In this document: piece by piece, positions 1 through 64,000 of the stretch
Layout of the letters: the number at the start of each line of letters is the position of its first letter
Position numbering within the stretch: the first letter of the stretch is position 1
Source: Terebella lapidaria
Lineage: Eukaryota; Annelida; Polychaeta; Terebellida; Terebellidae
Assembly: GCA_949152475.1 (NCBI GenBank)
Contig: OX424566.1
Location: 34,722,423-34,786,422 of the forward strand
Direction of reading: 5' to 3'
Length of the DNA stretch: 64,000 bases
Notes under the pieces: generated by a model
Database searches by the model: none
Seen by the model: the letters and a program-made list of their open reading frames with translations, nothing else
Told to the model about the DNA's origin: nothing
Translations under genes and position numbers: made by a program

Positions 1-600
1 AAGTAACAGGGGAGAGAAACCAGGCAGGGGGTTAATCAACATGGTCGAGGGCGGCAGATGAAATAGAGAAACCTCAAGTAACAGGGGAGAGAAACCAGGC
101 AGGGGGTTAATCAACATGGTCGAGGGCGGCAGATGAAATAGAGAAACCTCAAGTAACAGGGGAGAGAAACCAGGCTAGGGGTTAATCAACATGGTCGAGG
201 GCGGCAGATGAAATAGAGAAACCTCAAGTAACAGGGGAGAGAAACCAGGCTAGGGGTTAATCAACATGGTCGAGGGCGGCAGATGAAATAGAGAAACCTC
301 AAGTAACAGGGGAGAGAAACCAGGCTAGGGGTTAATCAACATGGTCGAGGGCGGCAGATGAAATAGAGAAACCTCAAGTAACAGGGGAGAGAAACCAGGC
401 TAGGGGTTAATCAACATGGTCGAGAGCGGCAGATGAAATAGAGAAACCTCAAGTAACAGGGGAGAGATACCAGGCTAGGGGTTAATCAACATGGTCGAGG
501 GCGGCAGATGAAATAGAGAAACCTCAAGTAATAGGGGAGAGAAACCAGGCAGGGGGTTAATCAACATGGTCGAGGGCGGCAGATGAAATAGAGGAACCTC
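1..600. repeat. 75-bp tandem repeat, 8 copies
   Basis: Eight head-to-tail copies of exactly 75 bp fill bases 1-600, and the array probably continues to the left of the window. Copies differ by few bases. Copies 1, 2 and 8 read CAGGCAGGGGG at the variable point while copies 3-7 read CAGGCTAGGGG, so a block of copies has been homogenised. 75 is a multiple of three and one minus-strand frame is open in copies 1, 2 and 8, but the CTAG variant puts a stop in that frame in copies 3-7, so this is a minisatellite and not a coding repeat. Confidence 0.97.
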
Positions 601-1432
601 CGAGGTCTACCGGGGTTTCCAATGTGACTGACATTTAAAGTCCATAAATTCCAAAAATCCACTTCTTGCATTTCACTTGAATTTTGTTCAGTGATTTTCT
701 CTCTGATTGCATATAAATGACATTTTTATTGTTTATCTTGTGCGTGAGGAAGGTGCGTTGTGCGTTGCTCGAAAGGCCCAAAAAATGTCGTGATATCGAT
801 TGCATACAAAGGGGCTATTAGGTTTTCGTGTCGACAACGGATATGTTGATGTCCTTGAATACGACCTTCGCTGACCTTGAGTATGAAGGCCGCGTTTGAC
901 CTTGAGTAATGAATGAAGGCCGTGTTTGTTGTGAAATTAACAAACTGGTCCCTGGAGTAAAATAAAAAATATACAAGTGTAGTGTTTTGGTGACCTTTAA
1001 CTTCACCGGACGTTATTGTCATATAACGATCATGCCATGCATGATATATATATCCTCACCTGGAAGATTATAGCTTCAACTAATCACATCCAGCACACTG
1101 ATCTCATGCAAGTCTATTTTATACAAACCGTTGTGAATATCTGTGAGGTTCAGTATTTGTTCAAGGAAATCTTTTGAAATAAACCTGCCGTACTCACGCC
1201 AATGAATTGTCATAGTGGTATACTCCCGCACCTCTCACTATTGATTGTATCTCGGAATGCAATCACTGAGAGGGAGCCCTGGAAAAAAACATACTAGTAT
1301 CTCAGGGTTACTAAGAATTAACTTTAACATTGATTTGGATTTTTTCCGGCTAAGTCGCTATTTATTTTCACAAATGTATCATTAGGAATATCTTTGCCTC
1401 ATGTACATTTATGCCTTTCATCGAAATACCTG
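601..1432. other. Gene-free stretch
   Basis: AT-rich sequence with no supported exon, RNA gene or clear repeat. Short open frames on the minus strand (for example 726-1022) show no recognisable domain. An upstream exon of the receptor gene could lie here, but I could not identify a signal peptide. Confidence 0.5.
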
Positions 1433-1434
1433 TA

Positions 1435-2038
1435 CCGCATAATCGCGCATATAAGGACATGTTCTTATATCCGGAATATTGCGTTTTGGGGCTCTCACCA
1501 AAAAAACAAAGTGTCTCGAATATAGGGACATGTTCTTATATTCGAATATAAGGACACCCCCAATAACCCGCATATAAGAACATGGTAAGCTAAATTAATT
1601 AATAGCCACGTTAACCTTTGTGTGCAAGTAGCCTACGGTATAGACAAGTCTTAACCACCACTGATGTCACATTACATTATATTTGTGGGCTTAGGTAGGT
1701 ATTGGAGATACGAATAATTATACATGCGGTCCTGTTGGATTCAGTTTCGTACCATTCTCATTTCAAGTGAGTGCTTTATTGGGAACGACGTTGCGAAAAA
1801 TGGATGGCAAAATCTTTGAGTCGTTTTCTGGCTGATAGAACATGCAATGGGTGTCCTTATATTCGGGACACCAAACGCAAGTGCCTCGAATATAAGGACA
1901 TGGGTGTCCTTATACACGAATATTGCTCTATGGTGCGAAAAAGGTAAACCTTCTCGAATATAGGGACATGTTCTTATATTCGAATATAAGGACATGCTCG
2001 AATATGAGGACAGTGTCCTTATATGCGCGATTATACGG
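1435..2038. mobile_element. 604-bp TA-flanked MITE
   Basis: The ends are inverted repeats. The left reads CCGCATAATCGCGCATATAA and the right, reverse complemented, reads CCGTATAATCGCGCATATAA; both continue into GGACA. Each end is next to TA (1433-1434 and 2039-2040), which fits a TA target duplication of a Tc1/mariner-like or similar superfamily. There is no transposase. The interior holds several near-palindromes of the form CGAATATAAGGACATG followed by its mirror, around 1505-1560, 1850-1925 and 1955-2030. The superfamily is inferred from the TA flank only. Confidence 0.75.
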
Positions 2039-2463
2039 TAATGTATCATTATGCCTTGACATCTAGTTCCTACCATGTTTATAAAAGGTGAAACAAAATG
2101 TGACTGGGATATTCGTACTGGTAATGTAGATCATAAGAAAACAGGTGACTGAATATTTATATGCATAATGGGGTAAAGATACCTGCAAGGAGATGGTGCC
2201 CTCGCTCCAAGTAGCCACTGTAGGGAACGACGAGCCTCTAGAAAAACAAATAACTTTGTCACTGTTTTAAATGGCAGATTACATAGTCTGTTAGTGTCTG
2301 CTTTATATAAAACCACTTGACATTGTCTGCTGCTTCACAATTGATACAATCATTATATTGCTAATGTATCCGTGATACATCTGTGATGATAAGGTACCTT
2401 CGATTACTAATCAAAATTATATGTATAGCATCTCTGGCACATTGCTCTATATGTGTATGATAG

Positions 2464-4660
2464 ATTGCTACGGGGCTGAGTGTCATGCCGGGAACTGCAG
2501 TGAAGTCACTGGATGTGTGTCGTGCATGGGTTCCTACCGGCCGGACTGTCGGCGAGGTTAGTTAGTGAGGCATTTAACATCTTTATGACCAGACCTGTCA
2601 AGCTTGGTGTCTAAGGAATCTGGTATCAAACAGATCAGAACATCCAAGTTACTTATTGCCTTAGCAAGTTACTGTGATTTCTATGGCATTCTGCCGTATG
2701 TATAGATACTTGTAAAAAGTTTGTACACTGTGGAAATGTCGTCTTCCGCAGCTTGTAAAGCTGGATCATATGGCTTGAATTGCGAGAGCAGTTGTTTGAA
2801 TTGCTTCAACCTTGCCTGTGATCTTGTGAACGGTACCTGTTTGCGAGGATGTCGGGATCACTGGTCCGGCTCGATGTGCGACGTGTTCGTCTGGAGCCCA
2901 GCTATCCAGCACTTCACCGTCAGGATCCTACTCAACGACACGTCCTCTGGTCACCAAGGGAACCTGGTCGAGTTACGACTGGTGACGTACAGAAAAGTCG
3001 TCCCCACAGAGTCGTTGTCTTCTAGGGTGGCCGTGGAATCTAAACGGATATGTTCAAGTTAGTACTGAGCAACTGTTGACCACTCCCGCCACCGTAAATG
3101 TGATGTTGTGATATGAGGCAATAACAGTTACTAGTATTTACGATGCCTCAGAATGAATCTAGTTTGTTTGGAATTAGTTGAATTTACAGTGATACAATAT
3201 CCATACAAGGCTCAATCAAGCTTGTTTACTCGTCTGCTTTTGTTGTTTCAGATTCCTCTGCCTCAGAACCACTTTCAGTCGAATTTATCAACGCGACTGC
3301 GCCCTTGACGATCTCGCACAACGTATGTACATGTATTATTTGACACAAAAACACCCACTCTCCGAAACCTGACTACCGTAACGCGCATTATGATAATCAG
3401 GGTTCGGACAGCGATAAATATGTACACGCTCATCATCGTCATTTATCCTGCAGGTGATGTGATGCATGACTATTAATATGACTTGTTTTTTGTTTTTGTT
3501 TTTTTCCCTTTTGTTCGATCACACAATGGCGATTCATGAACTGTTTGTGAATGTTTGGTTTAATTTCTCCTGAACTTTGTGATATTCGCGTTGCATGGAT
3601 CTGGCCCAAATGTAGTCCACACTGTCAGAGAATATAGACTGTCGTGAGACGTTCACAGTATCGATTGAGTACCGACCCGATGACCAATCTTTCTCGTCCA
3701 ACTCCACGTTCACGGTCCACCCGAGCAACTCAGCCGATCATCACCTGGATCTGACCGATGTTGAAGCTGGTAACGGTCCAGCAGGCAGCAGCAGCACGCT
3801 CATCCGGATGAGGAATATTTCTGGTGATGAATTTTCATCGTAATTAGAAATCACGTTTTGCTATTATTCCGAATGTGTAAAAGATGACTGAGTACAATGT
3901 AAAATAGGTCATATATGGATAAATATTCTTGGGAAGTTCAGTTCAAACAGAATTTTTTCCATGATGATAGGAGATCGTTGGAACTATTTTCCTGGCAAAA
4001 CATGCCCATATGGAAACAAATCAAAGCATACTATATATAGCGTTTTTACTGGGACTTCTTTTCCCGGTGGTTATGTTCTAAAGGATGAATACTAGGTCAT
4101 TTTAGTTCATCTGCTCGGGTCGGAACCGGGCTGTGAACTTTCGACGAAAACAAAACGCATTTGATGGTGTTTGTCAGTAGAAAAAAATACCATGAGCTGG
4201 ATTAATTGGAAATCATTGGAATCATGTACAACTTGCAGCATCCGATTTTCTGTGTCACTACCCCCAGCCCTGTCATCAGTATACAACGAGAGCTTTGACC
4301 TGGTTCGGGTGTCGGAGAGCCAGGTGTGGTTACAGTGGACTGGACTTCCCTCAGTGACCCCTGAGCTGGCAGGTCACTACACCTACCAGGGCCAGTGCTG
4401 GGACAGGTCGGGTAACCTCCACCGCGGGCCTGTCGTGGAACACGCACCGTCCCCTCTGCGGTCGTGCGTCGCTGGTCTCACGTACAACACGCGGTATGAC
4501 TGTACGGTCGTAACGTACTGGAACACGGGCGATCAGCGCGAACAGAGAGCGTTCTACGATGCCGTGTCTTTGAAGACCAAGTGTGTCGGTGTGTGGCCAA
4601 ACCCATTTTAGATGCTTCATCGTCCAGAAAATCCTCTAGATCAGTAATTGATATTTTCTC

Positions 4661-4744
<84 letters not shown>

Positions 4745-6760
4745 GCTACCGGTATATATAAATTGTATACATATATAATACACTCAACTCAGTAACTACG
4801 TGTCTGTCATACATGGTGATGTGTCTCCCAAAGAACGTATTAAATTTACTTAGAACTTGGGGTATTATGCTCCATGAAATAGGACTCTCTATTTCTGATG
4901 TTCCCACGCAATATTGTTCTGCCTTTCCAGCGCCCGAGCCGGTGAACATTGTGAACATCACTCTACGACAGCGGTCCGACAGCAGCGCCCTGATTGTGTC
5001 GTACCCGGTAAGTTCTCGATGTTTTCCTGTCACGTGACTTTGCATGCGTTCCCCCACGTGAACTCATTCCGCCAGATTACTTTCTAGAGTGTTTTGACCG
5101 TCTTCTATTGATTTGTTTTTTGTTTTTCCTGTTTTTATATAGCCAGTTGGAAGTATGCATTCTGGGTGTGATCAGATCAGCGCGATATTCATAAAGTACA
5201 GAGCCGGCAGTGATGGAGCATTCATCAGTACAGAAGCTAGCCTGTCGGAGTCACAGGAGATCATCGAGGTGGACAGTGCCGGGAGGTACGAGGTACAGCT
5301 AGTACTGGTCAACAACGCGAACCTGACAGCGACCGGCCACACAGAGTTCATAGATGTCTCGATGGACGTGCGGCGTCTACGATCTTCACAATCCCGCGAT
5401 GGTAGGCTACTTTCTTACACCCGTCACATATTGATGCACTGGTTAAACTCGATGAATGGGTCCGTTTTATATGATACATGATGTAGATATATGCCTACCT
5501 ATGTGGTTAACCTGTTCTGTGATCTCTGTCCTATAGGTATTGTCGGTGGAACAGTCGGGACTGCCCTCTGTATAGCCTGCCTCCTCCTTGGAATCTCTGT
5601 CTGGCGGTGCCGAAGGTTTGGTTACGTGTACTAAAAAGTGATATGAATTTGACTGCTACATCATCACGGTGGGGACGCGATACCCGATCTAACAGTATGA
5701 TGATCTACCTGATCTGGATGATCAAATCACCAGACGTGAGAAATACTGGAATGAATATATGAGTTTTCAATCAACAGTGTCTCGCTCAGCGGTAAATATT
5801 CAGGTTCCCCATTGTAGGGAGCATGGATATTTTTTGGCGCCTTCCCAACATTTCCCATACATGGATAGATGCAGATATACGAACGACAATCCACTTTTCA
5901 TGGCTCTGATTTCTTTTTTCGACTGTAACTCAGCCACTCTGAGAGCAGTCATCAGAACATGATGTGACGACGCCTGCGAAGTCGACTCTCGTGACCTAAA
6001 TTATATTCAAATTTCAAAGCCAACTTCTTAAAATAATCGAGAAAAATATATAACTGTTTAAACTGAAACCATTCGGAGTTATGTTTTTGTCATGAGCTCT
6101 GAAAACGTTTTCTTTTAGTATGATCAAATCATTTGTTTTAGATTGACATTTCATGAAAACCTGAGCAATTAACGACCCATGGTATGTCCTCTGAATAGCA
6201 GACTGTATGCAGTTTTCATGTAATTAGGATTCAAGATGTGAACTGACCAAGCATGGTTAATGTAGATTGTAGACCATGTGAAATCGGGAACCGCCTCCCC
6301 AACCGTTATCAACCCCATCACACAGGAACGAATGATTTACTGGTGAATAACATGTAGGTGTATATCTATATCATCTAAAATACTAGTGTATGGTGGAACA
6401 GTTATGGTTTAAAATATTCATAAATACTTCTCATGAACAGGCCACGGAGTGCACACAGAACGGTCGAAAGGACACCACAAGCAGCCCCTCCAGGATACAC
6501 CAATCAACATGAAATAAACTCGGGTCTTGAAGGTATGTTTCGCTTGTCCATGGTGTACAGAACTGGTGTTTCATTGCATGTGGTCCTGATAAGTTAGAGA
6601 TGCGGCTCGTTGGTTTGTAGACAGTGCTAGTGACACTAAGACGCAAGCTGAGGAGGACTCGGACCAGAGCAGGAAGAAGGATGCGGTGTTAATGGTCCTG
6701 ATGCTTATGATGCTGGTGGCTGCACAGACGCACCTGTCACTGTCCGGTCAGCCCGCCTGA
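2464..6760 (+). CDS. EGF-like/fibronectin-III membrane protein (5' partial)
   Basis: Ten exons join in a consistent frame with GT-AG borders: 2464-2556, 2752-3057, 3252-3322, 3616-3823, 4268-4582, 4931-5007, 5143-5401, 5537-5615, 6441-6532, 6621-6760 (stop TGA). They code for about 546 residues; the signal peptide and first exons are not seen. Exons 1-2 code two cysteine-rich EGF-like modules of the Tie/MEGF type (spacing as in CYGAEC...CVSCMGSYRPDC, then CKAGSYGLNC...CRDHWSGSMC). Exons 2-4 code a beta-rich, N-glycosylation-rich region. Exons 5 and 6-7 code two fibronectin-III-like domains (VWLQW...YNTRYDC; PEPVNIVNITL...GRYEVQL). Exon 8 codes a transmembrane helix (GIVGGTVGTALCIACLLLGI) followed by basic residues. 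The tail has no kinase; it ends in a second hydrophobic stretch (about AVLMVLMLMMLVAA) after an acidic-basic run. It is probably a surface receptor or adhesion protein related to Tie-like ectodomains; the exact family is not recognised. Confidence 0.8.
4664..4741. repeat. (AT)n microsatellite
   Basis: About 39 uninterrupted AT dinucleotides lie in the intron between the first and second fibronectin-III exons of the receptor gene. It is likely length-polymorphic. Confidence 0.97.
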
Positions 6761-7734
6761 TGTACAGAATGACTCGACCTCGCCAACGGGCATCTTTGAT
6801 TTGGCCCGACTAACTCTTTTATTCCAATGTGGTATACTAGTAGTGTCTATAATTTGTATTACTAGTATATTGGCAATTGCTCATTTTCTGCATTGTGCAA
6901 ATATTCAATACATGGTTTGTTGTGATGAACTGAATTTCTGTTTTATCAACTGAATACGGAGTTGCCGTACTACCAGCTATTGATCATGAAACTCCAGATT
7001 TTTGCATCTCGTGTCTCTCGAGAAAGACACGAGAAAATGCTCGGGGAAATCCAGTAGTTTACGTACCAAATGGGGCCGTTTTCATTCTGTTATAAATGCT
7101 ACAAAGGCTAGATGTTAGGTCTCTGCATTACTCTGCGTGATCGATTTATCGAAGGTCTTGGACGTGCCCAAGAACACTACTTCGATACCAGTAATTCAAG
7201 CGCCCTGGCTTTAGGTGCAACAACTTTCATGACATCCTCGCATCATTTGTCGAAATTTGAGAATTCTCGATTGAAATAACTGCTGTTTACCGATGAGCTT
7301 ACAAGACGATGAAAAAAATAAACATTAGTGACTCTGCCAACGAGCGGTGTGATCAACTGGTATACAACGGCGTATGTTTCAATAACAGGTTTATTTAGCA
7401 ATGAACAACACCTTTGATGAGATATCCTGTCGTGTACGACAAACAATCATCTACACCACTTCAGCTAGTATTTCAGGTAACAACATACATTTATATTAGG
7501 CATCGCAGATGAGGATACAAATGTCATGTATTTAGTTCAATAAATTGCAATGACTATGACTGATGGCTGTACAGGATCTACTAGTTTGCATGCTTCCAAT
7601 AAATAGTTTCCATACAATCTACACATTCTACATCTACTGGTGGTAACTATGGATCGAATACCACCAATCTGTCCATTTCAGGTACTAGTACTGGAAAGTT
7701 GTATAATCATGTCACGATATAAGATCATCAAATG
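6761..7734. other. Spacer between convergent genes
   Basis: This is the 3' side of both the receptor gene (+) and the sulfotransferase gene (-), so it should hold both 3' UTRs. A TTTATT at about 7389, which reads AATAAA on the minus strand, is a possible poly(A) signal for the sulfotransferase. No clear AATAAA was found close behind the receptor stop. Otherwise nothing is recognised. Confidence 0.45.
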
Positions 7735-8768
7735 TTAGCAGCATACACTGCCGTCTCCGGTCTGAATGACACACTTGGCTGTATTAGAGCCCCTGTCCCA
7801 TTTATATCCGAACATTTCTAGGTCCGGACCGTAGACTCGCAGTAAATAATCGAAGGCTTTGGGAGAAACTTTGGCAAACTCTGTTAAAACTTTTGTCGCT
7901 AGGCCGAGGATTTTCCTATCGTCTTGGTGTGAGTGTATGAACGGGACAGCCCCTTGATAATACGGTAAATGTTCTCTCACGAAAGCAGCCCCGTCATGCT
8001 CCGCGGTTTCCGTTCGGAAAACTCCGTCATATGGCACTGAGCATACGGTGCAGTAACTACCGTAAGGAGCCCAGTGCTGATTGTGGACTTTGTAGTCGGA
8101 GAGATACTCCGCAAACTCGTGGAACATCGCGGTGCCTGTCCACTCAAGAGTTATGGCTCTATCCGAGAAGTTACGATACACTTGTACAATCTGCTTCCCC
8201 ATAGATCTACGATATGGCGAGTTTTTTTGCACGAGTTTATCCCGCCAGGCTGATATAATCCGCTCAAATGGGTGTCGAACGACAATGTATTTGAAGTACG
8301 ACTGGTTAACCTGACTTTTCTCGTCCATCGACAATTGCCCTATCATCTTCAGCCCCGCCTTGTTCAGGTAGCGGGCATTATGGACGGGCGGCCAAGCCTC
8401 CTGTGTGTAGTTCATAGCGTACACTAGCAGTGACTTCCATGAGGTACACGCCACTTTGGGCAGCGGACAGTAAGCAAGGGCATGTTTGTCATCGACTATA
8501 ATGTGGCGGGAGATATTCGAACGTTTCCTCTTTCTTCGACGACGACTCTGCACATGTTGGGAGTTGTTTTTGCAGTAGGCCCGTAGATGTGCCAGTCGCT
8601 CCTCCTGAGTACAAACTCTCGTCACACTGACACGAGTGTTGGCCAAGGCTTCCCCAGAGATTTCGTAGTCGATCGTATAATTCAGTTTGTCAGCCGATAC
8701 TTTCTCTGGATCATCTTCATAGCTTTCCTCCTGCTCATCTCCATAATTGTTGTCAACTTCGTTTGCTT
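7735..8768 (-). CDS. Carbohydrate sulfotransferase, HNK-1/CHST8-14 type (last exon)
   Basis: Sulfotransferase of the Sulfotransfer_2 family, which in the Golgi lumen moves sulfate from PAPS to glycans such as GalNAc or glucuronic acid. Counting from the TTG-coded residue at 8646 (303 residues), the 5'-phosphosulfate loop PKVACTSWK is at about 63-71, the 3'-phosphate motif VRHPFERIISAWRDK at 123-137, the CxxC-containing WAPYGSYCTVCSVPYDGVF motif at 192-210, and the C-terminal VYGPDLEMFGY at 271-281. The frame stays open to about 8768, where a pyrimidine run then AG suggests a splice acceptor. The added residues form an acidic stalk (such as GDEQEESYEDD). The cytoplasmic tail and membrane anchor must lie in an unseen upstream exon to the right. 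Asn-X-Ser/Thr sites occur at NNS, NQS and NFS. Substrate cannot be decided. All hallmark residues are present, so the enzyme looks functional. Confidence 0.92.
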
Positions 8769-9162
8769 CTTTGTGTACGATAAAGAAGAAGGTTTAAGTT
8801 TGGTCAGAATACATGCACTGATTATACGATGGAATGTATGTCGTGATCACATAGACCTACTAGTAATTGCCACCACACTGGAAAATGATATACCTGGTTG
8901 CTGTATGACGCCGACCCTGTCGGATACGTTATGATTGCCTGGCTCCATGTGAGCCTTGACTGATGGAGCCACAGGTGACAATGTTGTCATCGTATCTGAT
9001 TTCTTGACCAGGGCCAATCTGCGAGAGAAACATATTCGTTGCAAAACATTTTGGCTGGTGTCTGTCTTACTTACACTTGCATATATGGTTCATGATCAGC
9101 CTGACTCCGCCTCTTTGTACACTTTGTCTGGGATGGGACGCACACCTACCAGCAACGTTCTA

Positions 9163-9412
9163 ATTGGCTTGCTCAAGCCCTCTCATTAGTAGATCCACAA
9201 TTTCGTGATTGGCTGGAGGAACCTGTATGAAGGTGTATCGCTTACCTGTACAAGATCCATGATTGGCTGACTCTGCCACGTCTACCTGTACAAAGTATCT
9301 GATTGGCTGGTCTCATCACACACCTATCTGTACAAAGAACCTGATTGGCTGGGCCCGCCACGCCTACTAGAACACGATCTCTGATTGGTTGGAACCTACC
9401 TATACGGTGACA
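9163..9412. promoter_or_regulatory. ATTGG (CCAAT) array, degenerate 42-bp repeats
   Basis: Six ATTGG boxes, mostly within GATTGGCTGG, lie at 9163, 9208, 9262, 9302, 9344 and 9384, spaced 45, 54, 40, 42 and 40 bp. The blocks between share CTACCTGTACAAAG-like sequence, so the array arose by tandem duplication. Read on the minus strand the boxes are CCAGCCAATC, a typical NF-Y site, in the orientation of the sulfotransferase gene and 0.4-0.65 kb upstream of its visible exon. A promoter or intronic enhancer role is inference. Confidence 0.55.
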
Positions 9413-9771
9413 TGACGGAGAGGATCCAGACAAGTAGAAGCAGGGCGAGGCCCTGGACCAGCCGGCCACGAGAGGACCTCATCAACGTTATCAGGGGCAA
9501 CCTCATACTGCATTGTATTACACAATATAACTATGGCAATGTACAACATGACAATACTATTCTCAGCATCATTTTTTGTTGCAGTATTCATTACATGTCA
9601 TCATCAGCTTTTCGTGAACTTGCAATTAGCAAATGTGTTTCATTTATTCATTTCAACACTAGAAGGTTTTGGCATTCTTTACATTCGTGAAGTTACGCGG
9701 GAGTAACACCGTTGACGCAATACACGACCTTATCTAAATAATAATAATGATCTTATATATATAATTATCTA
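9413..9771. other. Gene-free stretch
   Basis: AT-rich sequence with short AATAAT runs near the right end. No gene or RNA is recognised. An upstream exon of the sulfotransferase may lie in this area but I could not place it. Confidence 0.4.
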
Positions 9772-9894
9772 AATAATAATCGTTCATGATATGATATCAA
9801 GCTGTCACCAATGAATCATTACCTGGGAACAGTGTGACGTCATATGCCATCCTTTTCCCGGTCTACAGTCTGTATATGTTCTATGTTTCCGCGA
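9772..9894 (+). repeat. 123-bp inverted repeat, left arm
   Basis: Bases 9772-9894 are the near-exact reverse complement of 12986-13108; both arms are 123 bp. The shared sequence includes TGACGTCATATGCCATCC, with a CRE-like TGACGTCA. The arms may be the ends of a 3.3-kb inverted-repeat element, or two copies of one dispersed repeat in opposite orientation. Confidence 0.9.
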
Positions 9895-10332
9895 CCAGTA
9901 ACAGTCATAACTTCTGTAATATATGTGTCGATATCATAACAACACACGAGGTTGTGTGATGTTGTTATACATCTATGTAAACCTCCATCTCACCGTATCG
10001 ATGAAGAGGTTACAATTGTTGTAAAGTCCAGGCCATACAAATCCGGCTATAGTATATACACCACACGGATGGGAATACATAAGCGAACCATACATGTAAT
10101 CATGAAGTGGAAACCTAACCTTAGCACGGCGATGTCTGTATAATATATCAGCAAGGCGAAGCTGCATGTTTGCATTAAGAATTAATGTCCTGTAAACCTA
10201 CGCCTTCGATCGATATGTTTTCAGATGGATCGCTTCTTTTGCGTGACTTACATGTTATTTCGGTAGACTCACCCCAGAAACACAACTAACGTTACTTCAT
10301 CGCTTGGAGGCCTTCAAACCGCAACCCTTCCA

Positions 10333-10341
10333 CCCCCCCCC

Positions 10342-10378
<37 letters not shown>
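10333..10378. repeat. Poly-C plus (CA)n microsatellite
   Basis: A run of 14 C is followed by about 15 CA dinucleotides. Read in reverse it is a G-run beside (TG)n. Confidence 0.97.
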
Positions 10379-10381
<3 letters not shown>

Positions 10382-11443
10382 CCTGTCACTTCTAAAATTT
10401 TAGAAAATCACCCATTCGTGAATTGTTACCGTGCAGTGAAGTACTTGAGGACAAGTTCTAGTGAGGGGACCACTCAGAGGGGCTGAAATGTGAAAGTCCT
10501 TTGATTTATTTGAGAACTTTCAAGCAATCATCAGAATACGGACCGGTATCGATTTCCTTATGGTAAAAATGGCGCACCAAAGTACTATATTATTTAAAAA
10601 CTCCCAGTTTCTGTTCCAAATGCACAGGTATCACTTTAAAATGTCTCTGTTTTGGTTTGTATAGTTGTATTATGGGCATTCTTCTATGTACATGTGAATT
10701 TTCATGTTCATTGGCGCTGTCACTGTGCGCATGAATATATACATATAAACAAACCGGCCCTTTCTGGGAGTTTGCTTTGCGAGGGATTCACCAGGTGTCA
10801 GCAGCTAACGGTCAAATGCTTGTAGCGTGTGATCTATTCCAAGTTCCAGCAAAATGTGCTGATTTACTTAATATTTTGTATATACTGCTTCATTCTCTCA
10901 TGAAAGGTTACAATGGAGTTGAATGGCAATCCTATATGTGTTCGTATACCATCATATGGCGTTGTGCATTTCAAAGCAGACCATTTGGGTGGATCATCCT
11001 CTGTAGTGTGGAATTATGGGTTGTTATAACCCAAAAATACCTGTGAAATGAGTCATTCTTAGCCATTTTTACTGAAATTAATTGTTAATGAAAACGTCGA
11101 GATAGACTTTTCTGAAATTTTGTTCATTCATCAACGAACTGGTGTGCATTTTTAATAATGTGGGGGTTACCGTGATAGTTATTTTGCTACAGGCATCCAT
11201 ACAGTCCAAGATCAGAGAATTTTACCGTAGTTCACTATAATTTTCTAAGAATTATCTGACATTCACAACTTTGGCGATATATAGCAAAAAAAAAAATGAA
11301 ATAAAGTCGGTGACAAAATGTACTTTGGGAGTCAAATTACCCTTACAAAGGATATTTCATCAACTGTTTCTCTTTTCAAATGCTCAGTGCCATATTGGAG
11401 ATTGTTTGAAAGTCAAAATAATGTAATTTTAGGCCTCGCAGAC

Positions 11444-11470
11444 TCCCCCCCCCCCCACCCCCCACCCCCC
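11444..11470. repeat. C-rich low-complexity tract
   Basis: Nearly pure C interrupted by two A residues. Confidence 0.95.
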
Positions 11471-11777
11471 AAAAAGTACTTCCTCGAGAGGGCCTCTCGC
11501 TAGAACTTGTCCTTAAATTTACTCTAAGGAGTTAGAAAATAACATGTACACACAACATTATCATTATGATGTGTGGCTTGTGCGATTTTTAATTGTGGTG
11601 ACACGTTATGACTATAATACACGATAATACACAATAATTTTTTTTCAGAAAAAAATAATTCAAAATATCATTTTTAGTGTATTGTCGATTTCTTTCTATT
11701 GGTCTGTATTCTATATGTTGCTTTTGCCGAATGAATCGAATAAAAAAAAAATCAGTTTGAGCATTCACGAGTCTTGG

Positions 11778-11850
11778 GGCTGAGTGTGGAACTCATCCTT
11801 TAGGCTAACGCATCATTCCAGCCTAAAAATTGAGTTCCGCACTCGGACCT
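11778..11850. repeat. Imperfect hairpin, arms about 30 bp
   Basis: GGCTGAGTGTGGAACTCA at the left pairs with TGAGTTCCGCACTCGGACC at the right, with about 24 of 31 positions matching around a loop of some 13 bases. This could be a miniature foldback element remnant. Confidence 0.7.
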
Positions 11851-12546
11851 TAGCCTTCCATGTTATCATATTAGAGTGACGTAAACAAACACCTGACTAT
11901 ATTTGAACCCATGATGTAATTTCCCCGTACCCTTACTATGTTAATTTATTAGTTTTGATGAAAGGAACTGAATGAAATTATTTTCAATTCAATTAAATTC
12001 CAGCACATGGCTTGGACCCACCCAAACTGTAGGAACCCCCGATCGAAGCGATTACCGTAACGCGCTTTCTTCGCGAGGTAACTCTCGGTATATTATTGGA
12101 GTCACAGTGATATATATATATAGCAAATCTTGTGGTGAATATCGGTACTGTTTCCGAAACGTGTTGTAGAGTTTGTTGTCATACAGTCCTAAAACTACTG
12201 GGATTTCTCCCATACACCGTCTCAAAATAGCAGGAAAATCACAAATACATGTATCCACATTAATAATGGTCGCCGAATGCACAGAATACAAATGATGCTG
12301 ATAATATATGAACCAAATTTCCTCAATTTAGATACGCAATTCAGATGTACTATTACTACAGCCGTTTGAAGCTGTGTCATCGTCTTTGGTCAAACACGGA
12401 ATACAATACCACAGTGGGTCCAACAATGTATTGATCCTGTCAGACAGAAATGCCTTGATCCACCAACCAGTGCCTTATCTTGTGTGCCAGTACAATACAA
12501 GTTCTGGCTGAACTTTGATTCAGTAAAGAACAGATATTAAATGCGT

Positions 12547-13465
12547 ACCCCCGTCGACGGTGACGTCGACATCGTCGTCCGTCCATATTTTTATCTTCAA
12601 AGTTTACGGACGAATCTTTCTGAAATTTTGCACACACAATTTTTTTTTAGCTTTTTTCATTTTCCTAATTTTTTTTGTTAAAATGGCCGTTTTCAATAAA
12701 AAAAAAACACGGCCAATTTTGGACTATGGCGGCCTTGTTCTCCTCATATGTACCTCTGTGATGTGTTTAAGTTTCGTTCCCCATGTTAAATTCTCCTATG
12801 CTTCATAATAGGACATATTATTGCTAATATCTCACTGAATATTGAGACTAGACATTAGGAATCAATTGCAGACATAAACTGTTCAGGAAAAACGCATTAT
12901 GGCATGAATCAGCCACCGTAGAAATGATATACGCTGAATATTTTGGTACCTTGAATTTAACCTCATTTTCAAAGTCAGGTGGGCATCGCGGAAACATAGA
13001 ACATATACAGACTGTAGACCGGGAAAAGGATGGCATATGACGTCACACTATTCCCAGGTAATCATTCATTTGTGACAGCTTGATATCATATCATGAACGA
13101 TTATTATTCAGCTTATAATCGGCTTTATACCTTGGGAATCAATTGTGGACATATAGGGAATGATATACGTCAAATATTTTCCTTTAACCCCATTTTCATG
13201 GTTTGAGCAGAAGATGGCTAATATCTCGTTTCTTATCGACTTTATAGCTTGGGATTCAATTTTGGAAATGATATATGCCGAATATTTTGGTGACCTTGAA
13301 TTTGACCTTTGACCCCATTCTAAGGTCAGGGCACAAAATGATTAATATCTCGTTACTTATCAACAAAATGAATTGTGAATGTATACAAAATGATATACGT
13401 CGAATGCCTTGAATGACCTTGAACCTTCTACTTTTATACTTACATCACTTGAAATATGTATTTTC
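12547..13465. repeat. Dispersed element head plus 134-bp-family units
   Basis: Starts with a GTCGTCCGTCC-rich head (12550-12620), shared with 37195-37260 and 38270-38880, then an AAAATGGCC segment and the line CCCATGTTAAATTCTCCTAT. From about 12835 it continues with diverged units of the 134-bp family, recognised by GAATCAATTG, ACATATAGGAAATGATATA, TTGACCTTTGACC and ATATCTCG. The right arm of the 123-bp inverted pair lies within it. Confidence 0.75.
12986..13108 (-). repeat. 123-bp inverted repeat, right arm
   Basis: Reverse complement of 9772-9894; it interrupts the diverged 134-bp-family array here. Confidence 0.9.
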
Positions 13466-13559
13466 ACATCTCACGTTACCGTAATCAGTCCTAAACGTTA
13501 CGATAATCACAGCTGCCGTGATGACGTTACGGCAGCTGCCGTGATGACGTTATAGTCCG

Positions 13560-13685
13560 GGGGCAGGGCAGAAAAGCATGCATTGTGGTCCGCATGCAAT
13601 TTTTTTGCATTTTTGAAAAAATAACAACATATATATCAATATTCCGATTGATGCCACTCTGGCACCCTTGAGCATTTTTCGTAAA
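13560..13685. repeat. Flank of 163-bp family element
   Basis: Contains TGCCACTCTGGCACCCTTGA, shared in reverse orientation with 31693-31725 next to the same 163-bp family, and GTGGTCCGCATGCAA-like sequence also shared there. It looks like the conserved end of the element that carries the 163-bp repeats. Confidence 0.65.
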
Positions 13686-14215
13686 GCTCATGAATATGCA
13701 AATTAAGGTAGCCATTATGAAACAATGTATATTTGATGATATCTTGAGAAGTATTAGTCCTAGATTATTGTTTGAGGTGTCCTTGCCCATGTTTTCATGG
13801 TCAAGTATTCAGTTGGAACCAAAATTAAATCCGTAATATTTAAAATAGGTTCATGAATATGCAAATTAGGGTAGCCATTATGAAACAATGTATATTTGAT
13901 GATATCTTGAGAAGTATTGGTCCTAGATTATTGTTTGAGGTGTCTTTGCCCACGTTTGCATGGTCAAGTATTCAGTTGGAACCAAAATTGAATCCGTAAT
14001 ATTCAAAATAGGTTCATGAATATGCAAATCTGGGTAGCCATTATGAAAAAATGTATATTTGATGATATCTTGGAAAGTATTAGTCCTATATTATTGGTTG
14101 AGGTGTCTTTACCCACGTTTTCATGGTCAAGGATTTAGTTGGAATCAAAATTAAATCCGTAATATTCAAAATAGGTTCATGAATATGCAAATTAGGGTAG
14201 CTATTTTGAATAAAA
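13686..14215 (+). repeat. 163-bp tandem repeat, about 3.2 copies
   Basis: The marker TCATGAATATGCAAAT recurs at 13686, 13849, 14012 and 14175, giving a period of exactly 163 bp three times. Copies are about 90 percent alike by eye. The same family occurs in reverse orientation at 25441-26390. Confidence 0.93.
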
Positions 14216-14975
14216 ATTAGCCCAAGGGCTGAGATAGGTTACCGGACAATATATAATAGCTAGTTTGTCCCGTGGCCTTGGAAATAAGGTCACTGGTCAA
14301 ATTCAAAGTCACGAGAGTTTTCAGCATATATGATTTCCAATATGTTCACAATTGATTACTAACCTGTAAATTCAATAATAAGAGATATATTTGTCATTAT
14401 GTCCTGTGACATTGAAAATGAAATCAAAATTCAAATTAAAGGTCATCAGAATATTCGGCATATATCATTTGCTGCATGTCCACAATTGAATCCTAAGTTG
14501 TAAAATTGATAATAAACAAAATATTAGCCATTTTATCCTGTGAGACCTTAAAAATGTGCCCAAAAGTCAAATTCAAGGTCACGACAATATTCAGCATATA
14601 TCATTTCAAAAACCCATAAGTCTCTTACGGGTTTCTGATCATTTCCTATATGTCCACAATTCATTCCTAATCTGTGAAGTTGATAATAAGCGAGATATTA
14701 GCCATTTTGTGCCCTGACCTTGAAAATGAGGTCAAAGGTCAAAATTCAAGGTCATCAAAATATTCAGCATACATCATTTCCTATATGTCCTTAATTCATT
14801 CCCAAGCTGTAACGTCAATAATAAGCGAGATATTGACCATTTTGTGCTCTGACTTTGAAAATCAGGTCAAAAGTCATATTCAAGGTCATGAGAATATTCA
14901 GCATATATCATTTCCTATATGTCCACAATTGATTCCTAATGTCTAATCTCAATATTAAGTGAGATATTAGGCATA
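14216..14975 (-). repeat. 134-bp family array, reverse orientation
   Basis: Starts just after GATAGGTTACCGGACA (about 14232), an end sequence seen in several copies in this window. Units carry AGGTCAAAGGTCA at about 14728 and repeated TCAAGGTCA and CATATATCATTTCC. Four to five units, with a small hairpin AAACCCATAAG/CTTACGGGTTT at about 14609-14633. Confidence 0.8.
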
Positions 14976-15001
14976 ATGTGTCCCATTATAAAGCATAGGA
15001 G

Positions 15002-18000
15002 AACTAGATGTCAAGGCCTAAAGATGCCTTGGAGGCATTTCGGTGTTAAGACTAATTTGCAATATTTATAACATGTTTACCATGGGCTCTACAATGCTCT
15101 ACGACACACTATTTCCACGATATCGACGAAAACGAAAAATGCCTACTTGGCGAAAAAAATTCAGGTCAAGGTCAAAGTTCATCCATAATACTCCTTAGAC
15201 ATGTTTGTCTAGTGCCACGAGTCAAAAAATAATGTCCGTTTCGCACTACGACACACCGTTTCCAAGATATCGACGAAATCGAAAAGTGCCCACTCGGCGA
15301 AAAAATTTCAGGTCAAGGTCAAAGTTCATCCATAATACCCCTTAGACATGTTTGTCTAGTGCCACGAGTCCGAAAATAACATAAATTGCCGACTCGGCAG
15401 AGAAATTCAAGATAAGGTCAATGGTCATCCTCAATACCCTTTAGACATGTTTGTCTAGGGCAACGAGTCCGAAAATAACGTCCATTTCGCTCTACTATAC
15501 AATGTTTCCGAGATATCGACGAAAACGAAAAATGCCGACTCGGGAGAAAAATCCAAGGTCAAGGTCAAAGGTTGTCCTCAATACCCTTTAGACATGTTTG
15601 TCTGAGGCAACGAGTCAGAAAATAACGTCCGTTTCGCTCTACCACGCACCGTTTCCGAGATATCGCCGAAAACAAAAAATGCCGACTCAGCGAAAAAAAA
15701 TTTAGGTCAAGGTCAAAGTTCATCCATAATTGCCCTCAGTCATGTTTATCTAGTGCCATGAGTCCGAAAATAACGTCCGTTTCACTCTACGACCCACTGT
15801 TTCTGAGATATTGTCGAAAACGAAAAATGCCGACCCGGCAGAAAAATTCAAGGTCAAGGTCGGAGGTCATCCTTAATACCCCTTAGACATGTTTGTCTAG
15901 GGCGACGAGTCTGAAAATAACGTTCGCTTCGCTCTACGACGCACCGTTTCCGAGAAATCGATGAAAACGAAAAATGCCGACTCGGCGTTAGGTCAAGATT
16001 TAGGTCAAGGTCGAAGTTCATCCATAATACCCTATAGACATGTTTGTCTAGTGCCACGAGTCCGAAAATAACGTCCGTTTCGCTCTATTGCGAAGTTAAA
16101 CAATCGCCATATGCAATCACAGTGTTCCCTATGTGCATGCGCTCCCGTAACACAACCCGTATGTATAAAGCCAAGCACATGTATGATGAAAATTAATTTC
16201 AATCGTTAAATTTTACCAGAAAACCTCGAAACTTCTGCAAATCTTGAACAAACTTGAGAGAACATGCAATATGCAAGCAGTATACCAAACTAGACGTCAA
16301 GGCCTAAAGATGCCTTGGAGGCATTTCGGTGTTAGGACTAATTCGTAATATTTAAAACATGTTTGCCACGGGCTCTATGACACACCGTTTGCTAGATATT
16401 GATGAAAATGAAAAATGTCAACTCAGCGAAAAAAATTTCGGGTCAAGGTCAAAATTCATCAATCATACCCCCCCCCCCCCCCCCCAGGCATATTTGTCTA
16501 GGACGACGAGTCCGAAAATAACGTCCGTTTCGCTCTATGACGCACCGTTTCCGAGATATCGACGAAAACGAAAAATGACGACTCGGCAAAAAAAATTCGG
16601 ATCAAGGTCAAAATTCATCCATAATACCCCTTAGACATGTTTGTCTAGTGCCACGAGTCCGAAAATAACATAAATTGCCGACTCGGCAGAGAAATTCAAG
16701 ATAAGGTCAATGGTCATCCTCAATACCCTTTAGACATGTTTGTCTAGGGCAACGAGTCCAAAAATAACGTCCGTTTCGCTCTACTATACACTGTTTCCGA
16801 GATATCGACGAAAACGAAAAATGCCGACTCGGCAGAAAAATCCAAGGTCAAGGTCAAAGGTTGTCCTCAATACCCTTTAGACATGTTTGTCTGAGGCAAC
16901 GAGTCAGAAAATAACGTCCGTTTCGCTCTACCACGCACCGTTTCCGAGATATCGCCGAAAACGAAAAATGCCGACTCAGCGAAAAAATTTTAGGTCAAGG
17001 TCAAAGTTCATCCATAATACCCCTTAGACATGTTTATCTAGTGCCATGAGTCCGAAAATAACGTCCGTTTCACTCTACGACCCACCGTTTCTGATATATC
17101 GTCGAAAACGAGAAATGCCGACCCGGCAGAAAAATTCAAGGTCAAGGTCGGAGGTCATCCTTAATACCCCTTAGACATGTTTGTCTAGGGCGACGAGTCT
17201 GAAAATAACGTTCGCTTCGCTCTACGACGCACCGTTTCCGAGAAATCGATGAAAACGAAAAATGCCGACTTGGCGTTAGGTCAAGATTTAGGTCAAGGTC
17301 GAAGTTCATCCATAATACCCTATAGACATGTTTGTCTAGTGCCACGAGTCCGAAAATAACGTCTGTTTCGCTCTATTGCGAAGTTAAACAATCGCCTTAT
17401 GCAATCACAGTGTTCCCTATGTGCATGCGCTCCCGTAACACAACCCGTATGTATAAAGCCAAGCACATGTATGATGAAAACTAATTTCAATCGTTAAATT
17501 TTACCAGAAAGCCTCGAAACTTCTGCAAATCTTGAACAAACTTGAGAGAACATGCAATATGCAAGCAGTATACCAAACTAGACGTCAAGGCCTAAAGATG
17601 CCTTGGAGGCATTTCGGTGTTAGGACTAATTCGTAATATTTAAAACATGTTTGCCACGGGCTCTATGACACACCGTTTGCTAGATATTGATGAAAATTAA
17701 AAATGTCAACTCAGCGAAAAAAATTTCGGGTCAAGGTCAAAATTCATCAATCATACCCCCCCCCCCCCCCCCCCCAGGCATATTTGTCTAGGACGACGAG
17801 TCCGAAAATAACGTCCGTTTCGCTCTACGACGCATCGTTTCCGAGATATCGACGAAAACGAAAAATGACGACTCGGCAAAAAAAATTCGGATCAAGGTCA
17901 AAATTCATCCATAATACCCCTTAGACATGTTTGTCTAGGACGACGGGTCCAAAAATAAAGTCCGTTTCGCTCTACGACGCACCGTTTCCGAGATATCGAC

Positions 18001-18300
18001 GAAACAAAAAAATGCCGACTCGGCAGAAAAATTAAAGGTCAAAGTTCATCCATAATACCCCTTAGACATGTCTAGGGCGATGAGACCGAAAATAACGTCC
18101 GTTTCGCTCTACGACACACCGTTTCCGGAAAATCAGCGAAAACGAAAAAATGCCGACTCAACAGAAAAATTCAAGGTCAAGGTCACAGGTCATCCCTAAT
18201 ACCCCTTAGACATGTTTGTCTAGGGCAACAAGTTCGAAAATAACGTCCGTTTCGCTCTACGACGCACTGTACGCACCGTTTCCGAGATATCAACGAAAGT
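15002..18300 (+). repeat. 147-bp tandem array with 1288-bp higher-order duplication
   Basis: Units of about 147 bp are marked by TTAGACATGTTTGTCTAG, CGAGTCCGAAAATAACGTCC and CCGTTTCCGAGATATCGACG. Unit spacing is 147-148 where intact. The element head CAAGGCCTAAAGATGCCTTG appears at about 15013, 16297 and 17587. A block of 1288 bp from about 15345 is repeated directly next to itself from about 16633, almost without change, including a long C-run. Short identical frames inside are only products of this duplication. Confidence 0.93.
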
Positions 18301-18531
18301 GCGACAATAAAAAAAGTTGGCAATTAATCTACCCCAATGTTAAATTCAGCCCTGTCATTTAATTCTGGGTCCGCACACAATTTTGTGCATTTGCTTGGTT
18401 TTGTGGCGGTGCAATTTTTCGAAATCAACATGTTTGTGTGGAATACACTTCAATATTTTTCTGGTCCCAAATTACGACAATAGTTCGAATCCTGATGGAT
18501 TTAAACAGGACCAAATCCTCGAATACGCTCA
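18301..18531. other. Gene-free stretch
   Basis: No gene seen. It leads into the 1.41-kb duplicated unit; the boundary is taken at GATTCTCGAG (18532), which recurs at 19941. Confidence 0.5.
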
Positions 18532-19940
18532 GATTCTCGAGATCCCATTTTGGGCTGAAATTCAACATAAGGGTAGATTGCGAACTTCAGCTTTTGCGAC
18601 AGAAGTCTGAAATTTGGTAGGAAATTGCCATTCGACTCACAGGTGGAGTATGCCAAGTTATAAAATGTTACCATTTAGCATCGCAAAAATATCGTCAAAA
18701 ACCAGTGTAAACGAAAAACCAGACTATAGTGGTTTGTCATATTTAGCAGTTGTACATGCTTTGAAAAAACATCCTTCCATCTTCTTTCTCCAGGTCTACA
18801 ATGAAAACAATTGCTATATGCGTTAGGATATGTTGCAACTAAACTAACTAGTTTAGGTGGGATTTTCAGCTTTATACCCCTGAAGCCCTCCAAACCAGTC
18901 AACACTTATATAATAATTCAGTAGATACAATAAATGTTACCATGGCAACTATCTCAATGGCACATTTTGACCATAGCCATATTTGAGCTTCAAACATAGT
19001 AATGGGCACCACAAACATTTGAATAATGCACAAAATCAATGATAATTGTTAACCATGTTGGTAATGTCTCGTTAACTTATTCATATTGCTGCTGATAAGC
19101 ATATTCATTACATTAATTTGCATATTAACTATTTTCACATAATAAATATATGTTATTCCCAGATGATTGACAACCAGTGGAATGGAAGGCATTGTATGAT
19201 CATGACATTGCAACTCATTGATTTTTAGAAGAAGAAACCAATTCTATCAATTAGAGTACTAGTATATCTGTAGTGAAAATATGATGTTAACTTATATGGA
19301 ACATCTCATTGATCTGAGCAAAATTGTCTTTACGGCATGTAAATATCACAATCCGTTCAAAAGTTACAGCACTTCAAAGAATGAAATCGACAAATTTGCT
19401 TCTTTAAAACAATTTAGCTAATTAGTATGCAAATGATATATTCATGACTTCATCAGGGGAAGCTGTTTTAATTAGGTACTTTGATATGCATTATTCATGC
19501 ATTTTAATGTTATGATTATTGATCAAAACTTATTCCATAAAGATTTCAATATGAATAATCAGTGTTTTAAGTTTTGTTGTTGTTGTCAAGGTAACCAGTG
19601 ACCTGGTATGGCTCATAGCAACCATGGTTGCTAGGGCCAGAAACCCAACTAGAACAGGTTATACACAAATGAAAATGGTGCCAAATTGAGCTCAAAATCA
19701 ATTTCATTCATAAATAATCGACAGAGAGTCTGTGGATAGATTGACTTGAAGGTTAACGGTCATGGCAACCATGGGTAACTACGGCTATAGGGAACCACTG
19801 GTAGCCATAGCAACATTACAGTTTGTGTGGATATTGACTATGTATGGTACATAATAATATGCACTAGTCAGATCGTCAGAACCTTCAATAAGAATCATTA
19901 TATCATGGTTTAAATTAACCTAATTAAAATTTGTTCCCCA
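18532..19940 (+). repeat. 1.41-kb duplicated unit, copy 1
   Basis: Runs from GATTCTCGAGATCCC to AAATTTGTTCCCCA and is followed at once by the start of a second copy. Contains a 16-bp palindrome AGCAACCATGGTTGCT (19617-19632) and two RFX X-box matches, GTTACCATGGCAAC (18936) and GTAGCCATAGCAAC (about 19801). No protein is recognised. Confidence 0.9.
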
Positions 19941-19982
19941 GATTCTCGAGATCCCATTTTGGGCTGAAATTCAACATAAGGG
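19941..19982 (+). repeat. 1.41-kb unit, copy 2, first 42 bp
   Basis: Matches 18532-18573 and is cut by the Gypsy insertion at the target AAGGG (19978-19982). Copy 2 resumes at 29708. Confidence 0.93.
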
Positions 19983-20158
19983 TGTAACGATGTCTATTTG
20001 TTACAAAATAAACAAACAAAGGATTGGTTGAAAATCACATTTGTTTATCGTTCATGTTACGTTTCAACTACTAAACTCCAGACCAAATACAGAGCCGTTT
20101 TACAAACAACGAAATATGTGAATAGTAGGAACCCGGATATTGTTATGCTATCACTACA
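19983..20158 (-). repeat. Gypsy 3' LTR (176 bp)
   Basis: Starts TGTAACGATG and ends ATCACTACA; identical to 29527-29702. The purine tract AAAAGGGGGGAGA (20159-20171, read on the minus strand) lies directly inside, as a plus-strand primer should. Confidence 0.96.
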
Positions 20159-20178
20159 TCTCCCCCCTTTTGGAGGAT

Positions 20179-21285
20179 TCACATGTTTTCTATCAGTCTC
20201 TGAGGCTTCACTCTCACACGATCAGAGCGCCTGACTTCTGGTAAGTTCTCTAGCCGTGGAACTGCTGGCTCTGCCTGATTGTGCACATCCTCTAAAACTT
20301 GCTCATCAACATTTGGCAAGTCTACTAGCTCCCGAACATCCTCTCGAGGCGCATGCACTTTCTTCAGGTGGTGACGATTTCTTCTCAGCGTAGATCCAGC
20401 TTGAGTTCTCACGACATAGGAATGAGGAGCAACACATGTCACTACGGTTCCTTTGATGGACCAGTTCTTCTCCCTGTAGTTCCGCACAAGCACACTATCT
20501 CCTGGTGATAGCATTGGCAATGCTTTTGACTGCTGGTCATAGTAACGTTTCTGTGCTTGTGTGTTTCTTTCATGTCTCTCACACACCTGGTCAGTTGTTG
20601 GATGGACTGGTACTTGTTGCACCGGCAGATTTGACCTGATTTGCCTTCCCATTAGCAGTTGAGCTGGACTGTAGCCCAAGGCATTTGGTGTACTCCTATA
20701 CACTAGAAGACTCATGTGCGGATCTTGGTTGTCTTCTCTGGCTTTCACAATCAAACGCTTGACTGTCTGTACAGTTCTTTCCGCCAAGCCATTGCTCTTC
20801 GGGTAATGTGGACTTGACGTGGTGTGTTTGAACCTCCACTCACGAGCAAATGTTGCGAACTGAGCACAGTTATATTGAGGCCCATTGTCACTAATGACTT
20901 CAGACGGCACTCCCTGTCTGGCAAACACTGATTTCATCACAGCAATGATAGCTTCACTTGTTGTACGTGTCAGCTTCACTACCTCCGGATATCCTGAATA
21001 ATAGTCTACAATTACTATGTACATTTCATGATTCAGTTCGGACAAATCCGTGGCTATTTTCTCCCATGGTCGTTTTGGAATGTCTTTCTGTTCCATCGGC
21101 TCCACTGGATACTGGTTACTGTGTTTCAGACAAACTTCACACTTCCGAATGCACTCATATATGTCTTTGTTCATTCCTGGCCAGAATAGAACTTCCCTGG
21201 CCCTACTTCTGCAACGTTCGATTCCAAGATGACCTGTATGTATTTGTTTCAGCATTTCCTTCCTAAGACTTCTTGGCACTATCAC
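20179..21285 (-). CDS. Gypsy integrase region
   Basis: An open stretch of 368 residues. It begins with the HHCC zinc-binding region (HTGHLGIERC ... CEVC), followed by the DDE core (ATDLSEL; ISDNGPQY; SNGLAERTV) and a C-terminal basic domain. Integrase inserts the reverse-transcribed copy into host DNA. It belongs to the retrotransposon at 19983-29702; the sequence between it and the rest of pol is the nested element. Confidence 0.93.
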   Translation of the reverse strand: MIVPRSLRKEMLKQIHTGHLGIERCRSRAREVLFWPGMNKDIYECIRKCEVCLKHSNQYPVEPMEQKDIPKRPWEKIATDLSELNHEMYIVIVDYYSGYPEVVKLTRTTSEAIIAVMKSVFARQGVPSEVISDNGPQYNCAQFATFAREWRFKHTTSSPHYPKSNGLAERTVQTVKRLIVKAREDNQDPHMSLLVYRSTPNALGYSPAQLLMGRQIRSNLPVQQVPVHPTTDQVCERHERNTQAQKRYYDQQSKALPMLSPGDSVLVRNYREKNWSIKGTVVTCVAPHSYVVRTQAGSTLRRNRHHLKKVHAPREDVRELVDLPNVDEQVLEDVHNQAEPAVPRLENLPEVRRSDRVRVKPQRLIENM

Positions 21286-21619
21286 ACGATTTCCTTTGTA
21301 GTGGGGCAGCTTAGGGCCATTTTTAGGTCGAATCGTTCAGATTGTGATACAAGCATGAAATTTCACACAAACGTTCACCACACGCCACTTTTCAAAATTG
21401 AATGTTTAGCCACTCTGAAAAAAACAAAATGGCCGCCATTTTCCAAGATGGCCGCCATTGTGTCTGTACCAGGGCTTTTCGTTCAACGAAAATCATCAGC
21501 GCACATCACAGTCCGCACAATAATTCTTGACATGTTTTTTTAGAATAATCAAACAATATCCAATTTAAAACCAACGGTTGGCCCCCTAACGTACGTTTTG
21601 TCACTAGGGGGAATTTTTT

Positions 21620-22330
21620 TTCCAAAAACGGCTTAAAAATGCAAATCAGGAACCGCCATCAATGAAATATCTATTTCTGGCAATATCTCGATAACTAAAC
21701 ATCCAATCATAATGGTTGAAGTGTCTATACCTATGTTTTTATGGTCAAGGAACACGACTATACCATCCAAAATGCCAATTATGCATATTTATTCATCAAT
21801 ATGCAAGTTAGAAGCCACTTACATCATCGAAAATTCTATATTTATATGATAAACTTCATAAATATACAAGTGGTTGTTACGATAAACATGTATTCACCTA
21901 TCTTCTCTTGTTCAAATCGAGAATGCCCGCTTGTTTCAGCCACATATCGAGTAATCGAGAGAACTGGGCACGCGCGTGAGGCAATTGACACTGGCTAGTT
22001 GAAAATAGTAGATTTCCTGGGGCAGGCGAGCACTGATAACTAGTTAGTGTGAAAAGTTTATTGTCTGGTGATTGTACAAGCACGTCAAGTAATTGCGCGC
22101 GGGATGGTGGTGGGGGAGGGGAAGGGGGGCTGGAGGCCTCATGGCTCGATTTCGTTACGATAAAAATTTTCCCGCAGTTCAGAACCCGCGAAGTAGTTTT
22201 GATATCAAAACCGCGAAATTTGCGTCACGCCAAATATTCATGATTTACAGTATTTGTTTTTAGCAATATCACGTCGAGAACCGAGCATCCAATCGTAATG
22301 ATTGAAGTGTTTATATTTACCCTGCTTTTT
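21620..22330. repeat. Single 163-bp family copies
   Basis: Stretches at about 21650-21810 and 22255-22330 match the 163-bp family (AATATCTCGATAACTAAACA, GAAGTGTCTATACCTATG, TTTATGGTCAAGGA). They are more diverged than the arrays. A G-rich tract GGTGGGGGAGGGGAAGGGGG lies between them at about 22110. Confidence 0.7.
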
Positions 22331-23109
22331 AACGTGTTTACACCCTTTTTGTTGCTGATAGTTGTGCGATCCTGATTGGCATCGTATTTTAACTTGGCAT
22401 ACTTCACCTGGCAGTCAAATTGACAAAATTTCACATTCCTATCCCAAAAATTAAAAGGCTGACAATCTACACACATTCCAGCGCAAAATGGGATCTCAGT
22501 AAAACGAGCCTATTCGGGAATTTTGGTCGTGTTTACGTCCTTCAGGATTATTATAAAGTATTTTAATTTTGTAAGAGAAGACACATAAGGGATGTATTCT
22601 ACACAAAGATGCTGATTTTGAAAGATGCACCGCTAAAGAAGCGAGCAAATGTACAAAATCGTATGTGGATCCAGAAATTCAATGATATGGCTAAATTTAA
22701 CATTCGGTATGTCAAGTGCTGATACGAAACCATTTGGGATCGCGGTAAAAATGTGTTAGGAATGTCAATATGGCGATGTCTTTAAAAGTTATTCATACAA
22801 ATTTATTCATTAATATGTAAAGTAGAAGAAATCATTGTTCAATTTTTTTAGTGTGAAAAAAAAAATCAAAATATTCCATAAAAAAATTGATGAAACACGA
22901 CATTCATTCAAGTAATACCTCAGCCATCGAGTCAACCATTATATAATTATATACAGCTATTTACATGCAATATACAGCTTCTTATGACAAGTGAAAATTA
23001 ATAATGGAACCAACTATTTATATATTATGCAGGTAATTGTATACACAATTTTTTGCAACATAATATTGTGACCAAAATATTAAAGATAAATGGAATTTAA
23101 CCAATAAGT
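22331..23109. other. AT-rich stretch without a recognised feature
   Basis: Lies inside the nested element. I see no gene, RNA or clear tandem structure. Confidence 0.4.
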
Positions 23110-24055
23110 TACAATTATTCCGAGATGGTGTGTCATAGGGCAAAACGAACGTAATTTTTCGGACTCGTCACACTAGACTAACATGTCTAAGGGATATGTT
23201 TGACCTCGGCCTAAGATTGTTCCGCTGAGTATTTATTTTTCATTTCCGTCGATATTTCGGAAACCGTGTGTCATACAGCGAAACGGACTTCTGGCCTTGG
23301 ACGAAAATGTCTTTGGGGTGAACTTGGCCCTTGGCCAAATTTTTTTTGTGCTGAGTCATAATTTTCATTTTCAGCCATATCTCGGAAACAGTGCATCGTA
23401 GAGTGAAACGGACGTTATTTTCATACTCGTCACTCTAGACGAGCATGTTTTAAGGGTGTGTTGGGTGAACTTGGTCCTGGGTTATTTTTTTTTGCTGAGT
23501 CAGCAATTTTCATTGTCAGCTATATCTCGGAAACGGCGCGTCGTAGAGCGAAACAGCCATTATTTTCGGACTCGTCATCCTAGACAAACAAATCTTAGGG
23601 GTATGTTGGGTGAACTTGGCCCTGGGCCATTTTTTTCCTGAGTCAGCATGTTTAATTTTTGTATCTTGGAAATGGTGCATCATGAAGTGAAACGGACATT
23701 ATTTTTTGGACTCCTTGCCCTTAACAAACATGTCTTAGGGGTACGCTGGGTGAATTTGGCCCCGGGTCAAACATTTTTCGTGCTGAGGCAGCAATCTTAT
23801 GCGTTAATCTTATTGCGATATGGTGTAAATGATGCGTCACAATTTTTCACATGACATGCATTTCGGACTCGTCGCCCTGGACAGAAAGTTTTCCGCTGAA
23901 TCGCCATCTTCCCCAATATCTCGGAAGATATGCGCCGTAGAGTGAAATCGACTCATAAGCATTGACAAACAAGGGTGTTTCATGTTAAGGGTGGAGATAC
24001 GTGTATACATTACAGTCGAAATGCCCCAAAGCATCAGGCCTTGACGTCTAGTTTA
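23110..24055 (-). repeat. 147-bp family array, old and reversed
   Basis: Reverse-oriented, diverged copies of the 15.0-18.3 kb family: GTCGTAGAGCGAAAC, TCGGACTCGTC, AACATGTCTTAGGGG and TATCTCGGAAAC recur roughly every 125-147 bp. It ends with GCATCAGGCCTTGACGTCTA, the reverse of the family head. A decayed full element can be inferred. Confidence 0.82.
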
Positions 24056-25440
24056 CATGCAATATACACATTATGTGACTAAGGTATTAAATGAGGTGAG
24101 GTGGACGGAACTACAGTAAATAGTTATAATTGTATATCCCGAACGAGGATCAGCAGATACTATGGATTTGCTATCGTTACGCCGCGTCCGTTGCTGCATT
24201 TCCCGCAAACACTTTATTATGAGCACTCATCACTCGCATTTCTCACCTGATTTTGATAATTTTTTGTATGAACATATGATATGATGGTGCTGCGAAACTC
24301 ATCGATTTTGGTTGCCATAGCGATCAAAATGGCCAATTAGCGACAGATTTTATGATGAAATCAGACCCTTTGAAACACATAGTTTGTGAGCACTCTTGTG
24401 GTGGCATCTTCACTGGAGATGCTGTGTTCTTGAACAGACGTGCTGAGCAACAAAACCTATTGTTTTCAGAAATACTGAACAAATTTTCAATAGACTATAA
24501 AGTTACCTTATTACAACAATGTGGGATATCCAGTTCGTGGTGTGTGATCAATCCATTTGGTTGTAACTTGAAAACAAATCACACTGATTGTGGTTACAAT
24601 TATTGAGCTGATGGTGTTGAACAGATTACCATCACTGAAAAATTCAACATAATTCTCACCGGTTAATATCAAAGGCCTATTATTGACCACAATAAAAATA
24701 CTTAAGGTGAGTAAACATTTATTATAAAACTGAACAAGGCAAACGTTTGGCCTGTGGAAATTTCATCCCTGTAATGATATTAATTACTGGTTAATATTAA
24801 ATCCAAATTATAGAATTTACCCATACTATTTAAGATTAAGCAAAGTTTCATATTCCAATCTTGTGAGAAGTATTCGTTAAGAAATAATATTTAATTAATG
24901 ACTATTTTGACAGTAATGATATTTTGTCTGAATTACATGTAACAGATTTTGGGCAACAGGGATGATACGGCATCAGGAGACACGTGGGTCGTGGTTGTGC
25001 AAGGACTTATGTACAATATTCAACTTCTTGTGACTGTAGTTTTACAAGTGGAGTGAATGGAAATGGTATCAGATTTGAGCCTCAATGTGTATGTGTATGT
25101 CCACACATATATAGGGACATACATGTCTACCACCGGTAGTACCACACTGGTACCACACTAGTTTGTTAGGCTGATGTGTGTTGGAATTCATGACTCGCCA
25201 CAATTACAGTTGCATAGTGTAGTGCATTTATGTTCAAGCAATCATGCTGGCACTTGCACTGGCTCCCACACCAATTTTTGCAGCCAGATTTGGTGAGTGC
25301 CCGGCACATTGAGGCAATTGCTGGAAGTATTGTACGCAGAGCCCTCCACTCGCACACATACAACGTTACATAACTTAAAGTGGTACAAACATTTTCTTCG
25401 ACTATTTCGTTTTCTGTAGCTAAACCGCACATTTGAATGG
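24056..25440. other. Interior of nested element, no gene recognised
   Basis: AT-rich. Small open frames at 24352-24606 (+) and 25166-25486 (-) match nothing I know and lack signal, domain or repeat features. GTTGCCATAGCGATC at about 24310 is close to an X-box. Confidence 0.4.
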
Positions 25441-26390
25441 CATAGTCATCTTCTTTGACCATAAAAACATGGTACAGATACTCCAATCATTGTGACTGGA
25501 TGCTATAGTTCTCAAGATCTCGACAAAAACATATTTCAGTGATGGTGGCTCCTTGTTTGCATAATAATGAATAAAGTAAATAAATTACATCTTTGGATGG
25601 CGTAATCATCTTCTCTGACCATACAAACATACGTGTAGACACTTCAATCTTTGTGTTTGGACGCTTAGTTCTCAAGATGCGTGTATCAATAAAAACAATT
25701 ATTTCAGTCGGACAGCTCCTAATTTGCATATTAATGACGAAAAGTACATAAATTGCACCTATGAATGGCATAGTCATCTTTTTTACCATAAAAACATAAG
25801 TATAGACATTTCAATCCTTGTGCTTGGACGCTTAGTTCTCAAAATATCAACAAAAACCAATATTTCAGTGATGGCGGCTCCTAATTGGCATATTAATGAA
25901 TAAATTTACATAAATTGCACTTTTGAATGGCATAGTCATCTCCTTTGACCATACAAACATATGTATATACCCTCCATTCATTGAGATTGGATGCTTAGTT
26001 CTCAAGATATCAACAAAAACAAATATTTCAGTAATGGCGGCTCCTAATTTGCATATTTATAAATAAATTTACATAAATCGCACCTTTAAATTGCATAGTC
26101 ATCTTCTTTGACCATAAAAACATAGGTATAGACCCTTCATTCATTGAGATTGGATGCTTAGTTCTCAAGATATCAACAAAAACAAATATTTCAGTAATGG
26201 CGGTTCCTAATTTGCATATTAATGAATAAATTTACATGAATGGCACCTTTGAATGACATAATCATCTTCTTTGACCATGAAAACATAGGTATAGACACTT
26301 CAATCATTGAGATTGGATGCTTAATTCTCAAGATATCAACAAAAACAAATATTTCAGAAATGGCGGCTCCTTATTTGCATATTTATAGCG
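25441..26390 (-). repeat. 163-bp family array, six units
   Basis: CATAGTCATCTTCTTTGACC recurs at 25441, 25598, 25770, 25931, 26094 and 26257 (spacing 157, 172, 161, 163, 163). Each unit ends in TAATTTGCATATTAATGAAT and holds TCAAGATATCAACAAAAAC. It is the reverse complement of the family at 13686-14215. Confidence 0.93.
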
Positions 26391-26667
26391 TTTTCGGAAA
26401 AATCCAGATTGGCGCCCATCGGAGGTACATTCGCAAAGATTTAGTAATGATAAAAACGTTTTAAAATTAATCTGATATACCATAAATGCAAACTTATTTA
26501 GTTTTTATTGTGTGAAAAGTCTTGACTTAGACAAAATGGCGGCCATCTTGGAAAATGGCGGCCATTTTTTTTTTCGGAGTGGCTAAACGTTCAATTTTGA
26601 AAAGTGGCCTAATGTCAACGTGTGTGTTAAATTTCATGCTTGTATCACAATTTGAACGATTATGTTG

Positions 26668-29493
26668 CTAAGCCGCTGAACTATTGAAGATAAGTTCATT
26701 GATGACGCTCAACTCATCACGGTAGTTCCAGTAGTCTTGGATTTGCACTGGGCACTGACTCCTTAGCTTCGGCCATCCTCTTTGTACTGTTTTCATCAGA
26801 CTGTTCAGTTCACTGTCTTTTCGTGTTTCTAGCTGAAACTGTTCCTTCCTTTCATCCGAGATAGGAATTCGGGTGTAGATGGTATCAATGTGATACTCAA
26901 CATCATCCTCCATCGTTGGTTTGTCATTTGTTTTCCTGCTTGCTCTGGAGAGCGTATCAGCAACAAACATGAATTTTCCTGGTGTGTACTGAACACTCAA
27001 GTCATATTTCTGGAGTTTATATCTGAACCGTTGGATCCTTGGTGGACACTCATTCAATGATTTCGTGAATATTGAAACCAAAGGTTTGTGGTCGGTTTCC
27101 ACTTGCACTTTCATTCCGTAGATGAACTGATGGAAATGTTCGCATGCAAAAACTATTGCAAGAGTTTCCTTTTCTATTTGTGCATAATTTATTTCAGTCT
27201 TTGTCAAAGACCTTGATCCATAAGCAACTGGTTTCCATTCTCCGTCCTCCTGCTTTTGTAGTAGAACACATCCTAGTCCATATTGAGATGCATCAGCTGA
27301 TATTTTGATCATTTTTCCTGGATCATAGTATTTCAACACAATATCACTTGTGATCAGAGTTTGTAAGTCCTTCCATGACTTCTCTTGTTCATGTGACCAC
27401 TGCCATTCTACATCTTTTTCCAAGAGTTTACGAATTGGTGCTGTTTTTGCTGAGAGGTCTGACAGGAATCTTCCCAGATAATTAATCATGCCTAAGAACC
27501 TCTGCAAATCCTTCCTGGACTCAGGGTTTTTCATCTCGTGAATTGCTAATGTTTTCTCCGGATCTGGCTTGATCCCAGTGTCTGTTAGTCTGTCTCCTAT
27601 GAAGGTCAACTCCTTCACTTTGAATTCACATTTATCTCTGTTGAAGGTGAGATTGATGCTCTTGGCTTTCTCCAGCAATTGTTGGAGTCGTTTGTCCTGT
27701 TCTTGTTCTGTACTCCCCCACACGATGATATCATCCATCCATGTTTGTACTCCTTCCATTGACTGGAAGTATTGGTAGATTGTTCTGTGATACACCTCTG
27801 GGGCAGAACTTATCCCAAATGGTAGTCTCAGATACCTATACCTCCCATACGGTGTGGCAAAGGTTGTCAACAAGTAGCTTTCTTTGTCCAAACTCACTTG
27901 CCAGAAACCGGATGAAGCATCCAATTTTGAGAAGATTTTTGCACTTCTGAAGCTGGCAAGTATTTCATCTCTTGTGGGCAATTTGAAATGTTCACGACGA
28001 ATTGCTTTGTTTAGGTTTCTCGGATCCAAGCAAAGTCGTATTTTTCCATTGGGTTTGTGTGCAATTGCAAAAGCATTCACCCATTCTGTCGGATCTTCCA
28101 CTGGAGCTATGACACCTAATTTCTCCATCCTTTCCAGTTCCTCCTTCAGTTTACTTCTCATAGCGAATGGAACTTTTCTGCATGGCTGTATGACTGGTGG
28201 TACCTCTCTGTTAACATGTATGTGATGTTCTCCTGGTAAATGTCCCAGTCCTGTGAACACATCTCTGTTTCTGTCAATGACTGTACTGTCTCTTTGTACA
28301 TCCACTGTGTACACACATTTTACCAGGCCAATTTTGACACTATCCTTCAGCCCGAGTATCGGTTGTACATCATTCGAAGTCACCATGAATGTCACTTTGT
28401 GCTGTTGTCCCTTGTACATTACTGTACTCACACACTGTCCTATCACCGGTATTTCATCTCCAGTGTAAGCTGTGAGTTTCACTTTCACAGGCAACAGTTT
28501 TGCTGTTTTGAAGCTTCGAAAGTCATTTCCAGATATCACACTGACAGAACTTCCTGTGTCGATTTTTAGTGGCAAGATGACATCATTCACCTGAAATGGG
28601 CGAATCCATTCCTCATTATTTGTTACAGAGTTCACAGAGTGGACGAACAGTTCATTATTACTGTCTGGTGGTTCTGGTTGTGGGTAGTCAGTTTCCACAA
28701 AGTGTACTTTTCCTGGTTTGTGTCCTCTCTTTGTTTTGCAACACTGTGAGAAGTGATTTGCATATCCACATTTTGCACACTTTGTTCTGAATGCCGGACA
28801 TTTTCTCGGTCCGTGTTCTGTTCCACAACGTCCACACATGTATTCTGTTGGTCTGTTCACCCCCTGTGGATTCTTCGCAGTGCTGGATTTTCCCCATGGT
28901 TGTTTGCTTCTTTTGTGCACCGAGTAAACTTCAGCTGAACTGGCAGCTTGATCTGTAGCCATGTCCTTCACTCGCATTTTTGTAGATTCCCATGCATGGC
29001 ACATTTGCATAGTTTTGTCCAAAGATAGGTCTTCGACATTCAACAGTTTTTCACGCAAAGTATTGTCCAACATGCCGCAAATTATACGGTCGCGTATCAG
29101 TGAATCCTGTAAGTCACCAAATTCACAGTTTTTGCTCTGTTTTCTGAGTTCTGTCGAGTACTGATCAATTGATTCCCCCTCTTTTTGACACAGAGTGAAG
29201 AATTTGTACCGTTCATATGTTGTATTTGACTTTGGATTGAAGTAATTATCAAACTTTTCAATCACTTTTTCCAGGACTATATTGTCCGTTTCAGGATCAA
29301 ACTTGAAGTTGTTATAGATATCTAGGCATTCCTCACCGATCACTGTCAGCAGTATTGACGTTTTTACTTTGTTGTCTTTCGTGGAAGCTCCGCTCGCGTC
29401 GAGGAAAAGTTGGAAGCGCTGTTTGAATTTTCGCCAATTTTCCGCCAGATTTCCTGTCAGGATCATTCCTGATGGTTGCTGTAGTCGATCCAT
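26668..29493 (-). CDS. Gypsy gag-pol (gag, protease, RT, RNase H)
   Basis: An open stretch of 941 residues. Order: gag-like helical region (about 10-190); two zinc knuckles (CGRCGTEHGPRKC, CAKCGYANHFSQC; 220-252); aspartic protease (IDTGSS, about 311); reverse transcriptase (about 440-640) with the WMDD catalytic box in place of the usual YXDD; and RNase H starting at KISADASQYG. The first ATG lies just inside the primer site at the right LTR. The last few residues come from the end of the nested element. Confidence 0.94.
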   Translation of the reverse strand: MDRLQQPSGMILTGNLAENWRKFKQRFQLFLDASGASTKDNKVKTSILLTVIGEECLDIYNNFKFDPETDNIVLEKVIEKFDNYFNPKSNTTYERYKFFTLCQKEGESIDQYSTELRKQSKNCEFGDLQDSLIRDRIICGMLDNTLREKLLNVEDLSLDKTMQMCHAWESTKMRVKDMATDQAASSAEVYSVHKRSKQPWGKSSTAKNPQGVNRPTEYMCGRCGTEHGPRKCPAFRTKCAKCGYANHFSQCCKTKRGHKPGKVHFVETDYPQPEPPDSNNELFVHSVNSVTNNEEWIRPFQVNDVILPLKIDTGSSVSVISGNDFRSFKTAKLLPVKVKLTAYTGDEIPVIGQCVSTVMYKGQQHKVTFMVTSNDVQPILGLKDSVKIGLVKCVYTVDVQRDSTVIDRNRDVFTGLGHLPGEHHIHVNREVPPVIQPCRKVPFAMRSKLKEELERMEKLGVIAPVEDPTEWVNAFAIAHKPNGKIRLCLDPRNLNKAIRREHFKLPTRDEILASFRSAKIFSKLDASSGFWQVSLDKESYLLTTFATPYGRYRYLRLPFGISSAPEVYHRTIYQYFQSMEGVQTWMDDIIVWGSTEQEQDKRLQQLLEKAKSINLTFNRDKCEFKVKELTFIGDRLTDTGIKPDPEKTLAIHEMKNPESRKDLQRFLGMINYLGRFLSDLSAKTAPIRKLLEKDVEWQWSHEQEKSWKDLQTLITSDIVLKYYDPGKMIKISADASQYGLGCVLLQKQEDGEWKPVAYGSRSLTKTEINYAQIEKETLAIVFACEHFHQFIYGMKVQVETDHKPLVSIFTKSLNECPPRIQRFRYKLQKYDLSVQYTPGKFMFVADTLSRASRKTNDKPTMEDDVEYHIDTIYTRIPISDERKEQFQLETRKDSELNSLMKTVQRGWPKLRSQCPVQIQDYWNYRDELSVINELIFNSSAA

Positions 29494-29508
29494 GTTGTTG
29501 ATAGTTTA

Positions 29509-29526
29509 TCTCCACTTCTGATACCA
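29509..29526 (-). other. Gypsy primer-binding site
   Basis: Directly inside the right LTR the minus strand reads TGGTATCAGAAGTGGAG. This resembles the TGGTATCAGAG type of primer site that pairs with initiator methionine tRNA. The tRNA assignment is inference. Confidence 0.65.
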
Positions 29527-29702
29527 TGTAACGATGTCTATTTGTTACAAAATAAACAAACAAAGGATTGGTTGAAAATCACATTTGTTTATCGTTCATG
29601 TTACGTTTCAACTACTAAACTCCAGACCAAATACAGAGCCGTTTTACAAACAACGAAATATGTGAATAGTAGGAACCCGGATATTGTTATGCTATCACTA
29701 CA
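29527..29702 (-). repeat. Gypsy 5' LTR (176 bp)
   Basis: Identical to 19983-20158 and followed by the target repeat AAGGG at 29703-29707. Confidence 0.96.
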
Positions 29703-29707
29703 AAGGG

Positions 29708-31096
29708 TAGATTGCGAACTTCTTCAGCTTTTGCGACAGAAGTCTGAAATTTGGTAGGAAATTGACATTCGACTCACAGGTGGAGTATGCCAAGTTATAA
29801 AATGTTACCATTTAGCATCGCAAAAATATCGTCAAAAACCAGTGTAAACGAAAAACCAGACTATAGTGGTTTGTCATATTTAGCAGTTGTACATGCTTTG
29901 AAAAAACATCCTTCCATCTTCTTTCTCCAGGTCTACAATGAAAACAATTGCTATATGCGTTAGGATATGTTGCAACTAAACTAACTAGTTTAGGTGGGAT
30001 TTTCAGCTTTATACCCCTTAAGCCCTCCAAACCAGTCAACACTTATATAATAATTCAGTAGATACAATAAATGTTACCATGGCAACTATCTCAATGGCAC
30101 ATTTTGACCTTAGCCATATTTGAGCTTCAAACATAGTAATGGGCACCACAAACATTTGAATAATGCACAAAATCAATGATAATTGTTAACCATGTTGGTA
30201 ATGTCTCGTTAACTTATTCATATTGCTGCTGATAAGCATATTCATTACATTAATTTGCATATTAACTATTAACTATATTGCATATTAACTATTCACATAA
30301 TAAATATATGTTATTCCCAGATGATTGACAACCAGTGGAATGGAAGGCATTGTATGATCATGACATTGCAACTCATTGATTTTTAGAAGAAGAAACCAAT
30401 TCTATCAATTAGAGTACTAGTATATCTGTAGTGAAAATATGATGTTAACTTATATGGAACATCTCATTGATCTGAGCAAAATTGTCTTTACGGCATGTAA
30501 ATATCACAATCCGTTCAAAAGTTACAGCACTTCAAAGAATGAAATCGACAAATTTGCTTCTTTAAAACAATTTAGCTAATTAGTATGCAAATGATATATT
30601 CATGACTTCATCAGGGGAAGCTGTTTTAATTAGGTACTTTGATATGCATTATTCATGCATTTTAATGTTATGATTATTGATCAAAACTTATTCCATAAAG
30701 ATTTCAATATGAATAATCAGTGTTTTAAGTTTTGTTGTTGTTGTCAAGGTAACCAGTGACCTGGTATGGCTCATAGCAACCATGGTTGCTAGGGCCAGAA
30801 ACCCAACTAGAACAGGTTATACACAAATGAAAATGGTGCCAAATTGAGCTCAAAATCAATTTCATTCATAAATAATCGACAGAGAGTCTGTGGATAGATT
30901 GACTTGAAGGTTAACGGTCATGGCAACCATGGGTAACTACGGCTATAGGGAACCACTGGTAGCCATAGCAACATTACAGTTTGTGTGGATATTGACTATG
31001 TATGATACATAATAATATGCACTAGTCAGATCGTCAGAACCTTTAATAAGATTCATTATATCATGGTTTAAATTAACCTAATTAAAATTTGTTCCC
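29708..31096 (+). repeat. 1.41-kb unit, copy 2, remainder
   Basis: Continues copy 2 of the unit at 18532-19940 to AAATTTGTTCCCC, nearly identical. One small expansion (TTAACTATTAACTATATTGC, about 30264) and a few substitutions separate the copies. It carries the same X-box (30073) and palindrome (30775-30790). Confidence 0.93.
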
Positions 31097-32039
31097 CTCA
31101 TGACGTCATGAATTCTCATTAGCATCTAATTTGCATATTAATGAGTTGCTAAAACTTTTCAAGTGGCTTCTCTAATGTAGTGCCCGAATGGCAGTTTCAA
31201 ATGGCTGCAACTTTTGAACGGGTGGTGATATAGATATACCGTAAATACCATTTTGCTCAGACCAATGAGATCTTCCATATAATTTAACATCACTTTAACA
31301 GTACTTTAATTCCTCTCAATTTATCAATTAATTTGCATATTCATTAGGCTAATTTAAATATTTAAATATTAATTCAGTTTGTGGTTAAAACTATGTTACT
31401 CCAAAATATTCAAAGGATCGTTGAATCTATTTACGTTACTCTTGGATTACTGTACACTACACTGGGATATCAAGGAAATCGCTTTTTGCAATCGGTGTTC
31501 CTGATTTGCATATTCATGAACGTAATTTAAATAAGAGACAATAGGATATGGTTTTATCAGAATCGTTGACCATGAAAATATAGGTATAGACACCTCAATC
31601 AACATCACTGAACTAATACATTTCGAGATATTAACAAAATCATAAATTTTGATAATGGCTGACACTAATTTGCATATTCATGTGATTATGCAAAATGCTC
31701 AAGGGTGCCAGAGTGGCATCAACCGGAATATATATCGTAAGGGTATATTAATTACAAATATGACAAAAAAATTGGTGCGGACCACATTGCAACGTTACAC
31801 CAAAAAGGAGGGTTTGACACCTGGACTATTACGGCAATCCAGTGATTTTTTTTTCTCAGACAAAATAAACATGCATGCCGTAAGTTTAAACAAGCGCCCA
31901 ACTGAATTTTAAGCAATGTGCAAACTCCCATATGAATGCTGCAAGTTTATAAAACAAATCGTGGTTTCTATGGGAATGGACATGGACGAAACGAAACGAC
32001 TGGCCTTCCGCCATGTTTTTGATTACCGTAACGCGCGTT
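31097..32039. repeat. 163-bp family fragment and flanks
   Basis: 31555-31690 is one 163-bp-family unit (TGACCATGAAAATATAGG ... TAATTTGCATATTCATG). It is followed by GCTCAAGGGTGCCAGAGTGG, the mirror of the end at 13650-13680. The rest is AT-rich with TTTGCATATTCATTA motifs and no gene. TTACCGTAACGCGCG at 32023 is a short dispersed motif. Confidence 0.65.
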
Positions 32040-32349
32040 AGGGGAAGGGGCGGGGGGTCTGGGGCCCGACTAAAGCTCCAGAAGCTCACGGCCGCTAGAC
32101 GCTCTGTGGTGATTTCTGGGACTCTAGGAGTTGGAAATGTGTGGTGTTCAAAAGCCTTTTTATGTTTTGCTGTATCTTAGTGGCCTCTCTTGGTTCAAAT
32201 TCTACATGAACACCCAATGATGCCTCTGTTCTGGAGAGTTCCTAAAAAGAAATTGGAGACCGGAGCAAAGTGAGTTTCGGCCTTGAGTGTTGGGCCCGCT
32301 TCAGGGCCCCAGACGCCAGATACATTTTTATGTTCCGTGGTAGCTCCCT

Positions 32350-33170
32350 GGCCTCTCGTGGCTATGAATTCCACACAAACTCACTATGATCAACTTCTTC
32401 CCGAATGTATTTGAGGCGGGAGGGGGGGGGGGCGTGGTAGTGATATGCGTCACCTTTCTCTTACTAAAAATATACTATTCTTTCCGGGTTAATATAGCAA
32501 CTGATTGCATTTTCCCTACACGTCTAATATTTTATTTCGCATATATCCAATACCATCGGTCGCATCATGCACACTTTCATTACATACACATATGATCCTC
32601 CTTGTGAAAACGTTCGTGACCCAAATATGAGAAAACAATAATTTCCCAAATACTCAATTTCGCTCCTTCACCCAATATATATGTTTTTTTTTCAAATTGA
32701 ATTCATACTTTTCAAATAAAAGCATTTAATTTTGCTAGAGTGATGAAATATGCAGGCGTGGAGTCAGGGGCCCACCTAGAGCCCAGAACCTCCGGATATT
32801 CTGTGGTGAATTTTGAGACTCTCGGAGATTGGAAATGAGGAGAAAACATTCCACAAGTGCGCAAATTGGCGAATTCGGCTGATGGAAGCATGTGCAATGA
32901 AAAGGGGGCAAACATAACAATGGTATATTGGTCTTACAAATATATCACTGTGACACATGTACATATGTTTGCGATATGTTTTACAGAATCAGTATAGCAT
33001 GCTGTATGCAAATGTTTGTCACACAAAATATATTCCAGAGGTAAACAGGAACAAACGTTGACAAAACACACAGACATACAAAATTCGACCTATAGGTCAT
33101 ACTATCACCGATTTTATTCCTGATTTTGGAGAGGCGCCGTTTGCGCCCCCTTAAATCCGCCCATGTTTTC
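32350..33170 (+). repeat. Large inverted duplication, left arm
   Basis: Runs from a GAATTCCACACAAACTCACT segment through a G-run, CATACACTTTCATTACATAC-like sequence and a TTTTGAGACTCTCGGAGATT segment to AAATCCGCCCATG. Its reverse complement lies at 34462-35345. The outer end GGGCGGATTTAAGGGGGCG resembles the hAT-like ends near 43043. Confidence 0.88.
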
Positions 33171-33358
33171 CTGTAATTCATTGGATCGTGACCCATTCGT
33201 TCGTCGCGACAAGTTGTATCCTGGCTGTCACGCGCAAATTATTGGCTAAATGCCAGAATTAATTCAGTATTTTTGCACACAAAAAAACATGAGGCCTGAC
33301 TTTCGTTGGATTCAGCCTCGGAATATCAAACGTGTTGGCTGTGTCCGCTACTGTGGCC

Positions 33359-33384
33359 AGAGAAGATAAAGTTTTATCTTCTCT
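33359..33384. repeat. 26-bp perfect palindrome
   Basis: AGAGAAGATAAA, then GT, then TTTATCTTCTCT, flanked by direct repeats CTACTGTGGCC and CTGCTGTGGCC. Confidence 0.95.
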
Positions 33385-33941
33385 GCTGTGGCCACATCAT
33401 GCGGATGAGTGGAGGGGGGTATGGTAGGCTATACTGGTAGTCAGTTGCAGTGAGTGTGTTGGTTTATACGTGTACATACTATTGATGACCGCATCAAATC
33501 GATCTTGTGAATTCCACTTTTAGTATGTTCACGATACTTTCGATTTCGTTAATCATGCGGTCAATAACGAAATAAACGTGACTTCACAACACCTCCACTC
33601 CCTTCAAACCTTGGCCACAAAACGTTGCTTGTATTTTTGTAGTGTTGTGTGCAAAGTCATTGCGAGTTTTCATGATCACACCTTTACAAGGAAAGCGTTC
33701 TGGAAATTTGAGTGTGCTAAATTGAAAACTGCATCACCGGCTGTCTCGTCGTTCTAGCCTACAACCCACGTATATAGCTCAAAGGGGAGGCGAAGCTACA
33801 TGTAGATAATGGGCAATTTCGTTCACTGAAAAGGTAATAAAAGTCTGCGCTAATCCTGCTAAGTTATAGAAAACCAACGAAACGATGCCTAAGTATAACA
33901 TCAAGAGTGATAGGAAGGTAAGACATGTAGAATTTGAAAAA

Positions 33942-34190
33942 TTCGCGAAGGAACGCGAAAAGTTCGCGAGGGAACGCGAAAATTTTTCTTTCACTCAGCG
34001 TGTCCTCTTCGTACGGAGCCCCAAGGGTAGACAACCAAGAGTTAAGAAAAACATTATTTTTTTTTGCGTTCCCCCGCGATCTTTTCGCGTTCCCTCGTGG
34101 TCTTGTAGCAAAATCTTCTCAAAAGTCATGGGCGTCTACGGAGCCCCTTTTTTCGCGTTCGAATGCGATCTTTTCGCGTTCCTTCGCGAA
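33942..34190. repeat. GAACGCGAAAA inverted cluster
   Basis: A 21-bp block starting TTCGCGAAGGAACGCGAAAA (33942-33962) recurs exactly inverted at 34170-34190. Between them are three to four further GGGAACGCGAAAA-like pieces in both orientations, plus CGGAGCCCC in both orientations. It is strongly foldable and may be a foldback element. Confidence 0.8.
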
Positions 34191-34461
34191 GATCGCGACG
34201 GAATCAGAAAAAAAAGTTTCCATATCTGTTTGCTGTGTCCCCTTGGGAGCTCAGTACCTGTCACTACCGAAATAAAAGACCAAATTCCTCTCCAGAGACG
34301 GGGTGATTGAGATGGAGTGGTGTTAGAAACTGTGGTGAGGGTCATCTTAACACAAATAGTAAACACTTGTGGGAAAGGCTGAACAGGTCATTGAACTCCT
34401 GATAACAGATCTTACATAGTGTACTGTATTGGTAGAAAATTTAGTATGACTCTCGAGTGAG

Positions 34462-35345
34462 GTGCCATAGGCGGATTTAAAGGGGGCACAACGCCCCCCC
34501 CCCCCCCCCCCCCATTAATTTCAGGAAGAAAATCGGTGATAGCAAGACCTTTGTCGAGTTTTGTATGTCTGTGTGTTTTTTTCAATTTTTGTTTCTGTTT
34601 CCCTCGGGAATATATTGTGCGACATGTACATTAACAAACGCCATTTGTTATACCGATTCTGTAAAATATATATCGTCGTATACACATGTACATGTGTCAC
34701 AGTGATATATTTGTAAGACCAATATACCATTGTTATGTTTGCCCTTTTTTTCATTGCACATGCTTCCATAAGCCGAATCCGCCAATTAGCGCACTTGTGG
34801 AATGTTTTCTCCTCATTTTCAATCTCTGAGAGTCTCAAAATGCAGCACAGAATATCCGGAGGTCATGGCTTCTGGGGCCTTGGGCCCAAGACTCCACGCC
34901 TGCATATTTCATCAATCTATCAAAATTGCATTCTTCTGTCCCTTATAAAATCAAGTTGATAAAAGTGAACATATATATTGGGTGAAGGGGAGCAATTGGG
35001 AATTATTTGTTTTCTCATATTTGGTTCACAAACGTTTTCACAAGGAGGATCATATGTGTATGTAATGAAAGTGTGCATGATGTCACCGATGGTATTAGAT
35101 ATATGCAAATCATTGACATAGTCACATTGTAAAAAAAGAGAAAATAACAGGCTTCTAGGGAAAATGCAACCAGTTGCTTTACAAAGCCGGAAATAATGGT
35201 ATATATTTTTAATTAGAGAAAGGTAACGCGTATCATTGCTTCACCCCCACCCCCCCCCCCCCCCCTTCCTCAAATGTATTCAGGAAGAAGTTGATCATAG
35301 TGAGTTTGTATGGAATTCATGGCCATGAGAGGCATATATATGATA
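34462..35345 (-). repeat. Large inverted duplication, right arm
   Basis: Reverse complement of 32350-33170, with moderate divergence and a longer C-run at 34493-34513. A second C-run is at about 35249-35266, matching the G-run of the left arm. Confidence 0.88.
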
Positions 35346-35579
35346 GATCTGTGACCTTTGATATGATAAAACTATGTGCCTTTGTGTATTTAGATCTATG
35401 GAATATTGGCAAACTAAATATACATTGTATATTAATTAATTAAATCGGTGTGACATACGGCAAGCGGGTATGACTTTGTGTGTTCACTTCTGCTAGCACG
35501 TAGCTATAGGTCTACTTTTCACTCAATCGACATGATAAGACAACACACAAAACGAGAAATTAAAGATTGCAGACCCTCG
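35346..35579. other. Gene-free stretch
   Basis: AT-rich; nothing recognised. Confidence 0.4.
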
Positions 35580-36340
35580 CCCTTCCAGATTTAGTTACTA
35601 AAATTAGATATTATTACCCTTATATTTTGGACCTGGGCGATAATCGGAGGTTTTGGTCGTAATATCATTGGTCATATCAAATGATCGGAAATTGGCCATA
35701 AAAAATGCAAAAATCATTGGGAAAATATTCGTTGATAAAATTGCGATTTCTATATCTTGAACATATTCTCGATCTGTCGACCACGACCTGAATTTTTGAT
35801 ACTGACAACCTAAACTTCGCCAGCTCTCACAAATTCAATATTCTACTGAATATCGTCAGTGATTTGGGAATTACCACTACTTGAAATACTACAAATCAGT
35901 GATTTCAGCTGATGACCCATACACTTGCTACCTTGGGCGATAATGCGGGATTTTGATCACAGGACCATCGATCATACAGCAACTGATGGGAATTGAGTAC
36001 AGAAGAATATATAATTAATAGGGGGAGCAGAGTTATTGTAAATTTTCGATTTTGATCTTTAGTCTGACCTTGCTCAATATTGAGCTGTGAATTTTCACAG
36101 TATTGTCCCTGTCATCGAGGCACATCTCCTTGACGAAAATGGGTTAAAACGATTGAAAAAACTAACTTCACAATATGGCCTCGAATCTCAGAACACTCAA
36201 AAGTCTTAAAATCGTGACCCCTAATTTTTCGACATCGGGCGATAATAGAGAATTTTGTCGTATGACCATCGGTCGTAAACCATACGATCGGGAATTGGCC
36301 AAAGAAAAATACAAAAATATTTTGAAAAATTAGTATTGAT
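35580..36340 (+). repeat. About 300-bp tandem repeat, 2.5 copies
   Basis: GGGCGATAAT with a following GACCATCGGTCGTA-like segment recurs at 35635, 35936 and 36238 (spacing 301 and 302). Units are diverged. A related single piece is at about 57003-57050. Confidence 0.8.
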
Positions 36341-37165
36341 TATAACCGGGTGTATAGAGAATTATGTGATTTTCACCTTTTCGGTTGCCATGGCAACTTA
36401 TTTTATTTTATTTTGTCAAGAATTGAGGAGGACCGAGCCACGGTGACACCACTTCCTCCTTAAAACATTCAGGTCGATCGCAGCATTCGTTTTTGAGTTA
36501 TGCAGACAGACCCAAATGCAATACCCTCTCCCCCCGATTCAATTATGATAGCCAGTATCTATTGTTATCTTAGTTTGCCCCTTGCCTAGGGAAAACAGGT
36601 CCTGATCACAGTGAAGAAAACGAACAATTTCTTCCTAGTAGTGAACTAGCCTCGTAAAGTGAAGTTTTAATTCGCCCAAGAATAAATCGATTGAGCCAAT
36701 TTCATGGGCCCTTTGGTTGTTGTTTTTTTTTGGGGGGGGGGGGGGGGGGACACTTCGCATGAAGTGGTTATTTTTACTTATTTTTATTCGGAATCTAAAG
36801 ATTTCGGCAAGTATATTGGTTCGTTCGTGGATTTGTATGTTTGTTTGTCTTTTCGCACTCTAGTATCCACATTTCTTACCTAATTTCTTCCAAACTTGAT
36901 GTGCATATTTTGTGGGATATCGGGCAGAAAACATCTTATTTTGGTGTGTCTAGGTCAAAGGTCGGGTCGATTATTTGACGTCGGAGGTGCTTGGAAATGA
37001 TGTGGGAACGGTCCCATATGTTCGGTGCCAATTTTTGATCCGATCGGCCTATCCGTTCTGACGTAATTGACGATTCTATGACATCGAAATCGGTCCCATT
37101 CTAAGCAAAATTGAATGTTTCAAACTGTCTGTGCTGATAAAAGCGTGAGATTTTTAGGCTACCTA
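36341..37165. other. Gene-free stretch with X-box and G-run
   Basis: A perfect palindromic X-box GTTGCCATGGCAAC is at 36384-36397, and a run of about 18 G ends near 36749. 36780-37110 resembles simple intergenic repeat sequence. No gene is seen. Confidence 0.5.
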
Positions 37166-39960
37166 ACCTATGGTCCGAAAAAGGCATGGCGTTGTCGTCC
37201 GTCGTCCGTCGGCGTTGGCGTCGTCGGCGTCGTCCGTCCACATTTTTATCTTTGAAGTTTACAATCAGATCTTTCTGAAATTTTACACAACAAGAAAATG
37301 CAGCTAACCACGGGAGATGACATTAGAGCTCGAGCACATCATCAGCACCACGACAGCTGAATGTATCTTGCACAACGTTACCCCCCCCCCCCCACCCCCC
37401 ACCTGCAAAAAAAAACTGAAAACTGAACCATATCATGCCCCACATGATTCCAATTCATTCCCTATATTATGATGAAACACATAATCGTACTTCAATCATA
37501 TTCCTAATAAGTAAACATTTATTTTGAACTCAATGAAACAGATACGTCTGATTAAATGATATTGAAGTTCAATAAAATATCCTTAAAATATTGGGAACTA
37601 TGAGGAATAACTGCATCTGATATCATGATATAGATGATGCATTTGCTCATGCATACTGAGCAAATTGAAAGACCAGTTTAAAATAAAACGGTTTCGCAAC
37701 CCAGCAAGGAATACCTTCTCAAGTGATAAAATATGTCAAATTACGGTAAATGTAGTCGTGGTACCGCAGACGAATCGTTGTGTTTACTTGATAACGCCAA
37801 AAAAAAGGCCACACGCAAAGTTACATGTACATGCATGCACAAAATGCTGCACAGAAAATTGTGCGTTCCAAAGTGCGCGTCATTGCGGTAAAATTTGCTT
37901 TGCATTCTGGGAACGTGAATTTCCATCGGCTCCGCCATTTTGACGTTTTTCAGACGAGCTGACCATTTTGCGTAATTTTCTCAAACCTAACACATCGATT
38001 TATGCATTATATATCTGTGGAATATTCAAAGCTTGCCATCAAATCGAGAGATTTTATGTCAAGGACGAAGAAAATCCTTATTTGAAGTAGGTGTACAAAG
38101 GTTTACATGCCAAAACGGACGTTGATAGGTTGGTATGAAACCTCCATAAAAAAGTCAGCACATAGACATGTAGAGAGTTGGGGGCTTCGCCCCCAACGCT
38201 CTAATGTCAAAAATATCTAAATATATTTCAAGAGGGGGGTATTTTCATTTTTTGTATTTTTAGGTTACCGGACCTATGGTCCAATAACCTATTGCCATCA
38301 CATTACATCCGTCGTCCGTCCGCCCCAATTTCCGGGGTTTGAGGGCTTTTAAAAAGCTGAAAATAACCCTCAAACCCACTTTTTATGAGCGAAAGTGTGT
38401 TTAGGGCAAAGATTGTAATCTTTGTTTAGGGCTATTTTTGGAGATAAGAGGCGTGCTGGAGATAGGTCTAGCCGTTCGTCCGCCCGTCTTCCGTCCGTTC
38501 ACATTTTTATCTTTAAAGTGTACGGTCCGATCTTTTGAAAATGTGGGAAAATATAAAATTTTGGAAAAAAAAAAGTAATTAATGAAGGAGATATTTGGTC
38601 CGATAACCTATTGGCATGGCGTTGCGTCCATTGTCCATCGTCCGACCGTCCGTTCACATTTTTATCTTTAAAGTATATGGTCAAATCTTTCTGAAATTTC
38701 ACACAAAAATACCTGCAAATATTCCCAGGAGAGGATTTTTTTAGTTTTCTGATTTCCGCATTTTTTTTAGCTTACCGGACCTATAGTCCGATAAGTTATT
38801 GCCGTCAGGTTGCGTCCGGCGTCCGTCCGTCGGTGTAGGCGTTCGCGTCCGCGTCGGCGTCGGCGTCGTCAAATGCTGGGAAAAATCTGTTCGATGAATA
38901 TTGCTGTAATTCACAAAATATGTTCTATGGGCCCATATTTCCGGACCATTTTTTTTTTCGTCGATTGAATCGTTTTTTTTTCCAAAATGGTGGCCATTTT
39001 TGTCGAAAAATGGACAATTTGGGGCTTTGGCGGCCATTTTCTCAAAAACTGTCTGATCAGTTTTGAGATTTTTGTTTCAAAAGATTCCCCTGATATACCT
39101 TTGTGGTGTGTATAAGTTTCGTTGCCATTGAATCGTCGGTCTGCGTGTGGCAGCCATTTTGATTTTTTCGACAGGTCCCAAATAGGACTTTCCCATGTTA
39201 AATTAGCTTATGCTTTATAATGGGGACAAATTTCTTCTAATATCTCACTTAATATTGGGATTAGACATTAGAAATCAATTGTGCACATATAGGAAATTAT
39301 ATTTGCCGATTATTCTCGTGACCTTGAATTTGACCTTCGACCTTATTTTCGAGGTCACAGCACAAAATGGTTAATATATCGCTTATTATCGACTTTACAG
39401 CTTAGGAATCAATTATCAGCATATAGGAAATGATATATTCTGAATATTATCGTGACCTTGAATTTGACATTTGACCTCATTTTCAAGGTCACAGGACAAA
39501 ATGGATAATGTCTCGCTTATCATCGACTTTACAACTTAGGAATCAATTGTGAACATATACGAAATGATGTATGCCGAATATTTCGATGACCTAGAACCTG
39601 ACACTTGACCTCGTTTTCAAGGTCAGAGCACAAAATCGCTAATATCTTGCTCATTATCAACTTTACAGCTTAGGCATCAATTGAGGACATATAGGAAAAT
39701 CATATATGCCGAATATTCTTGTGAGCTTAAATTTGACCTTTGACCTCAATAAACTGAAACCGATACAAAAGCAAAGAATATCTTTGACATTACTAGTCAG
39801 TTCTAATTTCATATCATTGTATATTAGGCTCTAACATGATCGACTTACGCAGAGCAAGTTTTAGGCGTGAATGATGTGCAATTATTCTCATGACTTCATG
39901 ATATCGCTTTCAGCTTACATATAACTGAAACATATATCTTGGGTCCGGTAAGCGCAGAGC
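37166..39960 (+). repeat. Copies of the GGTTACCGGACC dispersed element
   Basis: Heads reading CTATGGTCCGATAACC then a GTCCGTCGTCCGTC-rich block occur at about 37160, 38265, 38595 and 38770, so several broken copies lie together. The last copy continues through ATGGTGGCCATTTT and CCATGTTAAATTAGC into the 134-bp array, and ends near GGGTCCGGTAAGC (39943). No transposase is seen. The minus-strand frame at 38741-39037 is a shadow of this repeat. Confidence 0.7.
39240..39765 (+). repeat. 134-bp tandem array
   Basis: TTAGGAATCAATT-type markers at 39405, 39539 and 39673 give a period of 134 bp twice. Units contain GTGACCTTGAATTTGACC, TTTTCAAGGTCACAG and GACAAAATGGATAATGTCTC. Confidence 0.93.
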
Positions 39961-40219
39961 CCTATGGCTCTATGTTTTTTTAAATGGCGGCAATTTTCAA
40001 CAAAAATGCCTGATTTTGGACTTTGACGGTCGTTTTCTCAAAATCCGTTCAGTAACGTGTTTTCTTATTGATGCATAACACTCCTCATATGTACTTCTGT
40101 GGCGTGTTTAAGTTTCGTTGCCCTTGAATTGCTCAAAGTGGGCCATTTTGGCCCAAAATCGGCCCAAATGGGACTTTCCCATCTTAAATCCTCCTATGCT
40201 TTTTAGTGGGACACAGTAT

Positions 40220-41560
40220 GCTTAATATTGAGATTAGAGATTCTGAATCAACTGTGGACATATAGGAAATGATGTATGCTGACCTGGAATTTGACCTCTG
40301 ACCTCAGTTTTAAGGTCAGAGCACAAAATGGCTTATATCTCGCTTATTATCGACTTTACAGCTTAGGAATCAATTGTCAACATATAGGAAATGATATCTG
40401 AATATTATCGTGACCTTGAATTTGACCTTTGACCTAATATTCAAGGTCACAGGACAAAATGGCTAATATGATGCTTATCGATTTTACAGCTTAGGAATCC
40501 ATTATGAACATGTAGGAAATGATATATACAGATTATTCTCGTAATCTTGAACTTGACCTATAGCCTAAATTTCAAGGTCACAGGACAAAATGACTAATAT
40601 CTCACTCATTTTCGACTTTGCTGCTTAGGAATCGGTTGTGATAGAAAATGATATATGCATATATAGAAAATGATATATGCCGAATATTGCCATGACCTTG
40701 AATTCGACATTTGACCTCATTTTTAAGGTCAAAGGACAAAATGGCTTAAATATTGCTTCACTATTGATTTTATAGCTCTGGAACCAATTGTGAACATGTA
40801 GAAAATGATAAACACTGAATATTTTGATAACCTTGAATTTGACCGTGACCTTATTTTCAAGGTCAGAGCACAAAATGGCTAATCTCTCATTTATTATCAA
40901 CTTTATAGCTTAGGAATCCATAGTGAACATATAGGAAATGATATATGCTGAATATTTTGGTGACCTTGGGTTCGACCTTTGACCTCATTTTCAAGGTCAG
41001 AGAACAATATGGCTAATATTTCGTTTATAATCGACTATACAGCTCAGAAATCAACTGCGAACAGGAAACGATATATGCTAAATATTCTCATGACCTTGAA
41101 CTTGATTTTTGACCTCATTTTCAAGGTCAGATCACAAATGGCTAATATCTCATTTATTATCACAGCTTAGGAATCAATTGTTGTCAAACTGCAAATGATA
41201 TATGCTGAATATTCTCGTGACCTCGACTTGACCAATGACCTTATTTTCAAGTTTCCTTTGACCTGATTTTCAAAGTGACAGAACAAAATGGCTAATATCT
41301 CGCTTATTGACTTCATATTGTGGGAATCAATGATGGACATAAAGGAAATGTTATACGCCAAATATTCTGGTGATCATGAATTTGACATTTGCCTTCATTT
41401 TCAAGGCCACAGGACAAAATTGCTCATATCTCTCTGATTATTGAATTTACAGCTTAGCAATAAACTGTGGACATGATATATGCTTAATATTATGTATGCT
41501 GAATATTCTCTTGACCTTGAATTTAACCAGTGACATGGCTAATATTTAAAATATTACACA
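40220..41560 (+). repeat. 134-bp family array, longer and diverged
   Basis: About ten units of the same family with many small deletions. TGACCTTTGACCT occurs at about 40423 and a close match at 40972; TTTTCAAGGTCA occurs in most units. The array is bounded on the right by TGTTCGGTAACTC (41571), a variant of the element end. Confidence 0.88.
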
Positions 41561-41889
41561 TATATTGTTCGGTAACTCATCTTTGGCCCTTGGCCTAATT
41601 TCTTCATTTTTTTTCAAAATGGCGGCCATTTTCGAAGTAAAACAGGCAATTTCTGACTTTGGCTGCCATTTTCTCGAAAAAAACTGTCCAGACAGTTTCA
41701 ATATTTTTGTTCCAAATGATTCCCCTCAGATACCTCTGTGCTATGTATAAGTTCCGTTGGCCTTGAATCGACGATCTGCATATGACGGCCATTTTGATTA
41801 TTCGACAGGTCCCAAATGGCACTTTCCCATGTTAAATTCTCCTATGCTTTATAATTGGACACATTATTGCTAATATCTCACCTAATATT
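41561..41889. repeat. Dispersed element segment with ATGGCGGCCAT core
   Basis: Repeats the middle part of the element at 38.9-39.2 kb: AAAATGGCGGCCATTTTCG, CAGATACCTCTGTGCTATG and CCCATGTTAAATTCTCC. No gene. Confidence 0.7.
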
Positions 41890-42425
41890 GAGAGTAGGAA
41901 TTAATTGCGGAGGTCGAGTTCAAGGTCATGAGAATATTCAGCATATATATATATATATATCATTACCTTTATGTGCAAGCTTGATTCCTAATCTGTAAAG
42001 TAGATAATAAGTGAAGTATTATCCATTTTGTGTGTTGACCTTGAAAATGAGGTCCAAGGTCAAGTTCAAGGTCATGAAAATAGTCAGTATATCATTTCCT
42101 ATATGTGCACAATTGATTCATAATCTGTAAAATGACAATAAGCAACATATTACCCATTTGGGGCTCTTGACCTTGAAAGGTCAAGTTCATGGCCATGAGA
42201 ATATTCAGCATATATCATTTCCTATATATCACAATTGATTATTAGCTGTAGAGTCGATAATAAGCGAGATATTAGCCATTCTGTGCTGTGACCTCAAAAA
42301 TTAGATCAACGGTCCAGTTTAAGGTCATGAGAATATTCGACACATATGGCATTTCCTATATGTCCCCAATTGATCCCTAATCTCTAATTCCAACATTAAG
42401 TGAGATATTGGCAAATATGTGTCCC
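41890..42425 (-). repeat. 134-bp family array, reverse orientation
   Basis: About four units with GAGAATATTCAGCATATATC, CAATTGATTCCTAA and TTGACCTTGAAA. An (AT)n run lies at 41942-41961. Confidence 0.85.
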
Positions 42426-42853
42426 ATTAAAGTGATATCGGCCGAAAGTTATGGATTTTGCCATACATTTCCAATCGAGTGGAGAAAACATAATAGTCAA
42501 ATATCTGCACTTGTATGCCCCTTTCTCATTGACTTCGTTGTGAGTTTATGGAGGAGATATTTTGAGTCTGTTGACATTACCGCCATTCTCAGTGCTTTGT
42601 ATCCCTTGATGCATTGCGATTTCAGCTTACTCGTATATGTTCAACTCAATCGAGTCAGATGTTTCACTGTCCCGGGTATCATCAAGGTCAGAGGTAAATC
42701 AGAGTGGCGCACAAAACAAAGGAAAAGCGGCTGCTAGCAGTGTCATGTGCTTGATTTATTTGCTTGTTTTCGTCCAGAGCACCAATGTGGGTCAGCTTCG
42801 CCACTCGGCTCATAAGATTATAATTCCCCGAAGCGCGAAGTGTATATTTATTA
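42426..42853. other. Gene-free stretch
   Basis: A frame at 42408-42737 has no recognisable domain. Nothing else is seen. Confidence 0.35.
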
Positions 42854-42861
42854 CGTAAGCC

Positions 42862-42986
42862 GGCCCAAGTATCATACACTGCGCCTCCCCCTATATTCAG
42901 TAAGAATTAAAAAGATGACAGACGGATTAAATGGCATTCATTTAGTGGACGAGTAGTATTAGGGCGCAGTGTATGATACTAGGGCC
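42862..42986. mobile_element. 125-bp MITE, copy 1
   Basis: Inverted ends GGCCCAAGTATCATACAC and, reverse complemented, GGCCCTAGTATCATACAC. Flanked by a perfect 8-bp duplication CGTAAGCC (42854-42861, 42987-42994), as for hAT-type elements. Confidence 0.93.
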
Positions 42987-43292
42987 CGTAAGCCAATAAA
43001 GCGGCCCAAGTATTATACACTGCGCCTTAATACTACTCGTCCCAGGGGCGGATCCAGGATTTGTGAATAGGGGGGGTGCTCTTCTTAAATGTAGGTAAAT
43101 CTGAAAATAGTGTGAGCGAGCATAGCGAGCGAAGCCTTATGCGGTCTGGGGGGTCGGGGGGCACCGTAAGCCCCCCGAGAAATTTTTGGAATTTAGTGTC
43201 TTTGAGATGGTTTCTAAGGTGTATTTTACAACTGTACCTTGTGATTCCATTCTAAAGTTGTTCTAAGGTTCTTATGCACCAGACATGGTGAT

Positions 43293-44518
43293 CAGGGGCG
43301 GGTATAGGATTTTAGGAGGGGGGGGGGGGGGGGCAAAACGTTTGGTTGACAGAGCGGCGAGCGAAGCGAGCCCATGTCGGGCGGGGGTCTGGGGCCCGCT
43401 CAAGGGCCCCAGACGCTGAAGGTTTATGCATCCCCAATGGTGTATTCTAGGGTTCTCCTTGGACCAATTTCATGGCCTTGGAGTGTTTATGAATGCCTAA
43501 TCTGGGGTGGATCGAGGGTTCTGAAGGAGGGCCAAGATATGAAATGTTGCGAAGCGAGTTGGCGAAGGCTGTGGGTCTGAGGTTCGCTTAAGGGCCCCAG
43601 AAGCTAAAAGGATATGCGTGCCCAGTGGTTTTTTTTTGTAGGCTTGCTTTGGTCCATGCCCCACTCCCCTAAGAGTTTTTGCATGGCTAATTCGGAGCTG
43701 AAGGTTTTTGCATCCCCAATGATGTGTTCTAGGGCTCTCTTTGGTCCAATATCCATGGCCTTGGAGAGTTTATGAATCCCTGATCTTAAGTGAATCCAGG
43801 GTTCAGAAGGAAGGCCAAGATATGAAATGTCGTGAAGCGAGGAGGTGAAGACCGAGAATCTGGGACCTGCATGAGGGCCCCAGAAGCTGAAGGGATATGC
43901 AGTGGTGTATTTTATAGGTTTTCTTAGTAGTCCATTTCCCATCCCCCTAACGAGTGTATGCATGGCTGATTTAGGCAAATCTAGGATTTTGAGGGTAAGC
44001 CCAGTTCTGAAATGTTAAGCAAGTTGAAGCAAGCCTTTGTCGGCTGGGGGTCTGGGGCCCGCTGTAGGGCCCCAGAAGCTGGCGGTAATCGCGTGCCTAA
44101 TACAACATCTCAGAGTTCTCTTGGGTCTAACTATCAAGCATTACTTAACACCCATAAATGCATGATCACTGTAGTTGAAACAAAATATGACATAAAATAT
44201 TACTTGGTTTTGGACTCCATCAGAGGATTAAGTGCATTTGGCCATTCAATGCTCTCAAATCATTTATAGAAGGTGGAGGGAATGAAGTGCTTTCACTGAG
44301 AACAGGTGGGTTGACTATAGAGTGAATACACTGCTCGCGACATGGCGCCCCAGAAGTTAAAGCTACTTTCCGGTGTAATTTATCTTGAAAACACTTCCTC
44401 CCCTCTTTCCCCCCCCCCCCCCCCCTTTTCCTTCCTTTTTTTCCCTTCTCTCTTTCCTTCTTTTTTTTTGGAGGGGGGGGGGGCAAGGCCCGCTTGGCCC
44501 CCCCTAAACCCGCCCCTG
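43293..44518. mobile_element. 1.2-kb related element nested one level deeper
   Basis: Ends CAGGGGCGGGTATAGG and, reverse complemented, CAGGGGCGGGTTTAGG. Flanked by GTGAT (43288-43292, 44519-44523). Internally it has three to four diverged 190-280-bp repeats with GCGAAGCGAG and a stem-loop TCTGGGGCCC/GGGCCCCAGA (perfect at 43388-43413 and 44051-44076). Confidence 0.8.
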
Positions 44519-45310
44519 GTGATGGTCATTCGTTTAATAATAAACATGAGATATAATTATCTTCAAAGTTATGCCGACTTCCAGAGTTATATCCAGACTT
44601 ATACAGAACTCTGTCTGAAAGAAACAAACAAATAAATAAATACAAATATCCCCGTGTATGTTCAGTTTCAGTATGAAGTCAAGTGTGTCGGACTAGATTT
44701 ATTATTGGAGGGGGTGGCGGGGGTGGTAATCTGGTAAGAGGAGTCAAGCGACCGAGCGAAGTGAGGTGGATAGGTGGTAGCCTACAAGGCGTGGGGTCTG
44801 GGGCGGGGCCCGATCAAGGGCCCCAGAAGCCAGAGTTTTTATCATGTTCTGTGGTTGATTCTGAGCTCTCTCTCTCTCTGGCTCTGATTTTTCATTCCAC
44901 ACATGCATGTAAACATTGCTGGTATTTTAATTTATTTATCCCATAACTACTCATTGTCACTTATTATATGTCATATAACTTAATTGCTGATCAATGACAC
45001 TCAATTGCATAATTATTGACCAACGAATGTTCAGACTATGTAACGCTGTAATGCACCTCAACATATTTTTGAGTCACAGATTTTTTTGTTGAAAATATAT
45101 TGTGGGGCTCTACCCCCCCCCCCCCCCCCGGTCAAAAATAACAAACGAGGAAAATTTCACTCATATTTCCTTACATGTAGGTGCACATACCCACATTTCC
45201 TATAGCTTCTTGCTCTCTTTTCTTTTCTTCTTTTCTTTTTCTCTTTTTTTTCACGGACCAATAGGGGGGGTGCGCGCCGGGTGCACCCCCCCCCCCTAAA
45301 TCCGCCAGTG
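44519..45310. other. Right part of the 2.3-kb element
   Basis: Carries another GGGTCTGGGGCGGGGCCC stem variant near 44792, a CT microsatellite (about 44870), C-runs at 45111-45129 and a pyrimidine-rich TTTTCTTTT tract. No gene. Confidence 0.6.
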
Positions 45311-45495
45311 CGTCCACTAAATGAATGCCATTTAATCCGTCTGTCGCCTTTTTAATCCTTATTGAATATAGAAGAAGGCGCAGTAAATGATACTTGGGCC
45401 AATAAAGCTATGGAGCGACGATGGTGTAAAGGGGGTGTTGAGCTTTTTAAAAGGAAATTTGACAATTGTAACGCTCCGTAACGCTAGGTGATACG

Positions 45496-45572
45496 CCCCC
45501 CCCCCCACACACACACACACACACCACCACCAACACCACCACCAACACCACCACCAACACCCCACACCAACC
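45496..45572. repeat. Poly-C, (CA)n and CCACCAACA minisatellite
   Basis: A C-run is followed by about nine CA and then five to six ACCACCACCA-type units. The mirrored frame codes only a low-complexity Trp/Cys stretch and is not a gene. Confidence 0.95.
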
Positions 45573-45682
45573 ACGCTATTGAAAACTTCCTAAAATGACC
45601 CACCCCTTCCAACCACTGAGGCAGATCACTGTTCTAAACGTAGTAGATATAATTATATTTACATTCATAATTAGTTATTTTC

Positions 45683-45726
45683 TAAATAAGCAAATGGACC
45701 GGATTCTGAGTTCATCTGACTTCATA
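45683..45726 (+). repeat. 44-bp direct repeat left of LINE
   Basis: Identical to 49463-49506. It sits directly left of the LINE start. The right-hand repeat, however, is separated from the LINE end by a 62-bp block that is itself repeated after it. Confidence 0.95.
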
Positions 45727-48700
45727 GGCGCTGGAACAGGCGCTGGAAGCTGCCACACAACTTGAAGAGCTCTTGGACATTTTGCAAATTACAGTAGTTC
45801 TCGTGGGCGGATTTCCACAGACTTTGCACCATAGGATGCGTGAACGTTCCAAGCACTGATCTGGATATATTCCCTGTTCCATGATTCGGAATGAATAAGG
45901 ATTATTGGTTGAATACATGCTTCATAATAGCTACATTGTTGATAACATTGGAATAGAATCAGTTGACCATGAAGCGTTTGGGATATTCAGTGCACCAACT
46001 CATGACCATGTGTGGTAGGATTAACTGTGTTGACCCAACTACATGGAAAACAATTAACTCGCTTGGGATTAACTCAGTCCAGCCCACTCTCAGAGGCAAG
46101 CGAGGAGGTGTGAATAACCATGTTCGCCAAATCCCAACTGTTAATCACCATCAACACTCTCATGGTCACCTTACTACTCTCAATGGGATTAATTCTGATA
46201 ACCTGATTACACTTCACGAACCGAGTGTATCCATCCCTGCAATCAACAATCCACCTGGTCTCAGATATCACAGGGACCCGAGCAAATCCCGCCATGATCA
46301 TCTGGTGGAAGTGAAGAAAATCAGCATCTCCAAAAAAGCCTCCACACCAAGAAGAACCCACTTCGCTCTGTGGAACGCCCGTTCAATAAACAATAAGATT
46401 ACAGCTATCTGTGACTTCGTCACTGCTGAGCATATTGATATCTTCGCTTTGACTGAGACTTGGCTGACAGGGACAGCAAATGATAACTTCACACTACAGC
46501 AACTGAAGCTGAACCTCCCTGACTACAAACTGATAACTCTCCCTCGGTCACATCGGGGAGGAGGAGGTGTTGCCATTCTCCTGAGGAAAGCTTTCAAGGC
46601 CATTGTTAACCAGACTGGGGAGTATAAATCGTTCGAAGTCCTGGATACAACCATCACGCACAGGAGTGACACCTCAAAGGGAACTAACCCTTTAAGACTG
46701 GTCACGGTATATAGACCACCTCCATCCCCAGCCAATCGCTTGAAAACTACAGATTTCTTCAATGAGTTTTCTTCGTTCATGGAAGTTTTCTCTATCCTCC
46801 ACTGCAACAAACTACTAGTTGGTGACTTCAATTTCCATATTGATAGAAGCACGGACAGAGACGCACGCTCCTTCCTGGACCTGCTCGACTGCAATGACCT
46901 CGCTCAACACGTGTCAGAGTCCACACACAACCGAGGCCACATCCTTGACCTGTTAATCACCAAAACACTCTCGTCCCTAATAGCTGATGTACAGCTCCAC
47001 CATTGTCTTCCTTCTGATCATGCTGCAGTCTCCTGCGACCTCGCGCTGAGTAAACCACCGCCGACGAGGAAAGAGGTTATCGTCCAGAACCTGAAAGCCA
47101 TTGACATTACTGCATTGCGGCAGGACCTTGCATCAATACTACCCATCACCGAGGACGTTTCCGACCCATGTCATCTCGCAAATACACTGTCGACAGTCAC
47201 GGGCGAATTGTTATTGAAGCATGCGCCCAAAACATCGAAAATGGTTACAGTTCGTCCCAACACACCATGGTTCTCAGATGACATCAAGAAAGCAAAACAA
47301 ACCAAGCGGAAGCTGGAGCGAGCCTGGAATAAATCCCGCCTCACTGTCCACAGGGAAATCCTCAAATCCTTCTCACGCGACTACTATTCCTTAATTGATA
47401 ATTCCAAGACTGCGTACTACCAGTCTATGATTGAGTCAGCCGACCAACGGGGACTTTTCCGCTTTGTACGCAATATGCAAGGTGGCAAAACACTCCAATC
47501 TGATGACCAAAGCAGTGACCTAGCCGAGCAATTCAGCAGCTTTTTTAGCACAAAGATCGCCAAAATTCGCGATAAGTTGGACTCTGCCCCTGAACTCCAT
47601 GTTGAAGACCCCGTCGCTCTTCCATTTGAGCCACCCTCGGTGCTGTGCAGTTTCGCACCAGTCACAGAAACTGACATAAAAAAACTAATCTCTGGAGCTC
47701 CAAATAAATCAAGTTCTCTGGATCCAATGCCGGTGTCTCTAATCAAGCAATGTGCAGATACCCTCATCACTCCCGTCACACAGCTCATCAACAGTAGTCT
47801 CCAGAATGGGACTGTGCCTTCCTGTTTTAAATCGGCTGTAATCACACCAATTCTTAAGAAAAGCACCCTCGATCCACAGACACTGTCCAATTACCGGCCG
47901 GTGTCAAATCTCCCGTTCTGGTCCAAGGTCCTCGAGCGTGTCGTTGCAATGCAACTACACCAATATCTCCGAGAGAACAGTCTTTATGAATCAATGCAGT
48001 CAGCATACAGGAGCCACTACTCGACAGAAACGGCGCTCCTGCGCGTGTCCAATGATGTTCTACTATCGCTTGATGAAGGCCGCGAGGTAATACTCCTCCT
48101 ACTAGACCTAAGCGCAGCCTTCGATACTATAGATCATCAAACCCTTCTGGACCGACTATCGAATCGATTTGGTATCAAGGCCACAGCTCTTAGATGGGTG
48201 ACATCCTACTTGACAGAGCGCACCCAAAGAGTATCAGTCAATGGCCACACATCAAAGGAGGATCAACTCAAGTGGGGTGTACCACAGGGTTCGGTACTTG
48301 GCCCCCTTTTATTCACCCTATACACAGCCCCCATTGGCGACCTGATACGCCGACATGACCTCGAATTCATGCTGTACGCCGATGATACACAAGTGTATGT
48401 CAAGGTCGACGCTGGAAGTCAGGCATCCTCTATCAAGAAAATCGAACGATGTCTTTCAGATCTGCGTGGCTGGATGTTCGAGAACAAGCTGTGTCTCAAT
48501 GACGGTAAAACGGAACTGATCTGCTTCTCCTCGAAGTTCCGCAAATCTGCCACACTACCAAGTGTCATCATCGGCAACTCAATTATCGAGCCATCGACCG
48601 CCGCTGCTCGTAATTTGGGTGCCCTGTTTGATGGTGATATGTCCATGGACGAACAAGTCAAAGCTGTCTGCCGCTCAGCAACTTCCAGCCTGTACAACAT

Positions 48701-49400
48701 AGGAAAGATCCGCCAATATCTAAACCACGCCAGTGTAGAAAGGCTAGTATGTGCCTTCGTGACATCAAGGCTGGACAATTATAACAGTTTGCTAAATGGC
48801 ATTCCCACTTCTCTTTTGGCTCGTCTTCAGCGCGTTCAGAACTCTGCGGCTAGGTTGCTCACCCGTACCAGTCGATACGACCACATAATGCCGGTCTTGC
48901 GACGGCTCCACTGGCTTCCGATCCATGCAAGGATACATTACAAGATCATCCTCTTGGTATACAAGGCTCTCAATGGCCTCGCACCAGAGTACCTCCGGGA
49001 CATCCTGCATATCAAGACTCCCGCTCGAGATTCACGGTCATCTTCGTCAGTCCAACTGTCCATCCCTCGTGTCCGGACCGCTTACTACGGTGATCGTGCT
49101 TTCAGTGTATCAGGCCCAAAGCTTTGGAACTCTCTGCCCTCACAACTACGAAACACAAGCTCTGTCGAACAGTTCAAAAAAGACTTAAAAACCCACTTGT
49201 TTCGTTCAGTCTACCCGCAATAGGTTCTAGTCATATCACTCAAATCTGTTTAATTTTTATAACTGTATACACTGTAATTTTGTCGTTTTTACTACAATTT
49301 TGTCTTTTTATTGTTTCACACATATTACATGTCCAGCGCGTCGAGAACTATTTCATTGTTTTATGCGCTATACAAGAATAAACTTATTATTATTATTATA
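45727..49400 (+). mobile_element. L2/CR1-like LINE, apparently full length
   Basis: A 5' leader of about 236 bp starts GGCGCTGGAACAGGCGCTGG. It is followed by one long ORF, a 3' UTR and a tail of ATT repeats typical of L2/CR1-type elements. It inserted into a pre-existing 106-bp tandem repeat. There is no obvious target duplication beyond a few bases. Codon use is richer in C than the neighbourhood. Confidence 0.93.
45963..49223 (+). CDS. LINE ORF2: endonuclease and reverse transcriptase
   Basis: 1086 residues without interruption. The apurinic-type endonuclease starts at FALWNARSINN (about 134). Its catalytic motifs are LTETWL (about 167), GDFNFH (287) and SDHAAV (351). The reverse transcriptase has SNYRPVSNLP, LLDLSAAFDTIDH, GVPQGSVLGP and YADD (805-808). 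The C-terminal part ends in RLHWLPIHARI, LWNSLPSQLR and FKKDLKTHLF, typical of L2/CR1/jockey-group proteins. The enzyme nicks target DNA and copies its RNA in place. All motifs needed for activity are present. The first 130 residues are rich in His and Asn and match no domain I know; a later ATG might be the real start. Confidence 0.96.
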   Translation: MTMKRLGYSVHQLMTMCGRINCVDPTTWKTINSLGINSVQPTLRGKRGGVNNHVRQIPTVNHHQHSHGHLTTLNGINSDNLITLHEPSVSIPAINNPPGLRYHRDPSKSRHDHLVEVKKISISKKASTPRRTHFALWNARSINNKITAICDFVTAEHIDIFALTETWLTGTANDNFTLQQLKLNLPDYKLITLPRSHRGGGGVAILLRKAFKAIVNQTGEYKSFEVLDTTITHRSDTSKGTNPLRLVTVYRPPPSPANRLKTTDFFNEFSSFMEVFSILHCNKLLVGDFNFHIDRSTDRDARSFLDLLDCNDLAQHVSESTHNRGHILDLLITKTLSSLIADVQLHHCLPSDHAAVSCDLALSKPPPTRKEVIVQNLKAIDITALRQDLASILPITEDVSDPCHLANTLSTVTGELLLKHAPKTSKMVTVRPNTPWFSDDIKKAKQTKRKLERAWNKSRLTVHREILKSFSRDYYSLIDNSKTAYYQSMIESADQRGLFRFVRNMQGGKTLQSDDQSSDLAEQFSSFFSTKIAKIRDKLDSAPELHVEDPVALPFEPPSVLCSFAPVTETDIKKLISGAPNKSSSLDPMPVSLIKQCADTLITPVTQLINSSLQNGTVPSCFKSAVITPILKKSTLDPQTLSNYRPVSNLPFWSKVLERVVAMQLHQYLRENSLYESMQSAYRSHYSTETALLRVSNDVLLSLDEGREVILLLLDLSAAFDTIDHQTLLDRLSNRFGIKATALRWVTSYLTERTQRVSVNGHTSKEDQLKWGVPQGSVLGPLLFTLYTAPIGDLIRRHDLEFMLYADDTQVYVKVDAGSQASSIKKIERCLSDLRGWMFENKLCLNDGKTELICFSSKFRKSATLPSVIIGNSIIEPSTAAARNLGALFDGDMSMDEQVKAVCRSATSSLYNIGKIRQYLNHASVERLVCAFVTSRLDNYNSLLNGIPTSLLARLQRVQNSAARLLTRTSRYDHIMPVLRRLHWLPIHARIHYKIILLVYKALNGLAPEYLRDILHIKTPARDSRSSSSVQLSIPRVRTAYYGDRAFSVSGPKLWNSLPSQLRNTSSVEQFKKDLKTHLFRSVYPQ

Positions 49401-49570
49401 CATGTACATATAAAAGCTTACAATAAAACAAGTGGGTTACATAACACCCGCCCTACCCCCTGTAAATAAGCAAATGGACCGGATTCTGAGTTCATCTGAC
49501 TTCATACATGTACATATAAAAGCTTACAATAAAACAAGTGGGTTACATAACACCCGCCCTACCCCCTGTA
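49401..49570 (+). repeat. 106-bp tandem repeat at LINE 3' side
   Basis: A block from CATGTACATATAAAAGC to ACCCCCTG is at 49401-49462 and again at 49507-49568, with the 44-bp block between them. This gives the order A-LINE-B-A-B. Confidence 0.93.
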
Positions 49571-49671
49571 GATCTAACCCCCCTCATTGGCTAGATAGGC
49601 CCCTAGCACCAACTCAAACATACCATAGCTCACTAATGTGCTCATAGCGCACCTTAAACGCCTGTTGAACC

Positions 49672-49905
49672 CACAAATGTTAAAACGCCCACAAATGTGA
49701 AAACCCACAAATGTGAAAACAAATTTTGTAAATCACCCACAAATGTAAAAAAATCAACCACAAATGTGAAAACGTTTTTTGTCAACTACCCACAAATGTG
49801 AAAATCTTCACCCACAAATGTGAAAAAAACTTCACCCACAAATGTGAAAAATAAAATCAACCACAAATGTGAAAACGATTTTTGTCAATTGCCCACAAAT
49901 GTGAA
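49672..49905 (+). repeat. Ten spaced CCCACAAATGTGAAAA motifs
   Basis: CACAAATG, usually as CCCACAAATGTGAAAA, occurs at 49672, 49690, 49706, 49738, 49759, 49791, 49813, 49837, 49862 and 49894, all in one orientation. Spacing is 16-32 bp. The core CACAAATGTG is nearly palindromic and contains an E-box (CAAATG). Spacers are short and AT-rich, and not unique as in a CRISPR array. Confidence 0.93.
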
Positions 49906-49944
49906 AATCTGACACAACATTAGCTTCAACATGAGGAATGTTTT

Positions 49945-50720
49945 TAGGTTACCGACCTTTGTTCTGAAAACCTATTGCACAATTAATACTTTCCCCTATT
50001 ATCATCATTTTTCCATGAAAACCTTCATATCTCAGTAAATATTGATCGTAGAGCAAAAAGGACGTTATTTTCGGACCCGTAGGACAAATTGGCCATATAC
50101 TGGTGTGGTTTAGTATAAGATTACACCTGTGATGTCAAATTACACCAAACCGGAAGTAGAAATATTTTTCAAGGAAATGGGCTCAGGATGCCCAAGGATC
50201 AGTTATCAGGCCGTTTTGGTGTGTTTCAAGGCCAAAAATTTATACTTTCCCCTATTATCACCCACTTTTCCATAAAAACCTTCATATCTCAGTAAAGATT
50301 GAACGTAGAGCAAAAAGGACATTATTTTCGAACCCATAGGGCTAATTGGCAATATACTAGGCGTGGTTTGGTATCAAATTACACCTGTGGTGTCAAATTA
50401 CACCAAACCGGAAGTAGTATTATTTTTCAAGGAAATGGGCTCAGGATGCCCAAGGATCAGTTATTAGGCCATTTTGGTGTGTTTGAAGGCCAAAAATTGA
50501 TACTTTCCCCTATTATCACCCACTTTTCCATAAAAAACCTCCATATCTCAGTTAATATTGATCGTAGAGCAAAAAGGACATTATTTTCGAACCCGTAGGG
50601 CTAATTGGCAATATACTAGGTGTGGTTTGGTATCAGATTACACCTGTGGTGTCAAATGACACCAAACCGGAAGTAGAATTATTTTTCAAGGAAATGGGCT
50701 CAGGATGCCCAAGGATCAAC
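49945..50720 (+). repeat. 259-bp tandem repeat, about 2.8 copies
   Basis: CATATCTCAGTAAATATTGA-type markers at about 50023, 50281 and 50540 give spacing of 258-259. Units include GTCAAATTACACCAAACCGG and GGGCTCAGGATGCCCAAGGA. The array starts after TTAGGTTACCGACC (49945), again an element-end variant. GTAGAGCAAAAAGGAC resembles part of the 147-bp family. Confidence 0.9.
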
Positions 50721-50825
50721 AAGGCCGGACGAACAACACGCCCAAGCGTTGTGGTTCCGGGGACCCCTCCCATGGTTCTCGGGCCTCACGTAACGGCAAC
50801 ATTACTATTATTATTCATTATGTGA
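50721..50825 (+). repeat. Dispersed 105-bp repeat
   Basis: Matches 63400-63505 in the same orientation: GGCCGGACGAACAACACGCC, a CTCGGGCCTC piece and GGCAACATTACTATTATTAT. It may be the 3' end of a retroposon. Confidence 0.75.
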
Positions 50826-50874
50826 TATGTGATGTGATGTTTGTCTACTAACCATGCCTTGACGGTAATAACCT

Positions 50875-50970
50875 CACGGTGGCTAAGCGTTACGCGTTAT
50901 TCACGGAGTGCCGCGTAAAATGGTGAGTTTTACGCGCTATTCGAGAGGAAATGGCAGCCTCAGAGTGACC
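50875..50970 (+). repeat. Outer terminal inverted repeat, left
   Basis: Starts CACGGTGGC directly after AACCT and pairs with 61911-62006. Confidence 0.85.
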
Positions 50971-51059
50971 GTGAGATGGAAATACATACAATTCCGCTAT
51001 TTTTACCGTTTTGAAATATCGTATTGGGGTCTGCACGGAACATTACACATATTCATGGT

Positions 51060-51715
51060 TGTTGTACATATAGTCAGGAGGAATATTGAGCATATGGCAC
51101 TCAGGGTGGAAATGTAGTACATACTTTTTCTATCGATTGATATGGCTTCATAATGGTCTAAGACAACCTTTTTCAGAGGGTGTGTAAAATTTTCTCCCGG
51201 GCTAACTTTTTTATGGCCTTTTTCAAAATGGCCGACATCGAAAATTAGGTATTTTAGGAAAAAAAACAAAATTATCCTCCCGGCATGATGCTTTTGGTCT
51301 ATTAAGGTGACGTTTAGTTATATGGAGATATATTCTTCATAACAATACTACTAATACCGATTCAAACGTCCCGAAAATGGAAAAAATCCAAGATGGCCGC
51401 CAAATTCTCGCCATTTTTACATGAATGTTCATAACTTCCTGCCAAATTGAGATAGGAAGCCAATTTTGGTGTCTAACCCTGGGTTTTGGGGTATGAGGAT
51501 TCCAAATAAATAACCAGTTTCATGATTGGATGGTTCGAAGATGCTCAGAATCCAAGATGGCTGCCAAACGATAGCTCGATTTCGCAAATAAGCGCCAATA
51601 ACCGTCACATATTCAAAATAAGAAGGCAATTTTGGTGGCCATTCCTGGGGTTTGGGGTATGAGAGTGCTACCTGAAGAAATACTTTTGTGTGTAGATGGT
51701 GATTGGCCAGTTTAA
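51060..51715 (+). repeat. Inner long inverted repeat, left arm
   Basis: Reverse complement of 60285-60930. Shared segments include TAGTCAGGAGGAA, TCGATTGATATGGCTTCATA, GGGCTAACTTTTTTATGGCC, TTGGGGTATGAG and GTGTGTAGATGGTGA. Contains two ATCCAAGATGGC(C/T)GCC sequences. Confidence 0.9.
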
Positions 51716-51929
51716 AGCTATCCAACTGTCCAAAAGCCAAGATAAGGACTCATTAATAAAACACGAGCAAACAAACCTGTTTAATATCACTCACTCGCAC
51801 TTCAAAATAAACAGTACCACTACCAGGCATAATTTTTTTCCGAGCAATCAAACCCAAGTATATTATATCAGGCATATCAATACCAAGTATATTATATTAA
51901 GCATTTAAAACCATATAACAGCTGCCAGA
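51716..51929. other. AT-rich spacer
   Basis: Nothing recognised between the inverted arm and the Helitron remains. A duplicated ACCAAGTATATTATAT phrase lies near 51850-51895. Confidence 0.4.
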
Positions 51930-52593
51930 ATGTTTGATCAGATTGTAAACAACTCTTGAAATTGATGATCACTTCACCATCAAATCAAATTGGCAAAGTC
52001 TGTGACTACTTTGTGTCAATTGAGTTTCTACGAGGAGATTGGCCTCACATTGGTATTTACATTCACTGCCTTTTCTGAGTATAAAATCCTCCTAAGCTGG
52101 ACAAATAACTTGATGAGGAAGTTTTTGACGTTATTAACAAGTATATCAACACAGAGGACGTTGATTAGACGAGATACAGCAAGTTACATGACATTATAAA
52201 TGATGTTCAGCTTCATTTCAAGAATTATACAAAGTCATGCAAGAAGGGTAACAGGACCCACAGGTTCAGTTTATCCCGTCCACCTTCTTGTCAGACCTTT
52301 ATGTGCCATCCCAGCAGACACTGATCCAGATGAGTGAAAAAACGCTGCTGAAGAACAAGCCTGGAACATTATAGCCTCCACGAAAATGGTTGTACATAAA
52401 CATAAACACAAAGACTGATGGGTGAGTCAGTACAAATCAAAACCCTTTGAAAGCCTTGAATCCTAATTTTGACTTACAATATGTTGTTGACGCATACGCC
52501 TACATTCGATATATTGTGTCATATTATTGCAACAAGAAGCAGAGTGAAGGTGGTCCGCCCCTTCATGAAGAACCATGCAGAGCACAATATCGA
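51930..52593 (+). pseudogene. Helitron Rep region, decayed
   Basis: Translating in shifting frames gives pieces typical of Helitron Rep proteins: WPHIGIYIHCLF (compare the family's PHIH motif), then VINKYISTEDVD, DIINDVQLHFKNYTKSCKK followed by FSLSRPPSCQT, and NPNFDLQYVVDAYAYIRYIV. In this family Rep is the HUH nuclease that drives rolling-circle transposition. Several frameshifts and stops occur, for example a TGA right after the HCLF piece (about 52078) and a TGA at about 52338. The frame is then cut by the element at 52594. The coding strand and order match the helicase remains at 58453-60140. Confidence 0.8.
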
Positions 52594-52603
52594 CGGGTAA
52601 AAA

Positions 52604-52905
52604 CCAGAAGGTCGTAAGCGCCATTTTTGGTGAAATGAGTTAATCAGTCAAATCAAGCCAGGAGCTTCTTTGTCATCATCCAATCGATGACTGATCATGC
52701 TCTCAATAAACCAAAACCGGAAATTCATTTTTTTTGTAAAAAGTCGTAAGCGCCAAATTGCACGAAACGTGTTCGCCAAAAGGTCGTAAGCACCAGAGAT
52801 TTTTGCCAGAAGGTCGCAAGCGCCCGTGTGTGATTCACAATGGTGACGCCAGAACCTCGTAAGTGCACTTGCGTCAAAGCCAGAACATCGTAACCGCCAA
52901 CATGT
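52604..52905 (+). repeat. Left subterminal motif cluster
   Basis: CCAGAA(GG/CC/CA)TCGTAAGCGCC-like copies start near 52604, 52737, 52777, 52807, 52848 and 52879. Such clusters in other transposons bind transposase; this role is inferred. Confidence 0.85.
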
Positions 52906-53009
52906 GCTGACATTCGAGGACTTTTACCCGACATGTGGAAGGGTTATAGGTTACCTAAAACATATAAAATATATGTGAACAAATAAAAAAAATAGGTTAC
53001 CTAAAACAT

Positions 53010-53340
53010 ATAAAATATATGTGAACAAATAGGAAGGGATATATTCTGAATATTGTCATGACCTTGAAGTTTACCATTGACCCAATTTTCAAGGCCACAG
53101 GACAAAATGGCCAACTCGTATCTAACTATGTTTTTGGATAAATTATTTGGTCGGATTTGCTTTTATTGCAAAATGTTGTATTTTACGTTTGTTATTGGTA
53201 TCATCAAAATCTGATTGTATCGGTGGTAATAGATTGATACTTACATTTATACCACTGAGCCGGTGTCACTGCTGGTGGACGTTAAAACTGTCACCGAGGA
53301 TACCATCAACTCAGTAGCCTTTTGGTTTGTGATTAGGTAC
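53010..53340. repeat. 134-bp family fragment and 97-bp direct repeat
   Basis: 53030-53125 is one 134-bp-family piece. 53141-53237 recurs at about 53704-53797 on the other side of the SINE (AAATGTTGTATTTTACGTTT, TGTATCGGTGGTAATAGATT). Confidence 0.75.
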
Positions 53341-53690
53341 TAATAATAATCATGATAATAATCGGTTCTTATATAGCACTTTATCAAGGTTACACACATT
53401 CTCAAAGCGCTTCATAGTTTGGACTTTAGTCCTCTGAGAGTGGTCACTGCCAGGGTACATGTCGTTCTCAGAGGGGCCTTTTACATCCCTTTACAACGTT
53501 TTTTAAGAGATGGGACCGCCATTTTACGTGATATCCGAGTCACGGGCACACTGTGTTGTGAGGACAGGGAAAAAATCCCCTTACGATTACCGCACATGCG
53601 GCCCGGCGTAGGATCGAACCCACGCCGGCGATAGCTGTTGGTTCAAATTGAGCGACTAAGCGCTCGCACATAACCACTCGGTTACGTCTT
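53341..53690 (-). mobile_element. tRNA-derived SINE with LINE-like tail
   Basis: On the minus strand, box A TAACCGAGTGG (53674-53684) and box B GGGTTCGATCC (53611-53621) lie about 55 bp apart, as in a Leu/Ser-type tRNA. A body of about 250 bp ends in GAAGCGCTTTGAGAATGTG, a GTGCTATATAAGAACC piece and ATT/ATA repeats, the 3' style of L2-type LINEs. Transcription by RNA polymerase III and mobilisation by an L2-like LINE are inferred. A 97-bp direct repeat flanks it but is too long for a normal target duplication. Confidence 0.85.
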
Positions 53691-53797
53691 ATCCTTTCAG
53701 ATCAATTATTCGGTCGTGCTTTGTATCCATTGAAAAATGTTGTATTTTACGTTTGTTATTAGCATCATCAAAATCTGACTGTATCGGTGGTAATAGA

Positions 53798-54470
53798 TTG
53801 AATATTACCGATTTTACAGCTTAGAAATCAATTGTGAACATAAAGGATATATACTGAATATTTGACATTTGACCTCATTTTCAAGGTTTCAGGACAAAAT
53901 GGTTAATATCTCGCTTCTTATTCACTTTACAGCCTAGAAGTCAAATTTGGACATATAGAATTCGACCTTTGATCTCATTTTCAAGCACATGGGACAAAAT
54001 GGCCAATATTTTGCTTCTTTTCGACTATATAGCGTTCGAACCAATTGTGGACATACAGAAAATTATATACGCTGAATATTCTGATGACCTTGAACTTGAC
54101 ATTCGACCCTATTTTTGAAGATAGAGCACAAAACATGCGAAATGGCTAATATTTCGTTTATTATCGACTTATCATCGACTGTGTACCGCTTAGATATTAA
54201 TTGTGCACATATAGGAAATGATATATGCTGGATATTGTCATGACCTTGCATTTGACATTTGAACTCATTTTCAAGGTCACAGCACAAGATGGCTAATATT
54301 TTTCCTTAATACCGACGTTTCAGCATAGGAATCAAGTGTGCATTTGTAAGGAATTATGTATGCTGAAAATTTTGATGACCTTGAATTTGACCAGAGACCT
54401 TATTTTCAAAGTCACGGGGAAAATGACTGATATTTAATGTATGAACATATGCTGTCCGGTAACCTGTCTT
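53798..54470 (+). repeat. 134-bp family array
   Basis: About five diverged units with TCACAGCACAAGATGGCTAA, ATATAGGAAATGATATATGC and TGACCTTGAATTTGACC. It ends at CTGTCCGGTAACCTG (54449), the element-end motif. Confidence 0.85.
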
Positions 54471-57400
54471 AGCCTTTGGGCTATTTTTTTTCCTTCTCGC
54501 GGACTTGATGTGCCATTCATCTTGGTTCGTATATGTTGCATAATGTGATTTGTTCATTGATAATGCATTTAGAATCTGAGAGAAAATGCACCATTCATCT
54601 ATAGTTGATTCGCCTCTGGTCTGTCCAGTCAATGAGCAATAAAAGGTGACGTGCACTCTTCCTCTGCTCATTAACCATTGTTGTCGACACTTTTCTCAGG
54701 CCTACATTATAATAGGCCTATATAGATCCAGGCGGTAGGGCGGATCAAGAAATTTGAGAGGGTGGGGGAGGGGAGGGGGTGCAAAATAATAGGCACGGGT
54801 CTGGCACCCGCTCAAGGGCCTTGAGCAGTAGATCTAGTCATATTGATTGTTATGTCCTGTGGAAAATTCTTGGCCACTGCTGCATAAAGAATTCCAAAAC
54901 CTCACATGTAGGTTTACAAGTAGGCCCAGCCTACAGCCTACAGGTAGGATCGTAAGCCTATTGCATTCCATATATGGAACGTTGGACTGACCATGTGCCG
55001 TGCCGATGTACAATCGGCAATCTTCTCAATAGGCATATCATGATATCAATACTGTATAATTCAACATTATACAATGTTATATATAATATGATTGTTTGAA
55101 ACAATCCGCTGCTGCAGGCCTATGTATAAAGCGATCGTTCGGCGACTGTAGTTTACGATCGATCGGTTCAGGTTACAAAGTTACAATAACTATTATTCTA
55201 GGGAACACTGTAAGATTATAATTATTCAATTATTTACAATTATAATTATTTACAACACTAATAAATATAATCGGCCATGAACCAAGCTCGACGCATAGGC
55301 CTACCTTCTATGAATTAATTTACGCATATTTTTACATTTCGGCCCTAACATATCTCCTGAACAATGTCCGGTATTAAATCTCCCGAGCAATTTGCAGCAT
55401 AAGAAATTGAAAATGGTTTGAATGAGTTTCAGCAGTTGGCGATTGCATGCCAAATGACTACTCTTAGTATTTGAGACTACGATACTTAACGGTGGCCCCT
55501 TTCGCATGCCATAGGCCTAAGCCCACTCATAAACTGAAACATCAACTAAAGTCATATTTTTATGTGGGCCTACATGTAGATCTGTATATCAAAACACACT
55601 GTAAAAAACATATCTTGGATAAAATCACAAAATATTAACTATGATAAATTTATCGGATATTGCAAAACAAAAACAGCATAGATCTAGAAAATAAATATTG
55701 AACAGCATGTAGCCCGGAATAAAATACCTAAGTTGTATTCGAACGCGAGCGCTCTAACTATTCCGACACTGTGGCATCACGCAACCGAGCGTTATCTCTC
55801 TTCAACTAGCAACTGATATTACTTACAACAGCATGACGACCAGAGAACGTTAAGAAATCCAAAACCAATGTAACCCCCGTAAGCTTCCGCCCCCCCCCCC
55901 CCCACCACCCACCCTCCAAACACAAATGAATATTTGTAGGCTGTGTAGCACTTCTGGTATGTGTGTTAAGGAGTCCTTAGGCATTGGAATTATAATACAG
56001 ATTACACCACTGAAACTTGCCTGCTTCAAGATTTGACAATATTCACCATGACAACTTTTTAGTTAGGCCTAATTTTACGAGAAAGAATAACTTATCAGTG
56101 TAGGCATATTAGGATATATACCATATTGCTCCCAATAGTGGCACGCACCCTAATAGAAGCACGCCCCATCTTTTCCCCAGAAATACTCGCTTTTCGTAAC
56201 CTTATATTTCACGTCATATCTTTCTAATAAAATCTTGGGGAATTCCAATCCACATATTATGATATTTGAATCATAATAAAGGGGAATTGAAGGCTATGGG
56301 TACATTATTCAGTGTTTGTCTCATTTTTTACCTAAATTTTGACCTTATTCTTGCGCGCGCTGCTGTGGGAGATCTTGCTTTGGCTCGCCGTGCTACTATT
56401 AGGACCAATATACGGCAATTTAATTGCAAACACACGCATGGTAAACACAAAAAAGAAACACTGTTATATCACTTTGAAATGATGAACTTCATCATGATAG
56501 TGATCAATTTAACAATATTTAAGTTCGCCCACAATAAATATGACTATCTCACACCCAAGAGCCACGACGTCACATTTGTGATGTCGCTGTGATATCCTTG
56601 TGATATCACCAGTGTCTTACACTGTCAGTCAATATTCATTCCCTGTATATCCATGTATATCAAAATGTCATGTTAAAATTACTCCGGGCAAGATTGAAAG
56701 ATAAGAAAGAAAAAGAACAAACATGAGAAATAAAATGTGGATATTTCTTGGTGTTTAATTGTTGGTGAGCATTTTCTATCCAGTATTTTCAGAGACATAA
56801 TTTGAACCTCCCCTAAAATCGACCTCCCAAGAAATATTAATAATTCAAAAGTGTTCACGGCCAATAAGTTGGTATGGGAGGAGGGGTCAGGACAGTGGTT
56901 GCTGAGTAGAACTGCGTTCATTGAAACTTGGCCCCATAATATGGTACCGACTATTGCGTTATATGAAACCGTAAAATCAAGACACTCCTGGAATTTTTTT
57001 TTCGACCTCGGGATAATCGGGGGTTTTGGTCGTACGACCATCGGACACGCAGGAAAGTACACAAGTCTTATTCAGAAGACAAATCTTTGAACACAGGTCT
57101 TATTCAGAAAAAAAAATATTGCATTTTTTTCGATTTGGACCTTTTGTTTGAACTTGACTTTTTTTATTTACGATAGCCATTAGGCCATCACCTCACAAAG
57201 TCCGTCAAATACTTCTAGTTACTAGTACCTGAAACACGACACACCCGCCTGGGTACTTGTTTCTCAGATGCCTGTACAGTAGATTCGGTGCCAATTTGTA
57301 GGGTGTTATCCAAGAGGAAAATGGTTGACCGTACTGTATTGAGTCAAATATTTGCTGGATTTCAATAAAATAAAAGGGGAAAATGTCAGACACGAAGTAT

Positions 57401-57790
57401 GATATAACGTACCCGAGATTATGAATTTTCATCAAAATTCAAAATAACACCAGCAAATGCCGGAGATAAGTTAGATGAGTCGGGAAAAATATGTGCCGTT
57501 TGTATGGCGCACAAAAACAGTGGCGTCTTTTATGAGAACGCCGAAATATTGCCCGCGAAAATGCCCGCGAGAGAGCGCAAAACTTATCCAGTAAAAGGTT
57601 CATGTGGGCTTCATAGCCTAAATCACAGCACTTTGCTTTGGTATTCTATCACGCTATTGTCATGATGATGAAGGCTTCATAATAATACAAAGTATAAATA
57701 CCTATGGTTATCATTCGAGGTATAACACGCTCACTATTCAGGATAAACACGCCAAAAGTTACAGTGAAATTTTTTGTCTTGGGCTGACGT
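54471..57790. other. Gene-free interior of the 5.85-kb element
   Basis: 54740-54830 contains a GGCGGATCAAG...GGGTCTGGCACCCGCTCAAG piece related to the hAT-like element. A C-run is at 55890-55903. 57003-57050 matches the 300-bp repeat (CTCGGGATAATCGGGGGTTT). Frames at 56266-56592 (+) and 56679-57062 (-) show no domain I recognise. If the element ever had a transposase here, it is not visible to me. Confidence 0.45.
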
Positions 57791-57804
57791 TCTTTCACAG
57801 CCAC

Positions 57805-58445
57805 TGGCACTTACGATGTTCTGGCGAACTCGTGTGGCGGTTACGATGTTTTATCGATTTGACCCATTCACATTGCTCCAATTTTAATTTCGTTTACCGG
57901 GTATGATCCACTATCCACGTATTGCGCCATGAACTCGTATCATTGTTGTATTTTGAAATAGAACGGAGTTGTGGCCTCGCGAAAAACACTTACGACCTTC
58001 TGGCGTTTCGTCAGTGTTAGGTTTTTGCGGAATAGTGACGAGCCAGAACCTCGTAAACACCATTTGCTTTGTTCATGCTTGAAAGCGAGGAATTCGCTAA
58101 GATATCGATGAGATGAGATTAGTTTCCAAAAGTAAAACTAGAATAAGCATGCATTGGCAGAGATTATCCCATTTAAAATTGTCGCTTACGATGTTCTGGC
58201 TGGTACCAAGCATAGCTATGCCTTGTTTAGACGTGACGCCAGAACATCGTAAGTCACATTTCTTTCGATAATTAAATAAAAATAATAGCTATGGTGAATG
58301 AAATAAGTGAAATGACACCAACAATCCCTATTACAAAGCATGTGGCAGAAGAAATTTCAAGGATCACAACAACTAATTCTACAGGATGAAAAATGACGCT
58401 CTTGTAAAATTGTGAAAATGGCGCTTACGACCTTCTGGTTTTCAC
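57805..58445. repeat. Right subterminal motif cluster
   Basis: Motif copies near 57811, 57834, 57987, 58181 and 58422 read GCGCTTACGA(TG/CC)TTCTGGC. Copies near 58042 and 58232 are in the other orientation. Confidence 0.85.
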
Positions 58446-58452
58446 CCGTCGA

Positions 58453-60140
58453 TATGCTGGGATAAGACAGACGATAAGCTACAATGACTAGGCAAAACAT
58501 ACCTGACCAACAGGGAGATGAGTGTCATGGAGGCTATTTACAAGGCCACAGGCACACCTCTCAAAAACTGTAGTCGGGATGTTGTTTGGATACTTGCAGA
58601 TCCGACAAGTACCAGACTGACACTTCCATTCTTACTGCTGGGCCACTGAGATTCAGGCATTGATTACGTGTGGCTACACTGTATATCTGTACTAGACAGG
58701 TACATGTACATGTACTATGCACGCCCTCCTGTAGATATTCTCAAAGACCTGTCTGGTTGAAATTGTATCTCTCTTCAATGTTGATAGTAAACCAGGTAGA
58801 GATTATGAACCATCTGAAGAAAATTCTACCCATAACAACGACAACCGGTCCAATGTTCCATATGCTTCATCGAAGTTGGCTGGGAATAAATGATAGATCT
58901 GAAGACGGAAATCTTTCAGTAAAGCTTGTACATCTGTAGGGACAGTGAGAAACATTATCAGAATCTCATGGTTCTTTATCTTAACCACTTTGAAATGGAT
59001 TTAAATGAGTGGGAGCATTTCCTACTATGGCAAAAGGACAAGCATCAGCAACATTACCAGAGAAAAGCAAGCGCTATTTGGAAATAATATCAAAGAGGTT
59101 GAAGTAGCCATGAAGAGATCCGAGAAAATCATCTTGCAGAAGATGCCTTGGCACACATTGCCCCAGCAAGTGGCGGCTGGACGCTTGGAAACAAAAGCCA
59201 ACCTAGATGACGCTTACCTCGAGGACATCAGTTTGGAAGACCTGCCAGATTGAGTGGCCTGCCTCGGAGCTCCAACACCAAAATGGGCTCAGTTGTCAGT
59301 AGAGCACAGCATCTTGGCAATCCCATAGAATCAGGCTCAAGTTCTCATGCAGTGCATGAACAATATGCAAGGGAAAGTCTTCATTCATACTCGCTAGTGG
59401 TGCATCGATAAGATGAATATATTGGTAAAGGAAAGTTTTATATCATCAAAGCTCTGATGTGTGGCTCCAACTGGCAAAGAAGCATTTACCATCAGTGGCG
59501 GAACCATGCTTCCATGCAAAGGGGTGTGGGACAAAAGTATATACCACTTGTTGAGGAGCTCATCACTGCCCCCAAAGGTTAGGTATCAAAACCTCGAGCT
59601 GATAATCATTGATGAGATCTCAGCAGAGGCTTGCTGAATTTCATCAGAGGTCGTCTGGATCAACTCATGAGAAACAAAAGTTCTTCATGATTCTGGCAGT
59701 CAGTGATTCTATCCACTGCCGCATGTAAGAGGACAAATACTGAGACCCAGCTGCCCTTGCAGAGCCTTGGGACGACTTCAAGGTTACTACTTTGACCGAC
59801 ATAATGAGACAAAAAAATGACAAATCGTTTTCGGAGATGTTGAATCATAGAGCTCTGAAAATTAGGAGATGCTTAAGGATCACAGATCCAAGCAGATGTA
59901 CTTCATGTGTTTCCTTTCCAGAAAGTTGCTGCTGCAGACTGATTCTTTGAACAGACAGAAATCGAAGATTGTGGCTGTGAATGTTATCGAGAATATATCT
60001 GGCTTGAAGAAGAATACAACACCTGTACTTTTGAATGCAACCTTTCTGCTAATGTTACACTCTGTAAGGGCTCCATGGTGACTATGATGAGCAATCCCAA
60101 TGTAGAGGATGGTCTGGTGAGGATGGTCTGGTGAGAGTCT
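58453..60140 (+). pseudogene. Helitron Rep end and Pif1-like helicase, decayed
   Basis: Fragments in shifting frames follow Helitron order. First comes a VMEAIYKATGTPLKN-like piece (compare EAIYRLLGLPLK), then a linker with the 82-residue frame 59005-59253. Next is a degraded Walker A near 59420 (IGKGKFYIIKAL) and motif Ia VAPTGKEAFTISGGTM (about 59455-59510). Walker B LIIIDEISAE is near 59600, then LTDIMRQKNDKSFSEMLN (about 59792-59845), and finally KGSMVTMMSNPNVEDGLV (about 60066-60120). These are hallmarks of the Pif1-family helicase of Helitrons. Frameshifts and stops are frequent, for example TGA just after the DEISAE piece. Confidence 0.88.
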
Positions 60141-60284
60141 GGTCAAACCTCCCGAAGAGTTGGCTCAGAAATTTTTTTTTTCTGTCTGATAGTGGTTGAT
60201 TCTGTTGATTTTGTGCGAGTGGGTGCTATTAGACGGGTTCGTTTACATGTTTCACATTAATTAATGGTTATCTTCGCCTTTGAA

Positions 60285-60930
60285 CACCTATAAATTGGCC
60301 AGTTACCATCTACACACAAGAGTATTTCTTCAAGTAGCACCCTCATACCCCAAAGCCCAGGACTGGCCACCAGAGTTGGCTTGTTATCTTGATATATATG
60401 ACGGTCATTGGTGCTTATTTGCGAAATCGGGCTAAAATTTGGCAGCCATCTTGGATTCTGAGCAGCTTCAAACCACCCAAACACAAAACTGGTTATATAT
60501 TTGAAATCCTCATACCCCAAAACCCAGGGTTAGACACCAAAATTGGCTTCCCATCTCAATTTGGCAGGAAGTTATGAACATTTGTGTAAAAATGGTGAGA
60601 ATTTGGCGGCCATCTTGGATTTTTTCCATTTTCGGGGCGTTTGAATCGGTATTATTAGTATTGTTATGAAGAATATATCTCCATGTAACTAAATGTCACC
60701 TTAATAGACCAAAATCATCATGCCAGGAGGATAATTTCGTTTTTTTTCCTAAAATACCAAATTTTCGATGTCGGCCATTTTGAAAAAGGCCATAAAAAAG
60801 TTAGCCCGGGAGGAAATTTTACACACCCTCTGAAAAAGGTTGTCTTAGACCATTATGAAGCCATATCAATCGACAGAAAAAGTCTGTACTACGTTTCCAC
60901 CCTGTGTGAAATTTCCTCCTGACTAATAGT
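60285..60930 (-). repeat. Inner long inverted repeat, right arm
   Basis: Reverse complement of 51060-51715. Confidence 0.9.
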
Positions 60931-61910
60931 TTAAATTAAAGAAATCAGCCAGTGTAGCGATACCTTTGGCTGCAAAATATCTGTCAATATTACTTCGACA
61001 GCCACTCTCCTCGGGTTTGCGGTTGAAATTGTTATGTATCGGCAGGAATGTAGTTAAAATGCGAGCTCTATGTCAGTGATAGTATGGGTTTCACATGTGC
61101 CTGTCTTCAAAATGTTTCACATCGGTCGCAGGTGGCACAAATTTAGGTTCAATGTATCATTTGTTTATTTGCTATATTTTAGGCGATGTGCGTGAGGGCT
61201 TTACGCGTATGTGCATGAGTAAATATTTTGTTGAAGTTGGGTTATTTCATTTTTAAATGCGAATCTTGCACCAGTTTCAATGCTCAATTGATGAAATGAA
61301 TTCATGTTAAAGAGATGCTGTGTTCACTTGGTGAACTTCTCTGTAAAAGACATATGAAGTTCTCAGTATTGCCAATTTCAGAGTTATTAAGATTGGGAGG
61401 AATATATTGATGATAATGATAAATGAGGAGTATCGTCAGTTCTTGCAGCAAGTGCAGCCTCAAATCATTCTTTAAAAATCTCCATATACACACTTCCAGC
61501 GCCACCATCCCCGACAACGCTCACATAGTTCCTCATGATTTAACGCGTGTGCAGGTTTTCTCCCTCAGGCTGATATGCAAAAACCACAAAAAACTTCCTA
61601 TGTAGTGAAATACTCGATTAAAACAGCTGGTTTAATGGTGTAACAATAAAGAAAGATTTCTCCGAGCATTCTATGTTTTACCGACATACACTTCGTTAGT
61701 TTCAATTGATAACCGATGATATTTCACGAACGAGTCACAAACTTGCGGGTGTTGTCATGAACTGTGTGTCCATTCTCGTAAATATAACGACGTTTGCATG
61801 TAATTCATGGGAGCAAACCTGATGTTTGCTTATTTGGATGTTCCGTGGAAACAGAATTTTAGGAAGAAACTGAACCTTTTCATTCAGTTTCCCAATTTTA
61901 AGTACGAACC
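60931..61910. other. Gene-free stretch in right arm
   Basis: About 980 bp with no counterpart in the left arm, where only about 90 bp separate the outer and inner inverted blocks. It may be an unrecognised insertion, or the left arm may be deleted. No gene seen. Confidence 0.45.
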
Positions 61911-62006
61911 TGGGTCGTTTCATATGCCATTTCCTCACAAATAACGCGTCATACTCACGATTTTACGCGGCACTCCCTGAATAATGCGTAACGCCTAGCC
62001 ACCGTG
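61911..62006 (-). repeat. Outer terminal inverted repeat, right
   Basis: Pairs with 50875-50970 and ends in CCACCGTG next to AACCT. Confidence 0.85.
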
Positions 62007-62011
62007 AACCT

Positions 62012-63399
62012 GGTCGAGTAAATACGTTACACTATATTACGTCGAAGTATTATCACTCGCCTCTATATTGGAAGGGAAAAAATATCCCCGCCCGATTTCC
62101 CTTTCACGGGATTTCAAGATAAGCATATAATAGTAGCATTCCGTTTTACCCGCGTGAACGCCCGAAATTCGCTCGTGATATATTAGGTGTCTCATAACTT
62201 CACCATACTGGTTAGTTGACAATATATTTTTTGCTATAAAGACACGGGACATAGGTTAAAATAGGAAATTTTGAGAGTATTACGATATATTGTCAGCTGA
62301 CGATGAGTGGTTAATATTGGACTAGTATTAATTGTTACAAAATGATTCACTGATTATCATTCAATGTCAATATAATTCAACATTAAAGGCATTAAAGATA
62401 ACAACGATTATCTGTACTAGGCCAAGGCTACTCCTGAGAATGGATGCGCATGCAATCTTTGCACATGGAATATAATAATACCCCTTGTATCATGAATATT
62501 ATAGGTTCAGAACACGACAATAAATCTATGTTGACACCTCATGGGAAGTGATTTTTCGATAATTTTCATTCGATCAACAACATTTGGTGGTGGCCGTGAA
62601 ATTTGTATATCAAACATAACATATTTCCACTTCTTGAGGAGAGCATTTTATATTAGAGTAAAAGGTTGTTGGAATCGTATTGTTTTTTCATAAACACCTC
62701 AATATCGAGATAGTTTTCTGCATCGGTCGGACACACGATCTGTGTGTGTAACAATTTTCAACACGAAACGTTAAAAAGTTTACGAATTGCACGGCCATGG
62801 GATATCGTTTTTGGTCATTGGTGCGATATATCTGCTCTTACTTCAATATAATTATGAAGTTAAGAATTCCGATGTTCGCGATAAGACCCGTAATTGGCAA
62901 TGAGACAGCCCATTAGCTCTCAAAATGTACGCAAAGGACTGTTTCACGGAACTGCCGGAACTGTCACGGAACTACCCAAATTCTGTTCCTGACATTCTTT
63001 TCCATATCTGTGGAAACACTGTATACATTCCGCAAAATTTTCAGTTGCTAGAGGGGACAATATTTGCTGTCCATCAATGCATAAAGGATAGAAAGTGCGA
63101 TTAGCAACACAGAGATTCAGACCTTTTTCCAAAAAGTTACTCGGAACTGCCTGAATGACTGTACATTCGAGGGTAAAGTCAAGTTCAACACAAAACCTCA
63201 TATGATTTTTGGCCATAACTTCGTTTAGGATGGTTAATTTTTGAAATTTTGTTTGTTTCCATTTGGCATAAAACCGTATTTTTTCCACCAAATTTCAGAC
63301 TTCTATCTTGAAAACAGAAAAAAGATATTCCTGATCTTGTGCGTACAGGCTCTGGTAGACTGTCGGACTGTCCGGAGTTCCATCTCCGTGTCAGGACCG
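62012..63399. other. Gene-free stretch
   Basis: AT-rich. The 115-residue frame on the minus strand at 62944-63291 has several Cys and no known domain. It overlaps GGCCATAACTTCGTTTAGGA, which reads like repeat-derived DNA, so it is not called a gene. Confidence 0.4.
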
Positions 63400-63505
63400 T
63401 CAGCAAGGCCAGACGAACAACAAGCCCACGCTGTTGGCTCCGGGCACCCAAGTAATGGTGTACTCGGGCCTCCGGCAACGGCGACATTACTATAACTATT
63501 CATTA
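63400..63505 (+). repeat. Dispersed 105-bp repeat, second copy
   Basis: Matches 50721-50825: GGCCAGACGAACAACAAGCC, ACTCGGGCCTCCGGCAACGG, CATTACTATAACTATTCATT. Confidence 0.75.
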
Positions 63506-63508
63506 TAT

Positions 63509-64000
63509 TGTAACGGGTTCTTCACCCTTCTGTGACGTCTTGATAAACCGGTTTTCTAGGGAGGTGGGTGAGTTGTTATTTAACCGGAGCTGAAACGGCA
63601 AAACTCCGGGAAACTGCTACTGCTGTACGGTTGAACTCCGGCTAGAAGTCTCTGAAGGTTGGTAGCGTGGTCTGGAATGGACCTCTTAACCGTTGTCCGA
63701 CTGCCAATCTGCAACTGCTCTTGTAAAGTAAGAATCCGGAGGCGTTTCCGTCTCCGGGTACTGCAACTGCTCTGTCGGGATACCGCTTTACTGCAACAGC
63801 TCCGTCGTTTTCCACCTTACTGCAACTGCGACTGCACCTGGAATAGAGAATCCGGGAACGTTGCCGTTTCCGAATACTGCAACCGCTCTGCCAGGTTCCG
63901 CCTCACTGCAAACTGCTCCGGTTGGCTCCGCCTCACCGCAACCTGCGACTGCACCTGAAATGGAGAATCTCGGGAGTGTTCTCACTTCCGGTTACCGCAA
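63509..64000 (+). repeat. LTR-like start with 116-bp internal repeats, cut by window edge
   Basis: Begins TGTAACGGGTTCTTCACCC, the style of an LTR or similar terminus, and runs to the window edge. Internal units are marked by AGAATCCGGG at 63731, 63846 and 63964 (spacing 115 and 118), with many ACTGCAACTGC steps. Whether it is a true LTR cannot be settled without the sequence beyond the edge. Confidence 0.4.

Follow-up and report, generated by a model that had tools for sequence, protein, structure and literature searches.

Transposons of the Transib superfamily are described in PMC4411706 as producing 5-bp target duplications, and 5-bp duplications are likewise given for Hztransib in PMC1852546. 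In the sections of PMC8289069 on which we draw, Transib ends are symmetric in most families and show similarity to the heptamer with little or no similarity to the nonamer, and a GC bias is reported for the target duplications of ProtoRAG, Transib, and RAG. The same sections give the ends of ProtoRAG as TR1 (CACTATG) followed 27 or 31 bp further in by TR5 (GCCATCTTG). For RAG-like (RAGL) elements, the part of PMC7204232 that concerns their ends describes an A-rich block at positions 8–10 and a protostome consensus, CACTWMCAAACKTYKBB.

We analyzed a 64,000-nucleotide stretch of Terebella lapidaria DNA (hereafter, the window) in which a pair of inverted repeats beginning with CAC encloses positions 50875 to 62006. 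On balance, we favor the reading that these repeats are the ends of one non-autonomous cut-and-paste DNA transposon of ~1.28 kb (50875–51070 plus 60926–62006), with Transib-type ends, into which other mobile sequences were later inserted.

Outer terminal repeats and flanking duplication

The outer element and its flanks comprise the following features.

50870–50874, no strand: left AACCT copy of the probable 5-bp target duplication, read from the sequence
50875–50956, plus strand: left terminal inverted repeat, starting CACGGTGGC; 82 bp, 73 of 82 positions identical to the right repeat
50912–50936, plus strand: 9-bp inverted repeat CGCGTAAAA / TTTTACGCG with a 7-bp spacer, within the left terminal repeat, read directly
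50957–51070, plus strand: left inner part, in which no homology to its right counterpart was detected
60926–61924, plus strand: right inner part, 999 bp, without a coding match
61925–62006, minus strand: right terminal inverted repeat, from alignment to the left repeat
62007–62011, no strand: right AACCT copy of the probable 5-bp target duplication, read from the sequence

The sequence CACGGTGGCT reads inward from either side, with AACCT adjoining both ends. A first-pass annotation had described inverted ends of CACGGTGGC that abut AACCT on both sides, and this description was confirmed: the 82-bp repeat aligns without gaps, its two copies differing by four transitions and five transversions, and the AACCT match is exact. 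The repeat was recovered in a BLAST comparison of the window with itself (E = 4.5e-24) as a span of 83 bp, which contains one extra base past the end (T/A) supplied by the duplication. The 9-bp inverted repeat of the left terminal repeat has a counterpart in the right repeat in which one arm is changed at two of nine bases. Exact CACGGTGGC occurs twice in the window, each time at an end of the outer element; with up to one mismatch there are 10 matches compared with 6.46 expected, and 10 were reached in 11 of 100 shuffles of the window. The 9-mer alone is therefore no evidence, and the evidence is the 82-bp repeat. A second copy of the outer element was not found in the window among self-matches longer than 60 bp with E up to 1e-6.

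Internal to the repeats, the 114-bp left and 999-bp right spacers gave local alignment scores of 20 (reverse complement) and 19 (same strand), compared with a mean of 18.8 and a maximum of 25 for 100 shuffles.

Exact agreement between 5-mers arose by chance in 262 of 200,000 random pairs from the window (about 0.13%) and, at the very spacing of the outer element, in 593 of 52,858 pairs (1.1%), the latter figure probably being inflated by repeats. When both ends were shifted symmetrically, by 3 bases at most, two parses proved exact, one pairing CAC ends with the 5-bp AACCT and the other pairing TCAC ends with the 3-bp ACC. The second parse arises because AACCT has A as its first base and T as its last, which allows the ends to be taken as TCACGGTGGC flanked by a 3-bp ACC duplication. 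The element might thus belong to another superfamily, either a CACTA/CMC-like or other 3-bp group with TCAC ends or an unfamiliar 5-bp group, and CACTA-type MITEs are indeed listed in a table of PMC9033116 with duplications of 2–4 bp, compared with 5 bp for the Transib type. The ends are CACGG, however, rather than CACTA or CACTG. In a reckoning with equal base frequencies, moreover, the 3-bp parse needs two more flanking bases to agree by chance (1/16), whereas the 5-bp parse needs one chance complement (1/4). We consider membership of another superfamily unlikely. The 5-bp parse, which involves fewer coincidences than the 3-bp parse and is in line with the established association between CAC ends and 5-bp duplications, appears to be the likelier one for this single copy.

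Relation to Transib and RAG-like transposons

Both ends of the outer element carry the heptamer CACGGTG, which matches the RSS heptamer CACAGTG at six of seven positions; the fourth base is G, in contrast to A in the RSS and T in ProtoRAG. In comparison with the Transib superfamily and its non-autonomous members (Hztransib being the described active element), the outer element shares CAC ends, an RSS-like heptamer, near-symmetric terminal repeats, and, on the favored parse, a 5-bp duplication, and it differs in having no transposase, in the G at the fourth heptamer position, and in the nested units that inflate its length. The G+C content of AACCT (two of five bases) counts against a Transib-type assignment. 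Transib-type ends with a 5-bp duplication nevertheless appear to be the best structural fit, and the assignment to Transib is putative. Hztransib itself reportedly starts with CACGGTGG, which is a lead only; a literature text search did not find CACGGTGG alongside the name Transib. Papers retrieved with CACGGTGGC and "transpos" were judged to be unrelated on the basis of their titles and the starts of their abstracts, and absence from print is not claimed. The string CACGGTG had 0 occurrences in one paper checked.

In the first-pass annotation, CAC termini with 5-bp duplications had been taken as the signature of both Transib and RAG-type transposons; the Transib portion of this proposal is retained as the best fit, and the further marks of RAG-like elements or ProtoRAG that were tested (A-rich positions 8–10, TR5 at its spacing, and the nonamer) were not found. 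If the outer element were a non-autonomous relative of RAG-like transposons (RAG1L/RAG2L, ProtoRAG), its CAC start would be accounted for, as would its probable 5-bp duplication; both are features of ProtoRAG, TransibSU, and RAGL elements, and PMC7204232 reports non-autonomous RAGL elements in an oyster and several deuterostomes. On the other hand, neither RAG1L nor RAG2L was found, and the outer element is without an A-rich block after the heptamer (positions 8–10 are GCT at both ends), and without TR5 at its spacing, and its ends are near-identical whereas those of RAG-like transposons are asymmetric. The protostome RAGL consensus was matched at 7 of 17 positions by the left end and at 8 of 17 by the right end. 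For TR5, both ends matched at three of nine positions with a spacer of 27 and at two of nine with a spacer of 31, the best match within the first 86 bp being five of nine, and nonamer matches at 12 and 23 were two to four of nine. A RAG-like origin thus seems very improbable.

No RAG1-like or Transib transposase had been visible in the first-pass annotation, and none was detected in six frames with Pfam or PDB. In the Pfam search of 50875–62006, with stops replaced by X and a limit of E = 1, none of the six frames returned a family, neither RAG1 nor RAG2 being matched; the same holds for a convergent pair of RAG1L and RAG2L genes, both of which a non-autonomous copy would lack anyway. As a positive control, 44001–50700 treated in the same way yielded RVT_1 (E = 5.2e-29), endonuclease domains, and a weak DUF5845 match (E = 0.5); the control gene is an open, intact LINE, and a heavily decayed transposase could escape detection. 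In the control region, the open frame at 45957–49223 (1088 amino acids) encodes endonuclease as well as reverse transcriptase domains and looks like an intact LINE frame. Comparison of the six frames with PDB at E up to 10 turned up neither RAG nor Transib chains in a collection that presumably includes RAG1, ProtoRAG, and Hztransib chains, and five of the six frames were without any match. Bestrophin in the sixth frame (12 PDB sequences, E = 0.45–1.2) was judged to be a chance match. Rfam (gathering scores) and tRNA searches over the window gave 0 and 0 matches.

Units enclosed by the outer repeats

Between the inner parts of the outer element lie a second unit (E2) and, within it, a third (E3).

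51068–51070, no strand: ATA, possible 3-bp target duplication of E2, left; weak, a 3-bp match
51071–60925: E2, with its own 740-bp inverted arms and ATA on either flank
51071–51832, plus strand: left inverted arm of E2; alignment to the right arm gives identity at 673 of 739 bases, with 30 gap columns
51833–52586, plus strand: decayed frames resembling the middle of a Helitron Rep domain by motif, with no search support
52587–58455, plus strand: E3, 5869 bp, ends ATATCGACGGGT, 41-bp terminal inverted repeat with 40 of 41 positions identical
53009–54439, plus strand: diverged repeated units within E3, with related arrays elsewhere in the window
58456–60179, plus strand: decayed frames resembling a Helitron Rep-helicase by motif, with no search support
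60180–60925, minus strand: right inverted arm of E2, from alignment to the left arm
60926–60928, no strand: ATA, possible target duplication of E2, right

The more than 700 bp of inverted sequence mentioned in the first-pass annotation are real, in the form of the E2 arms of about 740 bp, although they are not continuous with the outer repeat, lying 114 bp inside it at the left end and 999 bp inside it at the right end. The two arms have their outermost 13 bp, TAGTCAGGAGGAA, in common, followed by a short gapped stretch and then by the long arms, whose outer portions agree at 518 of 555 positions and whose inner portions agree at 151 of 180. The duplication can alternatively be parsed as TA with GTCAGG ends. 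E2 is similar to foldback or long-inverted-repeat DNA transposons in its 740-bp inverted arms with internal repeats, and it differs from them in holding an apparent truncated piece of a Helitron-type gene and in its short, uncertain duplication (ATA or TA).

The internal repeats of the arms are spaced at 164–166 bp. The sequence CCAAGATGGC, which we take to resemble a YY1 site, is present six times in the window compared with 0.07 expected, with four copies in the E2 arms, including those at window positions 51388 and 51552, in the left arm. The remaining two sites (21443–21452 and 26542–26551) face each other just inside gypsy-type integrase and reverse transcriptase frames. The complement of CCAAGATGGC contains most of ProtoRAG TR5, and the motif is absent from the outer ends.

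A Helitron within the element had also been proposed. Pieces that we take by eye to be Helitron-type Rep/helicase fragments lie around 52480–52550, 58500–58620, and 59600, and the frames that flank E3 look like two parts of one decayed Helitron-type Rep-helicase, as judged from motifs by eye. No support for this proposal was obtained from Pfam or PDB. With E up to 10, Pfam found no Helitron family in six sub-frames (only DUF3969, 0.11, and Mhr1, 8.2) and no Helitron or helicase family in five short pieces (only DUF3969, 0.15, and Myosin_VII_N, 0.085). Two Helitron-like pieces compared with PDB yielded no helicase, one being without a match and the other matching a repeat-containing glucosaminidase chain (E = 0.0066) with no stretch passing alone. 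For one such piece, tblastn in phages gave no match, and 0 of 44 pattern matches in viral contigs were confirmed. Given that the flanking frames look like two parts of one Rep-helicase, E3 would interrupt a Helitron-type gene.

E3 looks like a DNA transposon–like unit of 5.9 kb. Its 19-base repeat motif (CCAGAAGGTCGTAAGCGCC), with up to three mismatches allowed, was found eight times in the whole window, all eight inside E3, compared with 0.00 expected. Four copies are on the plus strand at the left (52604–52898) and four on the minus strand at the right (57806–58438), all facing inward; the terminal repeats account for two of the eight. Transposase binding sites of DNA transposons are arranged in this way, close to the termini and facing inward. 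The ends of E3 carry a palindromic ATAT, so that the duplication length can be read as 4, 2, or none. Pattern scans of a collection of viral contigs, which says nothing about copy number, gave 0 matches for the outer end (exact pattern), for an E2 arm, and for the E3 motif.

The diverged units at 53009–54439 are related to arrays at ~13.1–13.4, 14.2–15.0, 39.2–41.5, and 41.9–42.4 kb of the window (13098–13426, 14212–15001, 39218–41534, and 41911–42429, respectively). Also inside E3, direct repeats of 89 bp (88%) enclose 53245–53719, presumably a SINE-type insertion by its look. The window starts with a tandem array (1–600) of 75-bp period whose copies are 96–98% alike, and it contains sulfotransferase frames in addition to the LINE and gypsy-type frames. 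Segments shared between 18569–20158 and 29527–31097 flank the gypsy-type frames, one pair aligning over 1395 bp at 97.8% and the other over 176 bp at 100%. Their order is swapped, with 18569–19939 pairing with 29703–31097 and 19983–20158 with 29527–29702; they may be long terminal repeats accompanied by a second, short repeat.

Size of the outer element and order of insertion

Without E2, the outer element measures 196 + 1081 = 1277 bp, a usual length for a non-autonomous DNA transposon. The locus had been annotated as one 11.1-kb element; the outer ends of that element are real, but the separate inverted ends of E2 and E3 inside it fit nested insertions better. An 11-kb transposon is thus probably not what jumped, the stretch probably being instead an ordinary nest of mobile DNA. 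Nesting is suggested by the E2 arms, whose outermost 13 bp are common to both arms and adjoin ATA at either end, and which are parted from the outer repeat by unequal spacers without detectable homology, as well as by the terminal repeat of E3 and its four plus four inward-facing subterminal motifs. Against this model, the ATA match is only 3 bp long and possibly due to chance, and the outermost 13 bp are gapped from the rest of the arm. Both the family assignment and the nesting reading are based on one copy.

For the movement of the outer element we infer action in trans: a Transib-type DDE transposase produced from another genomic locus would bind the two near-symmetric 82-bp repeats, cleave at CAC on each side, and insert the element into a target with a 5-bp stagger, so that AACCT comes to flank it at both ends. 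E2, with its inverted arms, would then have inserted into the outer element and E3 into E2, the distance between the outer ends thereby growing to 11.1 kb. That E3 entered E2 is most likely. E2 may have entered the outer element at its present site, or it may have done so at a previous site and travelled with it.

The whole 11.1-kb stretch, with E2 and E3 already inside, might alternatively have moved as one non-autonomous Transib-type unit, given that the AACCT pair records just the most recent transposition of the outer ends and that the inner units may already have been present at that time. The reading frames of E2 are strongly decayed, and its ratio of observed to expected CpG (0.36–0.67) is lower than that of the outer element (1.0–1.59), with E3 at 0.91–1.05. 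E2 could, however, have been a decayed passenger when it inserted, and CpG depletion was rejected as a clock for the order of insertion because an open gypsy frame of the same window is similarly depleted (0.51). Transposons of such length, furthermore, are seldom mobile with a transposase supplied in trans. We therefore regard movement as a single unit as rather unlikely, and continue to favor a short outer element with later nested insertions.

It is quite improbable that an 11-kb unit with Transib-type ends moved whole while carrying a long-inverted-repeat element with a piece of a Rep-helicase gene; if it did, a RAG-related transposase would be able to mobilize large composite DNA in trans. 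The locus also provides a caution: real outer ends can enclose unrelated nested transposons, in which case the enclosed length says nothing about the element. If the outer element does belong to a Transib family, its copies would supply a further set of RSS-like ends, this one found in an animal-type genome.
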